From: Symbiotaphrina buchneri
Lineage: Eukaryota > Ascomycota > Symbiotaphrinales > Symbiotaphrinaceae
Direction: 5' to 3'
DNA: 64,000 nt
NCBI GenBank assembly: GCA_001599915.1
Contig: BCIG01000017.1
Location: 124,001-188,000, forward strand
Each line of letters opens with the position of its first letter. Within the stretch, counting starts at the first letter, position 1. Positions 1 through 64,000 of this stretch are shown piece after piece. Made by a program: the position numbers and the translations under genes. The notes beneath the pieces are model-generated. The model made no database searches and was not told the origin of the DNA. It was given only the letters and a program-made list of their open reading frames with translations.

Positions 1-221
1 GTGGTGTGATGTGCCACCATCTCCCTCCTCGGCGCCATCGTAATCTCTGCCGTTTGATACCATGATTCACGTCGCGCAACGTTTGCGACTCCATCTGAGC
101 CGAAAGAAAGATCATCACCAACCTGCAGGCCAGCCTTCACGCTGTGAGACTTCTGACTCTTGGAACCACCATCCTTGGGGCCGGCTTTGCCGCCATGAGA
201 CTTTCCCTTTCCTCCAGACAT
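1..221 (-). CDS. htz1: Histone H2A.Z, first coding exon (gene runs off the left edge)
   Basis: The minus-strand ATG at 219-221 opens a 33-codon exon (123-221) that begins MSGGKGKSHGGKAG and ends SQKSHSVKAGLQ. It stops at a GTTGGT donor (122 downward), and the intron continues past position 1. This is the N-terminal tail of the fungal H2A variant H2A.Z: a Gly/Lys-rich acetylatable tail followed by the S-x-K-AGLQ entry into the histone fold. In known H2A.Z proteins the next residues are FPCGRVKR, which are not in the window. H2A.Z replaces H2A in nucleosomes flanking promoters and is deposited by SWR1. Canonical H2A tails are shorter and start SGGKSGGK, so the variant is favoured. Only the tail can be checked here. 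Confidence 0.85.
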   Translation of the reverse strand, partial: MSGGKGKSHGGKAGPKDGGSKSQKSHSVKAGLQVGDDLSFGSDGVANVARRESWYQTAEITMAPRREMVAHHT

Positions 222-2556
222 ATTTCTATCGCGAGGACTTGTGGCGCTGGCTGAGAGTTGTTGATGTAGGCGATGCTATCGATGCGCACACGATGTGGGT
301 TGAAGAGAGCGATGTGGCGGAGGCTGCCTGTGACGCGAGGGAAGTGGTAGTGGAAGTTGGTGAGAGATGACGAGGCGGAGGGTTGTTTTGGTTTTGGAGG
401 AGTGGACGTGTTCGAGAAATATGCGGTTGATCTGCCTAGCGAGCCGCTAAAATCCGTTTGAATCGCTCGCTCTCTTCGGCGCTAGCCATTTCCGTACACG
501 CAGGCCACTCATGCTGCAGCTGATGTGATGGCTGCACAGAGATGAGAAGGCAACATCTGATCCGTCAGTATCGGTAGTGAGACGATGTTGAAAGATGCAA
601 CGGGCAAAAGTACGAATACTTTGGCCACTGCACTGTGGATTTGTGAAGGTGTAGCCTCATCGTAAAAGCCCATCTGCTGGGCTCATGTTCCGTGGTGCCA
701 AGGGCTCAGCCAGCTGGCCGTCCGGGAGTAAACATGGCCTGGGAGAGGTGTCCATGTTCCATCCGAGATCTGGCGGTATTTTGACCATCATCTCTCGAAC
801 TGTGCATCTTGCACAGACCATAGCAGCCAAAAAGCTGACCGAACAACTTCAAGCAAGGCTGCAGAAGTGGTGATATCAAGCCGAGTAGCAGCCAGCTTGT
901 GGGGTGCCAGTCCGCAGGCGCTCTTGACAGCCAAATCCAAGAGCCGAGTCCACGTGACTTAGCGCTCGGATCGGACGCATATAAACCCGGCTGCCCGAGT
1001 GCCCCTTGCCCGGGCCCGGCCTCCGCAAACATCACATTGGGTGTGACAAACGGTGAGCAATAGTCTCATATGGAGACTGCAAGACCGTGAGCGGCGGATG
1101 GTATCGTCCGGACTTTCTTCAATGCATTATTTCTACAAGCGCTGGTCCTTAGGGTTCACCAGAGTATGGATCCTAGGTTCTGAGGAAACGTTATGGCTTT
1201 CGGGAACACCTATGGGGTGGTCGAGGCAAGATTATCAGGCGGGTACTGGTAGATGTGATGAAAGAATGGCTGATGGAAGAAGAAAATTATGAGATCATAT
1301 CTACAGGATTCCGGACTTTATGAGCTACACGAGACTATACATTGGGACTGACCAAAAAGCGTCAGAAACCTCTCCGGCCAAAGTCGATAATGTAAAAGGG
1401 ATATGTCTGCCTCTGCAGGTTACATAGATATAAATCTGAGTGCAACCAACAAAAAATCCGAGCAATGTGTTGTGTTGCCCGGAGGCATTTATTGCCCCAC
1501 GACTGCAACTCGCTGCCGTAGGAGGAAAGTAATCTGTGAGCGAGCCCCTGGACTTAGACTCCGGAATTTCCTCCCTGCGTATACGGTTCCCGTCCGTCCG
1601 TTGCGCCCACACTGTCAGTTGGCCTCAAGCTGTCAGACAACCACCGGGGAGCTTGTCGCCTCGGCCACGTTCCATCCCCGGCAACCTTAACGATATCGCC
1701 TTTAAGGCTCATTTCTAGAGTCGTGTCGAAGATATGGGTGTTCTTCCCGGGCGCGTTCATATGGCAAACGAGCTGATGAAGAGTGCGAAGAAGTCCAGGT
1801 AATGGACTAAGTCTTATAGCGACAATTTAAATGTTAGTAAGGTAATCTTTCTACAAGGATGAACTTAGCTTTTAATGCGCAATGCTGCCAAGTCCATTTA
1901 GCTCTGTGACTGCTCTCTGGAGCCTTCCCAGATAGCTCTATTGACTCTAGAAGGATATCCCTGTGTTAAGATCGTCGTTAACTGGCGGCTGACGAGACAA
2001 ACCCCGTTGGTGACATCATCCGTTGGATCAACATTCGAGCCTTCCCTATCAGCAAAAGATTCTTAGGGAAGTACAAAGCGGCAAGGCTATTAAAGCATAT
2101 TAAAAAAGAGAAGCATTCTGCTGTTCACAGATTAATCGAAGCGTGTCTTCTCACTGCCAAAACAATAAGGACAATGCGATGAAACAAGAGAAAACCATCG
2201 TCAACACTATTGAAAATTCAGAATGATGTGTGATATGGAAATTTTGGTTTATTTGAGATGGAAAGGAGACTTTCAAAGACGTAGACGAGAAAAAAGGAAG
2301 CCCGCAATCCAGCCAGCGCCCACAACCATTATATGCTCCCAGATCCCGCTGGAGGCTCGAAACAGAAAGAGACAAAGGGTATGAGAGCGAAAGCTAGCTG
2401 TCAAAGCAATGAACAGCCACGCATAAGGTCAAATATGAAGGGAAAAGAATGTATGAGTTGAAGAGGTGGACTGTGTGCTGAGAGCATCTCATAAGCTCCA
2501 GGCAATGATAGCGACCGCATTATAACAAGATAGGGATCATTCGGGTATATCCAGTT
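222..2556. other. Intergenic: H2A.Z promoter side and 3' side of the small Cys-rich gene
   Basis: No coding region is supported here. The open frames are short, lack splice continuity and match nothing I recognise. The first several hundred bases should hold the H2A.Z promoter (that gene reads leftward). The last few hundred bases lie 3' of the gene ending at 2557. Confidence 0.5.
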
Positions 2557-2895
2557 TCATCCAGGATGCTGAAGGCAAAACTCCGGGTCGATTGGTGACG
2601 GTGTCTCGCAAGAGTGGGATGAACCAGCCTGGAAGCGGTAAGTTAGATGATGGGGAGAGTATGACCAATAGCTACTCACATCACACATTGAAGAAACCCC
2701 GCTTGTCCGAAGTCGTGTGTATCTTGACCTTTCCGAATACTCAAGACTGTCTTTAGAGTGCCTTGGACACGTGTAGCCAACCAAGACTACCTGGTCCTGG
2801 ACTGCGTGCCGGCCATAAGCCGGACAGCGGTCAACGCCATGGATGTAGTAGATGCAGCCACAGACAGCATATTTCTCAATCACACGGATGCACAT
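2557..2895 (-). CDS. Small Cys-rich conserved fungal protein of unknown function
   Basis: I read two exons, 2680-2895 and 2557-2628, with a 51-bp intron (donor GTGAGT, branch-like CTAAC, acceptor TTCCAG). The intron length is a multiple of three, so the frame is also open if it is retained. The product is 95 residues and starts MCIRVIEKYAVCGCIYY. Its pattern is C-x-C in EKYAVCGC, then a V-D-x-C-P-A-Y-G-R-H block, then V-G-Y-T-C-P-R-H-S. I recall the same Cys/His pattern in small orphan proteins of many Pezizomycotina, where it resembles a metal-binding knuckle, but no function is known to me. The start was placed at MCIRV because family members begin there, although 17 in-frame codons precede it. 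It has no signal peptide or membrane segment. Confidence 0.65.
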   Translation of the reverse strand: MCIRVIEKYAVCGCIYYIHGVDRCPAYGRHAVQDQVVLVGYTCPRHSKDSLEYSERSRYTRLRTSGVSSMCDVSSYWSYSPHHLTYRFQAGSSHSCETPSPIDPEFCLQHPG

Positions 2896-4916
2896 GGTGA
2901 ACTGTCCGCTCAAGATGACAGATGCGAATAGGATGGATAAGATCAAAAGGAAGATCTATCGAGCGAGAGAGGAAACCGAAGAGAACGAGACGTGCCAGAC
3001 GTAGACAATGCTAGAAAGGAAGTGGTGGGTGGGAATGCAAGAACCGAGAGGAAGAGCCAACTTATATTTTCGGAGAGGGCCCGACATGATAAAGAAGGTA
3101 TAACGACCCTGGTCAGATAGGGGCACGCATCTCACTCACACATGGTTTCCCGTCTGAGCGGAGACGACCGATCCATGTCGCCATATTCCAGCCATGGGCC
3201 AATCAGGTCAGAGAAAGCAGTAGCGGTCACCAACGGGTCACATATACCGCATGGGGGCTATGTTCAGCTCTGCTGCAATACAGAACAAATCTCAGCTGGC
3301 ACAGGGGCATGTCGCGCGTCTCCACGGTCCCGGGTCGAAGGAGCCACAGATCCGCCTGCCGCTGATGACATAGCGATGGCATCTTGAGGCGCAGCAGCGC
3401 AGCCAGTTTGGTAAGAAGCCTTCCTCGGCTGTCTGGTTTGGGGCCATAAATGATACGGGAGTGTCGGTCCGTGTTGCTAAAGTAAGAGGACAAGCTAAAG
3501 GAGGGCCAGACATGGTTGCACCAATAAATGGCAAAACCCTCCTGTCCCTGCTTGACAGTCACAGGTGAAATGCAAACTATGATGACTGCAGTATGCTGCG
3601 AGCTTCTGACCATGCAACTGCATTCTGTCAGCATTTGCAGACAATAGGTATATGATATCATGTACTCGCACATATGTAAAGACACCACTTCGACGCGATT
3701 ACAATTCTTCGGCAAGCATCGGATGACTAGCATATCTGGGATTCAGGGACCCCAAGCTGAGCAGAGCGGGCCGCAGTAATGGTCCATGCTGCCCTATGCT
3801 AGGACAAAACTAGATCTGGATGCATGCACGCGAAACCGGAATACATAGCAACCAAAGTATTAGGCGTTCTGTCCGCACACTAAACCGAATAAAATAGGAA
3901 GGATACTGTTTTCTCTAAGCTCAACAATGACAGTTTGAATGGCATGCTGGAATACATGAACATGGAAAGATAGATATTGATGTAGCACCAATGCACAATG
4001 CTCTCAGCAGGAGCTTCCAAAAGTCTGTGTTTCCATAGATAAAATTCGCATTCTCTGTGATGAATACCAAAGCGACACTGGGTCGTTCTTCTCTATCTTG
4101 TTAGATGGCACTATAGCAGATACGAAAGAGCTGGACTGCCGGTACTCACACGGATGGCCGTCTCCTCGTTGTGCTGTTGTGACGCAGAGATATACAGGGA
4201 AGCTTCAGGGAATGCAGCGTCACCTGTCAGCCCTACAGGGCTGTTCTAGCTGGATATGGTTTGGCGCGCGAAGTGACCTACATTGCGACCGCTGGTATCA
4301 AAGTGGAGTACGGAGTACTTTGTACCTTATCTCTGAGTTTCGTACGATGACAGCTCATAGCTCACCGCTCGTTCTGACCGACTTATGGCTCGAACTCGCC
4401 TTATTGTTGTGCCAAATAATAACTGAACTGGAACGGGAAAAGGCGGTATCAACAAAGGTAAGGGATCTTTGACGCCGGAGCTGTTTGCTCACAGGATATG
4501 CTTGTCCAGGAGCGCTTAGGGTGTTATAGAATGTTAGACCTTTGTTCGCAAATGAATATCTGCTTCCACTGGTCCCATGCGTAGAGTCTGTGACAGCACT
4601 GATGATGCGTCAATCACTAAACATCAGCTGCTCGCTAGAAAAGAATTGAAGCCCTGTAATCCTTTGCTGGCGTTAGAGAATGGATCGGGTCTTGGATCAT
4701 TTCCGGGCTATTCTTGAAATTTCACATGCTCCTCAACATCACCCGTGACAGCGCTGGCCCGCCACCTGTTAGATCGATTGCATTCTATTACGTGAGATGT
4801 CGTGATGTACAACAATGCATGGGGTAGCGTCTGCCTGCTCAAGTTGATCATATCATCCTCAAAGGGCCCTGTCCCCTCGAAACGCCATAACGCAACCTAA
4901 CAATGCGAAATTCAGC
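2896..4916. other. Intergenic, no gene seen
   Basis: About 2 kb between the small Cys-rich gene (its promoter side) and the 3' end of UFD1. Open frames of up to 168 codons exist on the minus strand around 3227-3733, but they have biased, cysteine-scattered composition and no domain, and I treat them as chance. Confidence 0.5.
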
Positions 4917-6212
4917 TCATTTGTCTCTCAATGACCTTCCACCGCCGAGCTTTTGGCCCCCACTGGGAGCCGCGGCCTTGGTCTCGGGATCAGGATCTTT
5001 CCGGTCGGCACTATCACCCCGTCTCTTCGTCGCTCCTCGCAATGTTTGACCAGAGCCTTGAAATCTCGGTTTCGATGTGTCGTCCGTCTGAGCCTCGCCC
5101 GATTTTCTGACAGGCTTGATCTCGTAACCGAAGAATAACTTGCCTGGAGGCAATCTGAGGGGCTGAGGCCCATTCGTCTGCCGTCGTGGCTGTATTGGTT
5201 GCAGTGGAGTATTTGTGGAAGCGCCAGCCACAGGTGTCGACGGTTTGGGGGTGGGTACTTTACTTCCTCTTTTGCTGGACAATTTGTGTCCGCCAGACAA
5301 GAAGTTCGAGGATACTGCTTTCTCGCCGGCGACTGCTGAGGTTGAGGATGGGGCAATGGCTGAGTAGTTTATCGCCTGAGCCATCGAGCCTTCGGTGTGC
5401 AATGTGCCACCAGCAGGCACACCTATGCTCCTAGGCGTACTAGTACCACTCTTTCTGCTGCGTTCTAGCTCTTCATAGCCAACTGGCGGTGCAAAGTCGA
5501 CTTCCAGATCGGTCTCCAACACACTTATAGCATCGGCAGGTTTGGTCTCGAGCACAGCCATCTCGTATACTTGGTCGTTGTAGGCAAACGTGAAAACATC
5601 TCCTTTGGTGAGGCATGAGAAGTTACGGAAAGCATTTTCTAAGACAGCTTTCGGGTCGGATATTTCGAGGAACGATGTTGACTGCGCTTGTAGTTTGATG
5701 AATGAGCCAGGCGGAAGGTCAGTGGACTTGATCTGAACAAGGTCTCCAGGGTCCAGAAGTAAAGTTTTCATAAGCTGGAATATGTCAGAAAAGATGCAGA
5801 GGATGAGATTATTCGGCGGTTGTGTATTCGTACCCAAAACGGCAGATAGATCTTGCCCTCCTCGGCCACGAACTCCAGAACACCAGCATGTGTCGTCCGC
5901 TCCTTAGCACCATTGATGAGCTCAAATAACATAGGATAGGTAATGTGTAGCCTCGTAAGCTTGTCCAGAGCACTTGGTGGTAGGAACACCTTGCCGCCAT
6001 GGTTGGCACTCTCTCGTTCTGGCCCTGGCATCATCGCGACCGGGTAGCACCGGTAGTACTCATCAAACCGTCGAGGCGCCCCCATGGTGGTCCTCCGAAG
6101 GAGTCCCGGAGGATACATTCCCATAGCATCCCCTTCATAGTAACCTCCACCGAACTATGGTGAACGGTCAGACAGCTGTGGTACAGAATCCCATGGCCGG
6201 AATGCTTACCAT
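4917..6212 (-). CDS. ufd1: Ubiquitin fusion degradation protein 1 (UFD1)
   Basis: There are three coding exons: 6210-6212 (the ATG alone), 5834-6154 and 4917-5774, giving 393 residues. UFD1 pairs with NPL4 as the ubiquitin-binding adaptor of the Cdc48/p97 ATPase, which extracts ubiquitylated proteins in ER-associated degradation and chromatin turnover. The N-terminal UFD1 fold is plain: FDEYYRCYPVAMM, then GGKVFLPPSALDKL, THAGVLEFVAEEG, LPFW joined to LMKTLLLDPGD, then KLQAQSTSFLEISDPKAVLE and NFSCLTKGDVFTFAYND. The C-terminal third is low complexity with Ser, Pro and Lys, ending in a GGG-rich tail. The start codon is the last three bases of exon 1, directly followed by GTAAGC; the next exon resumes FGGGYYEGDAMGM as in homologues. 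It diverges from LIN1 across about 430 bp. Confidence 0.92.
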
Positions 6213-6644
6213 GTCGGTTTGCTCGATAGCTGCGGAAAGACAGACACGAAGATCGAGAGCCCCGATGATGCTTATGCTAGCAAATCAAGAACTGGCAGAA
6301 CACCGATGATCCAGGCACGATGGCGTTGGAGGTCTGGTTGAAGGAGTGTAATTCGCCTGAAGCAAGCAAGTTCAGGTACACATGCCTTGGGAGTCCGGAG
6401 GCCAGCAATGACGCCGTGCACGGTAAGTTCCGGCATCGGCTCTTTCTCCTTCTCCGAGCTTCACATCACGCATTATTTACCGTCCCCTGTCTTCGTACAA
6501 GAACGACTGCGGCAGGATCCACGATACCACTACGCACATGCTACCTGTTTTCCGCTCTTGTGGGCTATATTAAAACTTTTCGTGGACTACATTCGAGGCG
6601 TATCATCTTTGAGACTTGTTGACAGTGCAGTGTCCGCTGCATCA
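6213..6644. promoter_or_regulatory. Shared divergent promoter region of ufd1 and lin1
   Basis: 432 bp separate the start codons of UFD1 (minus) and LIN1 (plus). It must contain both core promoters and both 5' leaders. I did not identify a specific factor site. Inferred from gene orientation only. Confidence 0.5.
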
Positions 6645-8060
6645 ATGTCTGGTCGCAACACAATAGGTGCTCCCAGACCAAAGAGGGCTGGTGAAGAATT
6701 CGCCCGAACATTCCACTCACATGAGGAGGGGCCTTCCTCAAAGAAACTTCGATTCGACGTCCGCAATCCCTCTGCGCTTGCTCCCGATGCCCCGGAAGAA
6801 GATGCTATTTTAGAGCTCGACGAGATTGGTAAAGGAGGTCAACAAACAAAGCGAAATGCGGTGAACCTCGATGGCTATGAATCGGACAGTTCCAACGAAG
6901 GGTTCGATGCTCGAGCTGATGCTAAAGCGGAACTGGCAAGGCGAGATGGGCGAAAAATGGAGAAGTCCAAAGAAGAAGAGGAGAATGACATGTTTGCAGA
7001 CCTGGAGGAAGATCTTCAGGACGGGGACGTCGACGAGGATCTGGCGAGGGAAGGCAAGAAGAGGAAGAAGGAGGTCCGATTCCTGGAGGAGAACGAGATC
7101 GAAGGGCAGGTGTCTAGCAGCAAATCCGGCGGGCACGTCGCGGCAGACTTTTCCGTCGCAGGGACAGGGAATGGAAAGGCACGAGTGGACCAGGAGGTGG
7201 AGAGCAGCAGCGAATCAGACGAGGAAGATGGTCTAGACACAGAGCAAGTTGACGAGGAAGTGGGCGCCGGTGGGAAGAAGAAGCATGCGCCAACTTTGGA
7301 TGCGTTCAACATGAAGGCTGAAATGGAAGAGGGAAGATTCGATGATCAAGGCAATTACATCCGGAAGGCTGCTGATCCGGACGCAGTGCATGACAGCTGG
7401 TTGGAAGGGTTGTCAAAGAAAGATATGAAAAGAGCAAAAGAGGCACACGAGAAGCGCGAGCAGGAGCGGCGGGCCAAATCATTAGCCGATGATCAAGTAC
7501 TGACCAGTGATCTTCTGGCGAGGCTTATATCAAGGCTTGAGCCTGGTGAGACTATCTTAGAGGCTTTGGCACGGTTAGGGAAAGGGAAGGAGAAGAGGAA
7601 GCCCAAGTGGCAGACTAAGAGCAAGAACCGGCGGAGAGCAGGGGATGAGATGGATGTTGATGTGCTCAAAGAGGCAGAGGACCCGGCAGAGACCCGACGC
7701 CGCGAAACAGTCGAAGCTATCACAGAAGCAGCGGATCAGCTACTGACCAGAGGGCAGCCGGAGATATACGAGCAAGAGCGCGAGATGCTCATGCGACAAT
7801 ATCGACGCGAGACAGGAGATGATTGGGTAGACCCATCGGTATCAGAACCCACCAATGGGGATGATGGGACGGCGGCTACGGGCCAGGTCAAGCGATGGGA
7901 GTACCGATGGTCGGACGCCAGGGATGGCGGAGAAAGCCATGGGCCTTATGATGGGCCCACCATGGCTTCCTGGAACGACGCAGGGTACTTTGGGGAGGGA
8001 GTTGAGTTTCGACCAGCGGGGAGCCAAGGTAGTTGGAGTCGCTCGGTTGATTTTATCTGA
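6645..8060 (+). CDS. lin1: LIN1 / CD2BP2-type GYF-domain protein of the U5 snRNP
   Basis: A single exon of 471 residues. The C-terminus carries a textbook GYF domain (about residues 415-465): WEYRW, then GPYDGPTMASWNDAGYF, then GVEFRPAG, ending WSRSVDFI. GYF domains bind proline-rich peptides. In CD2BP2/Lin1 the domain sits at the C-terminus after a long acidic and lysine-rich region, as here (DEEDGLDTEQVDEEVG, RKEVRFLEEN-like stretches), and the protein belongs to the U5/tri-snRNP splicing machinery. A KHAPTLDAFNMKAEMEEGRF motif followed by a DSWLEGLSKKDMKRAK segment matches the conserved middle part of the family. The start at MSGRNTIGAPRPKR was chosen because that is how family members begin; the frame stays open about 86 codons upstream but with unrelated sequence. 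Confidence 0.88.
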   Translation: MSGRNTIGAPRPKRAGEEFARTFHSHEEGPSSKKLRFDVRNPSALAPDAPEEDAILELDEIGKGGQQTKRNAVNLDGYESDSSNEGFDARADAKAELARRDGRKMEKSKEEEENDMFADLEEDLQDGDVDEDLAREGKKRKKEVRFLEENEIEGQVSSSKSGGHVAADFSVAGTGNGKARVDQEVESSSESDEEDGLDTEQVDEEVGAGGKKKHAPTLDAFNMKAEMEEGRFDDQGNYIRKAADPDAVHDSWLEGLSKKDMKRAKEAHEKREQERRAKSLADDQVLTSDLLARLISRLEPGETILEALARLGKGKEKRKPKWQTKSKNRRRAGDEMDVDVLKEAEDPAETRRRETVEAITEAADQLLTRGQPEIYEQEREMLMRQYRRETGDDWVDPSVSEPTNGDDGTAATGQVKRWEYRWSDARDGGESHGPYDGPTMASWNDAGYFGEGVEFRPAGSQGSWSRSVDFI

Positions 8061-10313
8061 GACCGGCTGCCGTGCAGGCCTCTCGGGTTCGGACCCCTGC
8101 CAGTGGGTATACGTACTCGTACAACAGTGGGGTACAGCCGGCATCCGCAATCTGCCAAGCCGAGTAGGCTTCCTCATAACCCGAAAACAATACCGTACAT
8201 TGAGATGACTCCAGTTGAGTCTAACGGAACGTTCCACGCCGCTTCGGGGGATTTATTGCGTCTTCGAGGCACTGGCAACACGAAGACGTGATTAGCCTTG
8301 GCTCTCAAGATGGGAACCCGTCCTGTAAGATTGCACGCGGCTTGGCTGGTCCTGGCCTCGCTCGGAGCTTCGACCGATTCGGGCACAACTGTGGAGTTGC
8401 ATTCGGGCCAGTATTTTTAGTGGGTTGGCAGCAAGCTGGCAGGCCTCAGGAAGTGTCAGGGATTCTGAAGGTGTGCGAGCAGATCACCCGGGCTATCTGC
8501 GACAAGACAGATTGCAAATAAACTCGTTCATGGTGCTTGCTAGCGCCCAGGAGAGTTCTCCCATCGTTTCGTGCAAGTTCCTACTTCGGTATGGGCGTGC
8601 ATTCGGGGCAATGACCGGAGCCAAGCCGAGGAGAAAGGCGAGCAAGAAGAGCCGAACATCGAGAAGCCAAAATTACCCATGTTGGGAGAAGATGGCATTC
8701 TGGTTAGCCTTGGCCCCGGCCACGGGAGCGCCTGAGCCTGCAGCATCCGGCTTCTACCGACGCTGCTTCACCTCTTGACCGGCTTTCCGAAGGCCCCTGC
8801 TGTGGCAATGCAGGGATGTGACTCCAGCGTCTACACTGATAAGAGACCAGGAATAAATAATAATAATATCCATCACTCTATGTGGAGTGCTCTTGCGGTA
8901 TATCAGGGCGGCATTTAGGACACCGGGGACGCAAGCAGGGGGTGGAGCGCGTTCTTACTACTGTTACAAGTTTATCATTGGTGGGAGTGGTGCACCGTTC
9001 CGGGCCAGTTGCCAAGCGGGAAGAGCCAATCGGAAGGATTCAGTGTATGCAACATGTGTGCTCAAGGTTCTTAGTAATCAGGCGGGGTGCGTAGTCAGCC
9101 GGTAATGCGAGCCGGGGATCTGGGAGCGTGGATGATTCAGCGACTGCCACGCCGTGTGATCCCTGCCAGACAGGAAAGGGAATTCCTCTCGGACTTCGTC
9201 CGATATATCATGAATATTGCGAACCTAGCATGTCAGCGGAGTCTTTCCCCTTTCCGTGCTGAAACTTGCCAAGGTAACGAGTAGTCGGGGCATTTTATGG
9301 TGGAGGACTGCCTGGAGAACCAATTTAACCTTCGCTGACCGGATAGCCTTTCCGTGGCCCGTCGGATTCACTCGTACTCAGCGTCCCTTGGCGCAAGATT
9401 GTCTTCAGATAGACATCATCAGAGATCAATGCGATACGAACGTGAAAAGAGATGTGCAGATCCTTTTGGGACGAAGGCGTTTAGGGATACGCAATTCTTC
9501 GGTCATGGGAAAGGGGTACGGTCGGGGGGAAGCGATTGACACTCTTCGTCCCTACTTTAAGGTAAGGTAAGGTAAGATATGTATGAAATATGGCATTCGT
9601 ACCCTTAGTTATGCTTTCGTGCTGCGACCAAGCTATCGGTGAATGTCCGAGCAATGGCCGTTGGGAAAGTTTGTCACTTTGTCCTGCAGCGAGTGGGAAG
9701 ACAAAGTAGCGTGGTGGGGTGGTGTGGCGGACCGTAATGCAATCGGTTTTGCGTGCAAGACGAAGCGAACATCTTCAAAACTAAGCCGCCCCAGTGGCTT
9801 GACGCCATTATCCAAGAGCGACGAGGGAAGAGAAACCCTTTCAGACCCCCGTCGACCACGTCCACAACCACGACCCGGTGAATTGGGGACCTCTCTACTC
9901 TTTCCCCCTGTTCGTTTGTTTATCTTTTATATACGTGTCCCCAACTTCTGCGACGTAAACGCTGCACTAAATCAGCACAGACCGCGCAGCCCGACAAGGA
10001 CCCCACCCGTTATTCCATACTTGAACGCCCCAGTGTCGCAATCTGCAGCGTTCCGGCCGCCTGCTCTTTCTCTCCATTCATGCTGGTCTTGCCCGACAGA
10101 TCTTTGCTCAAACCTCTTGTCTACCACAATACATGCGAACTGAAACTGTCCGCGCACATCCATCTCTGACCGATCATTTCTCTGCACATATTTGGTTTGG
10201 TGCCTGGGGATTACTGATAGAGGGTGGGTATCTGCATCCAGCCTCGGGACGCTCCCCAGTCCCACGGACATACACATTACTTCTCAAAAACGTTTACCGA
10301 AACAACATCACTC
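8061..10313. other. Long intergenic region upstream of hsf1
   Basis: 2.25 kb with no recognisable gene. Overlapping short frames on both strands look random. A short direct repeat of GGTAA units lies near 9560-9575. The stretch from about 9850 to 10313 is pyrimidine-rich and probably contains the HSF1 promoter and a long leader. A tRNA-like B box near 8088 was examined and does not fold into a tRNA. Confidence 0.5.
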
Positions 10314-12755
10314 ATGATTATGCCACCCCAAGTGACCGGTCAGAAGCGTCCTGCGCCGGGGACCTCGCCAATCATGCAGCCAAGTCAACCACCGCCTGGC
10401 ATGCAGATGCCGCCCACGAACAACGCTCCTCAGATGACGAATGATCAATTCTTGCGGTGGAGCGCGAATCCTGCTTTAACCGGCGTCTCCGCGGCTTATG
10501 CTGACCCTACGGCAACATTCAATCAGAATCCTGCGAATTACGCTCAGAACTTCTTCCCCGGTTTTCCCACGAACACTCCCCTGCCGACCCCGCAGACGCC
10601 GCTGGCTCCATCCACACAAATTGCCCGGAGGCCTGTCAATCAACCACTCGTCACTCGAACCCGCGTAAATGAAGGCCCCACCGATTGGTCCGATTTCTCG
10701 GACATGGAGTTCCAACAACAACAAGAAAAAGCGGAGCAAGACGAAGAGGAGTTGGCACAATTGGAACAGAAAGCTTTGATCGCAAAGAGAGAGGCTCAGG
10801 CGAAGCGGAAGCAGATTCCGCCCTTTGTACAGAAATTGAGCAGGTGATTACCCGTGTGCAATTCCCAGGCGCCAACATTGATGCTGATCTTCGGACTCTA
10901 CAGTTTCCTGGATGAAGAAAAGAATACAAACCTCATTCGGTGGTCTGACTCGGGTGACTCTTTCATCGTGCTTGATGAGGACGAGTTTGCCAAAACATTG
11001 ATACCAGAGTTGTTCAAGCATAACAATTATGCTTCATTTGTACGACAATTGAACATGTATGGTTTCCACAAGAAAGTTGGCTTGTCAGACAACTCTATGA
11101 GAGCCGGTGAGCGGAAGATCAAGAGCCCAAGCGAGTACATGCATCCATATTTCAAAAAGGGACGGCCGTTACTCTTATGGCTCATCAATAAACCTAAGAG
11201 TAGCGCTGGAAAAAAAGGCAAGAAGGAAGACGGTGCTGAGAACGATGAAGAAGATAGGGAAGGCGAAGATGATGTTGGTCTGGACGGGAAACCGGGGTTA
11301 CTTCAAGCTGGCGGCCAAGGTGCTGCGAACCAGTCACTGGTCCCTGCGGGCGGTAGCACATTGTCCAGAGCGGAGCTTTCGAACATCCGAAAAGAGTTGC
11401 AAGCGATACAAAGTCAACAGCGAATAATCTCGACTGCTATCACTCGCCTACGAAAGGAACACAATCAGCTTTTCGAGCAAGCGGTCGCGTTCCAAAATAT
11501 GCACGATCGACATGAGAGCTCTATAAACGCTATCCTGACATTCCTGGCGACAGTATACAATCGCAGCCTCGACGGTCATGGTATCCAGAATTTTGCAAGC
11601 ATGTTTGCCCCTGCTATGCCTTCTGATACCTCGTCGAAGGGTCAAGGTAACGTGGTGGACGTCGGTGACTTCGGACAGCAGGAAGACGAATCACAAATGA
11701 TATACAAGAAACCACAACTTCTTCTTGATGCACCACCGCCGAGCGCTCAGGTTCGACAAACAGGTCGTGCTAGAACTTTGTCTCCATCCGCTGCATCTAC
11801 CCCAGGTTCACAAACATCTCGTTTCGGAAGCACCCAAGCAGAAAACTCTTTCTTTCCTAAAAAGCGGCAACAAAATACGCACCAATCTGGAACGGTTGAG
11901 GAACTTGTGGACCAGCGTCCTTCCACACGAAGATCTGATGACTCTCCACCCGAATTCGGCAACATACCCCAGGCCGCATCACAAGGTTCAGCACAAGCAC
12001 AAAATGCCGAGGACATTATGAGCATGATCAACCAGGCAAATCAATTACCCACGGGTGGCTCGCATCAACTCTCCTTCCCTGCGGCTCTGTCCCACTTCGA
12101 GCATTCTGGCGGCAATGCCCCATTGACACCCAAACAACGCAATGACATGCTCAGGATGATGGCCAGTAACGCCGGCGCCAGTTCAGATGCCAACAACGCT
12201 CTCATCACACCGAATCCTCCTCCCATGCCAGATCTGGAAACGTTTGGTGCGACACGTGAGGAGCTGGATATGTTAGCCAAGCTGCAGGCAGAGCAGGACA
12301 ACAAAGTGCAGAACCTTGCCACTCTGCTGTCACCCCTGAGTCCGAGCGGCTCCGTCCCTGGTCTCACTGATAATTACTTCCCCAACGCCAGCGCCTCTCC
12401 TAGCACAACTGGGGTCGATGCCAATGGGCAGCCCGCCTTGGACTTTGATACCATCTTCAATAGTGGCGACTACTTCAATAACAGTGGTACGGGTGCTGAA
12501 ATGGACTTCGGATCCGGTCTTGGCGGAAATGACACCACCGGCTTGGGAGACTTCGGCTTCGACGGTGCGGGCGCTGCTTTCGACGGTGCAAACGACGGCA
12601 TGTACCCGCCTGGCGCCAGCTCGCTTGATATCAAACCGGGCACGGTCGAGAGTGTGCATAGCAGCACCGTGACCTCGCCCGAGGAGGAACGTCGCAGCGA
12701 AGCGAGTGCCGCGGCGCCCCGTAGCCCGAACAAGCGGCGGAAGCGTGCCGCCTAA
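10314..12755 (+). CDS. hsf1: Heat shock transcription factor HSF1
   Basis: Two exons (10314-10843 and 10904-12755) encode 793 residues. The 60-bp intron interrupts the DNA-binding domain. Across the junction the protein reads PPFVQKLS then SFLDEEKNTNLIRWSD, followed by the recognition-helix region HNNYASFVRQLNMYGFHK, so the winged-helix HSF domain covers about residues 168-275. A heptad region (about 330-410, SRAELSNIRKELQAIQSQQR onward) is the HR-A/B trimerisation coiled coil. The rest is Ser/Gln/Gly-rich activation sequence, ending in a basic SPNKRRKRAA that may act as a nuclear localisation signal. HSF1 binds GAAnnTTC arrays and drives chaperone genes. Start: MIM at 10314; a second ATG two codons on (10320) is equally possible. 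A 170-residue N-terminal extension before the domain is usual in fungi. Confidence 0.93.
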
Positions 12756-13540
12756 AGAGGAGTTGACTTGCGGCTGCCGATTGTGGATTGGTGCTGTCAT
12801 CTTTGAGTCTGGTGAGAACGCGTGCGGCGTTATTTTAGGCGTCGGGTTCCCTTATTTACTTTCGAAACCGTGCTGAGGCGGTAATGGAGTAGTGGACGAG
12901 CTCTAGACATGTCCATCTCGAGACGACGATTTCTGGGTCAGGGGGCGATGTTGATGACTGGTTGGTTGCGAATGTTTCTAGAGTCTGAGATACCAGAGTG
13001 AAGCCCATGTAATTGAATCCACAGCTGCTTCAAGATGATGATGATCTTTCCGTATACGCACAGGCGTGCTGTGATTGATGATGATGATTCTGCTGTGAAC
13101 AAGGATATTCGACATGCTCTATATATAACCAAAAGACATCTCTACTCTAAGCTAGCTCTAAGTCTAGAAGTGTAACTGCATGCGTCTGCCTAATGCTGCA
13201 AAACTCGCTGTCCGAGACCATAATGCAAGGTGATCCAAGGTTCGATGACGCCCGGGACGCACAACCGACATATCACGACACAAGGGGGCGTACTGCAGCC
13301 CCGCGGGGGGAGGTATCCCTCATCGCCGGCGTTTCCGAGGATGACGCGAGGTCATACCGGTGCCTCTCTATCTCAACCGCTTCGACTTTCGTGCTCTTCA
13401 TCCCTCTCCTAACGGCATAACCTCGTCCGCCAGCTCCGTTCTTGACATATCCATGCGCCCTTCTTTTGAAACCTCCCTAGGCCCGCGGCAAAAGCCTCTT
13501 CCCAACTTCTAGCACCTCGCACTCAAGCTCTTCCTCGTCC
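12756..13540. other. Intergenic between convergent hsf1 and a small membrane-protein gene
   Basis: About 785 bp holding the two 3' ends. No gene seen. Confidence 0.5.
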
Positions 13541-13792
13541 TCACAACCACCTCCCCTGCGCCTTCTGCTGATCCTTCAGCTTGAGTTCAGCAATCTGCTC
13601 ACGGATACTGCGGAGCTCCTGGGCGCGCTCGCGCTCGCCTTTGAGCAGGATGTCGAGGTGCTCGCGCTTGAGCTCCTTGAAGGCGTCGTCGAGCTCCTTG
13701 TGCCACGGGTACAGCACGAAGACCTGGAAGGCCAGCGCCGACGAGGCGATGATGAAGTTCGTCGCGGAGAAGGTGCGTGTTATCATTGGCAT
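13541..13792 (-). CDS. Small single-pass membrane protein with C-terminal coiled coil, probably mitochondrial
   Basis: A single exon of 83 residues, starting MPMITRTFSATN. A hydrophobic helix (about residues 12-29, FIIASSALAFQVFVLYPW) is followed by a long amphipathic charged helix (KELDDAFKELKREHLDILL, then RERAQELRSIREQIAELKL) likely to form a coiled coil. A short basic/hydroxylated N-terminus before one membrane span is typical of small inner-mitochondrial-membrane proteins, so I infer that location. I do not recognise a named family with certainty and assign no function. The upstream frame is open for 77 codons but is low complexity and starts poorly, so the internal ATG is preferred. GC-rich coding with strong codon bias supports reality. 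Confidence 0.6.
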   Translation of the reverse strand: MPMITRTFSATNFIIASSALAFQVFVLYPWHKELDDAFKELKREHLDILLKGERERAQELRSIREQIAELKLKDQQKAQGRWL

Positions 13793-15100
13793 CTTGGCGG
13801 TTTTGCTGGTATGTGGTGGGGTTGATTTTGAGGGGAGAGGTGCGTTGGGTGGTGAGTGCGGGATTGGTGGGTGATATAGTCTTGAGCAGGGAGAGCAGTT
13901 GATGGTAGAGCTGGGGTGACGATGCCCCTTTAGATCTGTGTCTTCTTTTGCTTTTTGGTTTTCTCGGTCTGCGACTGAAGCGTATAGACTGGGGTTTCCT
14001 CTTTCAAGCAATTCTATCACCATTCATTAACCCTATCCCTAACCCCAAGGTGCTCAGGGCATACATACCTAGCTCGTCCACAGCAGACTATATCAATCCC
14101 TCTAAGCAGTATCCGTAAAAAAGAAAAGCAATCAATCAATCAATCACTCAATAAATATGTAACACACCCAAACGTCTAGACCACACGCATCACTCCCCTA
14201 AAAGAAAAGGAACGCAAGGAAGGGACCGGGATCACACGACCTCTAAATACCATCCTGCAGCAGCAGGCACTCCGCCTTACCGCCGAGTAGCGTCAGCAAA
14301 CAGAGTCAAAGGCGCGCCTCCCGTCATCTGCGTCCGCGGCCGTTCACTGCACACACGCTGTGACAAAAAGTCACGTTGTGCGGCCTGGACCCTTCGACGA
14401 GGGGACCTTGTCCCGGTTTATCTCCGTCCACCTGGTGCGCGGGAGGGCCGTTCGGCGGCGGGCTTTCCCCGAGAATCCCCGGCGCGCGTATATTTGACCG
14501 GACAGAAAAGCTGGGGGGAATCAGGCTGAAGGTTGTTAGTTTACTGAGTGTTTGTTAGCTGGGACATGGCGTCAGTGTCGATTTTGATTTCCTTCTACTC
14601 TGTGACATTTTCTTTAAAAGTCGAAGCTGGTCAGGCATTCGTTCATGCCGGGATGCAAATGATGCGCGCACCGAGGAAGTTCGCGCAATTGCGGGACAGG
14701 CCAACTCGGGCCAAAGACGGAGCGAGAAAATGTCGTTTCAGCAGGGGACCATGGCACGTGACCGGACTACCCCCTTGTTTTGACAGTTTGTTTCAAGGGT
14801 CATCTTTGGGTTTGCGGGCTGACCATATTAGAGAACAGATTGACGCTATGCTCTGATGCTTTTTCCTTCTTCGCTACTCTACATCTTGAACCCGCTGTCA
14901 CGACAATGTATGCTTAAGGGCAAACATGAAGGAGACAGGAACATCCACCCACCATCTACTACCAGGTCCACCACGGCCCTCCAAGCCCAGCCTTGACCTC
15001 CGATAAGACAATCAACATCCACTTATGTTGCCTCCATACCACGTCTATAGGTTTGAACCCCCTTTCCGGCTCGACGCGTCTGAGCAAAGGCAGAAGCGCT
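13793..15100. other. Intergenic, no gene seen
   Basis: About 1.3 kb. It contains a telomere-like patch near 14028-14046, a short AATC microsatellite near 14128-14150, and GC-rich sequence around 14320-14480. The right end lies just 3' of PHO88. No coding region supported. Confidence 0.5.
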
Positions 15101-15867
15101 CTACTCGTCCTTGACACCACCACGGCCAGCCTTCTCAGCCTGCTCGATGCTCTTCTTGTCGCCCTTTGGGCCATCACCACCCATAGCACCCATGAAGCCC
15201 GCATTGACCTTGAAGGGCCGCTTGAGGTCCCCAATAGCGGGCTGGCCAAACAAATGGATCTTGACGAGGTTGCCCTCGAAGACGCCCTTGAGCGGGATGA
15301 TGCTCTGGATGAGCAGCGGGTTGGTGTACTTGAAGTACAGGTGCATGACGGCCATCATGCCCACACCCATCAGCTGCGACTTGAGCAGCGAGCGCAGCTG
15401 CTGGTGGTCGTAGCTGTGCACCGTCGTCGTGATGAGCTTGGGCTCCTCGCCGCTGCCCATGGGCGCGGGCTCGACGTATTTCAGCGTCGTCATGTCTAAA
15501 ACAGAAATCATATCAGCGGGCTGTAGCCTGAGAAGGGTTTGATCGCCATTGTGGCAAAGGGAGCATACCCTTCTTCTTGTTGATCACCACGTGGAGGTAG
15601 GCGTAGACACCGAAGATGATCAAGTTGGAGAGCACATAGCCGGCGCGGACCGCATTGAGGACATTGGGATCATCGAAGTTGATCTTCTTCGACACCTGCA
15701 TCATCACAAGGATGATGACCAGGTTGGTGCTGTAGGCTCAATGCGTCAGCATGATTCGTGAAATTCGGTCGCTCATTGGAGGGTGTCCGCTGGGCGTGCG
15801 ACTGGCATGAAGGCCACCATGGAGAGGGGGCGCATAGCTGTACTTACATTTGCGGATTCATGGCCAT
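15101..15867 (-). CDS. pho88: PHO88/SND3 ER membrane protein
   Basis: Three exons (15848-15867, 15569-15729, 15101-15495) give 191 residues. The order of conserved pieces matches the Pho88 family along its whole length: MAMNPQITNLVVI at the start, MMQVSKKINFDDPNVLN, a hydrophobic span AGYVLSNLIIFGVYAYL, the K-K-D and LKYVEPAP junction, SQLMGVGMMAVMHLYFKY (second span), and a charged C-terminus. Pho88 was first described in phosphate transport and later as Snd3, a component of the SRP-independent (SND) route that sends tail-proximal membrane proteins to the ER. The 20-nt first exon was identified from the family N-terminus and a clean GTAAGT donor. Usual length for the family is about 190 residues. 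Confidence 0.9.
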
Positions 15868-16797
15868 CTTGAAGGATAGTTCGCTGTGAGACGAGGATCA
15901 GAGAGGAGGCAGGGCGGATATCGTCAGATATGGAGAAGTGTTGAGGTAGGCTGCAACTTGTCTGCGCGGCGAGACGTTGAAGAGAATCAGGCAAAAAGAG
16001 GCCAGCCTTCTTTTGCTTGGCTTGGCGCTAGCCACTTTTGGAAGGTTCTAATCTGCAGGGCCGAGGGCCATTGACCCCTGAACCCCTCAATATTTATTGT
16101 CCGCTGCATTTACTGATTTCACTCATATTCAACTTGACTTCAGCTGGCTACTTCAATCAGTAAAAATGTCCTTTGAGCGACCACAGATTTTCTCTTTAGA
16201 ACACGGCACTCGCTGACGACAGCCCTACTTCATGGAACCTAACTTTCCTTACAGCAGTACAAACTCATTCGGGGAACTGAATGAAGCTGCCCATGTATTT
16301 CCCTGTATTTCCCATCTACCTGGCTAACTAACTTCGCAGTGTCTTTCATTGCGAGGACCCCCAATCGCGCGCGCAAACTCCATAAAGAGCAGAAAGTGTG
16401 AAAACAAGGCGTACCGAGAGGGCAAACGAAACTCATGTGATGTCGTCTCCGTCATGTGAAGGGTATATTGCCGTGACCATGTAAAAGTGCATCAACCTCG
16501 AACGTGGTAATGAAAAACGGGAGGGAACTATCCCGGTGCAATCAAATCATTGTATCATGGAATGGTCCAAGGGGGTCAAAGGGGCAGTTGTGGTCATCAA
16601 CGAGAAGACTGGAACGACCGCTAAGCTTGCCAATATAGAAGAAGAGAGATGTGCACTGAACCATTGGTAGAGGAGCCAAATGACGAAACAAAAGAGGTCC
16701 CTTGCACATATCACCGAGTGGATGCCCTTGCGCCATCAAGTATGCGCCCATAACAAGCTCTTTATCATCTTGCGCCCGGACATCATGCACCAAAGGC
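15868..16797. other. Intergenic: pho88 promoter side and 3' side of the MATH/RING gene
   Basis: 930 bp without a supported coding region. The first few hundred bases are upstream of PHO88. Confidence 0.5.
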
Positions 16798-19700
16798 TCA
16801 GGTCTTGTACACCCTCAGTGGCTGCCTAACCGCCGTCCTGCATACCGGGCAGTTCTCGACTTGTTTCGCACAGTCCCTGCAAGCCAGGAAATGCCCGCAA
16901 GGATCGAATACACACTGCATCTCTTGCTCCCAGCATATCTTACACAGCTGCTCTTCCTCCTCGGCTTGCTCGAAATACATGACTCCGCGTCCATACTTTT
17001 TGCCGCGCTTCCAATTCCCAACATATCGGTTACCGGTTGCTGCATAAGTCATTTCGCCTTCTCCGTCCGGAAGACCACTGTGGAATGTGCCCTTGTATCT
17101 GTCTCCGGATGGATAGGAAAGCATGCCATGCCCGTGTCTGAGGGAAGAACGAAGAGGTCCTTGGTAGATCTCGCCAGTGAGAGCGTGGTGATACGCACCA
17201 GGGCCGTGTGGGATACCGTTGGTGTAATTGGCATGTAAAATATCTTTAGAGAAGTATGACAGTTTGTGGTACCCGTCTGTCATGGGCTTGGTGGACAGAT
17301 TATGAAGATACGCCATGTACGAAGCGGGATCAGGGCTGAGCGCGCGGTCCTTGAGTTCTTCGATTCTGGATTGTGGAGTCAGTACAATTACACCCGTCGG
17401 ATTGGCTCAAAAGAGATACATACTCTTCATCCAGCAGGTTGGGGGCAACAATCAAACACCTTGGATCCTCGCCAAGATCTATGCTATCGCTGTTCAGGAC
17501 TTCTTCGATGGGTGTCGCCGAAGCTTTTGTTTCCAGCCAAAGAGAAAATGAGTCCAGATCATCTGTCTGGATTTGAAAACCAACGATCTGCTTTAATTTT
17601 CTGAGCTGAGATTCCGATTTAGCCTTGAACAGGAAACTTCCCAGACCTGCTAAGGTCTGTTTCCTGGCATCAAACCGCTTCAGAAAGAAGTAAGTGTCGA
17701 AATTCAGGAACTGTACTGGCACCACAGGGTTCGGGATTGAAGGTGGACCACCATCAGACATTTCGATGTCCCCCTCATTTATAGGGCTTTGATCTCGCTC
17801 CTGGCGCACAATTGAGATGTCGTTAGAGGAATTTCGCCGACCAGCTGAAATATCAGGCAATGTGTCACCGTTGGAACCAGGCATTGCACTACTGTCAACA
17901 GCATCCACTATCCAACTGTAAGCGTCATCTCACATTTCCACGTGCGACATGTACATGACGGGGTTGCATACCTCCGGGACGCAACAGGTGCAGCCACAAC
18001 GTATTGCCTCCAGTGTAATATTTATAAGCTTTAGCTGACGGGTTGAATTCAGACAGGCTAGTCGCTAGCAAATGCCTAGGGTCTTGGGCGCTGTTCCCTA
18101 AGGATAATAGAATCGAACCGTTGTCGGTCATGCGCTCGTAGACGTCCGGATGCACTTGTTGCAGTTGTGCCACGACGGCAGACATCTTTGCATTACTAGG
18201 CACGGTGACTTCATAGATATGCTCTTTGTGGTCGATCCAAAAGTCTTCATCAAAGAAGTCGCCGATGCCAGCCCCCTCATGACCTGGAAACAACTCAGAT
18301 GAGCAGACCTTGAACGTTAGAGGTTTGCCGGCATTGTGTTTCTTGAAGGCTACCGTGCGTGAGGCAAGTCGTTCTTCTAGAGGTAGATCGACATCCTTGG
18401 TGAAAGCTTCGAGGACTGGACATAGTGCATCAGCTCGTGACTCGGTTCCCCGGTTGTAAAAGGTAGCATAAACAGAGTTTTCAAGGTTTAAAATCATTGA
18501 CTCCCAAAAGGTCTTCAACGTAACTGGAATATTCCTACCTTGATACTCAGGTGTTTCCCACGGCGCTAGCGCTCCTTTGGTTTGGAGTACTTCCTCCGCG
18601 AGATCATTCCGGACATACAGAACAACGTAGGCAATGGCCTCACTTCCATCGGGAACCTGTCCTGGACGAACGCCCGCATGCTGTTCCAGTGCCTGTCTTG
18701 TCGTTAAGCACGCAACCTTGTTGTTGTTCTTGAAATCATAGAAAGCCAGCCATTTCGACCCTTTACCTCCGGGGCGAAGTACTGGGTAGTAAAGACCAGG
18801 CTGCAGGCCCTGTCTGTGCGCAATGAATCCATAGAGAGTGTATCTATACTGATCCTCCACGGTCTTCCCCGGTTTATTCCGTGACCAGTCTGTTAGGTCC
18901 AGGTCTTCATCAAGCTTGATATAATCGAATGCTTTCTTCCACTTCTTGCCCGAGTCATCCCAGACTTGCCGACGGAGTTCAAGTTGCAGGATCCCCGGAG
19001 GGTCATGAATGTCCACGCCGTCAAACGAAGCAAGGCTTTTCGCCAAGGACTGCTGTATACTTCCTGTGCCTTGCGCATCCAGGGTGAACAGTGGACGATC
19101 TCCTGCACCAATACCAGCTACCAGGCGCTTGCCATCTTCGCCAGTGTACCTTAAAGACCCACTGAGGAATTCATGGAATCCTAGGCTCATATTTTCCCCT
19201 TCCAGCTCACACATAAGCTTGCCTTTTAGAATTTCCCAGAATTCCACCACGTCGTATTGGTTGCTTGAAATGTCGATCCCGTAGGACTGAAGTGCATGAG
19301 AGATCTGGACAGATGATACAGGACCGACACTTTTTTGTTTTTCAAGGCGGTAGAGGACCTCTTGAAGGGCAGCAATCAAGCGTTTTGGCCGATTCATATA
19401 TCCTGATCGATCAAATACAGCATGCACGGATGCGATGATTTGCCGAAAAGGTGCTAGGAGTAACCAGGCCATAACTGCAGTGACAATATATGTCCGGCTG
19501 GATACGTTGTCTTCCAGACCACGGAATCCGGTCTTTGCAAGACTATCCCATTTACTTTCGTCATCCACATGATACCAGAGACAACCAGTAGGATCATTGA
19601 CGGTACGAATATATGCCGTGAAAGCCAAGGTATCATTACTGAGAAGCGCTGCTCGGCTGTATCTTGAACGACGATGAATATCATGGTAGCTCAAGGGCAA

Positions 19701-21147
19701 AAACCTTGTCCAGCCCCAGTCCTTGCTCACCTCAGTGAACTGATGGCTTCCAGTCTGACTATAATGCACACGGGGTTCAGCAGGATTGTACATGACAACT
19801 CCTATCTGGGCCGATACAGTCCAAGTCTTATTTGATGTGTCATTGGAGGTCAGGGATAGACTGTCCTCGGACCTCCAAGTCTGCACGTCCGTTACCCCAG
19901 AGCCGCCGCTGGTGCTCGCGTATCCACCACCGGGATTGAATTTAGTACCATCCGGACAGGGGCGAATAATGTCTTCATCCTTAATATCCGGGCCACAGCA
20001 CTCCACATAAACGCTTAACTTATCAGTGTTGTTTCCTGTTGGATAGAATTTGATTCTCCATCTGAATCCAGCAATGGCCACGGCAGGCGATCTGATGATG
20101 TGCGCGTCTTTATCCTCGGTTTCCCTGGAGGCCTTTATCTTCTTCCGAATATCGGATAACGTCCAGATTATCCGAGCTGTATCTCCAGGCACGAATTCCG
20201 GATCATCAAGATCTTCGAATACCTTTTGTTCGAAATAGGTATCTATGAAAAGACGTCAAGACTTGGGAAATCAAACATCAACCGTACGCAAATCACTCAC
20301 GATCCAGAGCGCTGATTTCATTTCCTAAAGCCTCAATCTCTTTTAGCTCCTCTTCTGTTGGTGTTGAGTTGTCTTCCTCATATTCTTCGTTGTCCATTTC
20401 CTCATCTTCTTCATTGTCCGAATCACTATCATCTTCTTGCGGGTTCTGATGCTCCTCCTGCGGAGGTTGGCCATCGAAATCGACGGGAGGAACAGGAGGA
20501 GGTGACGGCGGTGGCAGCGCTGCGTGGGCAAACAGTTCGTCAACAGCGGGGCTTCTGGCGATTGCTATCAGTGGGTTTCCCTCACTATCGACAGATTCAT
20601 ACAAAATTGTTACTGGTACCGAAGCCACCAGCCTTATCGACGGGTCTCGAGGATGCACAGGGAATTGGAAATTATCGGACTGCAAGGGATCTTGGGACAC
20701 CAGCTCCGCATTTGCGAGCCGTGGTTGCCTGGGAGTGGACTCTGCGTCTGCATCATTGGCAAAACCATTGATCGATGCGTTCTCTTGAGTATGGTCTGGG
20801 GTAGTATCCATGACGTCTTCCTCACTTTGTTCAGGTCGCCCAGAGCCATTTACTTCTCCTTCCAGCCTTGCGGCCGGATCCTCCATGGAAAGATCCATCT
20901 CATTTATATGGTTTTCTCCAAGCTCGATGAGAGGAGTTGGAGCAGGCATGGTCTCAGGAGACGTTGGACTTCCAATGGGACGGCTCGAAGGTCTCCGAGG
21001 AGACTGCGGAGGATGGGAACGAGAGATGGTTGGCGAGGCTGATCTTATATTCGAAGAGCCTGGATAGGTCGGTGGTGTTGGTGTAGGCGCGCGAGGCCCG
21101 AATAATAAAGGTGGAGGTTCAAGAGGTGATGAGGTTGCGACATCCAT
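16798..21147 (-). CDS. MATH + degenerate ubiquitin-specific protease + MORN repeats + RING finger fusion protein
   Basis: Four exons (20301-21147, 17972-20242, 17424-17907, 16798-17365) join in frame to 1389 residues. Residues 1-280 are Pro/Ser-rich, then strongly acidic. A MATH-like region (about 305-500, including FEDLDDPEFV and RFLPLSYHDI) leads into a USP-like fold (about 520-1035). The Cys box should read G-L-x-N-x-G-x-T-C-Y; here it is FRGLEDNVSSRTYIVTAVM with no cysteine, and the His box has GLYY in place of GHY, so protease activity is unlikely. The C-terminus has three or so MORN repeats (GDRYKGTFHSGLPDGEGEMT, NRYVGNWKRGKKYGRG) and a C3HC4 RING (CKIC ... CGHFLACRDC ... CPVC). RING fingers recruit E2 enzymes, so a ubiquitin ligase with a ubiquitin- or substrate-binding pseudo-protease is inferred. 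I recall 'MATH and UCH domain protein' in other moulds. The third acceptor (17908) was chosen because the nearer one gives a stop. The GTG-led frame starts upstream, so the ATG at 21147 was used. Confidence 0.75.
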
Positions 21148-22487
21148 GACTTCGAGCCTCGCTGTTAGCGGAGGTGTCACGCTTGTAGGAACTGTTCAGA
21201 GTGAATATCACAGTGAATAGGACAGAGTGAATGGGCGTCGTGAGCAGATCAAGATAGTGAGAAGCAATGGAGCCCTCCTGTAGTTTGGGAAGACCTCTTG
21301 TATGTACGGTTCTTGTGGAGAAGCGGTGAATTGCACTGAAGCGAGCCTTGCCTGCACCTCGGATGGAGCATACGGAAAGCTCGAGCCGCTGGTCTATGTG
21401 GAGGCGGTAGAAGGAAGCTGTGAGCAGAATACGGTGAGGAGGATGGATGCCGGATATTCAGGATGACACAGCCATTAAATGGAGGTAGGCTGCCACTTCA
21501 TGGTCTGGAAGGGCTGCTCTGGAGAGGAACCAGTAGTGGTGTTCCACAAGGCTGCCACTTCACCTTGACCGCCGCGGATGCAGCTGCAGTTTACTGCCAG
21601 CTGCAGGGTATCTTGAAGTACCTGCCCAAGAGTGCTCGGACCGCTACGGGCAGGGGCTCAAGGCAGTAGAGGTACTGATAGAAAGGCGGAATGTGTGATT
21701 CACAATTATTTGGTGGGCCCGGGCAGCTGCAGTCTTGCTCGACTCCAGGAATGTCTCAGGGTAGCTAAGGTAATGTGCTTGAGAGAGAGAATCGTAAAAT
21801 GTTCATTTGGTACGGTCGGTAGGTACTCCGTAGGCAGACAGCTCATCCAGCCAGCAGCTCCGAGCTTCACATGCATGCTCCGCAACGTGAGAGCGCTAGG
21901 TAAAGCTACTAAGATAACGGTGGTCCACCCCATACGAAGCTGCGGAAGAATTGTACCTTATCGCCTTATCGCTACCCGTCAGCCAGTCCCCACTTAGTGC
22001 TTCCCTTGTTCCGCCCGACAACTCCTCAGCCAATGGATGAGGACGAGGCAACCACTAAGACAGTCACACTGCCTTACGACCCATACGAACCTAAGGCAGG
22101 CACCCACCGGTGGACCAACGTCGCTACCAATGTCCTGCCCAATCACACCCCTCCTTCTCTACTCTTGACTCACTGCCATGTACGAAGAATGAGGCGCAGC
22201 CCTTGCGGCTCTAAGGTCATCCATTGCGAGCATCAAAAGGTAGTTGATCATTGAGGTCAAGGTCAAGGTTGGTTTGGACAATCTTCAAATAGGAAGGCAA
22301 GGCAGCCCTTTCCTTCCCCTGTGGGATTTGTGTACGATCACTACTACAGACATCGACTATTTTACTTCGTGCAAATCAGAACATTGGTATCATCCTCCCA
22401 ACATGCCTTCGTAAACGCCATCAGTAGAACACCTTTGCAAGCACCCGTCCATTTGCGCATGACATTACAATGCATATCGCCTATCGC
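21148..22487. other. Intergenic between two minus-strand genes
   Basis: 1.34 kb holding the promoter side of the MATH/RING gene and the 3' side of the SNT1-like gene. Short frames only, with no recognisable product. Confidence 0.5.
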
Positions 22488-25400
22488 CTATCGCCTGTCG
22501 CTTGGAGGATCGTACCGACCCGGCGGCTGTCCTGCATGCCACCCCGGTGGTGTGTACCTCTCCTGTTGTAGTCTCATATGTTCCTGACGGAGCTGACCCT
22601 GTTGCGTCTGACCATACATGCCACCCACAGGCATGCTACCGCTGCCCGACAATTGACGCTGGTGTTGATGAGATAGTGATGCCGGCTGAGGCGGCTGCCC
22701 GTGCATCGGACTTTGCGAAGCCGATTGTTGTTGCTGCTGCTGCTGCTGTTGCTGTTGCTGCTGGTGTGATAGCAGGTGCTGAGCGGTGTGGTGACCGCCG
22801 CCGTAGGGGGTCTGCTGGAGCCCTTGCACCGGTCCAGCAACGGGAGATTGACCTTGATACTGATGGTGGATAGTGGGTGGAGGCACTCGCGAATGATTGT
22901 ATTGTGGCGGTGGGGATGGGGCGTGCGGAGGCTGCAACGATTGAAAAGTGGGTCTCGAAGCCGGCCTGGCAAATGGCGCTTGAGTTTGCGGCGGGTTTGT
23001 TACCTGTGGAGAAGACTGGTAAGGCTGCCGCGGAAACCAGGACGGCTGATGGTTCGCTGGGCTTGCTGCCGGTCGTGGCGCAGGGGTTGAGAGGTCAGGA
23101 AGTCCTCGGGAAAGATGCTGCGAAGCCATAGAATAGCCTCGCTGAACCGGGGGTGCAGGCTGTGCCTGTTCTTGGCGAGGCTCCACCTTACCAAGCTGCG
23201 AGCTCGTTGAAATTTGAGAGTGATATAACGGCTGAGGTGATTGGACCCGGGGTGTATGGGCAACTGCTGGCAGTTGATCCGCGTACCGCTTCTTTGGCCG
23301 CGGTTCCTCTGACTCAGAGTTCAAGAGAGCCGCAATGTTGGAGGTCTTTCTCGGCTCTGGAGGGCGAGGAGCTGGTGTAGGTTCCCTGGTGCTGGGATGT
23401 GGTGGCGCTCTCACGTCTTCCCTTGCCTGTGTCATGCTCATGTCGGGTCGAACCATTGGTGAAAGTGTCGGAGACTTGCCGAACGCACCAGATCCAAAGG
23501 TTTGGACAACGTTGCGGAAGGATGAAGGGGCCTGCATTGAACGCGGTGCCGGTTGCTGGGATCTAGCATCCATCTGTGTCGTTTCACCAGGCGAAGGTCC
23601 AACTTGACGAACCAAGAGAGGTTGCTGCATCGATGGGCCAGAAAATTGGCGCGTATGTCCACTCAGAGGAGCTTGCTGCGGGTAACCCTGTTCCATTCTC
23701 TGCTGTGGCTGAGCTGGCGTTTGCTGCCCTGCAAGAACAGGTCTGTAACTCGGTTCCTGGCTGACTGGCTGAGCCTGAAGTAATGACCTGTTGTCTGGTC
23801 GTGTGTCCGGGAAATACCCGAGCCGCGGACCTTGGGTATGAGGAGCCTGTCTTGTCTGTGGCAATGGTGGCGCAGGTGGAGAGGTTCGGGCGAGCTGTGG
23901 TGGTGGCTGCGGTTGTTGCTGGACCATAACTGGCGCTTTGGCTTGACCAGCTTGAGCAAGTGGAGCGAATCTGGGTCCCGACTGCACTACTGGCGGCGCC
24001 GCTTGTTGATTTGACATGGGCATAGGACCCCTCAGACCACGAGAGCTGTCGTCAACCTCCATTGGATCGACACTGGGAGCTAGGGGACGGTGCACAACTG
24101 GTTGAGGCGTCTCATATCTTCTTTTTTGCGGGAGGCTAGGCGCAGGAGGTTGTCCAGGATCCTCACCCCGTGCTCTTCTCATGTCAGCGTCATGTGCGAC
24201 CTGCTCTATGTCATCTCTACCCCCATCGACCAATCGGAGGTACTGGTTTTTGACCTATGGTTGGGGCTTCAGTAGGGAATTCATATTAAAGCACCGACAG
24301 ACTTACCATCACAGCCGTCTTTGTTTTCATATGGTTGGCAATCTTAGCCCAATCCGTACCATAGTAGGCTACGAGCTTCGGGAAGTCCGCTTGTTCCGGT
24401 ACAGACCAATAACTTGTCGTTGCTGCAGCAGCTTTTTGTTGTTGAGTTGTTCCAGGGCCCGATCCCGAGTATCCGTTGGCATCGTTGAATGGCGGCTGGC
24501 TTTCTGACGTGCCATCATTGCGACCCGCTTGCAGTGCTGCCAGGAGATTTGCGCCTTCAAGGTCCTTCGCCTTTTGCTCCTCTTCCAACTTCGAACCTTT
24601 CTGTGGTCTCTCTTCCCTGTGCTTCTCTTTGTCCGCTTTCTGCGGAGATGTGCCTGGCGCTACTGATGCTGACTGAGCCTTCGGCTTACGTCCCGCCTTT
24701 TCTTTGGTTGTAACTTTTGTCCTTTTTGTGGCCCGTTCATCGTCACCTCGGCCGGCATTTGCAGTTCTCCTTCCAGATGTACCTGTGGCTGTACTCGAAT
24801 CATTGTCCGTATCCTTGACTCCAAAGGTCGGTGCCGCCGCTCTTTTCGGCCGTCCCGCTTCGGTCATTACAACAGGAGGCGCTTCTGCTTCCTCGCCGCC
24901 ATCATAAACCTCCGCGTGGACGCCAAGGTCAGTCATGAGGGCATTAGGTTTCTGCCGCGTCGTTGGGCCACGCCTTCCTTTACCAGTGCCTTTGTATCTT
25001 CTCCTGTAGAGTTTGGCCTTGTACTTGGCGACATCCTTGGTCAGATAGTAATGATCGATGCACTGTTTGAAGTCCCGCCCAGGTAGGGCTTCGGCGATCT
25101 TGCCCCATTTCTTTGGAAACACCATGAAGTTCTCGATGAAGACTTTCTGCTCTTCAGGGCTGAAGTCATCTTCTGGCGGGGTGAACGCAAAGACGTCCAA
25201 GGCCATATTTGCCGGGATCAAACCATTGGTATCTTTGTATCTCGTAGCCCGCAATTCATCTTCGTCTAACATGTCCGGTGGTATAGCTTCTTTGTCAAGA
25301 TCCGGCTTAGTCTTCGCTTCGCGGTCCTTTCTACGTTGTTGTTCTTGCCTCGCAAATTCTTCCGATTCTTTCAAGATACGCAAGAAGTCCAGCTCACTGA

Positions 25401-28113
25401 TATTCTTCCCGGCTCGCCTTCCTTCTGCGGCAGGTGCGGGGGTATGCGGTACGTTCTCAGAGGCTAGTACAGGCTCCGGTTCCAGCGATTTCTGTCTCAA
25501 TTCCCTATCCAGTTCCTCCACACGGAGTCTCCACGGCTTGTATAGACGACGGTATTCATCTCTCAATGCCTCTTCCTTTTCGAAGACGCAGCGTCGCTTC
25601 CGAGATATCGCAGAGGTCATGAATTCTTTGATTTTCTCGAAGTTGACCATGTTCTCCTGATAGACTTCCAACTCGGAGATCGGGGTTAGAGGCTCCGCCT
25701 TCAAAAACGGAAGGCTTTCAACTGGCGGAGTGGAATCTCGGTCATCCTTTACATCTTCCATGACAATGTCCGCTGCGGTCTCTTCCTCTTGCATTTCCAT
25801 TTCATTGCGGTCCTCCATTTTAGGAGAGGGAAGGCCGGTAGGCGTGGGCTCTGCAGCTTCATCAACTTCTAGTTTCACTTCCTCGAGAGGCGGCTCTGGT
25901 GGCACATCTTCCAGCCACTCTGGTCCATCTATGGCCTCGAGTGTCTCGCTCAGAGTTTGCATAAGTCCATCTTGGACCCTCATGAGTCTTTCTTTCAGCT
26001 TGATTTGTTCAGCTTCGAGTTCCTTTTCGAATTTCTCGATGTCTTCCTCATCAAAGACTATCTCTTCTTCGTCTAGATCGTTATCCTCGTCTCCTATCAT
26101 AGCCAGTCCAGAAACATCGTGTGCTGATGCTGAGGCAACATCCTCCATGGTGACATCTGCATCATTCGACGGGGGGCTCTCTTTTCTCGAGACACCCAGG
26201 TCTTCCTGGCCGCTGGAGTCTCTGGAGGCGCCGCCCTGCTCTAGTTCCTGAAGACTGGACCGACTGCGAGCAGGTGGCTTAGACGGTGAGGCTACTGCAT
26301 GTTCTGATGTTCGCTCTGGCTTTTCGGTGCTTTGAGACCGCGGCCTTTCTTCCAACGATTTGCGATTGGGCAACGATGATACTGCGGGACCAGGGCGTGA
26401 CCCATAGTTGGAGGCTCCAGGGCGTGTCCAGGATAGACTTTGCGAGCTTCTGGCACGATCAGCCTTTGGGCCGGTCGGTATATTCATACCAAGCCCAGAC
26501 CTAGCTTGCACTGGTCCTACAGGCGACAAAGAACGGCCTCGAGCTGCACCGCCACTGTGTTGCATAGGGCCGGCCCCGGGTCCCGGAACAGAGTGCATCG
26601 ATGAGGAGGAAGCTCGTCGTGTCGCAGAGACCTGCGCTCCGCCAGGGGGGACTCGAAGCCTTCCGGAAGATCCAGCAAGTCCTGTAGACCAAGAGCTACT
26701 GTAAGTGTCATCACGGGGTGGTCGTGCACTTGGCACCTTTGAAGCTGCTGGAGGTTGAGCGGGACGGGTTGTGTCTTTGGTCTCTGGACCAACTGCTTCC
26801 TTGGCATCAATCGACTCTCTCCGTTCAAAGCCACGCTCGGCTCTTGGGCCCGTAGGAGGGAGTTTTGTACCTTGTTGTTGCAAGGCTGGCTTGACAGGAG
26901 TAGAAGAAGGTTGAGGGGCCTGTTTGGCCTCGGTTGAAGCCCTCCAAACATGCGACCCTGAAGTAACAGCGGGTGCCTTATAACTCAAAGAGCCAAATGC
27001 AGGTACCTGGGGAGCTTGCGGAGGAGATGAACCCCTCTGGACGTAGCGTTCTCTTGATGCTTCCATACGGCTGGAGAAATAATCGCTCTTGTCGACATCA
27101 CGACGCTGGTCACGAATCGCAGCAGTCTGTGCCGGGTTTGAAGCTCTAGCTGTCGTGCTGTTCTCCTGGCGAATGTCACGATCAGTGGCGGCTGACTGTG
27201 AAGAGGCCGATTGAACCAGATGAGGTGTGCTGGGTGCTGTGATTGTGCCACTCGTGTTCCTCGAATCGCCTTTGCTTGGTACCTGGTCCCGCTTGTACCT
27301 CTCGGCATCGCGCTCCCTGTCCTCTCGTTCCACCCTGCGATCCTCATCCCGACGCTCATCTCGCCGCGAGAACTCGTAGTCCCTGTCGCGCTCGTCTCTC
27401 GGGTCACGCTCGCGCCGCCGTTCGATGGATCTGCTTCGGGGACGAAATCTCTCCCTGTCGTCAAAGTACGTCCCGCGACCCCGGCCACGAGGCTCCCAGT
27501 CACCCCTTCCTCTGCCACGTGAATACCCACCGGGCCTTACAGGCGGACCACCAGCACCAAAAGGGTCGGAGAAGCTGGGAGGGCCGCTCTCACGAGACGT
27601 CCGTCGTACGCGATTCACTTCTAGGTCTCTTGGCGGGACATCCCTGTAGTCTCTTGGCGGCGGAGACCGTCCGCGCGGAAGCGGAGGTGATATCCATCGG
27701 TCTCTGCTGTCAAAGTCTCTATCTCTACCGATACGATCGCGATCTCGCTCGCCTCGGAAGCTTGAATCGCGGAAATCTCTGCCATCCCTATCACGCTCAC
27801 GATCCCGAAAATCTCCACGGCCGCCAAATCCTCCTCGAGCTCTCGGTCCGGCCGGTACGAAGCCGCCAGCAGGTCCCAGACCGCGCGGAGGCGCATCAAC
27901 CAGTGCCTTTGGACCCCTTGGCGGTTCTCGAGGCTGATCGCGTCCTGCAGTGGATCCTTCGACTCCAGGCCGAGCGCCAGCGTCGGCAGGTCGAGGTGCC
28001 GCAGTCTGGCCGTATGGAAGTGAAGAACGTCTATCTGAAGAAAATCGCGGCGGGGAACGACCACCTCGTGGAGGATAACGGGGATCACCCGAGCCGGACC
28101 ATCGCGAAGACAT
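22488..28113 (-). CDS. snt1: SNT1-like SANT-domain corepressor (Set3 complex / NCoR type)
   Basis: Two exons (24307-28113 and 22488-24254) give about 1857 residues; the splice restores AVM-VKNQYLRLVDGG. There are two SANT domains: the first (about 980-1040) reads EEQKVFIENFMVFPKKWGK, then AEALPGRDFKQCIDHYYLTK; the second (about 1232-1280) reads YWSVPEQADFPKLVAYYGTD, then WAKIANHMKTKT. Paired SANT domains with a helical acidic segment before the first (about 700-900) are the layout of Snt1 and metazoan NCoR/SMRT, which scaffold histone deacetylase complexes. The N-terminus is rich in RD/RE/RS and RGG, and the C-terminus in Pro and Gln with a run of 13 Gln (22725-22763). Start at MSSRWSGSGDPRYPP; the frame extends a few codons upstream without an ATG. 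Located in the nucleus by analogy. Confidence 0.75.
22725..22763 (-). repeat. CAG/CAA repeat coding 13 glutamines in snt1
   Basis: A mixed CAG/CAA tract on the minus strand encodes Gln x13 between a His and SASQS. Tracts like this vary in length among strains and often lie in transcriptional regulators. Confidence 0.85.
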
Positions 28114-29981
28114 CAAACAACGATCCACCCCAATACTCAAATAAAGTTAAGCGCGCGTGAAAAAGATCAAACGTGACACCAGCAACCGAGATGGGGCCGC
28201 TCTGAGGGCCCCGACCTTCTCGAAGATAATCGCTGCCCCAGATACGGTTGACACGATGTCAAGCGGTGATTGTCGTGACAGACAGTCACCGCATCCACAA
28301 ATTAAGAACGCGGACGGTACGAAGACTAAGCTAAGCGAGACAAGACTTGGAGAAAAGCAAATGAGGCTTCGCACTCAGCTCAGGGTACCTGTAAAGTCGC
28401 TGAATCGTGACTCCGGCAGGAGACCAGCGGAGGTAGGTGATACTCTGACTCGAGTTCTGCGCGATGGTGTGCTGTTGCCGCGGTTCGAAAGACAGTAGAA
28501 CGTCAGCAGGGTGTTACAGGGCGACCAAAGTGCTCAGATCTAGGTACTTGTCGCGCGAACCGTAAAGAGAACGATAAAGGGCTAAGAAAGGTGACGGAAT
28601 GATGTAAAGACGACGGGGGTCGAGTTTCTGGGGATAACGATGTTGATGTTGCTGCTGCTGCTGCTGCTGCCGGTATTGCAAGGGAGGAGGACGGATGGTG
28701 GAAAGAGGGATGGAGGACTCAGTGTGTCCAAGAGAGGTAGGAGGAGCAGGTGCGGGCCCTGTGAACGGGACTTTCCCTTCCCAACGATGTGGAATTGTGG
28801 ACGTCCTTTCCGGGCCGCTAGTGACAAACAAGCCGGGCGTGCAGCCAGGATCCATGATAGCTGCACCGCTGATTGGTCAGTCAATTCGAGATTCATTCGA
28901 GATTGGGGCTTAGGGCGTCATGATAGGCTCGTCTCATCAAGCCACCATTCCCTTGATCCTCTAGTTCGACCGCTTCCAACCTTGACCTGTTCCTGCCGCA
29001 CGCGAGAAACAACAACGCACCACCGTGAAAATAACGAAGTGACTGTGGCCACCACCCCTGCACGACACCAACTGCAGTGTTTGCTCAGTGATTCGGCACC
29101 TCCTGATGGAATCGGAATAGGACAGGTGGATGGAGCAACCTGGCAAGCATAGGTCGGCTGCTCAAGGTACCTACTACGTGTACCGAGGATGCGCGGGAGT
29201 TGTATGAGTACTTCGAATAAGAGTGGTACGAGTACCCGGTACTTTATCTGAGGTACGAACTAAGGTACCTACCTACCGGTACCTTGAGTAAGGTACCGTA
29301 TTCGTTCGTACCTTGCCTTACTTATTCTCGAATCTCGCTACCTGTAGCACCTCGGCAGCCTGGACTTCTGGGGCTTGTTAGCGCACGTGTCTAGTAACGT
29401 TCGGTAAGATGGCAGGAATGCGAAGTACGAACTACTTGTTCTCCCGAGTCTTCGTGGCCTTACCATTCAAAGTCCGAATCTTGTGCGGATTCAGACCTCA
29501 CCGGTAACTGTACGGGTAGAACAGCAACAGTACATTAGACAGATCCTCAAGCCTACCTTACCTTAAGTAATTGATAGACACAACTTCAATACTTCATCCT
29601 GAACGCTGGGATAGATATACCGAGAGTGCTTGCGCTTTAAGCAGGGTCCAAGGATTTTGGTCACGTGCCTGCGCGGTCCACAAATCGGAGAAAATGCGTC
29701 ACAGGGCGGGCTAAGAATTTCGTCGGCTTGTTCCAGAAGCTTTATTATTTTGTATCTTCTTCCTGGCCATCACCTTATTCTGCACCCTGGGCAGCATGAT
29801 CATTCCACTCAGCGGGTTCCCTAATTCTCTCGTATAAGACTGATGGAATTGTGGGGAAAAGCTGGCGCCGTGAGCTTTTGCTAGTATCATATTGTGCTGT
29901 GCGCCGCGAGCAAGTATCATAATACTCCTCCCACATCTAGTACCACCTGCATATTTATTGCCGCATCTTTGCACGTCCACG
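28114..29981. other. Intergenic promoter region between divergent snt1 and deoxyhypusine synthase
   Basis: 1.87 kb. It holds a GCT repeat (28651-28671), a GGTACC/AAGGTA-rich segment (about 29160-29330, see separate entry) and presumably two promoters. No supported coding region. Confidence 0.5.
29165..29330. repeat. Degenerate GTAC / GGTACCT-rich low-complexity segment
   Basis: Many overlapping copies of GTAC, GGTACC and AAGGTA occur in both orientations within about 165 bp, for example around 29225-29240 and 29250-29295. They are irregular and not a clean tandem array. A smaller patch of the same kind lies near 53270-53295. Confidence 0.6.
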
Positions 29982-31194
29982 ATGACTAGCAACGAATCTG
30001 CTGTGGAAGGCAATGCTTCGGCGCCCTCAAAAGCTACAGATGCTGTTCTCAAGCCTTCCAAGCCGATGCCAGAGGGCACCCGGCAGGTTTCCGGCGTCGA
30101 GTTCAATGATTACAGGGCAAGGGATATCACTGTACCAGAGCTGATAGCAGGCATGTCGAATATGGGGTTCCAAGCTAGCGCAGTCTCTGAAGCTGTCCGC
30201 ATTGTCGAAAATATGGTACGTTCGTCCTACTTCTCCCCTCATATCCTGTATAGCTGACATCCTCAAGCGCTCGTGGCGTGATCCTGCCAACCCGGCTGCA
30301 CGTACCACCATCTTCTTAGGCTATACATCCAACTTGATATCCTCCGGCTTGAGAAGCACCCTCCGTTACCTGGCTGAACACAAGCATATCGCCGCCATCG
30401 TCACCACCGCTGGTGGTATTGAAGAAGATCTGATCAAGTGCCTGGGCCCCACCTACATGGGTTCCTTCACTGCTCCAGGGGCTGATCTCCGCCGGAAAGG
30501 TCTGAATCGCATCGGTAACTTGGTGGTACCGAACGACAATTACTGCGCTTTCGAAGACTGGGTAGTCCCCATCTTAGACAAGCTGCTAGATGAACAAGAA
30601 GCCTCGCGGGCAGCTGTTGCCAAGGGAGAATTTCCACCGGAAGATGAGCTCGTATGGACACCAAGTACGTTGATCGAGCGCTTGGGCCACGAGATTGACA
30701 ACAAAGAAAGCGTACTGTATTGGTGCGCGAAAAACAATATCCCTGTATTCTGCCCCGCCATTACCGATGGCAGTTTAGGAGATATGCTGTATTTCCACTC
30801 CTTCAAAGCGAGCCCAAGACGGCTGGTGGTGGATGTGGTGGCAGATATCAGACGGCTGAACACCATTGCAGTAAGGGCGCAGCGGACGGGAATGATCATC
30901 CTTGGAGGTGGTGTGGTGAAGCACCATATCGCCAACGCAAACCTCATGCGCAACGGCGCTGAACATGCCGTGTATGTGAACACGGCCCAAGAGTTTGACG
31001 GAAGCGATGCAGGAGCGAGGCCAGACGAGGCAGTCAGTTGGGGCAAAATCGCGTTGAACGGAGAAAGCGTGAAGGTCTATGGAGAGGCCACTGTAGTCTT
31101 TCCGCTGATTGTTGCTGCGACTTTCGCAAGAGCGGAGCATACAAAGGAAGAGCAATCATCCGAAGCGGCAGGGACCCAGGACGTCGGGAAATGA
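29982..31194 (+). CDS. dys1: Deoxyhypusine synthase
   Basis: Two exons (29982-30215 and 30268-31194; 52-bp intron with CTGAC branch) give 386 residues, close to the usual 350-390. The enzyme uses NAD and spermidine to put a 4-aminobutyl group on one lysine of eIF5A, the first step of hypusine formation in the cytosol. Family motifs run the whole length: [15 protein letters not shown] and [20 protein letters not shown] (NAD site), [40 protein letters not shown], and [14 protein letters not shown], which holds the lysine that carries the covalent intermediate. The splice was placed so that VRIVENM joins RSWRDP as in homologues. It converges with RFC3, with only 81 bp between the two stop codons. 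Confidence 0.96.
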
Positions 31195-31275
31195 GCAATG
31201 CGGTTTAGAACAACATCGTTCAACACCTGGTCCAGATCCAGGAACCAACATGCTATAGCGCGCCACTTGGAGTGT

Positions 31276-32688
31276 CTATTTCGCCGAATTCTCCATCAAC
31301 TCCACTCCATTGCGGACAGCGCCAACTACACCTCCGGTTTGAACTGTCTCGTTCCCGCCTGAGCTCAATCTGAATTCAATCTCGGCTAGTCCTTCCATCC
31401 ACATGACCCTTGTCTGCGGTGGAACCTCCAGATTTGACAGCTCGTCACCTAGTGCCGTCAGGATGTCAGCGAGGGCAAGGCCTTTGCTGGTTTTCAGCGT
31501 GTTGAGTGTCGTCAAGCAGCTTGTCACGTCTGGGGTCGAGAGTAGAGTATCGAGGATAAGGCGGATATCATCAGGCTGTGGAGCAGCAATACACTCGTAT
31601 ATCGTGGTCTCCGTGATGAGGTCATGTTCCACGGTGGAAGGATCAGGCCGTGGTTGCCCTGGAGGCTGCAGAGGAGTACCTGAGGACATTAGAAGCTGGA
31701 TCAAGCGCGCTGCAGAGCGAGATTCGATACGTACTGCTTGCATAACACGCTTGAAGAACGTTAAGAGCCCTTCTCATGTCCCCCTTGCTGAGTTTGACCA
31801 AGCTATCCACTGCCTCGGGTGTGATCTTCACGTGCTCTTTCTCTATCACCTTATCCACAAGCCTCCGGATATCCTGCTCCTTCAGCGGGCTAAACCTAAA
31901 CCGCGTACACCGTGATAAGAGAGCCGGAGAGAGCTTGTGAGTGTAATTCGCTATTATGCAAAAGCGAGTGTTGGCAGTATATTTCTCCATTATCCGACGG
32001 AGGGCCATCTGCGCGGTGGATGTCATGGCATCCGCCTCGTCGAGGATAATAAGCTTGTATGTCGCGAGAGAGGGCGTATCACCTGCTGTCGGTGCAGCGG
32101 AGAATATCTGTTTCGTGCCTGTACCGCTGAATTAGTGTGCCCTACTAGACATCTCCCGACATGAAACCTACTGGCAAAGGTTTTTATCTGTTCTCTGACC
32201 ACCTCAATACCTCTATCATCACTAGCATTCAACTCTAACACCATCTGTCGCATATTCTTCTTCCCGTAGATCTGACGAGCGAGAGCGAGGATTGTGGAAG
32301 TCTTGCCTGTTCCCGGAGGTCCGTAAAGGAGAAGATGTGGTAACCGCTGGGAGTAGTCAGTCTGAGCGATAAGTCCGGCAGACAAAGAAAGTTGTATGGC
32401 ATACGTTAGTCTCTACAAACTTGTTGATAGTCGTGAGGATGCCTTGATGCCCAGATACGTCGTCCAGTGTATCTGGCCTGTACTTTTCGACCCTGCAATG
32501 CGATGAGTTTTCTTGCATCAACAGTCAAACTGGACTGGGTATATCCACCATGGAAGAGAGTCCTCAGCTTCGACTGGCAGGTTCGCCGCACTTCTCTTGC
32601 CCTTTGCGCTGGTATTGTCCGAGCTGAACATGACCGAGTCTTTAATGGCGGGCGCGTCAACGTCCATTTCATCTTCGTAGTCGGACAT
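31276..32688 (-). CDS. rfc3: Replication factor C subunit 3 (clamp loader AAA+ ATPase)
   Basis: Five exons (32549-32688, 32405-32492, 32172-32346, 31735-32118, 31276-31679) add up to 396 residues. RFC3 is one of the small subunits that load PCNA on primed DNA. Visible motifs are [19 protein letters not shown] (RFC box), Walker [29 protein letters not shown], Walker [12 protein letters not shown], sensor 1 [11 protein letters not shown], the SRC arginine-finger motif [10 protein letters not shown], and [13 protein letters not shown]. The C-terminal collar helices include [17 protein letters not shown] and end in [13 protein letters not shown], as in Rfc3 rather than Rfc2/4/5. Each junction keeps frame and rebuilds family sequence; exon 4 begins at the GTACAG acceptor, not the later CAG, because that gives FASTKQIFSA. 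Confidence 0.94.
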
Positions 32689-33213
32689 TTTGGCGTTGAT
32701 AAATGAGTCAATTCCAGCAGGATCGTGATTCCAGTGTCAAGTCTCTTCGCTATGTCGTTTTGATCAAGATGTTCTAAAAACCGTCGCTCGTATCATGCAG
32801 GTCTGCTGGAAGTTTTCTAAAGGCGTGTCTGGGTGACGCGCATCGCGCAGAGCAGGGCGCGTTAATTGGCTGACTAATCCTTTATATTTCGTCTCAGAGC
32901 ACATCCATCCGGCAAAATGGTTACCTTCAACCTTACGTGGTCTGGAATACAATCATGTCTAAAGGCATACATGTGAAATCTTTGCAATAGTTCCCTTACG
33001 AACGTGCGTGCACTCTATTTTGTACGAGTTGTTGCTACCCTAGTGAATGGAGTTGGTCATGCGTCATGTCGTCATGTCATAAAGAAAAGCCAGGAAACGA
33101 CAAATAACCAGTACTGCGGCTGCCTCCAGCAGATACATGTTTCCAGATATACTATCCCCATCCACCCATTCCCAGAAATTGCTTGACCCAAAAGATTTGC
33201 AAATATGATCGTT
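32689..33213. other. Intergenic: rfc3 promoter side and 3' side of the Zn2Cys6 gene
   Basis: About 525 bp, nothing coding seen. Confidence 0.5.
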
Positions 33214-35294
33214 TCAACCGTTATACGAGAAAGGCCCTGACATAGTATTGAAGTTCTCCGGGATAAATGCGTTCGGTGAGGTGAAAGCATTGGCCAGCAG
33301 AGCATCGAACTCATTTTGCAGATTACTGTTATCAATAAGAGGAGGCAGTGGCTCTGTGATAGCCCCTATGTTGGCCGCCGAAGACATTGACTCTAGAAGG
33401 TCGAATGTGTCCCGAGAGGCAGCTTTAATTTCCTGCATCACCTGTACGGCGACTGGCCATTGCTCCTTCAGCTGGTTAAGGGCTCCAATGGAAAGCTGAA
33501 GTCGCAGTTTCAGGGCGGTTCCTTCAGAACCATCGGGGTTCAAAGAGTATGCCGCCAGATGGACGACTGCCCCTAGCGCGATGCAACAGGCGAACATTGG
33601 GGTGTGGTTGCCAAGAGGACCAGGCAGCTTTATGAGCCCACATACAGCATCGGCGGCATTGATCGCCTTGATTGTGTGCAGCTCAGAGGTACGCGCTCGG
33701 TTCAAGCTGCGAATAGAGCCAGTGCACATTGTTTCTCCATAAGCAGGGGCAAATCCAAGATTAGACCGGTTACGGTGCAGAGTCATTATGGCACTGTCGA
33801 GGCTTCGGTTAGCGTCAGGGCATCTTCGAGTCTCGGAGGCTTACCCGTTGATGAACATGTTGGCTTGGAACAGCATCTCATCTACAACACCGCGTTCGTC
33901 GACGACTTTCGTCTTTGACGGAGGCAGATGGAATGCCCAATTGGTCAGACTCGCATCACAAGCGTCGATCTGCTCAGTGGTGGGTTCGAGACTCTTGTGG
34001 CAGATGGCAATCACATCGCCCAAGATCCTTACGGAATCAATCCGGTATGCGAAGGAAGAGTACATCACCTCTTCCACCGCAAATGCACGAACGTTGAAAT
34101 CATCCAGCGTTGCTGGCGTGGGGATAGCCTGCGAGACGGTAAGCGGCTGTCAACAAACGGAAGCCCAAGGAAGACTCACAGTGTTGGCTTGATAATACTC
34201 TTCTTCACATGGTAGATCGACGTCCGCTTCCACATACTGCAGAGGCCAGGTGTCCTTCTGGCTGATACAAGCCAGAATACCCCCGACGACATATAGTTCC
34301 CACCAGGTTCTCCGCCAACTTTCCTCGAGAATAGGACTACCATCGCCATGTTGTATAGCAAACTCCCGCTTCTGCATGCCAATTTCTAGAGCCAGATTGA
34401 AGGCATTGTTTAAGACCTGCATACATCGAATCTGTTCATTCACAGCGAACGATGCGACAGCAAAGATCAAAAGAGCTTGAACCGTAAAGCCATCCTGCGA
34501 TAGCGGTTGTACGAACAAGGCATCATTAACCTCATCCAGATACTTTGATGTGTCCGCACGGGTAGAATAGATTGAGCCAACGAATTTGATGACTGCATCT
34601 AATTGCTTGCAGGGATGCTGTTGCATATGATGCCAAAGATGAGCGGCCGGCAGGACGATTGGATGGGAGCGATGGAAATGACGGTAATATAACTGATACA
34701 ATCCAGATTCGGGGAAACTGCCGGAATTGGGACTGGAGAAGGACGGCAGTGACAGGGGAGTCGGTGGTAGATTGTTGGGTTGGAAGTTCCCGTTGAAGTG
34801 GGGTTGGAAGGGAACGTTTGTGTCAACAGAGGAACTGGTGTCTTGAAAGAGTAGTTAGCAACTTCGGATCAGTGACCAGCCTAATGCAAGAGCTCACCAG
34901 ACGCATGGCGGTTGAAAGCCGGGGTGTTGAAATCGAAATCCGGAGCAGAATCCGTTATCTGCTTGCGGGCCGGGGCCTTGCCCGCCGGGGTCTGCACATC
35001 GGTCCTTCGAGGGCCCCTATAACCCCTTCTCGACTTGACATATCGACACTCAAGGTGCCCCTCGCGACATCTGCTGCACCTAGGCAGCTTGAAGTCGCAC
35101 TTCAGGTGCTTGCTGCGGCACTCCAGGCACGCCGTTCTTGGCGAGTTGGAGCTATCTGTCGGCTGCCCCATGGCCACGGTGCCATTGCTCCCGACCGGGG
35201 GGAGCCCCGGGTAATTGAAGACATAGTCCACGCCGTTGTTGTTATTGCTCGTGTAAGTAAACGGCGACCCCGAGAATTTGTCGAAGGGATCCAT
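33214..35294 (-). CDS. Zn2Cys6 binuclear cluster transcription factor
   Basis: Four exons (34898-35294, 34180-34841, 33845-34128, 33214-33793) join to 640 residues. A Zn2Cys6 domain lies at about residues 54-85: ACLECRSKHLKCD, LPRCSRCREGHLECRYV (C-x2-C-x6-C-x6-C-x2-C-x6-C), followed by the basic SRRGYRGPRR linker. The C-terminal part is the helical fungal transcription-factor region: LYQLYYRHFHRSHPIVLPAA, a W-R-R-T-W-W-E-L-Y-V motif near the middle homology region, and EEVMYSSFAYRIDSVRILGD. It should bind CGG half-sites in the nucleus; target genes cannot be told from sequence. The second acceptor was taken at TTTCAAG (after 34841), which is the only choice that keeps the frame into SGSFPESG. 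It is divergent from the small gene at 35679 across 384 bp, so the two may be co-regulated. Confidence 0.88.
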
Positions 35295-35678
35295 TTTAAT
35301 ATTGGTCGAGCGCAGCGTATCGATACGATGCTGCTCCGAGATGGAGACCGGTGTCGTCGCCTGGAGTTACAACTAGAGGCATATCCGCCGATCGGGTGGG
35401 GAAGTCGTTAGTCACCATGCCGTAAATGGCAAGGGGCAAGCATCTGGGATCCTCTGAGGTCGCCGTCCTTGAACGGCGAGCATCAGACCCCCTGATGGTG
35501 CCCGAGCGATCGTACGTTCGAAGCCCAGAAGGTCAACGTGCATCCTGTATAAATGGGAAACTTTATGAATGCCGATCCTAGCGAATAAATTCGACAGGCT
35601 GCCTTCAAGCATTGAAAAACGCTCTACAACTAATTGACTGCCCACCCGGCCGGTACCAAATCTCTCCTACATTCCGCG
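35295..35678. promoter_or_regulatory. Divergent promoter between the Zn2Cys6 gene and a small Cys/Trp protein gene
   Basis: 384 bp between start codons of opposite strands. It includes direct or inverted CGG/CCG triplets suited to Zn2Cys6 binding, but none is a convincing pair. Inferred from orientation. Confidence 0.4.
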
Positions 35679-35908
35679 ATGTGCAAGAGAGCCACATGTG
35701 ATAACTGCAGTAAGTGCTCCGTCTGGGCGCTATATCTACAGACCAGGATCATTCTGAAGCATTAGTAGAGACAGTGTCATGGTGGGGCTGTGGCCAGCAC
35801 ATACCAACTGTCATGGATCCCATCAAGGAAGGCGATCGCTGTACATGCGAACCTAAAACAATCCGCGACGGGAACGAATATCCTCCCATGGCCGCGAAGG
35901 CGGATTGA
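35679..35908 (+). CDS. 56-residue Cys/Trp-rich conserved fungal protein
   Basis: Two exons, 35679-35709 and 35769-35908, encode 56 residues: MCKRATCDNC joins KTVSWWGCGQHIPTVMD, then DRCTCEPK and EYPPMAAKAD. The three Cys pairs (C-x4-C-x2-C, W-W-G-C-G-x-H, C-T-C-E-P) suggest a small zinc-binding knuckle. I recall near-identical tiny proteins across Pezizomycotina, usually annotated as hypothetical; the function is unknown. The intron has a GTAAGT donor; of three possible acceptors the GTAG one at 35768 restores the family spacing of four residues between Cys and Trp-Trp. No signal peptide. Confidence 0.72.
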
Positions 35909-36266
35909 TCCTCCAAGCTATTCTTGTTTGCAATGGCATGGTTCCAGCACAGTGGACTACCGGGAGCTATGTCCACATCTTTGGCGCAAAGTAGGGCAAC
36001 CGATCTAAGCGGTCACTGCACTTTTGATGTATATCAAATTCTCGTTGCAACAATTCGCAGCAATTTCCCTTCCGCACGATTTATGGCAAGCTTGATCTTG
36101 GATTTCGAAAATCATGTGACTATCTGCACTCCTTTCCGCCTAGATGTTCCTCCGTCCAGCCTAAACCCATGGCGTTGCATCCAATGACAACCAATATGTG
36201 CCGATCCAATGCCGTATGAGGACATGGATATGACAGCACAAGCGACAACATCAAGAAACTGTCCAC
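35909..36266. other. Intergenic between convergent genes
   Basis: About 360 bp holding two 3' ends; nothing else seen. Confidence 0.5.
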
Positions 36267-37377
36267 TTAGATGGCCTCAATGATCTCGTCCTCGATGCCG
36301 ACATTGGGTTCATCCCACGCCCTGGCGTCGTTGTACTCCTCATCCGCATCCATATCATCCTCTCCAGGGTAGCCATCACCGTTGACACCGAGGATCCCGT
36401 ACTTATCATCAACCTTGTTCAGATCGGCAAGACCGTGGAGGCCAGTATGTTTCGGAATTGGAGCACCACCAGCACCAGCAAGCCCGTTGTGACTGACTGC
36501 AGAGGCCAACCCAGGAACGTGGACATAGCCACCAGCTACAGAACGAGAAACAGGCCCGCCATTGTGCCCGAGATGGACTTCCTTCTTGACCTTGACCCGT
36601 TTAGAGGGGGAATCTTCGTCAGACATGGCGGCCACGTCGTCATCACTCTCCTGGGTGACATCGTAGAAGTCTGGAAACTGCTCAGAGATTCCAAGGGACT
36701 TGAGCTCGCTCTTGTGGATACGGACAGGTTTCGTCTCTTCATCTTCCTCCTTCAGGCCTCCGGAAGATCCGAGTTCATTCTTCATGCCAGCTTTACGCTT
36801 CCTACCAGTGCTGCCACCACCGGAGGCAGTAGTACCCTCAGACTTGGCATTGGATGAAGGAGTCTTTGCGACACGGGCCTTGCGAGGAGTGCTGTTGACC
36901 TTGCCGGGGGTGTCGTTGTTGTTCGAGGAGCCAGCCTTCGAGATGGTGAAGGCAACATTGGAGCCATTAGCCTTTGCAAGTTGACGGATCCTTACAAGAC
37001 GCTCCTGAATGGCACGAGGAGTGGGCTTCTCACGGTCCCCAGCTGTAAGGCGTTAGTTGGGATGATTCACATAGCATGGTCCGGAGATAGCCAGTTCGGT
37101 TTGAAAAATGGACTATCCCAAGGGTCAGGTAAGAGAGTCTGGAGACTACTTACGCCAAACATCGGCAACCTTCTTGGCATCGACGGAAACATCATGAGTC
37201 TCCAAGATCTTCAAGAGGAGCTACTTCAAGCGTTAGCATAGGATAACGGATCGATGCAGATAAAGTTCCGAATCTGAGGCCGATGTACTAGCCTAATGGA
37301 GCTTGACTGCAAAGATGGAACGTGGAGTAGTATTCTCTTACCAGCTGATCGACATCGGGGGTCCACTTGATAGGCAT
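36267..37377 (-). CDS. SANT/Myb-like single-domain protein, cluster member A
   Basis: Three exons (37342-37377, 37154-37220, 36267-37042), 292 residues. Residues 1-60 form the helix-turn-helix: MPIKWTPDVDQL / LLLKILETHDVSVDAKKVAD / VW, then TPRAIQERLVRIRQ as the third helix. The tail is Ser/Gly/Asn-rich, with a basic patch TGRKRKAG, a KRVKVKKEV patch containing a V-K-K-E SUMO-type motif, and an acidic end (DDMDADEEYNDARAWDE). Introns fall after W+7 (phase 0) and after the conserved W/F that ends helix 2 (phase 1), the same places as in member D. It is the only minus-strand member and stands back to back with B over 1.8 kb. DNA or chromatin binding is inferred from the fold; no target is known. 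Confidence 0.8.
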
Positions 37378-39184
37378 CTTGAAGGTGCTTGTTGAACTCG
37401 AGGTAGTGCTGGTGTGTTGTAGAACTTTCTTTTGTTTGAGTGTTAGATACTTGCATTTCTTTGGGAGTTGTGTGAGGAAGGAAGTAACACTTACTTGTAC
37501 TAAAGGCAGGAAGTATGAAATACTTGTAGTTCTCGAGTGGGGCGAGCAAGGTAGGTGAGGAAGTGGAGAGTTGAGGAAGGAAGGCTGAGAGCAAGAGGAG
37601 TTGGAAGAGGTGAAGAAGGCAGAGGAGCTCGAGGAAAGTGAAAGTCCAAGTCCAAGCGTGAGAAGAGGAGTTGGGGCGAGTTCAAGTCAAGTCCAAGTGA
37701 GCAAGAGTGAATATGAAGGGTTGGGAGGCATGTGTTTGTGAAGTCGGGTCAGGATTAAGTGAAGGTCGGAGTGCAGAGCGTTAGCTGGTTGCACACACAC
37801 TATAACCTGCAATATTTGAAGAGAGCCTCAGGTACCTTCGGGTAGGTCTTGATGTGGGCGTGCAGAATGGTATGTGTTTTAGGAATTAAATGAACATTTG
37901 GAGATGTATGTTGTTGGCTACCCATGAACTTCAATCCCTTTTCTTTTTGGCACAGAAAACCACCGATTTGACCAGGCCGCTCAATGCCTCCTGCCATTGC
38001 ATTCCTCCCGGTGTCCCCGGGTACTGGGATCCACACTTCGAAGCCTCTCCGGACTACTCGCACATGTGGTGGGCGATGGCTGAACTCAATTGCCGCGCTC
38101 TCTCCCTACCTTGATCCTCCTCCCCAGGCGTCCAGACGGACCGTTTGACGCTTTTCGGAAGCTATCACCCCTGCACAGCGGGAGAGAGACTTGCTCGCTT
38201 ACTTCCCCACGTAAAAGCTTCTTCGAACGTGCTGTCCCTCCCCACCAACTGCTAACAGCGCGCTGTGTCTGGGCATGTATCTTTCTTGTACCACCAACGC
38301 TTGCACAACTGAAGCTTGTCGCTGGGCATGCCGATCTCGAGGAGTTCTGCGTCCCAGAGACTGGCGGTGACCTGTTGCCCGGCAGAATCCTACTTGTGCG
38401 CCGTAAATATCGCAGGCACATTTGGAAACTCTACGCTCTGAATGTCACGAATGAACAGCTTCACGCTTTGCCTCTCCATCTTACAAGTTCGTTGCGAGCA
38501 GGATGCAATTTCCGAAGCCTGGAATCCCATGCAAGCACACAGACGTGACATCTTTTAAGCAATGAAATTGCCTGCAGAGAAACGGCAAAATTGATACAAT
38601 TATGCTCCTCCACCCAAGTGTAATTTACCATCGCTGTAATACACATGTACGCCGCATCAACCTCATGCGGTTCATGTGTGAATGACCTCTTGGGGATAAT
38701 CAAGAGCGGAAGAGCAATTTTTGATACCTTTGGCATTTCCTCAAGATAAGAAGGTCCATTGCACTACAAGGGGTTCACTGCTAACCAAATTCACCGCACA
38801 TTCACCTTCATGATGCTCTGAAATATGCAGGAAAGAACTTGAGAAGCGGGGGCACCTTTCAGCTTCTACTGTTTGCTCAACTCACTCTCATTTATTTCTC
38901 CAGCCTGTTCGCCTTCTCTCCTTCAGACACCGCTCTCCTCTCCACTCGCTTCTGCTCTTAAGATCGAGGCTTCTTCTTCTTGCAACGCATATCTTAAGCT
39001 TAAGCTACCTTACTGTTCCAAAGCTCATCCACTTACATCGTTAACTCGACTGCCGTAAAGACGTCGGCACATACCTCCAACACTCGAGCATCGCAAGCCG
39101 CTTCGTAAGTTCACATACCAACGTGGTCCTTCCCCGACTTCCTGATAACACTGGATACGCAATAGTAGCCTCGACACAGTCATC
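37378..39184. promoter_or_regulatory. Divergent intergenic region between cluster members A and B
   Basis: 1.8 kb. Both flanks are strongly CT-rich in the sense direction of the adjacent gene (minus strand about 37440-37680; plus strand about 38870-39000), typical of fungal leaders. The middle part (about 38080-38740) has open frames on both strands that I could not connect to any product. Confidence 0.5.
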
Positions 39185-39965
39185 ATGGTCAACTGGAAAG
39201 ACCCCGAGTCTCACGCTCGCCTCCTTATGGCTATCATTTCTGCGCATGAACTCAAGGTCGACAACAAGAAAGTTGCTGCTGCATTCGGTAAGTCTTCCAT
39301 CGCAGGGATCCGCCCCAACTACCTCTATGACATGTTGCTGATTCCTCACAGGGAGTGACATTACTCCCAACGGCATCGCTAAACAGCTCCAAAAGTTGCG
39401 TGAGACTGCAAAGAGTTCAGAGGGATCACGCACACTCGCTGCTGCTAGCACGGCCTCTGCCCAACCTTCGCAGGCAAAGAAGGCCAAGACGGGAAAGTCT
39501 GGGAGTCTTAAGACAAAGGGACTGAAAAAGTCGAACACTCCTCCGGCTACTCCCGCAGCTAAGACGGACCATACCGACGACGAGTCCGGTACCGCTCATG
39601 TGAAGAATGAGATGGATGAGAGCAAGAGTTTCATCACACCGGAGTTCGAAGACGCTGAGGTCGGTGCTCTTACCACACCAGGCTCGCCGATGTACACCGA
39701 ATGGTCAGTCAAGCAGGAAATGGCCAGAGGGGCCTGCTCTCCCACCCCGATCCGTCAGACCGATTCCTTGATGACTGGCGGTGTCCAGAGACGCACCACT
39801 TCCCGCTCTGGCGTCAAGCGCTCGTACAGCGAGGCGGATAACGCTCTGGAGGAAGACTTCGGTGAAATTCTCGATCAGCTCCCGGGACCGGAGAAGTGGG
39901 AAGGCAGCGAAGAGGATATCGGGTCGGACAGTGAGTACCATGACCAAGAGGATGAGGACGAGTAG
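39185..39965 (+). CDS. SANT/Myb-like single-domain protein, cluster member B
   Basis: Two exons (39185-39287 and 39352-39965), 238 residues. The domain is MVNWKDPESHARLLMAIISA, HELKVDNKKVAAAFG, then TPNGIAKQLQKLRETAK. The single intron splits a Gly codon right after A-A-A-F (phase 1), matching members A and D. The tail is Lys/Thr/Pro-rich (SQAKKAKTGKSG, KTKGLKKSNTPPATP), then acidic at the end (SDSEYHDQEDEDE). Two SUMO-consensus tetrapeptides are present, V-K-N-E and V-K-Q-E. A basic SGVKRSYSEADNALEEDFGE block comes near the C-terminus. Likely a nuclear, DNA-associated protein; function unknown. Confidence 0.82.
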
Positions 39966-41740
39966 CCATTGTTCACGGGGCTGTGCTTACATCACTGTCT
40001 GGTAGTGCCTGACATATAGACATCTTTGTCTGCAGGACACGTGGGAGCGCCTGGGGCGAACTGTGCATGGAGCCATCTTAACTTGTACAGTGCTCCATAA
40101 CTGATACAAATCAAGACTTCTAACATGATGCTGTGCTGCAGTGACTTTGCCTGTTTATGCGTGCCGGAGGGTGCTCTCTTTTGATGCCTTTGCTTGGGAC
40201 ATATTTCATTCAGGACTCGCACCAAAGCTAGATGATGAATGCACAATGATGACGTGAGGATCTCATGCACGACCGAGCCGCTTTTTGTAGGTCCGGAATT
40301 ATAATAACCATACGGAGTAAATGGGAAGTAGTAGCGCCCGATGTCCTCGACCTCGGCCACAACCTCGATGGGTCGACCATCTTCACCGCATCCCCACCTC
40401 GTCAAACGCGCATACGAGCCGGACCCCTGCGGGTCGTGTAAAGTGCTTGCATGGCCGCGTTTCACGCTAGGGCCGCAGCTGCTGCAACCTGGGAGCCGGA
40501 TGATGCTTCCCCGGCCTGGTGCCTTGGCAGGGTGTCTTGATGCGCAGACATGTGGTACTCGTACTCCGTACCCTCGCAACTTACTGCGGGGACATTTCAC
40601 GGCAAGAAAGCATGGCGACGTGTTGCAGTTTGATGCAGTTTAATGTTGATTTCGTGCCATATTACCTGCCAGCTTCCTTTTTATCTATACATGCAAATGC
40701 CCTCTGATGGACAATAAGGAGAATATGTATTGCGGAGATTCCCACCAGCAGTCCCCTCCCTCGCCGGTCTGGAAGAAGGCCAATCGGTGCATGTTCCCCC
40801 TGCCAAGCCTGTAGGCTGTCAACCGGGATCAAGGTTCAGAGCCGGCCTTTGTAGCCCGCTCGTCCGTGCGCAAATTTGGAACATCAGCTGTTATCATCCA
40901 ATCGCCAGGGCGCGCTGCTATCGATCCAATACCGACTGCATGGTGATCATCGCACCTGAGAAGGCTTGCAGCTACCTAGCCGGGGCAACAGAGGCCCCTT
41001 GAGGGCCCCTTGTGGAGTATGACTCTGTCGGTCAAGTCGTCTTTCGGGTGTTACGAGGCCAACCGTACGATGCGGGCGGAGCGCGGTTGAAGTGACGTGA
41101 GGATGCAAGGGGCAGCTTGGATCTTAGCTACTTGCGGTAGAGGAGCAACAAGGTTGGTCGCGGAATAGGGGCTTGTCTACCATGGTTGCCTTGCGGTAGA
41201 TCTGTTAGACTTGCCATCCCAACGTGTGGACTTGTACTTGCTGGGTGACTGGTTGTGCACTCAGAAATCAGGTTTGCGTGCTTTTTGCTGTACGGCCAAG
41301 GGCCTGCGTACAGATGTGAGATGCAGGTACTTGATTGTGTGAAAAAGTGTACGAGGATGTGTGGGGAATAACACAGAGGTAATGCTGCTGCGAGATGTCG
41401 AGAGGAGATGCAATCGCATATGCTCGAGGCCACACCTCGATCTCGACTTTCTCACTACACCACCTCTCTCCTCTCCAATTCTTGGGCAACTTCGGAGACT
41501 CTGACGCATTGCTTGACGGCTTGACTTGTCTTGAATCTTCCTTCCCGAAACTCCATGAAGAGCTCTAAGCTTCACGGATAGAACAACTACGTGCTTGCCA
41601 TCCACACAGATCCTTACAACCCGCTACAACTCGCTACAACTCGCTACAACGCTCCACGGGGAGGCATACCGTCAGGGCCTTCCATCGACCAACTCCACAA
41701 CTTCATAGCCTTCTGATCTCCACCACTTAGCCTTTCCGAA
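39966..41740. other. Intergenic between cluster members B and C
   Basis: 1.77 kb with no supported gene. A 10-bp tandem repeat (CGCTACAACT, three near-perfect copies) lies at about 41622-41651 in the probable leader of member C. Confidence 0.5.
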
Positions 41741-42567
41741 ATGCCTATTAACTGGAAAGACAAGGAGACCTACCAGCGTTTGCTGGCTTCGATCATTGCT
41801 GCGCACCCCGATTTTCGCGTGAGTATTTTCCGTCTTGCATAACAGTCCTTTACCTTGCTCTCATAGTCAATATTTGTCTTCGCGGAATCGGTCTCTCTTT
41901 CATTCCAAAAGTTTATCATGGTTGCTTTTACTTGCGATTTTTTTCATTCTTTCTTTGGAAAACGACCGTTGATGGATTTTGATTGCAGCCAAATTTCAAC
42001 CTCATTGCTGCCAACTTCGGTCAAGGTGCGACTTATGATAGCATTGAGGGACGCTTCAGGGCTATTCGCCGTGATGCCGAAAAACTGAAGGCCGAGCTCG
42101 CCACGAACCCGAATCCACCTACTCCTTCTCGTGGTCGAGCCGCGTCCACTCTTTCGACCCCACGTAAGCCTCGTAACACCAAAGCTTCTGCGGCAAATAC
42201 ACCTACCAGGCAGGGTGTGCTCCACGGAAGAGTCACGAAGTCTGCCATGGAGGGCGGTAGTCCGCCTAGGGGGAAGAAGTTGGCTGGCACTATTGTCAAA
42301 GTCGAAGAGGGTCTGTGTACACCGTCTTTTTCCGTTGACAGCGGAAATGACAGCACGGGAACCAGCATTCAGGGAGAGAGCTTTGAGGCCCAGCTTGAGA
42401 TCTCCGAAGCCGTTGGTGGGGTGGATCTTGGGCCGTGGGCATCCGGTGGCTTGGATGGATGTGTTGACCATTCTGGATACGCTTATTCGGGACATATGCA
42501 CAGTCACAATGGCTACTACACTGGCCTAGATGCGGAGGATGACGAAGCTGCTTTCGATGTGCTCTAG
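41741..42567 (+). CDS. SANT/Myb-like single-domain protein, cluster member C
   Basis: Two exons (41741-41818 and 41989-42567), 218 residues. The domain is MPINWKDKETYQRLLASIIA, AHPDFRPNFNLIAANFG, then YDSIEGRFRAIRRDAEKLK. The intron is phase 0 immediately before P-N-F-N-L-I-A, the same place as in E, F, G and H, while the N-terminus is closest to A and B. The tail carries a TPSRGRA / TPRKPRNTKA basic Pro stretch, one V-K-V-E SUMO motif and a His/Gly/Tyr-rich acidic end (GYAYSGHMHSHNGYY). It is the only member with such a His/Tyr end. Function unknown; nuclear by inference. Confidence 0.8.
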
Positions 42568-43846
42568 ATCAGCTATCGTTTCTGGGGTCTCCTGGGGTTG
42601 GTTCTTCTTCTGAGGCGTTGCTTGCTTTACAAAAGCTTCTCCTATCGCTCAATCAGAGCATGTTGTTTCCAAGGTCGCAGTTCTAGGGATAGGGGGTTTC
42701 AATGAGGGTATTTGCAGTATTGCCTCTGCATGGTCCAGGAAACAGCACTGGAGCAAAAACAATGAACAAATGATCTTACCGGGGAATACAAGCACCAAAT
42801 GAGCTTTTCTTTTGAAATGGCCAGATGACATGTCGTGCAAATTTGGGGCAGTAAAAGATGAGGTTGCAGGTCCTCTGCTATTGGATTGTGCATATTAAAA
42901 CACCCTGCACTGCAGTGTGTGGAAGCCCTACCTCCAAAAACAGAGACATCACATGCAGGCACATTCACATCCAGGTCGCTATCGAATCCAGCATCAGCAC
43001 AGCAAGACGGGTTAGTACACGTTTGTCCTCGAGAACGGAACAGTAACAAAACGAAAATTACGACCGCAGCCGTCTGGCTCCCTCACTCATTCCCTCTCTC
43101 TCTCACTTGTTCTTTTCTCCATACCCTCACCATCTCTCCCACATTCTCCTTCATCCTCACTTTTCAAACAACCTTGTCTACACCTCTGCAACGCTCCTGC
43201 TTTCCCGTCTATCAGCTTCATCTTAGCTGGTAGCTCGCTTCAACAAGTAAGTCATCCTTTCTCCACACTGATCCCTCGAGGACGGATATACTGGATTTTC
43301 TTCCTTCACTCTATGGACGTCTTCTCTTCCGTCTTCTCTTTCCGTACTGCAACACCACTCAACCTTCGAACACTTACTGCTACTACCTGAATCTCTCTCC
43401 CTTACTGATATCGCTTGACTTAGCAAGTTCTTCCAGTAAGTGATCACTCCCACGGTGTCTCTGCTGTTAGTTTATTCTCCTTCCGCTCCTTGGGAGTCTT
43501 CCTCTCGCAGTGTTCCTCTCGCTACTTACGGATCACCGTCATATTATCTCACATAAGGCAACTCGCATCCTGAGAACACTGACATATTCTTGCCTTTCCG
43601 AATCCATGCTGTGCTTTTGTCGCATGACCACGGAAACCATCTGGCGAGGAGCCATTTCGCTGCTTGCTCTCACCCTCTTCATTCCTTTACCGCACTCACT
43701 GTACACTGTCACTCCTCGCCTTGAGACCAGTCTATCCGTCCTCCACATTCTCTTGCACTTTTTCTGTTACAATCATGCTGATGCACAGATGCCTCTTTAG
43801 ACATCATAACAACTAGTCCAGAAACGACAACTATCGAACTCTCAAG
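42568..43846. promoter_or_regulatory. Intergenic and CT-rich leader region upstream of cluster member D
   Basis: 1.28 kb. From about 43060 to 43780 the plus strand is very rich in CT, as in long fungal 5' leaders. Strong GTAAG-type donors at about 43247 and 43436, with a CTTGAC...TTAG acceptor near 43413-43422, suggest one or two leader introns. No coding region supported. Confidence 0.45.
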
Positions 43847-44870
43847 ATGGTCAAGGTTGTAAGTATATTAGATTCCCTTCTATTTCAATCCACTAGGTTT
43901 CCATGACCTATGAGATTTAACTTTGGCTGATATGAAGCACAAGGTTTGGGATGGTGATAATGACACGAAGGTAGACTTCGCTTTTTCCTCGGCATCTCGC
44001 GCTCGCCGGTTGCTGATCAGTCCACAGCTCGCGCTCTACTTGATGAATACCGAGGGTGTGAACTACGACCACATGCAGAAGTTCTTTCCTGGTAAGAGTA
44101 CCCCAAACTGCTTAATCATGTGTGCATTAGCTTCGCTCTTTGTCATAGCCCCAAAGTGGTAATTGGTATTGACATCTATCACAGAAGCCAATCGTTCCGC
44201 CCTCGTTAAAAAGGTGTTCGCCGTTCGTAAAGAACGTAATGCGATGTTGGAGGCGCTTGGTCTGCATGATGATGGAAACGGTGAGGAAGAAGGAGGCGCC
44301 AGTGCGAAGAAGCGCGGTAGAAAGTCCAATGCTGGAGATGGCAACAAAGCTACCCCTAAGAAGGCCAAGGCAGAAGTCGACGCTGACGGCAATTCTGTTG
44401 TCACTCCGGGCAAGAAGACTCCAAGCAAGCCGCGCGCAAAGAAAGTGGCCACTCACCCTGGAGACGCTGAAGGTAATGATGGGTCCGAAGGGGAAGCTGT
44501 CAAAGCTACTCCCAAAACCAAGAAAGCGGGGACCAAAGCTACCACTCCAGGCAATGGTGAGACCGGCTCCGATGGCGAAGTCACTAGTGCTACCCCGAAA
44601 GCCAATACCAAGAAGACCTTGACGCCGGGCAAGAGTACCGAGACTACCCCCAAGAAGCGTGCCCGTAAGCCCAAGGCGGCTGCTCTCCCTGGTAAGGAAG
44701 CATTAATGAGCATATCGACATTGGTATGAGCTAACGATGCTGTAGAAGACACCGTCGCGGTCGGCAAGTTCGAGGATTCTGATGAGGGTTCCTTCGAGGT
44801 TGACGATGCCATGCTCCAAATGGCCGCTGATAAGGCTCTCCGCGACGAGTCCGACGAGCCTACCAAGTAG
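43847..44870 (+). CDS. SANT/Myb-like protein with histone H1-like tail, cluster member D
   Basis: Five exons (43847-43858, 43938-43970, 44028-44091, 44185-44691, 44746-44870), 246 residues. The short spliced N-terminus reads MVKV / HKVWDGDNDTK / LALYLMNTEGVNYDHMQKFF, then ANRSALVKKVFAVRKER. The 57-bp second intron is a multiple of three, so reading through it also gives an open frame, but splicing restores the family pattern W-x7-L. The long tail is made of Lys/Ala/Thr/Pro/Gly units like a linker-histone tail: KKRGRKSN, TPKKAKAE, TPGKKTPSKPRAKK, TPKTKKAGTK, TPKKRARKPKAA, with T-P-x-K steps fit for CDK phosphorylation and minor-groove contacts. The last exon is acidic. Intron sites match member A. 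Confidence 0.75.
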
Positions 44871-46760
44871 GGAGTGGCTTGCAGCAACGCTCTCTTCCCG
44901 AACGTCTGCTGCTCCTTTCTTCTGCGTTCTATCTCGTTGGCATAATGTTTTCTGCTCTCCTGCGAAGGTCTGCTGTCTTGGTTCCGAAGGACAAGCAGCA
45001 AGGGTTGGAAGGTCTTTTTGCTGGCTGGAAGGTTTGGGAAGTTGGATCGTGGATTTCGTGGTAGGAGCGCAGCTTGGACGCTTTGTTTGGCACTGGTGTG
45101 ACAGGACATGGCTTTCTTCCGCTCAGTGGTATTCCTTTGAGGAAAGGTTCTTTTGTTCAGCATGAAGCCGTCTCCTTTGATGTTGACTGGCTGCATATCA
45201 GGATGAGATAGCTAATGCAGATGCACGCTTTCTCCTACTATGTATTCTGTCTATTCGTGAAATGCGGGTACTTGTGTACTGATCGTATGTCTACCTTGAA
45301 GCTACTGGAGCCGGGGAGATGCCAGCAGCTCCAAGTATGAGCACCCATCGTAGTATCTCCCTCGAGTATCGCAAGTTTGGCTTTGAAACTGACCTACGAG
45401 CCCCAGGGTAAAGCTGTTCATACATTGTAGATCTCTATGTGAGTGGCTAGTCGGATGTCTCAACTGACAGAATCAGGCCCTTGCCGGCAACAGCTTTCGG
45501 AATCGAGGCTCTTGGCGAATCGCAGCAAACAGGCAGCGATATCTTTTACCGCCAAGCTTGATCATAGATCCCTCCAGAACTAGGGTTCCACATCTTCCTT
45601 TGGTCAATATCTCAGCCTCAGCTGCCTTGAGCATCTCCTCAAACGCCCAGCTGTTATACTGTTGCTCCCCTCTTGGATTAGTGGATGAAGCGTAAGCTTG
45701 ACAGGAACCCAAGGGAGTGGGGTGAGTAGGATGATGTAAGGCGTTGAATGGAGGCGCGCACAGGAGAAAGTGCAGAGGACGGGAAATCCAATGGCCAACT
45801 CGTCCACAGCTAGGTGAATGGAGACACTTTCTCACAGAAGTAAGGATGCATTCGACCTGCTAACAGATTTCGAAACGCTCCATAGGCAGGCAGCAAGCAA
45901 GAGCAACAAAACATTCCTGGACTGCAATCACCCAACAACCAAAAATGGCTGTACCGCAGTGCTCAAGCTGGGTTGTGCCATATCGTGGATGGAATTTCAT
46001 GGAACCATGTGGTATCATCAGGTCTGGCGAAAGCGCAATACTGATCTCGTTATGAGGTTATTGATTTTGATCCTTTGTCTCAGAATATAGGGTGTGCAGC
46101 ATGCAGTGGTAGGCGTAGGAGTAGTATTCTAGGTATGAAGGTGGTTTGGTGCGACAGGTCTGCAGCTAACGCCGAACCCCTTTCGAGCCCCTTTTCAGTC
46201 GCTTCGGCATTCGCCGTCCACAGGATGGGTTGCCAATGACGCTAGCGGGTATTCACGATTTAACCATGATTGGACAATCGGACGTCCTTACAGTCCTTCC
46301 AGTCCGCCAAGCCTTTACCCAGACTGCCAGGATGGTTTGTCTTGAAAGGAGTGGCTTCATGCTGACACTGCCACTGCCACTGCATAAAGGCAATGCCTGA
46401 GCCGTGCATGAGACTGAAACCCATCGCCCTTTTATCCTGGGAGATGGCAGCTGCAAGGCTGCTGTCAGTAAACAAGGACGCGTTCCTGTTTGCTAATGCA
46501 CGATGGAGCCTGATAACATCAAAGGCTCTGAAAGCACAAAGGGAGCATATCGATTAACCACATATCGTTCAGGAGCTTCCTATATCTTTGCTCACCTCTC
46601 ACTGTTCTTAACTTCCCATCTGCTCTTCCCTCACTCCTCTTCTATCACTGTTCGGCTGCTGTTCTGTTAAACCAGTCTTGCAAGGCAAGGATTTTGATGC
46701 TTTTGCTGCACCTCTCTTCCGAAGCCTTGCCCTCTTGTGGTTGAACGAGCTCCCCTTGCA
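44871..46760. other. Intergenic between cluster members D and E
   Basis: 1.89 kb. A minus-strand open frame at 45473-45835 has fairly protein-like composition but lacks an early ATG and any recognisable domain, so it is not annotated. The last 150 bp are CT-rich, the probable leader of member E. Confidence 0.45.
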
Positions 46761-47539
46761 ATGGCTACTCTTCTCCGCAAAAAGTCCATGCCCCAGGATA
46801 TCGAGAAGTTCTTGTACACGATTCTGAAACAGCTAGATCTTCGCTGCGTAAGACTTTTGTTTATTTCTTCCAGTTTGCCACTGTCCACTGTCCACTTTCC
46901 AGTCATCTCTTTCTGATATGCTCGTCCTAACCTGGTCAGATTGATTGGAACTTGGTCGCTGATACTCTTGGTATCACCAACGGTCATGCGGCCCGTATGC
47001 GTTATAGCCGCCTCAAGGCCCAAATGGAAGGGTCCTTGCCGGCCCCTCGCCGCGGCGCTTCAAAGAGCGACGAACAACGAGGCAAGAAGACGATTTCCGC
47101 GAAGAACACCCAGGAGCACAAGCGACAGAGGAAGTCCACGGAAGAACCGACTGTCAAGGCAGAGAAACAGCCGGGAAATGTCATCAAGCAGGAAGCGATG
47201 GAAGCTGGCGCGTTTTCTTCAACGTATGAGCTACGAAGTGTCGCATTGCCGCAGGAAGCTCTTCGAAAGAGGAGGCATGACGAGGTTCAAGATGATGCCG
47301 AAGCGGATATGCCACTGGCGGCAAGGGTAAGGGTCAAGCCTGAACCTGTTGAAGAACTTACAGTGGTCACAACTCACACGCCTGTTTCTGTTGCTCCGAC
47401 CGCGCCTCCGATGACTACGGCTCCATTGTTTGCGGGCCCTCTGCATCAGGAACGATCTCACGGCTTTGCAGCTCCAGCTTTTGTAAAGGTTGAGGAGTTC
47501 GACAGCGGGGTATCGTTCATCAAGCCGGAGCCTTTCTAA
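46761..47539 (+). CDS. SANT/Myb-like single-domain protein with five SUMO-type motifs, cluster member E
   Basis: Two exons (46761-46847 and 46940-47539), 228 residues. The domain is SMPQDIEKFLYTILKQLDLR, C / IDWNLVADTLGI, then GHAARMRYSRLKAQME. The phase-0 intron falls right before I-D-W-N-L-V-A, as in F, G and H. The tail has basic patches (EHKRQRKS, LRKRRHDE) and five matches to Psi-K-x-E: VKAE, IKQE, VKPE, VKVE and IKPE. The last one sits five residues from the C-terminus (IKPEPF). Such density suggests multi-site SUMO attachment or a charge-regulated tail. Nuclear location and DNA binding are inferred. Confidence 0.83.
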
Positions 47540-48448
47540 GAGTGTTATTGAAGATTGGGAAAGCATGTACCTAGGGAGCATCCATGGTTGAAGGCAGACG
47601 CGTGTTGAGAAAGATGTCGGTAACTAGAAGCATCACATTCTAGCCACCGGAAATCTGATTGATTTGCACCTTTATTTGACCCCTGTCTCTGACTGAAAGT
47701 GTTCATGCAGTCTATTACGTGTGATAGTCAGCAAACATATGGACTACCATGGACTTCTAGATGGTGGACTCACCTGGCATACTGGAGCGACCAACTTACA
47801 GACCTCGAAATTGGGCATACACGCTCGAATGTTCTGACGGTTGGCATGCTCAAATCTTATTTGCAGTGACTGACTTGACAGAAACAGCCCGGCCAGTGGG
47901 AGCCCGCCGAGATGAAAAACGCAGGCCAACAGGGCGGATTCTAGTACAGTCTGACATCTAGCTGGTTTCGCCGAGCCCTGAAAACTTTGCTCGTTCAGGA
48001 CAAGACCGAACGGGATGCAACCTTTCCTGGCGGTCTCTTCTCCTTCCTCACTTCCTCTCACGCTTTCGTCTCTCACCACTCTCTCCATCCGTAACACACC
48101 CTCCTCCACGCACTCACCCACTCCAGAGCCCTACGCAGACATCTTCCAGGTATGATTCATCATCGCTACCCTAGATCCATTTGCATGCTCATCATTCTGA
48201 ACAGCTCTTGTGAACACCACGTTCATCCATCAGAATCCTCAACACTCACCTCAGTCCACAAGTAAGTACTATCATGCACTCACGTGACTTCACCATCATC
48301 ACATCATATAACACGACCCTGTCCACTATCTGCATATTATATAGCACTACACATGCCGTTGGGTTCATGAGAACATGCTGACTGATCATGATGTCTAAGA
48401 ATGTCTCCAAAAGTCATTCCCGAGTTCATCACTAAGGGAACCCCTACA
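47540..48448. promoter_or_regulatory. Intergenic and leader region upstream of cluster member F
   Basis: About 0.9 kb. CT-rich from about 48030 to 48250, with a candidate leader-intron donor (GTAAGT) at about 48262. No coding region supported. Confidence 0.45.
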
Positions 48449-49007
48449 ATGGCACCTATCAAGGCGAAGAAGGCCCCGAAGCCCAAGGATACCACAAATG
48501 GCGGCAACGGAAAGGATTTTTCTAGCATGACCGAGACGGATCAGAAGATCTTGCTTACGTCTATCATCTTTTCTGACGGGGTCTCCAATGTACGTGATAA
48601 GTCCGTGCAGCGCTTACTTATTCCATTACTAAAGACCTGAACAGATCGACGTCAAGAAAGTGGCCGACAGACTCGGGTATAAGAACCATGGCTCCGTAAC
48701 GAATGCCATTTCCCGTCTCAAGAAAACTTATGGAATCAACATGAACGGTACCGGTGGTGGCTCGCGTGTCTCTAAGCCGGCCGCTGGTGGTACGCCCTCG
48801 AAGGCCGCCAAGCGTAAGCTGGACAGCGAAGCGGGTAACGTCAAGGCTAAGCGCGCCAAGCCTGAGGGGCAGGATTTCCCAGAGCCTGAGGTTGAAGAAT
48901 GTATTCAGGTTGCAAAGGGCGAGGAGATTCAGTCCGAAGGCTTCCACTATTCTGCTGTTCAGTCTTTGATTGATGAAGAGGCAAACCATAAAGAGCCCGA
49001 GCAGTAG
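48449..49007 (+). CDS. SANT/Myb-like single-domain protein, cluster member F
   Basis: Two exons (48449-48589 and 48645-49007), 167 residues from the ATG in ACAATGGC. An in-frame ATG 16 codons earlier (48401) would give 183. After a Lys/Pro-rich lead (KAKKAPKPKD) the domain is MTETDQKILLTSIIFSDGVS, N / IDVKKVADRLGYKNHG, then VTNAISRLKKTYGINMNG. The phase-0 intron before I-D-V-K-K-V-A is shared with C, E, G and H, and the third helix ends in the same Y/H-G-I-N-x-N-G as member H. The tail is short, first basic (AAKRKLD, KAKRAKPEG), then acidic. Its strict Psi-K-x-E motifs are absent; A-K-P-E and A-K-G-E are near misses. Confidence 0.82.
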
Positions 49008-49937
49008 TAGCTGGAATCTCTTCTTCATTATGGCGACTACTACCCTTCTCTGTTTGGGGACCGCGGAGAGGCGTCATCAAGTCATGGGTTTTCGGAACGA
49101 TGGACCTTGAAGATGGCAAGTTCTACACAGTATGACAGCCCATATGGCTTTGTCGTTGACTCTCAATAAAGCGATTTACCGCAGATGCTTCTATCAATTC
49201 CGTGATCCTTGTAGAATCCACCACAACTGTAGAAGCACGACAGCCCTTATTATTTCTCAACGAAAGCGATTTCCTGCAAGTGCTCGTACCAACCCCCAGA
49301 TCCTTGTGAAATCCAATGATGACCGTAAAAGCATGAATCTCAAGCACAATTGAGAGCTTTCTGCATAACGGAACAGAAGTTTCCATGCTTGTATGAGCCC
49401 GATGAAGAATCCAAATGTCTCATTGCGTTCCACTCGTCATCTTCTCATACTTTCCGTCCTGTCTCGTAAAACTCCATAGTCAGCATTCTACCCGTCTCGG
49501 TCAATTGCAAAGTCTCCTCATCTCTTCCCACTCAAACTGTTCATGTTGATCCTGCTCCAAGATAGCCTGTGAGTCGGTGAATCGTGAGAGTTCGGAATCC
49601 GACGACTCAGCGGCTCAATTGGGTCTGGACCGGACCATTTTGGGCGAACCTGTCGACGGCCAGGCACCTATAAGAACCCTCTCTCCCCATCCAGAACTCG
49701 TGCACTCTTTCATACACCTCTTTCCCAGTAGAGACTCGGTCAACTTCTTTCTCTGCTCCCCAAACCTTTACCTTTGCTGTGCCAAAGCATCGCCGTTCTT
49801 AAGAACTCAGCCAAGGCTTCTTGTCCAACCTGCAAACTACTACAGAGTAAGTCCCAGCTTGCGGGTAGAGGTCGCTGTTGTAGCAGAAGACTCACACTCT
49901 CAAGCAAGTCCAAGTCTTCCAAGCACTTGCAGTCAAT
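49008..49937. promoter_or_regulatory. Intergenic and leader region upstream of cluster member G
   Basis: 0.93 kb. A candidate leader intron with donor GTAAGT at about 49847 and acceptor near 49903 lies just before the ATG of G. No other gene seen. Confidence 0.45.
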
Positions 49938-50597
49938 ATGTCCTCAACTACTGTGGTTGATCATCCTAACAAGGACCCAAAAGCTGTCGGTAACAAGGAC
50001 ACTGCTGCCAGCGACGAGATCACGCTTACTCCATCTGAAATGAAGCTGGTCTTGATCTGCATGAAGCATGCCGTCACGGATGGTATGACTGTAAGTAATC
50101 TCCATCCAGCTCTGATCTTTCTGCCCCTTGTTCCGAGTCCCCGAGGCATGCTTGGAGCTTATGGGCATCTGACACATATCCCAGATCAACTTCGTCAAGG
50201 TGGCCGCAGAATACGGGTATAAAGACGACAAGCTTGCCCGCCAGAAGTGGGGTTATGCTCGCAATAAGTTGCCGAAGATCAAGGTCACCGGCACGCCTGC
50301 TGCCAGGGCCAACAAGAAGAACGATTCTGACGCTACGCCCCCGAAGACTCGCGCCAGGAAGTCGAAGACTGGAGCTGGCGTCGAAAAGACCCCGACCAAG
50401 CGCGGTGCTAAGAAAGCGACCAAGTCTGAGGAGAAGGTCTCGGATACCGACCTCGAGGCCGAGTCTCACGATGATGAAGAGGTTGGCAATGTAAGTCATA
50501 TCACCATCTTGAGGCCAACTGTGTCTGGTTGGACGCCTGTTAACTCTGTGACCAGATGATGGACACTAAAGTTGAGGGCGAGGACGACTTTGCCTAA
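49938..50597 (+). CDS. SANT/Myb-like single-domain protein, cluster member G
   Basis: Three exons (49938-50090, 50185-50490, 50556-50597), 166 residues. After a polar 25-residue lead, the domain is LTPSEMKLVLICMKHAVTDG, MT / INFVKVAAEYGYKDDK, then ARQKWGYARNKLPK. The first intron is phase 0 before I-N-F-V-K-V-A as in its neighbours; a second intron sits in the tail. The tail is Lys/Ala/Thr-rich (PKTRARKSKTG, TPTKRGAKKATKS) followed by an acidic stretch ending TKVEGEDDFA. Both small size and tail layout resemble a half-length version of D. The last exon codes only 13 residues and was placed by a clean GTAAGT donor and ACCAG acceptor. Confidence 0.8.
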
Positions 50598-51320
50598 ACC
50601 TGCGGTTATGGGTGGAGTTTCCTTCTTGCTGTCTTTCTCTACAATGTCCTGAAGCACGGTTCGGACCTCTGGTCAGGAAAACGGTTCTCAAGGTCGAAGG
50701 CACCCAGCTCTGTTACGCTTTTGTGTGCATCTCGTTTTGCGTTCTTTTTGCGTTTGGTCCCTTGGAAGTAAAACGCTACTTTGGTCGTGAAGAGGTTGCT
50801 GAATACCAAATACGCCGGCCAAACGGCCTAGGCTTCTCATATCTGAAGTGATCTGATCTTGTATTGCACTGCTCGTAAGCCCGAACTGACTGTAACAAAC
50901 GTCAATCCGCCCAAGGCCGTGGTTCGCTCTCCCACCTACAGTGACTGCTCCTCTCCTGCCGGAAGCCGCACTTGGATCTCCTCTACGCATAACACTTCTT
51001 TGACGCATCAACCCTGTGCATTCGCCTTCCCTTAGGCCATGTACCTTTCAGACGGAACCACAGCCGACGGGAATCGTCCTTCATAAGTTTGACAGTCCTC
51101 CCAGCGACAACACTCCCACAGTCTGTCTTTCCTTTACCTCTGGACACTCTTCTCTTAGAGCCTGTACCTCATCTGTCCTGCACTTCTAGGACTTCAGACT
51201 TCACCGGCCAGCATCCTCGTCCGTCCGTCCAGGCCTAGCATCACCAGAGCTTCTGGACATCAGCAGCTACCATCAACAGGTACTATCAGCAAGTCACTCT
51301 CAGTTCATCTTGCAGTCAAC
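50598..51320. promoter_or_regulatory. Intergenic and CT-rich leader region upstream of cluster member H
   Basis: About 0.72 kb, CT-rich from about 50940 to 51310. No coding region supported. Confidence 0.45.
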
Positions 51321-52224
51321 ATGTCTCGGGCCAGCAACGAGGACCAGTTCAAATTCCTCATCAGTTGTATTCGACACAGCACCAGTGGAAAGGTAAGACG
51401 TCATTGCAGATCGAGACTCGAATAGAGAATAATATAAGCACAGGTCGACTTCACTGAAGTAGCCAAAGAATGCGGTGTCGTCAGCAGAGGCGCAGCGTAA
51501 GTCCAGCCTCCTATGCTATAGAACACAAACCACAAGTGAACGGAGCTGACATGAGGACTCCAGTGCAAAGCGTTATGAGCGCATGATGAAAGCTCATGGC
51601 ATCAACACCAATGGCCAGCCTACCACCCGTGCTCCTGCGTCTCGTGCTGCGACCAGTTCGAAGAACGTCAAGGATGAAGAACCGGTCACTCCGACGCCAA
51701 AGAAGCGCAAGTTTGAGGCGGTAGAGAGTCCCGGCAGTAACAGAAGTCTGAACTGGAATGCGGTCAACAACAGCGTCACTTCCAGCCCGACAGGGACTGA
51801 ATTCCGCACGGCTGGACACAACAAACATGTCAAACAAGAGCCCGCTCCTGCCTACAACACCCCTTCGGTCAAACCCGAAGAGATGATCAACACCAGTCCC
51901 TTGCAGTCCTATGCGTCGTCTGCATCCGGTATGTATCCTTCGTCGTCTGCCATGAGCACTCTGAATGGTCACGGAGATGGCGGCGAAGCGGGCCGTATGA
52001 TGGATCTCTTGGCTGAGAGCCGGGCTTCGGATAGGCTCGCCGGGGCTGCATTCGAGGGCCACCAGCAGCAGAATAATGCAAGCCATACAAGCCATACGAG
52101 CCAGGGAGCCGCCCTAATGCACCACGCCAATAGTGCGATCACGCCACCATCGCTGGTCGACTCACCATCTTCGGCTCAGCGCGTTGCTGGAGCCAGTCCC
52201 AACGATAGCATCGTGCTGGACTAG
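51321..52224 (+). CDS. SANT/Myb-like single-domain protein, cluster member H
   Basis: Three exons (51321-51392, 51444-51496, 51564-52224), 261 residues. The domain is the clearest of the set: SNEDQFKFLISCIRHSTSGK / VDFTEVAKECGVVSRGAA / AKRYERMMKAHGI. I recall this exact type (a Q-F-x-F-L-x-x-C-I start and a K-G-A-A-x-K-R-Y third helix) from fungal proteins assigned to a Myb-like DNA-binding family. Introns are phase 0 before V-D-F-T-E-V-A and phase 2 within the third helix. The tail has a TPKKRKFEA nuclear signal, three Psi-K-x-E motifs (VKDE, VKQE, VKPE), then Ser/Gln/His-rich sequence. It is the last plus-strand member of the contiguous block. Confidence 0.85.
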
Positions 52225-54062
52225 AACCGGAGTCTCGCAGGCCCCATGGCCTACCCTGGTAGCTGCTTTGACCATTCGCTACAGCTGACCTCGGAGGCAA
52301 CATAGAGGTTGACGCCATCTCGTACAGGGCATCGGAAACCCCTGGCAGAGCAGCAAATGGAGCAAGGATGGGGGCATTGTCTTTTCATATGGCGCAAGAG
52401 CAAAGCAATAATCGTCCTGTTGCTCAACCTCTGCGGAGTCTTCACATTGTGTTTTTTGTTTTTCGTCCTCGGATCTCCAAGCACGTAGACAGATTTGGCA
52501 TGGTTCAAACAGCCAATGGTCGTTCTCCACTATGCAACATAGGAATGGTCACGGGAAATTTTCCATCATCGGAATGCAGTGTTCGTGAGACATGTGACTA
52601 GAGATGCAAACTGCTGGAGGCCTTATGCGAGCAGAGATACGGCTACCGTAGGGGAAGCGGCCTATCATCTAGGCTTGAGACGGTGGTAATGAAGTAACAT
52701 AGTAGTGCGAGCTTGTAGCTCCTAGAATGCCAACTTCGATATGCAAATGATGCATTTTACAACCTCCGATAGGCAGAAGCGTCTCGTCCAGGCGGACCAT
52801 TCATAATTGTGAAGTCACCGACCAGCACGGCAGATCGTGGCTCATGTAGCTCGTTCTCTGATAAGTTCTTGCCGTTGTACCAGTGTTCGTATCCCATCCC
52901 CTGTCCGCAAAAGAGGCGGTCGGTTCGGGCATTGGACGGGGTTAATCAATTACCGCCGATAGATATCCAAAGCCAATTCTTCGGGAATTGATGACTACCA
53001 GTCATTGTTGCACCGGGGCCAGCACACCGCAGGGGATGGAGACGCTGGACTCGTGGCTTGCAACCTGAAGGAAGATGGTCCTGGTACAGGAAGTACCTGA
53101 GAACTCAGTTCACTAATAATAAGAAGTACCGGTACAATGCGATTTGCTCGCCATGAGGAAAATGAGATGCGGATAGGACCACGGGAAAGAAACAAAAGAG
53201 ACAGATTGACTGCCGGAAAGGAGACCAGAACGGCGATAGTAGTAACTAGTAGTGTAGCGCGGGACGGGAAGTAGGTACCGTAAGGTCCGGTACCTTGACG
53301 ACCTTACTCCCAGACACGCAGATAAGAAGATCAGGAAGACATGTACCCAATGCACCAAGACTTCAGCTTTTGTTGTTATCGAGTACATACATTGGAAGTT
53401 AAGGCGGGTGGCTTAGAAAAGGATGTTTTGGTGCTCGAACAACGTAGAAGTAAAGCATGATGATTGGAGGAGCCGGAGATGTTGGGTGTAGATCCGAGTC
53501 CCCGACCGCAGCGGTCAAAGCTCAATGCTGTCCATCATCCAACGACAAATCCAGATAGTGGCAGGTAGAAAAGTATGACCACTTCACCGCTGATCTCTCT
53601 GACCGCTCTACAGAGACCTTGTCAACAACATATTCGAAAGTACAGTCTACAGCGGAATATGTACGCTCCGAGCACCCTTATTTTCGGAGGGTTGTCAAGC
53701 CACTGCCTGATACGCTCGACATCCAGGTCTTGGTTGGACCCCAGGCTGTTTGGGACGTCATATTTAAGACCACCAAATGCGCTTGATAGGGTTCGAAAGA
53801 CATTCGTATTCGCATTGATGCTATGGAACCCATCTTGCCCAAGCAGTAGCCTTCAGTGTCTCGACGCCGTCCCATTGCCGAACGCCACTCCCCCAGATGA
53901 CCATGCCCCTTTTGCCCGAATCCCACCTTGCCCAATTGTACCACATGCACGAGGACGCCTCGTCAGCTGTAGCCCAGCCTATCCAGCGCCAAAACCTCGC
54001 GCCTGTAACGACAGAAATTCCGTCAACACCGCCAGCCAAAGAAGGACCAAGAGCTAAGGTCG
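52225..54062. other. Intergenic, no gene seen
   Basis: 1.84 kb between cluster member H and the 3' end of the minus-strand regulator. It contains a small GGTACC-rich patch near 53270-53295. Short frames only. Confidence 0.45.
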
Positions 54063-56389
54063 TCAACCCGGAAAGTCCAGCAACCCATACCCATAGCCGG
54101 GACCTTTGTCGAAATGGAGAATATTGTAGTTATGATTCGAAGTGCCCAAGGACATAGCATGGGAATTGACCGATTGGTCCGAGAACATGTCCCAAGCATC
54201 CCCGACCGACCAACCGTGCGGCCCAAAACTGGGTTGATGGGCCATCCGTTCGCAGATAGGAGTGCAGAGGCCCTCCATGCTCGGCCCTGTTGTATTGTTT
54301 CGCAGACCGACGCCTGAATCCTCTGATGGGGATGGAGTGGAATTGAAGATAGAGTGGGAGCTGTCAGCGAATGGTGGTGTTCCAGTTATAGTATCGCCAG
54401 CTACCGCATAACCTGCGACAGAGGAGTCCACGGAAACTTGGAACAAAGGTGGTGACACTGTCCAAGGTAGAGGTCGCGCACCTTCGAGTCTTTCCCGATA
54501 ATATAGAATGATATCGTGGAAGCGCCGCGCCAGCCTATCATTCGGAGAGCAGGCCTGGAACATAGCGCAAGCTTGATGGATCCCCTGCCACTCTTTGCCG
54601 TGTCCAAGACTAGCAGATTGGACAATATTCCCTGTCCGCCGCGTGACCTGACTTTGAGCAGCAAGACTGAGGCAGAGGATCAGGCAAGCTCGAAAGGTTT
54701 GATAACTATTTTTCCAAGTTAGATGAGAACCACGAGAACACAGGCGAAGGGGACTGACATGAGCATCCACGACCGCCTTGAGGCAAGCGGTTGAGAGACT
54801 GCAGTTGAAGCCATGGAGCAAACTTGCAAAGCCGCATTGACACTGCATTTCCGATGCTCAATGATCAGTTCAGGGGACTGTAGGATGTTGCGCTTACCAT
54901 GCTTGAGCGTAGGGCTCAACCATTGAATCTACACTGTCTGCTGGCTTGCCCAAAGTGCTGCTCGAGGTCACATGCTGAATCAGGAGGCGCTGAAGAAGGA
55001 GAACCTGCGTTGCACAGTAGGCGACCTTGATAGTCGACTGAATCAGCAGGGCATCCCGTTCAAGGGTGATGGACATACATTCGATATAGTCCCTGCTTTC
55101 GACTGCAGCGTATTTTGCTCGTAGAGGTGCATGGCCCTCCTCCATTCATCCAGGCTGTTCATATGATCATTATATATACTCAGCTGCACCGTTCGAGGCC
55201 CGTATATATCATGTAGTATGTGCTTGACTATGGTGGTATGTGTTTGGATCCCGCCCACTGGGGCCCTTAACCTGGAAACGGCGTCCTACACAAGAGTCAG
55301 CTTCGCTATTGAACTTAACTTAGAGCGACAGGGCAGAGACCTCTGTCATTTCGATATTTGGTGTGCGTCCAAGGAAAGCAGCGATCCAGCTATGTAGAAT
55401 GTCAGCACTCGAGCATGCAAAAGTTGGTCATGGATTTCAGTCAGGACTGAGGGTATTCGCAGATCTCCGCAAAATCGTGCGTAAGGTATCAACTGGCCCA
55501 GTAGAGCTTTCCTCACAACAATCTTCGGTCGATAAGAGTATCCAGTATGTGCAGCGCTCGAATCTCCTTTTTGGAAGTAATACCAAAATGAAAAGATAAG
55601 CTTACCATCTAGTACAGCAAGCATTGTCCATAATCGCCTGGTATCGTCCACATACGCCGGAGACACTCCAGCCTGCACCGCAGGTCCCGAGTGTAGTCCA
55701 GATTCCCGCGCCAAAGAGATAGCAATCCCTATTTCTCATTCTCGGTCAGCGCTCTTTGAAATGGGTATGCCTGACCTACCGAGGTACATGTAGCTAGAAT
55801 TAGGCTTCCCTGCGCCGAGGAAAAACAGACTGATCAACAGTAGAGCTTGGGCAAGAAGCAAAGGGTCTATATTTGCCTCTGAGCATTCTTCCATGCAATT
55901 TCGGCCTCTCACGAGCCAAGAGGTAGCCTGTGCTTCAGTTATTTCCTGAGTGTTTTGAGTATTTTGAGCGCCCAGGGCCAAGCGCAGAAAGGTCAGGCAT
56001 TTCCAGAACCCCGTCGACTCTTTGGACGTGTAGCTCGCATCAAGCTGATACCACACATCGGTGGGGGAAGAGATATAGTTCTCGGCGAGCTGGTTTGGGC
56101 CATCTAGGAACGCGATGAGATAGGGAACTGCTTTTTCTCTTGAAGGGAAGTCCTCTCCCAGGGACAACTCAATCCGATCGCTTCTATAAGTTGAGAAAGA
56201 GGAGTGGTCAAATATCATTGGCGGTCGCTGATGTTTCGGTCCAGTAGGCACACGGCCAAAGGGTGATGGAGGAGACAAGGAGGTACCTGTCTCTTGACCA
56301 GCGACAACGTGTAAGGTGTCGACCAAAAATTGCAAGCTGGAGTTAAGGGCGTGAGAAACTTGCTGCGGACCCTCTTGAGCAGTCCTCAA
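54063..56389 (-). CDS. Fungal-type transcription factor with middle homology region, zinc cluster not found; 5' end unresolved
   Basis: I can support exons 54063-54705, 54759-54842, 54898 to about 55145, a segment about 55170-55270 (GGIQTHTTIVKHILHDIYG), a short piece TPNIEMTE near 55340-55395, and 55728 upward joined to 55780-56389. The helical fungal transcription-factor fold is seen in LLLAQALLLISLFFLGAG, YMYLG / IAISLARESGLHSG, TRRLWTMLAVLD and YQTFRACLILCLSLAAQS. The C-terminus is Ser/Pro/Gly-rich. I looked upstream to about 57.9 kb for C-x2-C-x6-C and found none, so it either lacks a Zn2Cys6 domain, has lost it, or has a distant first exon. Between about 55,020 and 55,120 the reading frame shifts in a way that needs either a short intron with GTATGT donor or a frame error. 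Coordinates are approximate at the 5' side. Confidence 0.55.
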
Positions 56390-59300
56390 TTGGCCTCTAG
56401 AATAATCGGAGTCCTATCTGAGTCAGGTCTAACTCCCACAGAAAAAAGCAAGATACTGTGCCATACCTCCATTGGAAGAGTGATCGTTGGCGAAGGCTGG
56501 TGCGTCTCACGAATCTCCCTGGGTTGGTATGGTGAGTTGAGCTCTGTTACCAGCGGGCAAGCAAGGCAAGCAGCGGAAAGAAAGAAAGCCGATGTTAAGG
56601 TATGTTCCACAGGGTGGGTCGCAAATAGGGAACTTGGGTAGTCGCACTCTCAGATTCCGCAGTTCAGACCAAAGGAGTACTCCCCGTAGCAGTCTCGATG
56701 GGAAACAAAGAGACGCAGACTTCTGCTGTTAAGTGCACATCGCCCGAGAACAACACTAAGCAACCTTGAACACTTACCCAGAAGCAGGGAAATCATCAGA
56801 AAAGGCTGAAAAACGTCGAACCACTGCACGGTTGAGTTTCCTTGCTGGTGTTTCGGTATATACGCATACCAGATCCCGCGTCACGCAGTGTGAGCACCGG
56901 GGCTTCGCCGAATTGCATTTCTCTGGCACAATGTCAGCTCTTTCGGTCTTCAACTTCCAAAGTCTGTGAACGGACGATGTCGTAATTTGCAGACATCACA
57001 AGTCTCTTTTGGAGGCCGTAATTGTCTAGGATCCATGTGGTGATATCGCCAGCTATGTGTCAACGGTTGTGATGTTCTGGGACAGAAAGGGGAGGCTGGG
57101 AAGACACTCCAGGCTTGAACCTGCTTCAGCAGTAGTCGCAGGGCATGATTCGGCTACGGGCGCTCCTCAGAGGACCCAGGCGTGGGCCTGGTGTCAGTTG
57201 AGAGCTCAGTTGCTTCCCTGCCCGTCGGAAGCGGTCTGATGCAGTGTTGCAAGGCTGTCAGCTGGTGGACATCACAGCAATTTCAACCTTTAAAGACATT
57301 CTGTAAAGCAACTACTCGGCTTTGGAACAGAGAAAGTCCATAATGGGGTTCGAGTCGCTTTGATTGGAGCTAAAGGCTACCAATGAGGCGGTGGACGAAC
57401 GGCATATCGGTACTTGGCCACAGACCAGTGGCCCAAGAAGGGCCGATTTAACCTCCATGCGAGCTGCGATTAGCAGTTGGTGTATTAGCCTGTTAGCAAG
57501 CATACAGGGGAGCTGCGTCTAGCTTGGCCAATAATCATCTGAGGAGACTCTTCTGATCCCGGGTTTCCCGTAGGGGCCAACGGCACTCTTGAGCAGGGGC
57601 TTCTCCTATCTGCAACTGTCATTTCTGTGGATCTCGGACATTGCGGCCTTGGGGAAGTGCTCTTGCTCATTGCCACGAGAAAGTGACTGTACATCGGACG
57701 CTTGTAGGGCTTGGCCCAACATACTCGGCGACCCTTATTGCACGTTGGAATGCTTGCAACACGCAATGACGGGCACCGTGCATCCAACGTTCTATAGTGG
57801 GTACAGCGGATGTCTGTCCAGAAGCGGATGCTCTGCACTTGGTCAACCATGGCCCGCTGGACCGGCTGGAGCCAAGCACTCAGCGGTATCCACTTTCCAG
57901 TGAAGATGGACCAAACTATCATTTACCCTACCGTTACCTTGAGAGCTACCCGAGAAGGTTGGGGAACCATATTATTATTGAGTGCGGTGTGAGCTCGAAC
58001 TATGGCGGGGCCCGTCCCCACCTTAGCAGTTTGGGGGATAGCAGAATCTCTAGGTTTCGTTAGAGCCGTGGGGTGGAGCGAGGCAGCTGCCGGCGGTCGT
58101 GCCGGAGAGGAGAGCTAACGGAGATACAAACGCACAGATGCAGAACAAATAAGAAGAATGACAGGAAACTTCCCAAGAGAGATTGTCACTGCCGACGCGG
58201 CACCAACGGATCCTATCTATTGTTGATTATTCTCGCAGAAAGGTCTATTGTTCATGCCATGTGCGGGCAGACAGTCCATTTCCGGTGTCAATTATGATGT
58301 GGGCTTGCGTGCTGAGCCCCGGCTACTTGCCAGCTCCCTTGTTTCGAGTTTGTCGTGCCTTCGCTACCGGATAGCATATTCGTATATGATTCAAAGAGTA
58401 GCTAAGGCAGGTACAGTTGCTACCATGGTGCAACGCCAGCCTCGCAGCCTCTGACGCTTTGATACCTCAGCACCACAATGCGTTAAGCCACCAGCAGATG
58501 TGAAAATACCCCGAAGCAGCAGGCCCCTAGGTATGTCGATAAGGACCGTCACCCTCAGCTCCTAGTGCAGCGCCTGTTATTTATCCTTCCTAACGCTGGG
58601 TAGAAAGATTATGCGAGGTAGGTAAGTTACCAGTCGTAGACCCGATGGATGTAGGCTAAGGTTATACCGTACATATCACAATTTTTAAAGGTACAGTACC
58701 TGTATGCTGCCCCAGCACGGACTGGGATCACCGGGATGCGGCGAAAATCCTCTAACCCCTGCTGCATGATTAGCGCATGCATGACCTGCAGATGCCGCAC
58801 GACGAACAACGGACGCCTGCATAAGAAAGAGAGATAAGCTACCTGTAAGGCAACCCCTTAACCCCTTAGTAACCATTACCTAATAATTGTCCTCCCGAGT
58901 TATCTTAACCAGAGCACCTTAGATTCGGTAGGGCGCATTCAGGAGGTCGATTCTGGGCGGAACACCCCCTTATCTTGGTGAACTTCTTATTTCGGAGTAA
59001 TTATAAGACCAATCTGGAACCCCGAAAGATAAGGTACCGATGCAACCGTGCTCAATTCATTATTAGCTGTGTTCCTTTTAGAATCGTTCTCTCGTCGAAT
59101 TCGGCCCTATCATCTTCGTCGTGTTTCATCTCATTTCTCCCCGGGGGTATCTATCCGAGAGAAAGCTATCCAAATAGTTGGATCGCCTATTGTAGTAGCC
59201 TCAGGGAGAAATGCAACCGGCTGACACTCTGACTGAGGCGACGTTGGCTCCCAGCAGCCTGAGTTTCCTCTCCTTAGCCTGTGATAAGCCTGTGCCATGA

Positions 59301-59967
59301 GTCCCAGGGCTGGAAGTGGTGGAATGCCCGAGCACAATGGCGGCTCACCAACCGGCCTGAGCGGCGTCTGAGCCGCAGCTGAGAAGCCTTTGCGATGCGT
59401 TTCGAGGTCCCAGTGTTTAGCGTCAAATATGGAAATTTCCTGCCGTGCAGTGAGATGGCTGAAGCCTTGATAAGCAGAGTCCCAGTCACCCTACCAATGA
59501 CCTTCTATACCTGCTATGCGTAGGTGAAGCTTTTCCATTGTCTTGGTTCCAGCGGTGGCAGGAGACAAGGCCTAAGATAGTATCTTGATAGCAGTCTCGA
59601 TGCAAAAGAAAAAAAGAAATTGAAGAGGGAATGAAGACTTTCCAACTGAAATCCCGGCAGAAGTGTCCGAATTCGATAAGGGACAGTCTTACCTCGCGAG
59701 GTCGGCTTCTGCCGACATTCACCGGGGCTCGCAGTATACTGGCCACCCTCTGAGTTTGAGGATGGCTACAACTTGTGGGTGTCACGGCATCTGCAGGTCA
59801 TCTGTGATACTACCGCCTCTTGGGAAACCCGTTCCGCTCACTGCCTTGATCTAGCTCAGGTAGGTACGTTCGCCACCGCTTTCAATATCCTAAATGCCCT
59901 GGTTGATCCTTAGGCCTGCAGAAATCAGAAAGACACGATATCAACTTCAGGCTATCGAACCATTATC
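56390..59967. other. Long region without a recognisable gene
   Basis: 3.6 kb. No frame above about 145 codons, none with a recognisable domain, and no terminal repeats or transposase-like sequence. The left end may hold the missing first exon or promoter of the regulator at 54063-56389. The right end is the leader of cluster member I. Confidence 0.45.
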
Positions 59968-60478
59968 ATGAGGTGGGATGGTAAGTTGCACCATCTACCT
60001 TCGGGAGATATTCATTCGAGCGTCCATTGTGACTAACGCGAGTGCTGCAGCTGGGGCCGAAAGGCTCATTCTCGGAATGCTCCTATCCCAGAACCCGGAG
60101 ATGGCGATTGATTACGAACTCATCGCATCTCGCATCGGCAATGGTGTCACGGCGTCTGAGATTGAAGACCGACTTAAGTACATCAAGGAGAAGGTCGAAG
60201 ATACCGAAGCCGGCCCTGATCTCGAGTCAGCAGAGTCCATAGGTGCAACGACGGGAAATGGTAAAGACCACGAGCAGAAGAAGAAGAGAGTGGTTGCGCC
60301 CTGTACTTTCAAGAAACGGACCTATAAAAAGAGCCACCAGCCTCTGGGCCACCCACATGTGGATTCAAACTTGGAGGGTGCCGCTCATAGCATAATATTT
60401 CCTCCCGCTGTGGTTTCCGGCGCTGAACAAGAACAAGACTCCGATCATGGTCTTTCCGAGAACAACAGGGATGCATGA
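59968..60478 (+). CDS. SANT/Myb-like single-domain protein, outlying cluster member I
   Basis: Two exons (59968-59980 and 60051-60478), 146 residues. Exon 1 is only 13 nt (M-R-W-D plus one base) and the splice gives MRWDAGAERLILGMLLSQNP, EMAIDYELIASRIG, then TASEIEDRLKYIKEKVED. The fold and the I-D-Y-x-L-I-A core match members C and E. The intron site (phase 1 after R-W-D) is different from them but identical to the donor of member J at the right edge. The tail is short: EQKKKRVVAPCTFKKRTYKK, then acidic. It lies about 7.7 kb from H. Because exon 1 is so short, the start is less certain than for the others. Confidence 0.7.
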
Positions 60479-61369
60479 GCTTTTCCTGGTGTGAGCTGCG
60501 CCATCATGTGCAAGAGTCGGACATATGAGGTCCCAGGAGGTTAGGAAGAAGGAATGGACTTGTTGCATGAAGGGTCACAGAAAGTATTGTCCAAGAGCGG
60601 GCAGATATCATCATGCATGTGCTTCAACCAGATCGCGGACTAGAGTCACTGGAGTTTCTCATTCAAAAAGCTCGGTCATCATTCATGTGCTGGAACAAAC
60701 CGAAAGGCCCGCAACGCGCCCCTTGAACGTGAATATTTCAGTGGCGCGTTTGGTGTGCATCTGCTCACCGCCGCGGCTATATCACCTCCTCCAATGTCCA
60801 CTGCCACAAGCATAGACCCACCTAGATAACGGCTTGGTTCTCTACGAGCAAGCTACAAGCTGGCCGCCACGTACATCCTTTTGACCAGCTGGCTTTCATT
60901 GTCCTCATATTCTGATCGCTGTCCTAACGCGTCCTATCTACCTTCCAAGATCAGAAAAGTTCAAACCATCATGGCCATGGATAAGGACAAGTCGGGGGTT
61001 GTTGGAGAACTATCACAGGTATGGATTCCTAGGTCCCCACCTTAAGGGAGCGATCACTTTCATATTTGGTCGGCAACCGGCGCTTGATGCACGTTATGTG
61101 CTCAGCCGTACATCTTCAGCTATACTGTCTTGTTCTCCACATTTGCTTCAACCACTCCCCTGCTCAACAACCCCTTATACATCTTAATTTGGCCTTTCTT
61201 CCTATGCACTGGTTCAACCTACTGGCCCTTCACACCACACCTCCACCTGCACCTTCTCGTCACTCAGGCATGCCGAATTCTGCAATCTGTCTGTCTCTTC
61301 TTTCTGACCATAACATAGGACTCACCCGGTGCAAATATCATATCTAGCCCAGAGCAAGCACAATTTTGT
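60479..61369. other. Intergenic or 5' part of the CCCH gene
   Basis: About 0.9 kb. An ATG at 60971 followed by 16 codons (MAMDKDKSGVVGELSQ) and a GTATGG donor could be the first exon of the zinc-finger gene that follows, but I could not prove the link. Confidence 0.35.
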
Positions 61370-62360
61370 GCAGATGCTTTCAGGTTTCGCGGGCTACTAC
61401 TGCCCGAACTCATTGGTCGACGCTGGGCAGACGTCGCCAGCGACTATCATACTGGCATCAAATCCCAGAAAGATAGAGTAAAGCAAGTGGACGAGCCGGA
61501 CATTTCCAACAGGGCCCACCAACACCACCAGGAGATAGAAGCAGAAAGGACAAGCGCCTGGGAACCAGTGCCGTACTATCGCCTTCCACTCAGACCAAGA
61601 AATCCTACGTCAGACCTCTGCCACTGCAGCCGAACTTGGGCATGGATAAAGAGCCAACTGTGGCCCAAGGTCGGCGATGCCATTGAAGACACAGCCATCG
61701 GTCCGTCAAATGGCACAGACGCAAACATCATTGTCTCCGGGTATGGCTGAACCGATTCAGGGCGAGGTGGCAGAAGCCTTGTCTGTGGCAAAGCTACCCA
61801 TTCAGCTATCACAATCCACTCTCAACAACTTGGCACAGATCATATCCCAGCAGCTTATCCAGACAAGGCTTTCCAGTCCCATCCCAGTGGACCGTCATCT
61901 GAAGTCGCTGCAATCCGTGGTTGTCGCCGGCCGGAACCCCGCGCCTACCAGACAGCCAAGTTCACACTCTGTTCTCGTCCCGGAAAACCCTAGCAAGGGC
62001 GGTCTCTGGATCTTGGTGGATGATCAACGTTGGAGAGTAGACGTCGATGTCGATGTCGGCGCCAGCAGTCAATCGCTTGCTCGGGTACAGACCCTCAACT
62101 TGTGCCCTGGGTTTTACCTCACCAACCGCTGCCCCGGAAAATGCGGCATGGTACACTCGTCCAGCTATAAACCGACGGACGAGGAGAGACGCGCCCTGGA
62201 ACATCTTATAAGGAAAATGCCATGTATTTCCGGTGTGAAATGTCGCCGCCCGCGCTGTCTATGGGGCCATCGCTGCCAATGCTCTACGGATGGATGCCCG
62301 TTCAACCTCGAATGTCACCGACCCATCATGGGGAATCTTCGCTGGGAGCGGATCATGTGA
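61370..62360 (+). CDS. CCCH-type zinc-finger protein, C-terminal part; upstream exon joins unresolved
   Basis: The frame ending at 62360 holds a cluster of CCCH-like fingers near the C-terminus: LNLCPGFYLTNRCPGKCGMV-H (C-x8-C-x3-C-x3-H), then MPCISGVKCRRPRCLWGH (C-x5-C-x4-C-x3-H), then RCQCSTDGCPFNLECHRP. I recall fungal proteins with the same tandem arrangement, usually taken to be RNA-binding. Upstream, coding-like sequence lies in a different frame from about 61370 to 61660 (FRFRGLLLPELIGRRWADVA). No good donor/acceptor pair joins the two: GT steps near 61668 are weak and would make an intron under 30 bp. It may be an unusual splice, a sequencing slip or a broken gene. Start not assigned. 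Confidence 0.5.
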
Positions 62361-63784
62361 CATGTCCTCAATGGCGGACTAGTTATCGGTTCCGGAATGA
62401 AGGAATGAAGGATGGGTCCTTGGTTGTGTGTTCTTTGTCTCAGTGGCGAAGTGGTGTCGTACGAAGGTGCCCCTTACATCTTGGCCGCACTATTTAAACG
62501 GCTCATCCCCATTTCTTCCTGTTCGTTGTCTACGGCGTCACCCATGTTGTTGTCTTCGCACCACTTCTGGATCTGAGGAGCGAGAACATGTAACAACGAG
62601 TGATATTGAGACCCTGTCGCTCTGCAATAGCCTCGTCAGATTGAGTCCTTCCGGCTTAACGCAGAACTTGTTACTTTCCATCTGTTCAAGGCACTGATAG
62701 TAGCAACGACTGCCTTCGGTATTTGACTTTGTCTAAATAATGCTGCGCGTGTGCCAACAGCCATTAGGTGATCTCCTTTGTCAATCATGATGGATGATAT
62801 GACCACCATGCAGCATTTAAGACGTTCTTCTTTTTCCTGAGGTATTAGCTACAATGATTCACTGACACCGTACTATTATGGGTGAAGCAGAGTATTTCCT
62901 GAAACCCAAACTAGAAATTCACTATTATAGTAATAGTGATGGTACCAATCACAATGTGACTTAACTACCTAGGTACTCTATCTCAATTATAGAGATATCC
63001 GTATGATGACACTGGATATGACAAAAAGCTAGCTCATGATCTGGCCGTAGGAATTGATAGAGCTATAGTAGGGACCAGATGAAACTGTAAAGCCCAGTCA
63101 TAATGTAGAACAGCTGTACAAGATGGACATTCCTTCAACCAAGCCCACAGCATGATCCATGTTGGTATAACTGTCAGTTGGAGAAGGAAGAGACACTCTC
63201 AAGGAAACCTCTTAACCAAGGTGGACTTCTTGTCAGATGGTATCATACCTAATAGTCCATTAACTTAAGCCCTACACACCGCCTTTTCTTCTGTAATCTT
63301 TAACGAGATCTCGGCGTCCATCCTGACGACCTCACCTCCATCGCTGCCTGGGCAACACATTGCGATGACATCGACGCCGAGCATGGCTAGCTTCTGAACC
63401 TCTATAAGGTGAATCGTCAACGACACGAAGCTGTAAACGATATCGAACTTTGAGCGTGTCTATCGTTGACCGACCAATTGGGCCGAAAAACTCGAGATTC
63501 AACGCTTCATAAGCGGAGGCAAGCCAACCCGCCCTACCTTTTCCCTTTCCTCCTCTTTTCACTCATCCTACACCTTTCCCACATCTTCCATACACCTTCC
63601 ATACACCTTCTACCTACCCCAGGGTCTTCGGATCCAACGTTATCTATCTCGGACGCAAGATCGTGACTGAAGGTCCGTTTTGTTGCCTACCTTGATTCTT
63701 CCAAGCTCGGCTGTCAACTCGCCTTCTGAAGGTCGGGCTCTTCCGAAGACAACGATCAGAGGGCAACGGTGAGAACCGCAGACC
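62361..63784. promoter_or_regulatory. Intergenic; AT-richer part and CT-rich leader of cluster member J
   Basis: 1.42 kb, no gene seen. From about 62,700 to 63,250 the sequence is AT-richer than elsewhere and contains a perfect 8-bp-arm inverted repeat (62920-62938). From about 63530 to 63620 the plus strand is CT-rich, as expected for the leader of member J. Confidence 0.45.
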
Positions 63785-64000
63785 ATGGCCCCCAAGCGGC
63801 CCCAACAGCCCGCCAAGGCGAACACGAGTCCAAGGACGCCGAAGACTCCTGCAGCTTTAAGGAAGCACACCAATAAACAAAGTCCAAACAAGGTCCAAAA
63901 AGTGAAGCAGCCTCGGCGTAGCACAGGCAAGCGATTCCTTGTGCGATGGGACGGTAAGTGCATGCGTCTGACGAACTTTCATTTCACTTCTGCTTGTTCC
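63785..64000 (+). CDS. Probable cluster member J, first exon (gene runs off the right edge)
   Basis: Exon 1 (63785-63953) codes 56 residues plus one base, starting MAPKRPQQPAKANTSPRTPK and ending STGKRFLVRWD, then a GTAAGT donor. The N-terminus is Lys/Pro/Thr-rich with T-P-K and S-P-N-K steps, like the tails of members D and G. The exon stops phase 1 directly after R-W-D, exactly as in member I, where the next exon begins the SANT-like helix. I therefore infer that the domain follows outside the window; this cannot be seen here. Confidence 0.5.
   Translation, partial: MAPKRPQQPAKANTSPRTPKTPAALRKHTNKQSPNKVQKVKQPRRSTGKRFLVRWDGKCMRLTNFHFTSACS

What the first reader, a model, noticed from the sequence alone, without database searches (positions are those of the whole stretch)
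36267..52224. Tandem array of eight small SANT/Myb-like genes
Eight adjacent genes (A minus; B to H plus) encode one N-terminal helix-turn-helix of about 50 residues with the shared core [hydrophobic]-L-x-x-[IC]-(x10-14)-[VI]-[DN]-x-x-x-[VI]-A and an arginine/lysine-rich third helix, followed by tails of differing sequence. No other gene interrupts the seven-gene plus-strand run. Tandem duplication of single-SANT proteins on this scale in a mould is not something I know to be described. They may be chromatin architectural proteins, silencing factors, or DNA-binding repressors under diversifying selection. I recall a Pfam Myb-like family that fits at least members E to H; membership of A, B and D is my inference from alignment by eye.
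Basis: partly seen in the sequence, partly recalled or inferred. Interest (0 to 1): 0.85.

Follow-up and report, generated by a model that had tools for sequence, protein, structure and literature searches.

The report
Array of old fungal Myb-like paralogues
A stretch of mould DNA carries a row of small, distantly related genes, each with one Myb-like DNA-binding-type domain and a loose tail; several tails are rich in SUMO-attachment-type motifs, which suggests a local set of SUMO-controlled gene regulators.

Summary
Eight genes are present, seven in a plus-strand run with no other gene detected between them. The array is larger than reported: a ninth gene (I, 59968-60478) follows, and a putative tenth (J) is cut by the window edge. 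The motif spacing given (x10-14) fits none of nine models; the real gap is 5-9.

E and H pass Pfam's cut-off for PF22980 Myb_DNA-bind_8; F and G hit it weakly; A-D and I do not hit it. Eight of nine domains (not D) are recovered by a profile of the others, 0 of 500 shuffles as high. Introns agree: C, E, F, G and H share one position exactly, A and B another, D within a codon. D rests on introns only.

The copies are old or fast-diverging: no nucleotide similarity, domain identity at most about 38% over 35 or more positions.

New: the unalignable tails hold 13 [VIL]KxE (SUMO-acceptor consensus) motifs against 1.2 expected; control motifs occur 0-2 times. D, F, G and I have none.

Best reading: divergent nuclear Myb-like regulators, several probably SUMO-dependent repressors. 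DNA binding, SUMOylation and repression are inferred. Conservation in other fungi could not be tested.

The parts
36267..37377 (-). gene A, 292 aa; exons 37377-37342, 37220-37154, 37042-36267
   Evidence: models; leave-one-out profile 20.0 bits, 0/500 shuffles; no Pfam hit
39185..39965 (+). gene B, 238 aa; exons 39185-39287, 39352-39965
   Evidence: 31.6 bits, 0/500; no Pfam hit
41741..42567 (+). gene C, 218 aa; exons 41741-41818, 41989-42567
   Evidence: 27.9 bits, 0/500; intron shared exactly with E-H
43847..44870 (+). gene D, 246 aa; exons 43847-43858, 43938-43970, 44028-44091, 44185-44691, 44746-44870; doubtful member
   Evidence: fails sequence test (361/500 shuffles as high); introns near those of A
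46761..47539 (+). gene E, 228 aa; exons 46761-46847, 46940-47539; five [VIL]KxE motifs
   Evidence: PF22980 64.5 bits; motifs
48401..49007 (+). gene F, 183 aa; exons 48401-48589, 48645-49007
   Evidence: PF22980 17.6 bits, below cut-off; 25.0 bits, 0/500
49938..50597 (+). gene G, 166 aa; exons 49938-50090, 50185-50490, 50556-50597
   Evidence: PF22980 19.8 bits, below cut-off; 12.2 bits, 0/500
51321..52224 (+). gene H, 261 aa; exons 51321-51392, 51444-51496, 51564-52224; three [VIL]KxE motifs, PKKRK-type NLS
   Evidence: PF22980 85.9 bits; motifs
   Evidence: 24.4 bits, 0/500; no Pfam hit
63785..63953 (+). putative first exon of a tenth gene J, cut by the window edge
   Evidence: ends in RWD with a phase-1 donor as in I; codon test ambiguous (0.14 against 0.12 in another frame); no Pfam hit

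Best explanation
A local array of at least eight, probably nine or ten, old paralogues in a filamentous ascomycete. Each encodes a protein with one N-terminal Myb-like three-helix domain related to PF22980 and a long low-complexity tail. Shown here: gene models, domain similarity for eight of nine, shared intron positions, and an excess of SUMO-acceptor-type motifs in the tails of A, B, C, E and H. Inferred: the proteins are nuclear, the basic domains bind DNA (one domain per chain, so weakly, or as oligomers or with partners), and SUMO on the tails recruits corepressor or chromatin partners, so the group works as a set of divergent repressors or chromatin regulators. D and G, with Lys/Pro-rich tails and no such motif, may act more like linker-histone-like architectural proteins. 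I, with an acidic domain, probably does not bind DNA itself.
For: PF22980: E and H above the cut-off, F and G below it. Leave-one-out profiles recover 8 of 9 domains, 0 of 500 shuffles each. Across groups: EFGH profile sees A and B (0/500), C (1/500), I (2/500); ABCDI profile sees E, F, G, H (0/500 each). hhalign of ABCD with EFGH: probability 59%, E 9.1e-5 for one comparison, 30 columns. Identical phase-0 intron at the start of helix 2 in C, E, F, G, H; A and B identical at another position. Domain pI 9.1-9.9 in 8 of 9; NLS-like basic runs in 7 of 9. Tail [VIL]KxE: 13 against mean 1.23, 0/5000 shuffles; 8 against 1.01 without E; 5 against 0.96 without E and H (5/5000); seven control motifs 0-2 each; 15 long flanking ORFs, 6407 aa: 3 against 2.89 expected.
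Against: D fails the sequence tests (361/500 and 80/500 shuffles as high). D, F, G and I have no [VIL]KxE, so SUMO cannot explain the whole array; the motif test was made after the motif had been noticed by eye. I is acidic (pI 4.5). No Pfam hit for A, B, I and only sub-threshold unrelated hits for C, D. Splice sites were chosen by eye with the domain in mind. No relative found in the collections searched, which hold no fungi. No data on expression, location, DNA binding or SUMO.
Confidence: 0.55

Rival explanations
1. SANT-like use of the fold: the domains bind proteins (histone tails or corepressor partners), not DNA, and the array encodes chromatin adaptors.
For: I's domain is acidic and C's third helix nearly neutral; PDB lists mix Myb, homeodomain and SANT chains.
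Against: 8 of 9 domains have pI 9.1-9.9. The only family above cut-off is a Myb-like one named DNA-binding; the name is not a test of function.
Confidence: 0.2
2. Linker-histone-like architectural proteins: the domain gives weak DNA contact and the Lys/Pro/Ala-rich tails coat DNA without sequence specificity.
For: Repeated TPKK-like basic runs in the tails of D and G (sequences; basic runs of D).
Against: Tails of most members are net acidic or near neutral (charges -14 to +2) and all nine C-termini are acidic.
Confidence: 0.15
3. Not one family: the PF22980 group (E-H) is real, and A-D and I are other helix-turn-helix proteins that happen to lie beside it.
For: A-D and I have no PF22980 hit; hhalign probability only 59%; D fails all profile tests.
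Against: Cross-group profiles beat shuffles for A, B, C, I and E-H; C shares the E-H intron exactly; neighbouring position.
Confidence: 0.1

Closest known systems
Pfam PF22980 Myb_DNA-bind_8
   Same: E and H score 64.5 and 85.9 bits against a cut-off of 27; F and G match it weakly.
   Different: A-D and I do not hit it; the array joins two subfamilies side by side.
Canonical Myb/SANT repeats (PF00249), for example fungal MYT3
   Same: Predicted three-helix order in one domain. MYT3 passages (PMC3983115): nuclear, conserved in Pezizomycotina.
   Different: One domain per protein; no PF00249 hit at E 1 for A-I; at most two tryptophans in the first 110 residues, while the classic repeat has three spaced ones (recalled). 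MYT3 has two Myb domains.
SUMO-regulated transcription factors (recalled class)
   Same: Several psi-K-x-E sites in long tails, up to five in E.
   Different: SUMOylation untested; four of nine members lack the motif.

Membership tests
PF22980 Myb_DNA-bind_8, genes E and H | score above Pfam's gathering cut-off of 27 bits | tested here: met
   E 64.5, H 85.9
PF22980 Myb_DNA-bind_8, genes A-D, F, G, I | score above Pfam's gathering cut-off of 27 bits | tested here: not met
   F 17.6, G 19.8; A-D no PF22980 hit at E 1; I no hit. Not filed as members.
Wider superfamily joining A-C and I with E-H | profile of one group recognises the other above shuffles | tested here: met
   A, B 0/500; C 1/500; I 2/500; E-H 0/500 each
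Wider superfamily, gene D | profile recognition above shuffles | tested here: not met
   361/500 with the other eight, 80/500 with EFGH
Wider superfamily | shared intron positions | tested here: met
   C, E, F, G, H offset 0 phase 0; A, B +31 phase 1; D +34 phase 1. A and D also -36 and -30 phase 0, both seven residues after the first W. I shares none.
Canonical Myb/SANT (PF00249) | PF00249 hit | tested here: not met
   no hit at E 1 for A-H or I
Myb/SANT-type fold | three-helix fold matching solved Myb/SANT structures | tested here: inconclusive
   three helices in I, mean pLDDT 66 and 68; no PDB match below E 2.5
Sequence-specific DNA-binding protein | binds DNA | not testable with these tools
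   only basic charge in 8 of 9 domains
SUMO substrate | psi-K-x-E sites in excess of chance | tested here: met
   13 against 1.23 over nine tails, 0/5000; none in D, F, G, I
SUMO substrate | SUMO attached in cells | not testable with these tools
   needs an experiment

The most novel reading that the evidence does not exclude
A fungal locus that has long kept a row of highly diverged single-domain Myb-like proteins whose main shared tail feature is a set of SUMO-acceptor motifs: a locally encoded, SUMO-scaffolded repressor or nuclear-body system in which each paralogue supplies a different DNA specificity, with the acidic-domain member I as a non-DNA-binding partner.
Probability: 0.2. Interest if true: 0.65.

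Novelty: new variant of a known kind. Interest (0 to 1): 0.45.

Why it matters
The Pfam family of E and H is named in no paper of the open library searched, so nothing on its function was found there. A place with at least eight old paralogues, five of them with an excess of SUMO-type motifs, gives a concrete and testable hypothesis for what such proteins do. If the array proves conserved, it would be a case of long-lived clustering of regulators in a fungus.

Tried and rejected
Recent tandem duplication: rejected; no self-match at E 1e-3 in 36-64 kb, only short chance matches between coding sequences.

Solved-structure sequence hits to TAL effectors (3ugm, 4oto, 4osk, 4hpz) and to the designed dTor repeat protein (4yxx): rejected as artefacts, since no single stretch passes on its own and the scores add up over repeats. 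The remaining hits are weak (5eyb Reb1 E 0.69; 9t0z E 0.065; 4ern E 0.7).

Relatives in public collections: none found. Viral contigs with A3, A and E, genome contigs with H and A, plasmids with H. These hold viruses, plasmids, bacteria and archaea, so absence says nothing about fungi. Family size in the genome is unknown.

AT-hooks: only RGRK in D and RGRA in C, no GRP core. Tail homology: no pair below E 0.13. Domain tree: too short to trust. Alignment of exon pieces A4 was misaligned and not used.

Papers: ten searches. I saw listings and starts of abstracts, and passages of three papers: PMC12295173, PMC3998117, PMC3983115. No listing described such an array; subscription papers and preprints are not in that library, and the listings were capped (8,028 and 1,642 papers held enough terms; 20 and 15 were listed).

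Full report
What the window is. Filamentous ascomycete DNA, judged from short GT-AG introns and fungal Zn(2)-Cys(6) domains; the taxon was not identified. No whole genome is held and the collections on hand are viral, plasmid, phage, bacterial and archaeal, so what follows rests on the window itself.

Gene models. Splice-site reading by eye gave nine complete models: A on the minus strand, B to I on the plus strand. Codon log-odds, trained on seven flanking ORFs, are best in the annotated frame of all nine (0.12 to 0.27), with the other five frames at or below 0.00. A six-frame scan without the models gives nine segments of 14 bits or more beyond 35 kb, one per gene; it misses three Pfam-supported ORFs there, so it is not complete. 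Of 18 gap ORFs picked between A and H, 0 reach a Pfam cut-off. Gaps between neighbours from A to H are 723 to 1890 bases; I lies 7743 bases after H, beyond a minus-strand Zn2Cys6 gene. Near the window's end a possible first exon ends RFLVRWD with a phase-1 donor, as I's first exon MRWD does. Its codon score does not separate it from another frame (0.14 against 0.12), so J is only putative.

Domain evidence. Pfam: E and H are PF22980 members, F and G fall below the cut-off, A-D have no PF22980 hit and I has no hit. With profiles of the other eight domains, A, B, C, E, F, G, H and I score 12.2 to 31.6 bits, 0 of 500 shuffles as high; D scores -1.6, with 361 of 500 as high. Across groups, the EFGH profile sees A and B (0 of 500), C (1 of 500) and I (2 of 500), not D (80 of 500); the ABCDI profile sees E, F, G and H (0 of 500 each). 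hhalign of ABCD against EFGH gives probability 59% over 30 columns: weak, but in agreement.

Introns. Counted from the first base of the [VIP][DN] pair that opens helix 2, the intron of C, E, F, G and H lies at offset 0, phase 0, in all five. A and B have one at +31, phase 1; D has one at +34, phase 1. A and D also have a phase-0 intron at -36 and -30, in both seven residues after the first tryptophan. I has its own at -56. C goes with B and I by sequence and with E-H by intron, which ties the two groups together. Sites were chosen with the domain in mind, so these coincidences are not blind; all donors begin GT and all acceptors end AG.

Age. There is no nucleotide similarity between copies. 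The best domain pairs over 35 or more positions are E-F 37.5%, E-I 37.1% and B-C 36.4%. The copies are old or diverge fast; without orthologues these cannot be told apart.

Fold. I's domain, nearly all in one exon, was modelled alone and with exon pieces of four others: three helices at mean pLDDT 66 and 68. Foldseek gave nothing significant. This fits a Myb-like helix-turn-helix but does not prove it. The other eight domains were not modelled.

Tails. All nine C-termini are acidic (last 30 residues -2 to -13). No pair of tails aligns below E 0.13. They hold 13 [VIL]KxE motifs: E five, H three, A two, B two, C one; D, F, G and I none. Shuffled tails give 1.23 on average, 0 of 5000 reaching 13; without E 8 against 1.01; without E and H 5 against 0.96 (5 of 5000). 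Seven rearranged or substituted motifs occur 0 to 2 times. In 15 long flanking ORFs, 6407 aa, 3 occur against 2.89 expected. That this is the SUMO acceptor consensus is recalled knowledge; that the sites are used is inference. The motif was noticed by eye before it was tested.

Mechanism. Most likely the proteins are nuclear, the basic single domains touch DNA, and SUMO on the tails of A, B, C, E and H recruits silencing partners. Shown: domain similarity, charge, motif excess. Inferred: location, DNA binding, SUMOylation, repression. I is predicted not to bind DNA.

Novelty. The family of E and H is known to Pfam. No paper in the library names it, and no listing of the ten searches described such an array. 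The array, a second subfamily that Pfam misses and the motif excess make it a new variant of a known kind. Interest is moderate because function and conservation are untested.

Noticed in passing
window 24292-28146 (-): ORF with two PF00249 Myb stretches (E 1.3e-15), perhaps a Snt1/NCoR-type SANT corepressor (name recalled), about 8 kb from gene A.
   Followed up: partly
window 53800-57150 (-): Zn2Cys6 regulator between H and I (Pfam on a hand-joined piece); no codon-bias segment of 14 bits there, so it may be little expressed or decaying.
   Followed up: partly
window 61650-62357 (+): Tandem CCCH zinc-finger ORF (PF25543, E 3.8e-9) between I and putative J.
   Followed up: no
window 4923-5903 (-), 6342-8057 (+), 10848-12752 (+), 17931-20255 (-), 30148-31191 (+), 34881-35366 (-): Flanking ORFs: UFD1, GYF domain, HSF-type factor, MATH/UCH ubiquitin hydrolase, deoxyhypusine synthase, Zn2Cys6.
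   Followed up: no
window 41741-42567 (+): Gene C goes with B and I by sequence but with E-H by intron position.
   Followed up: partly
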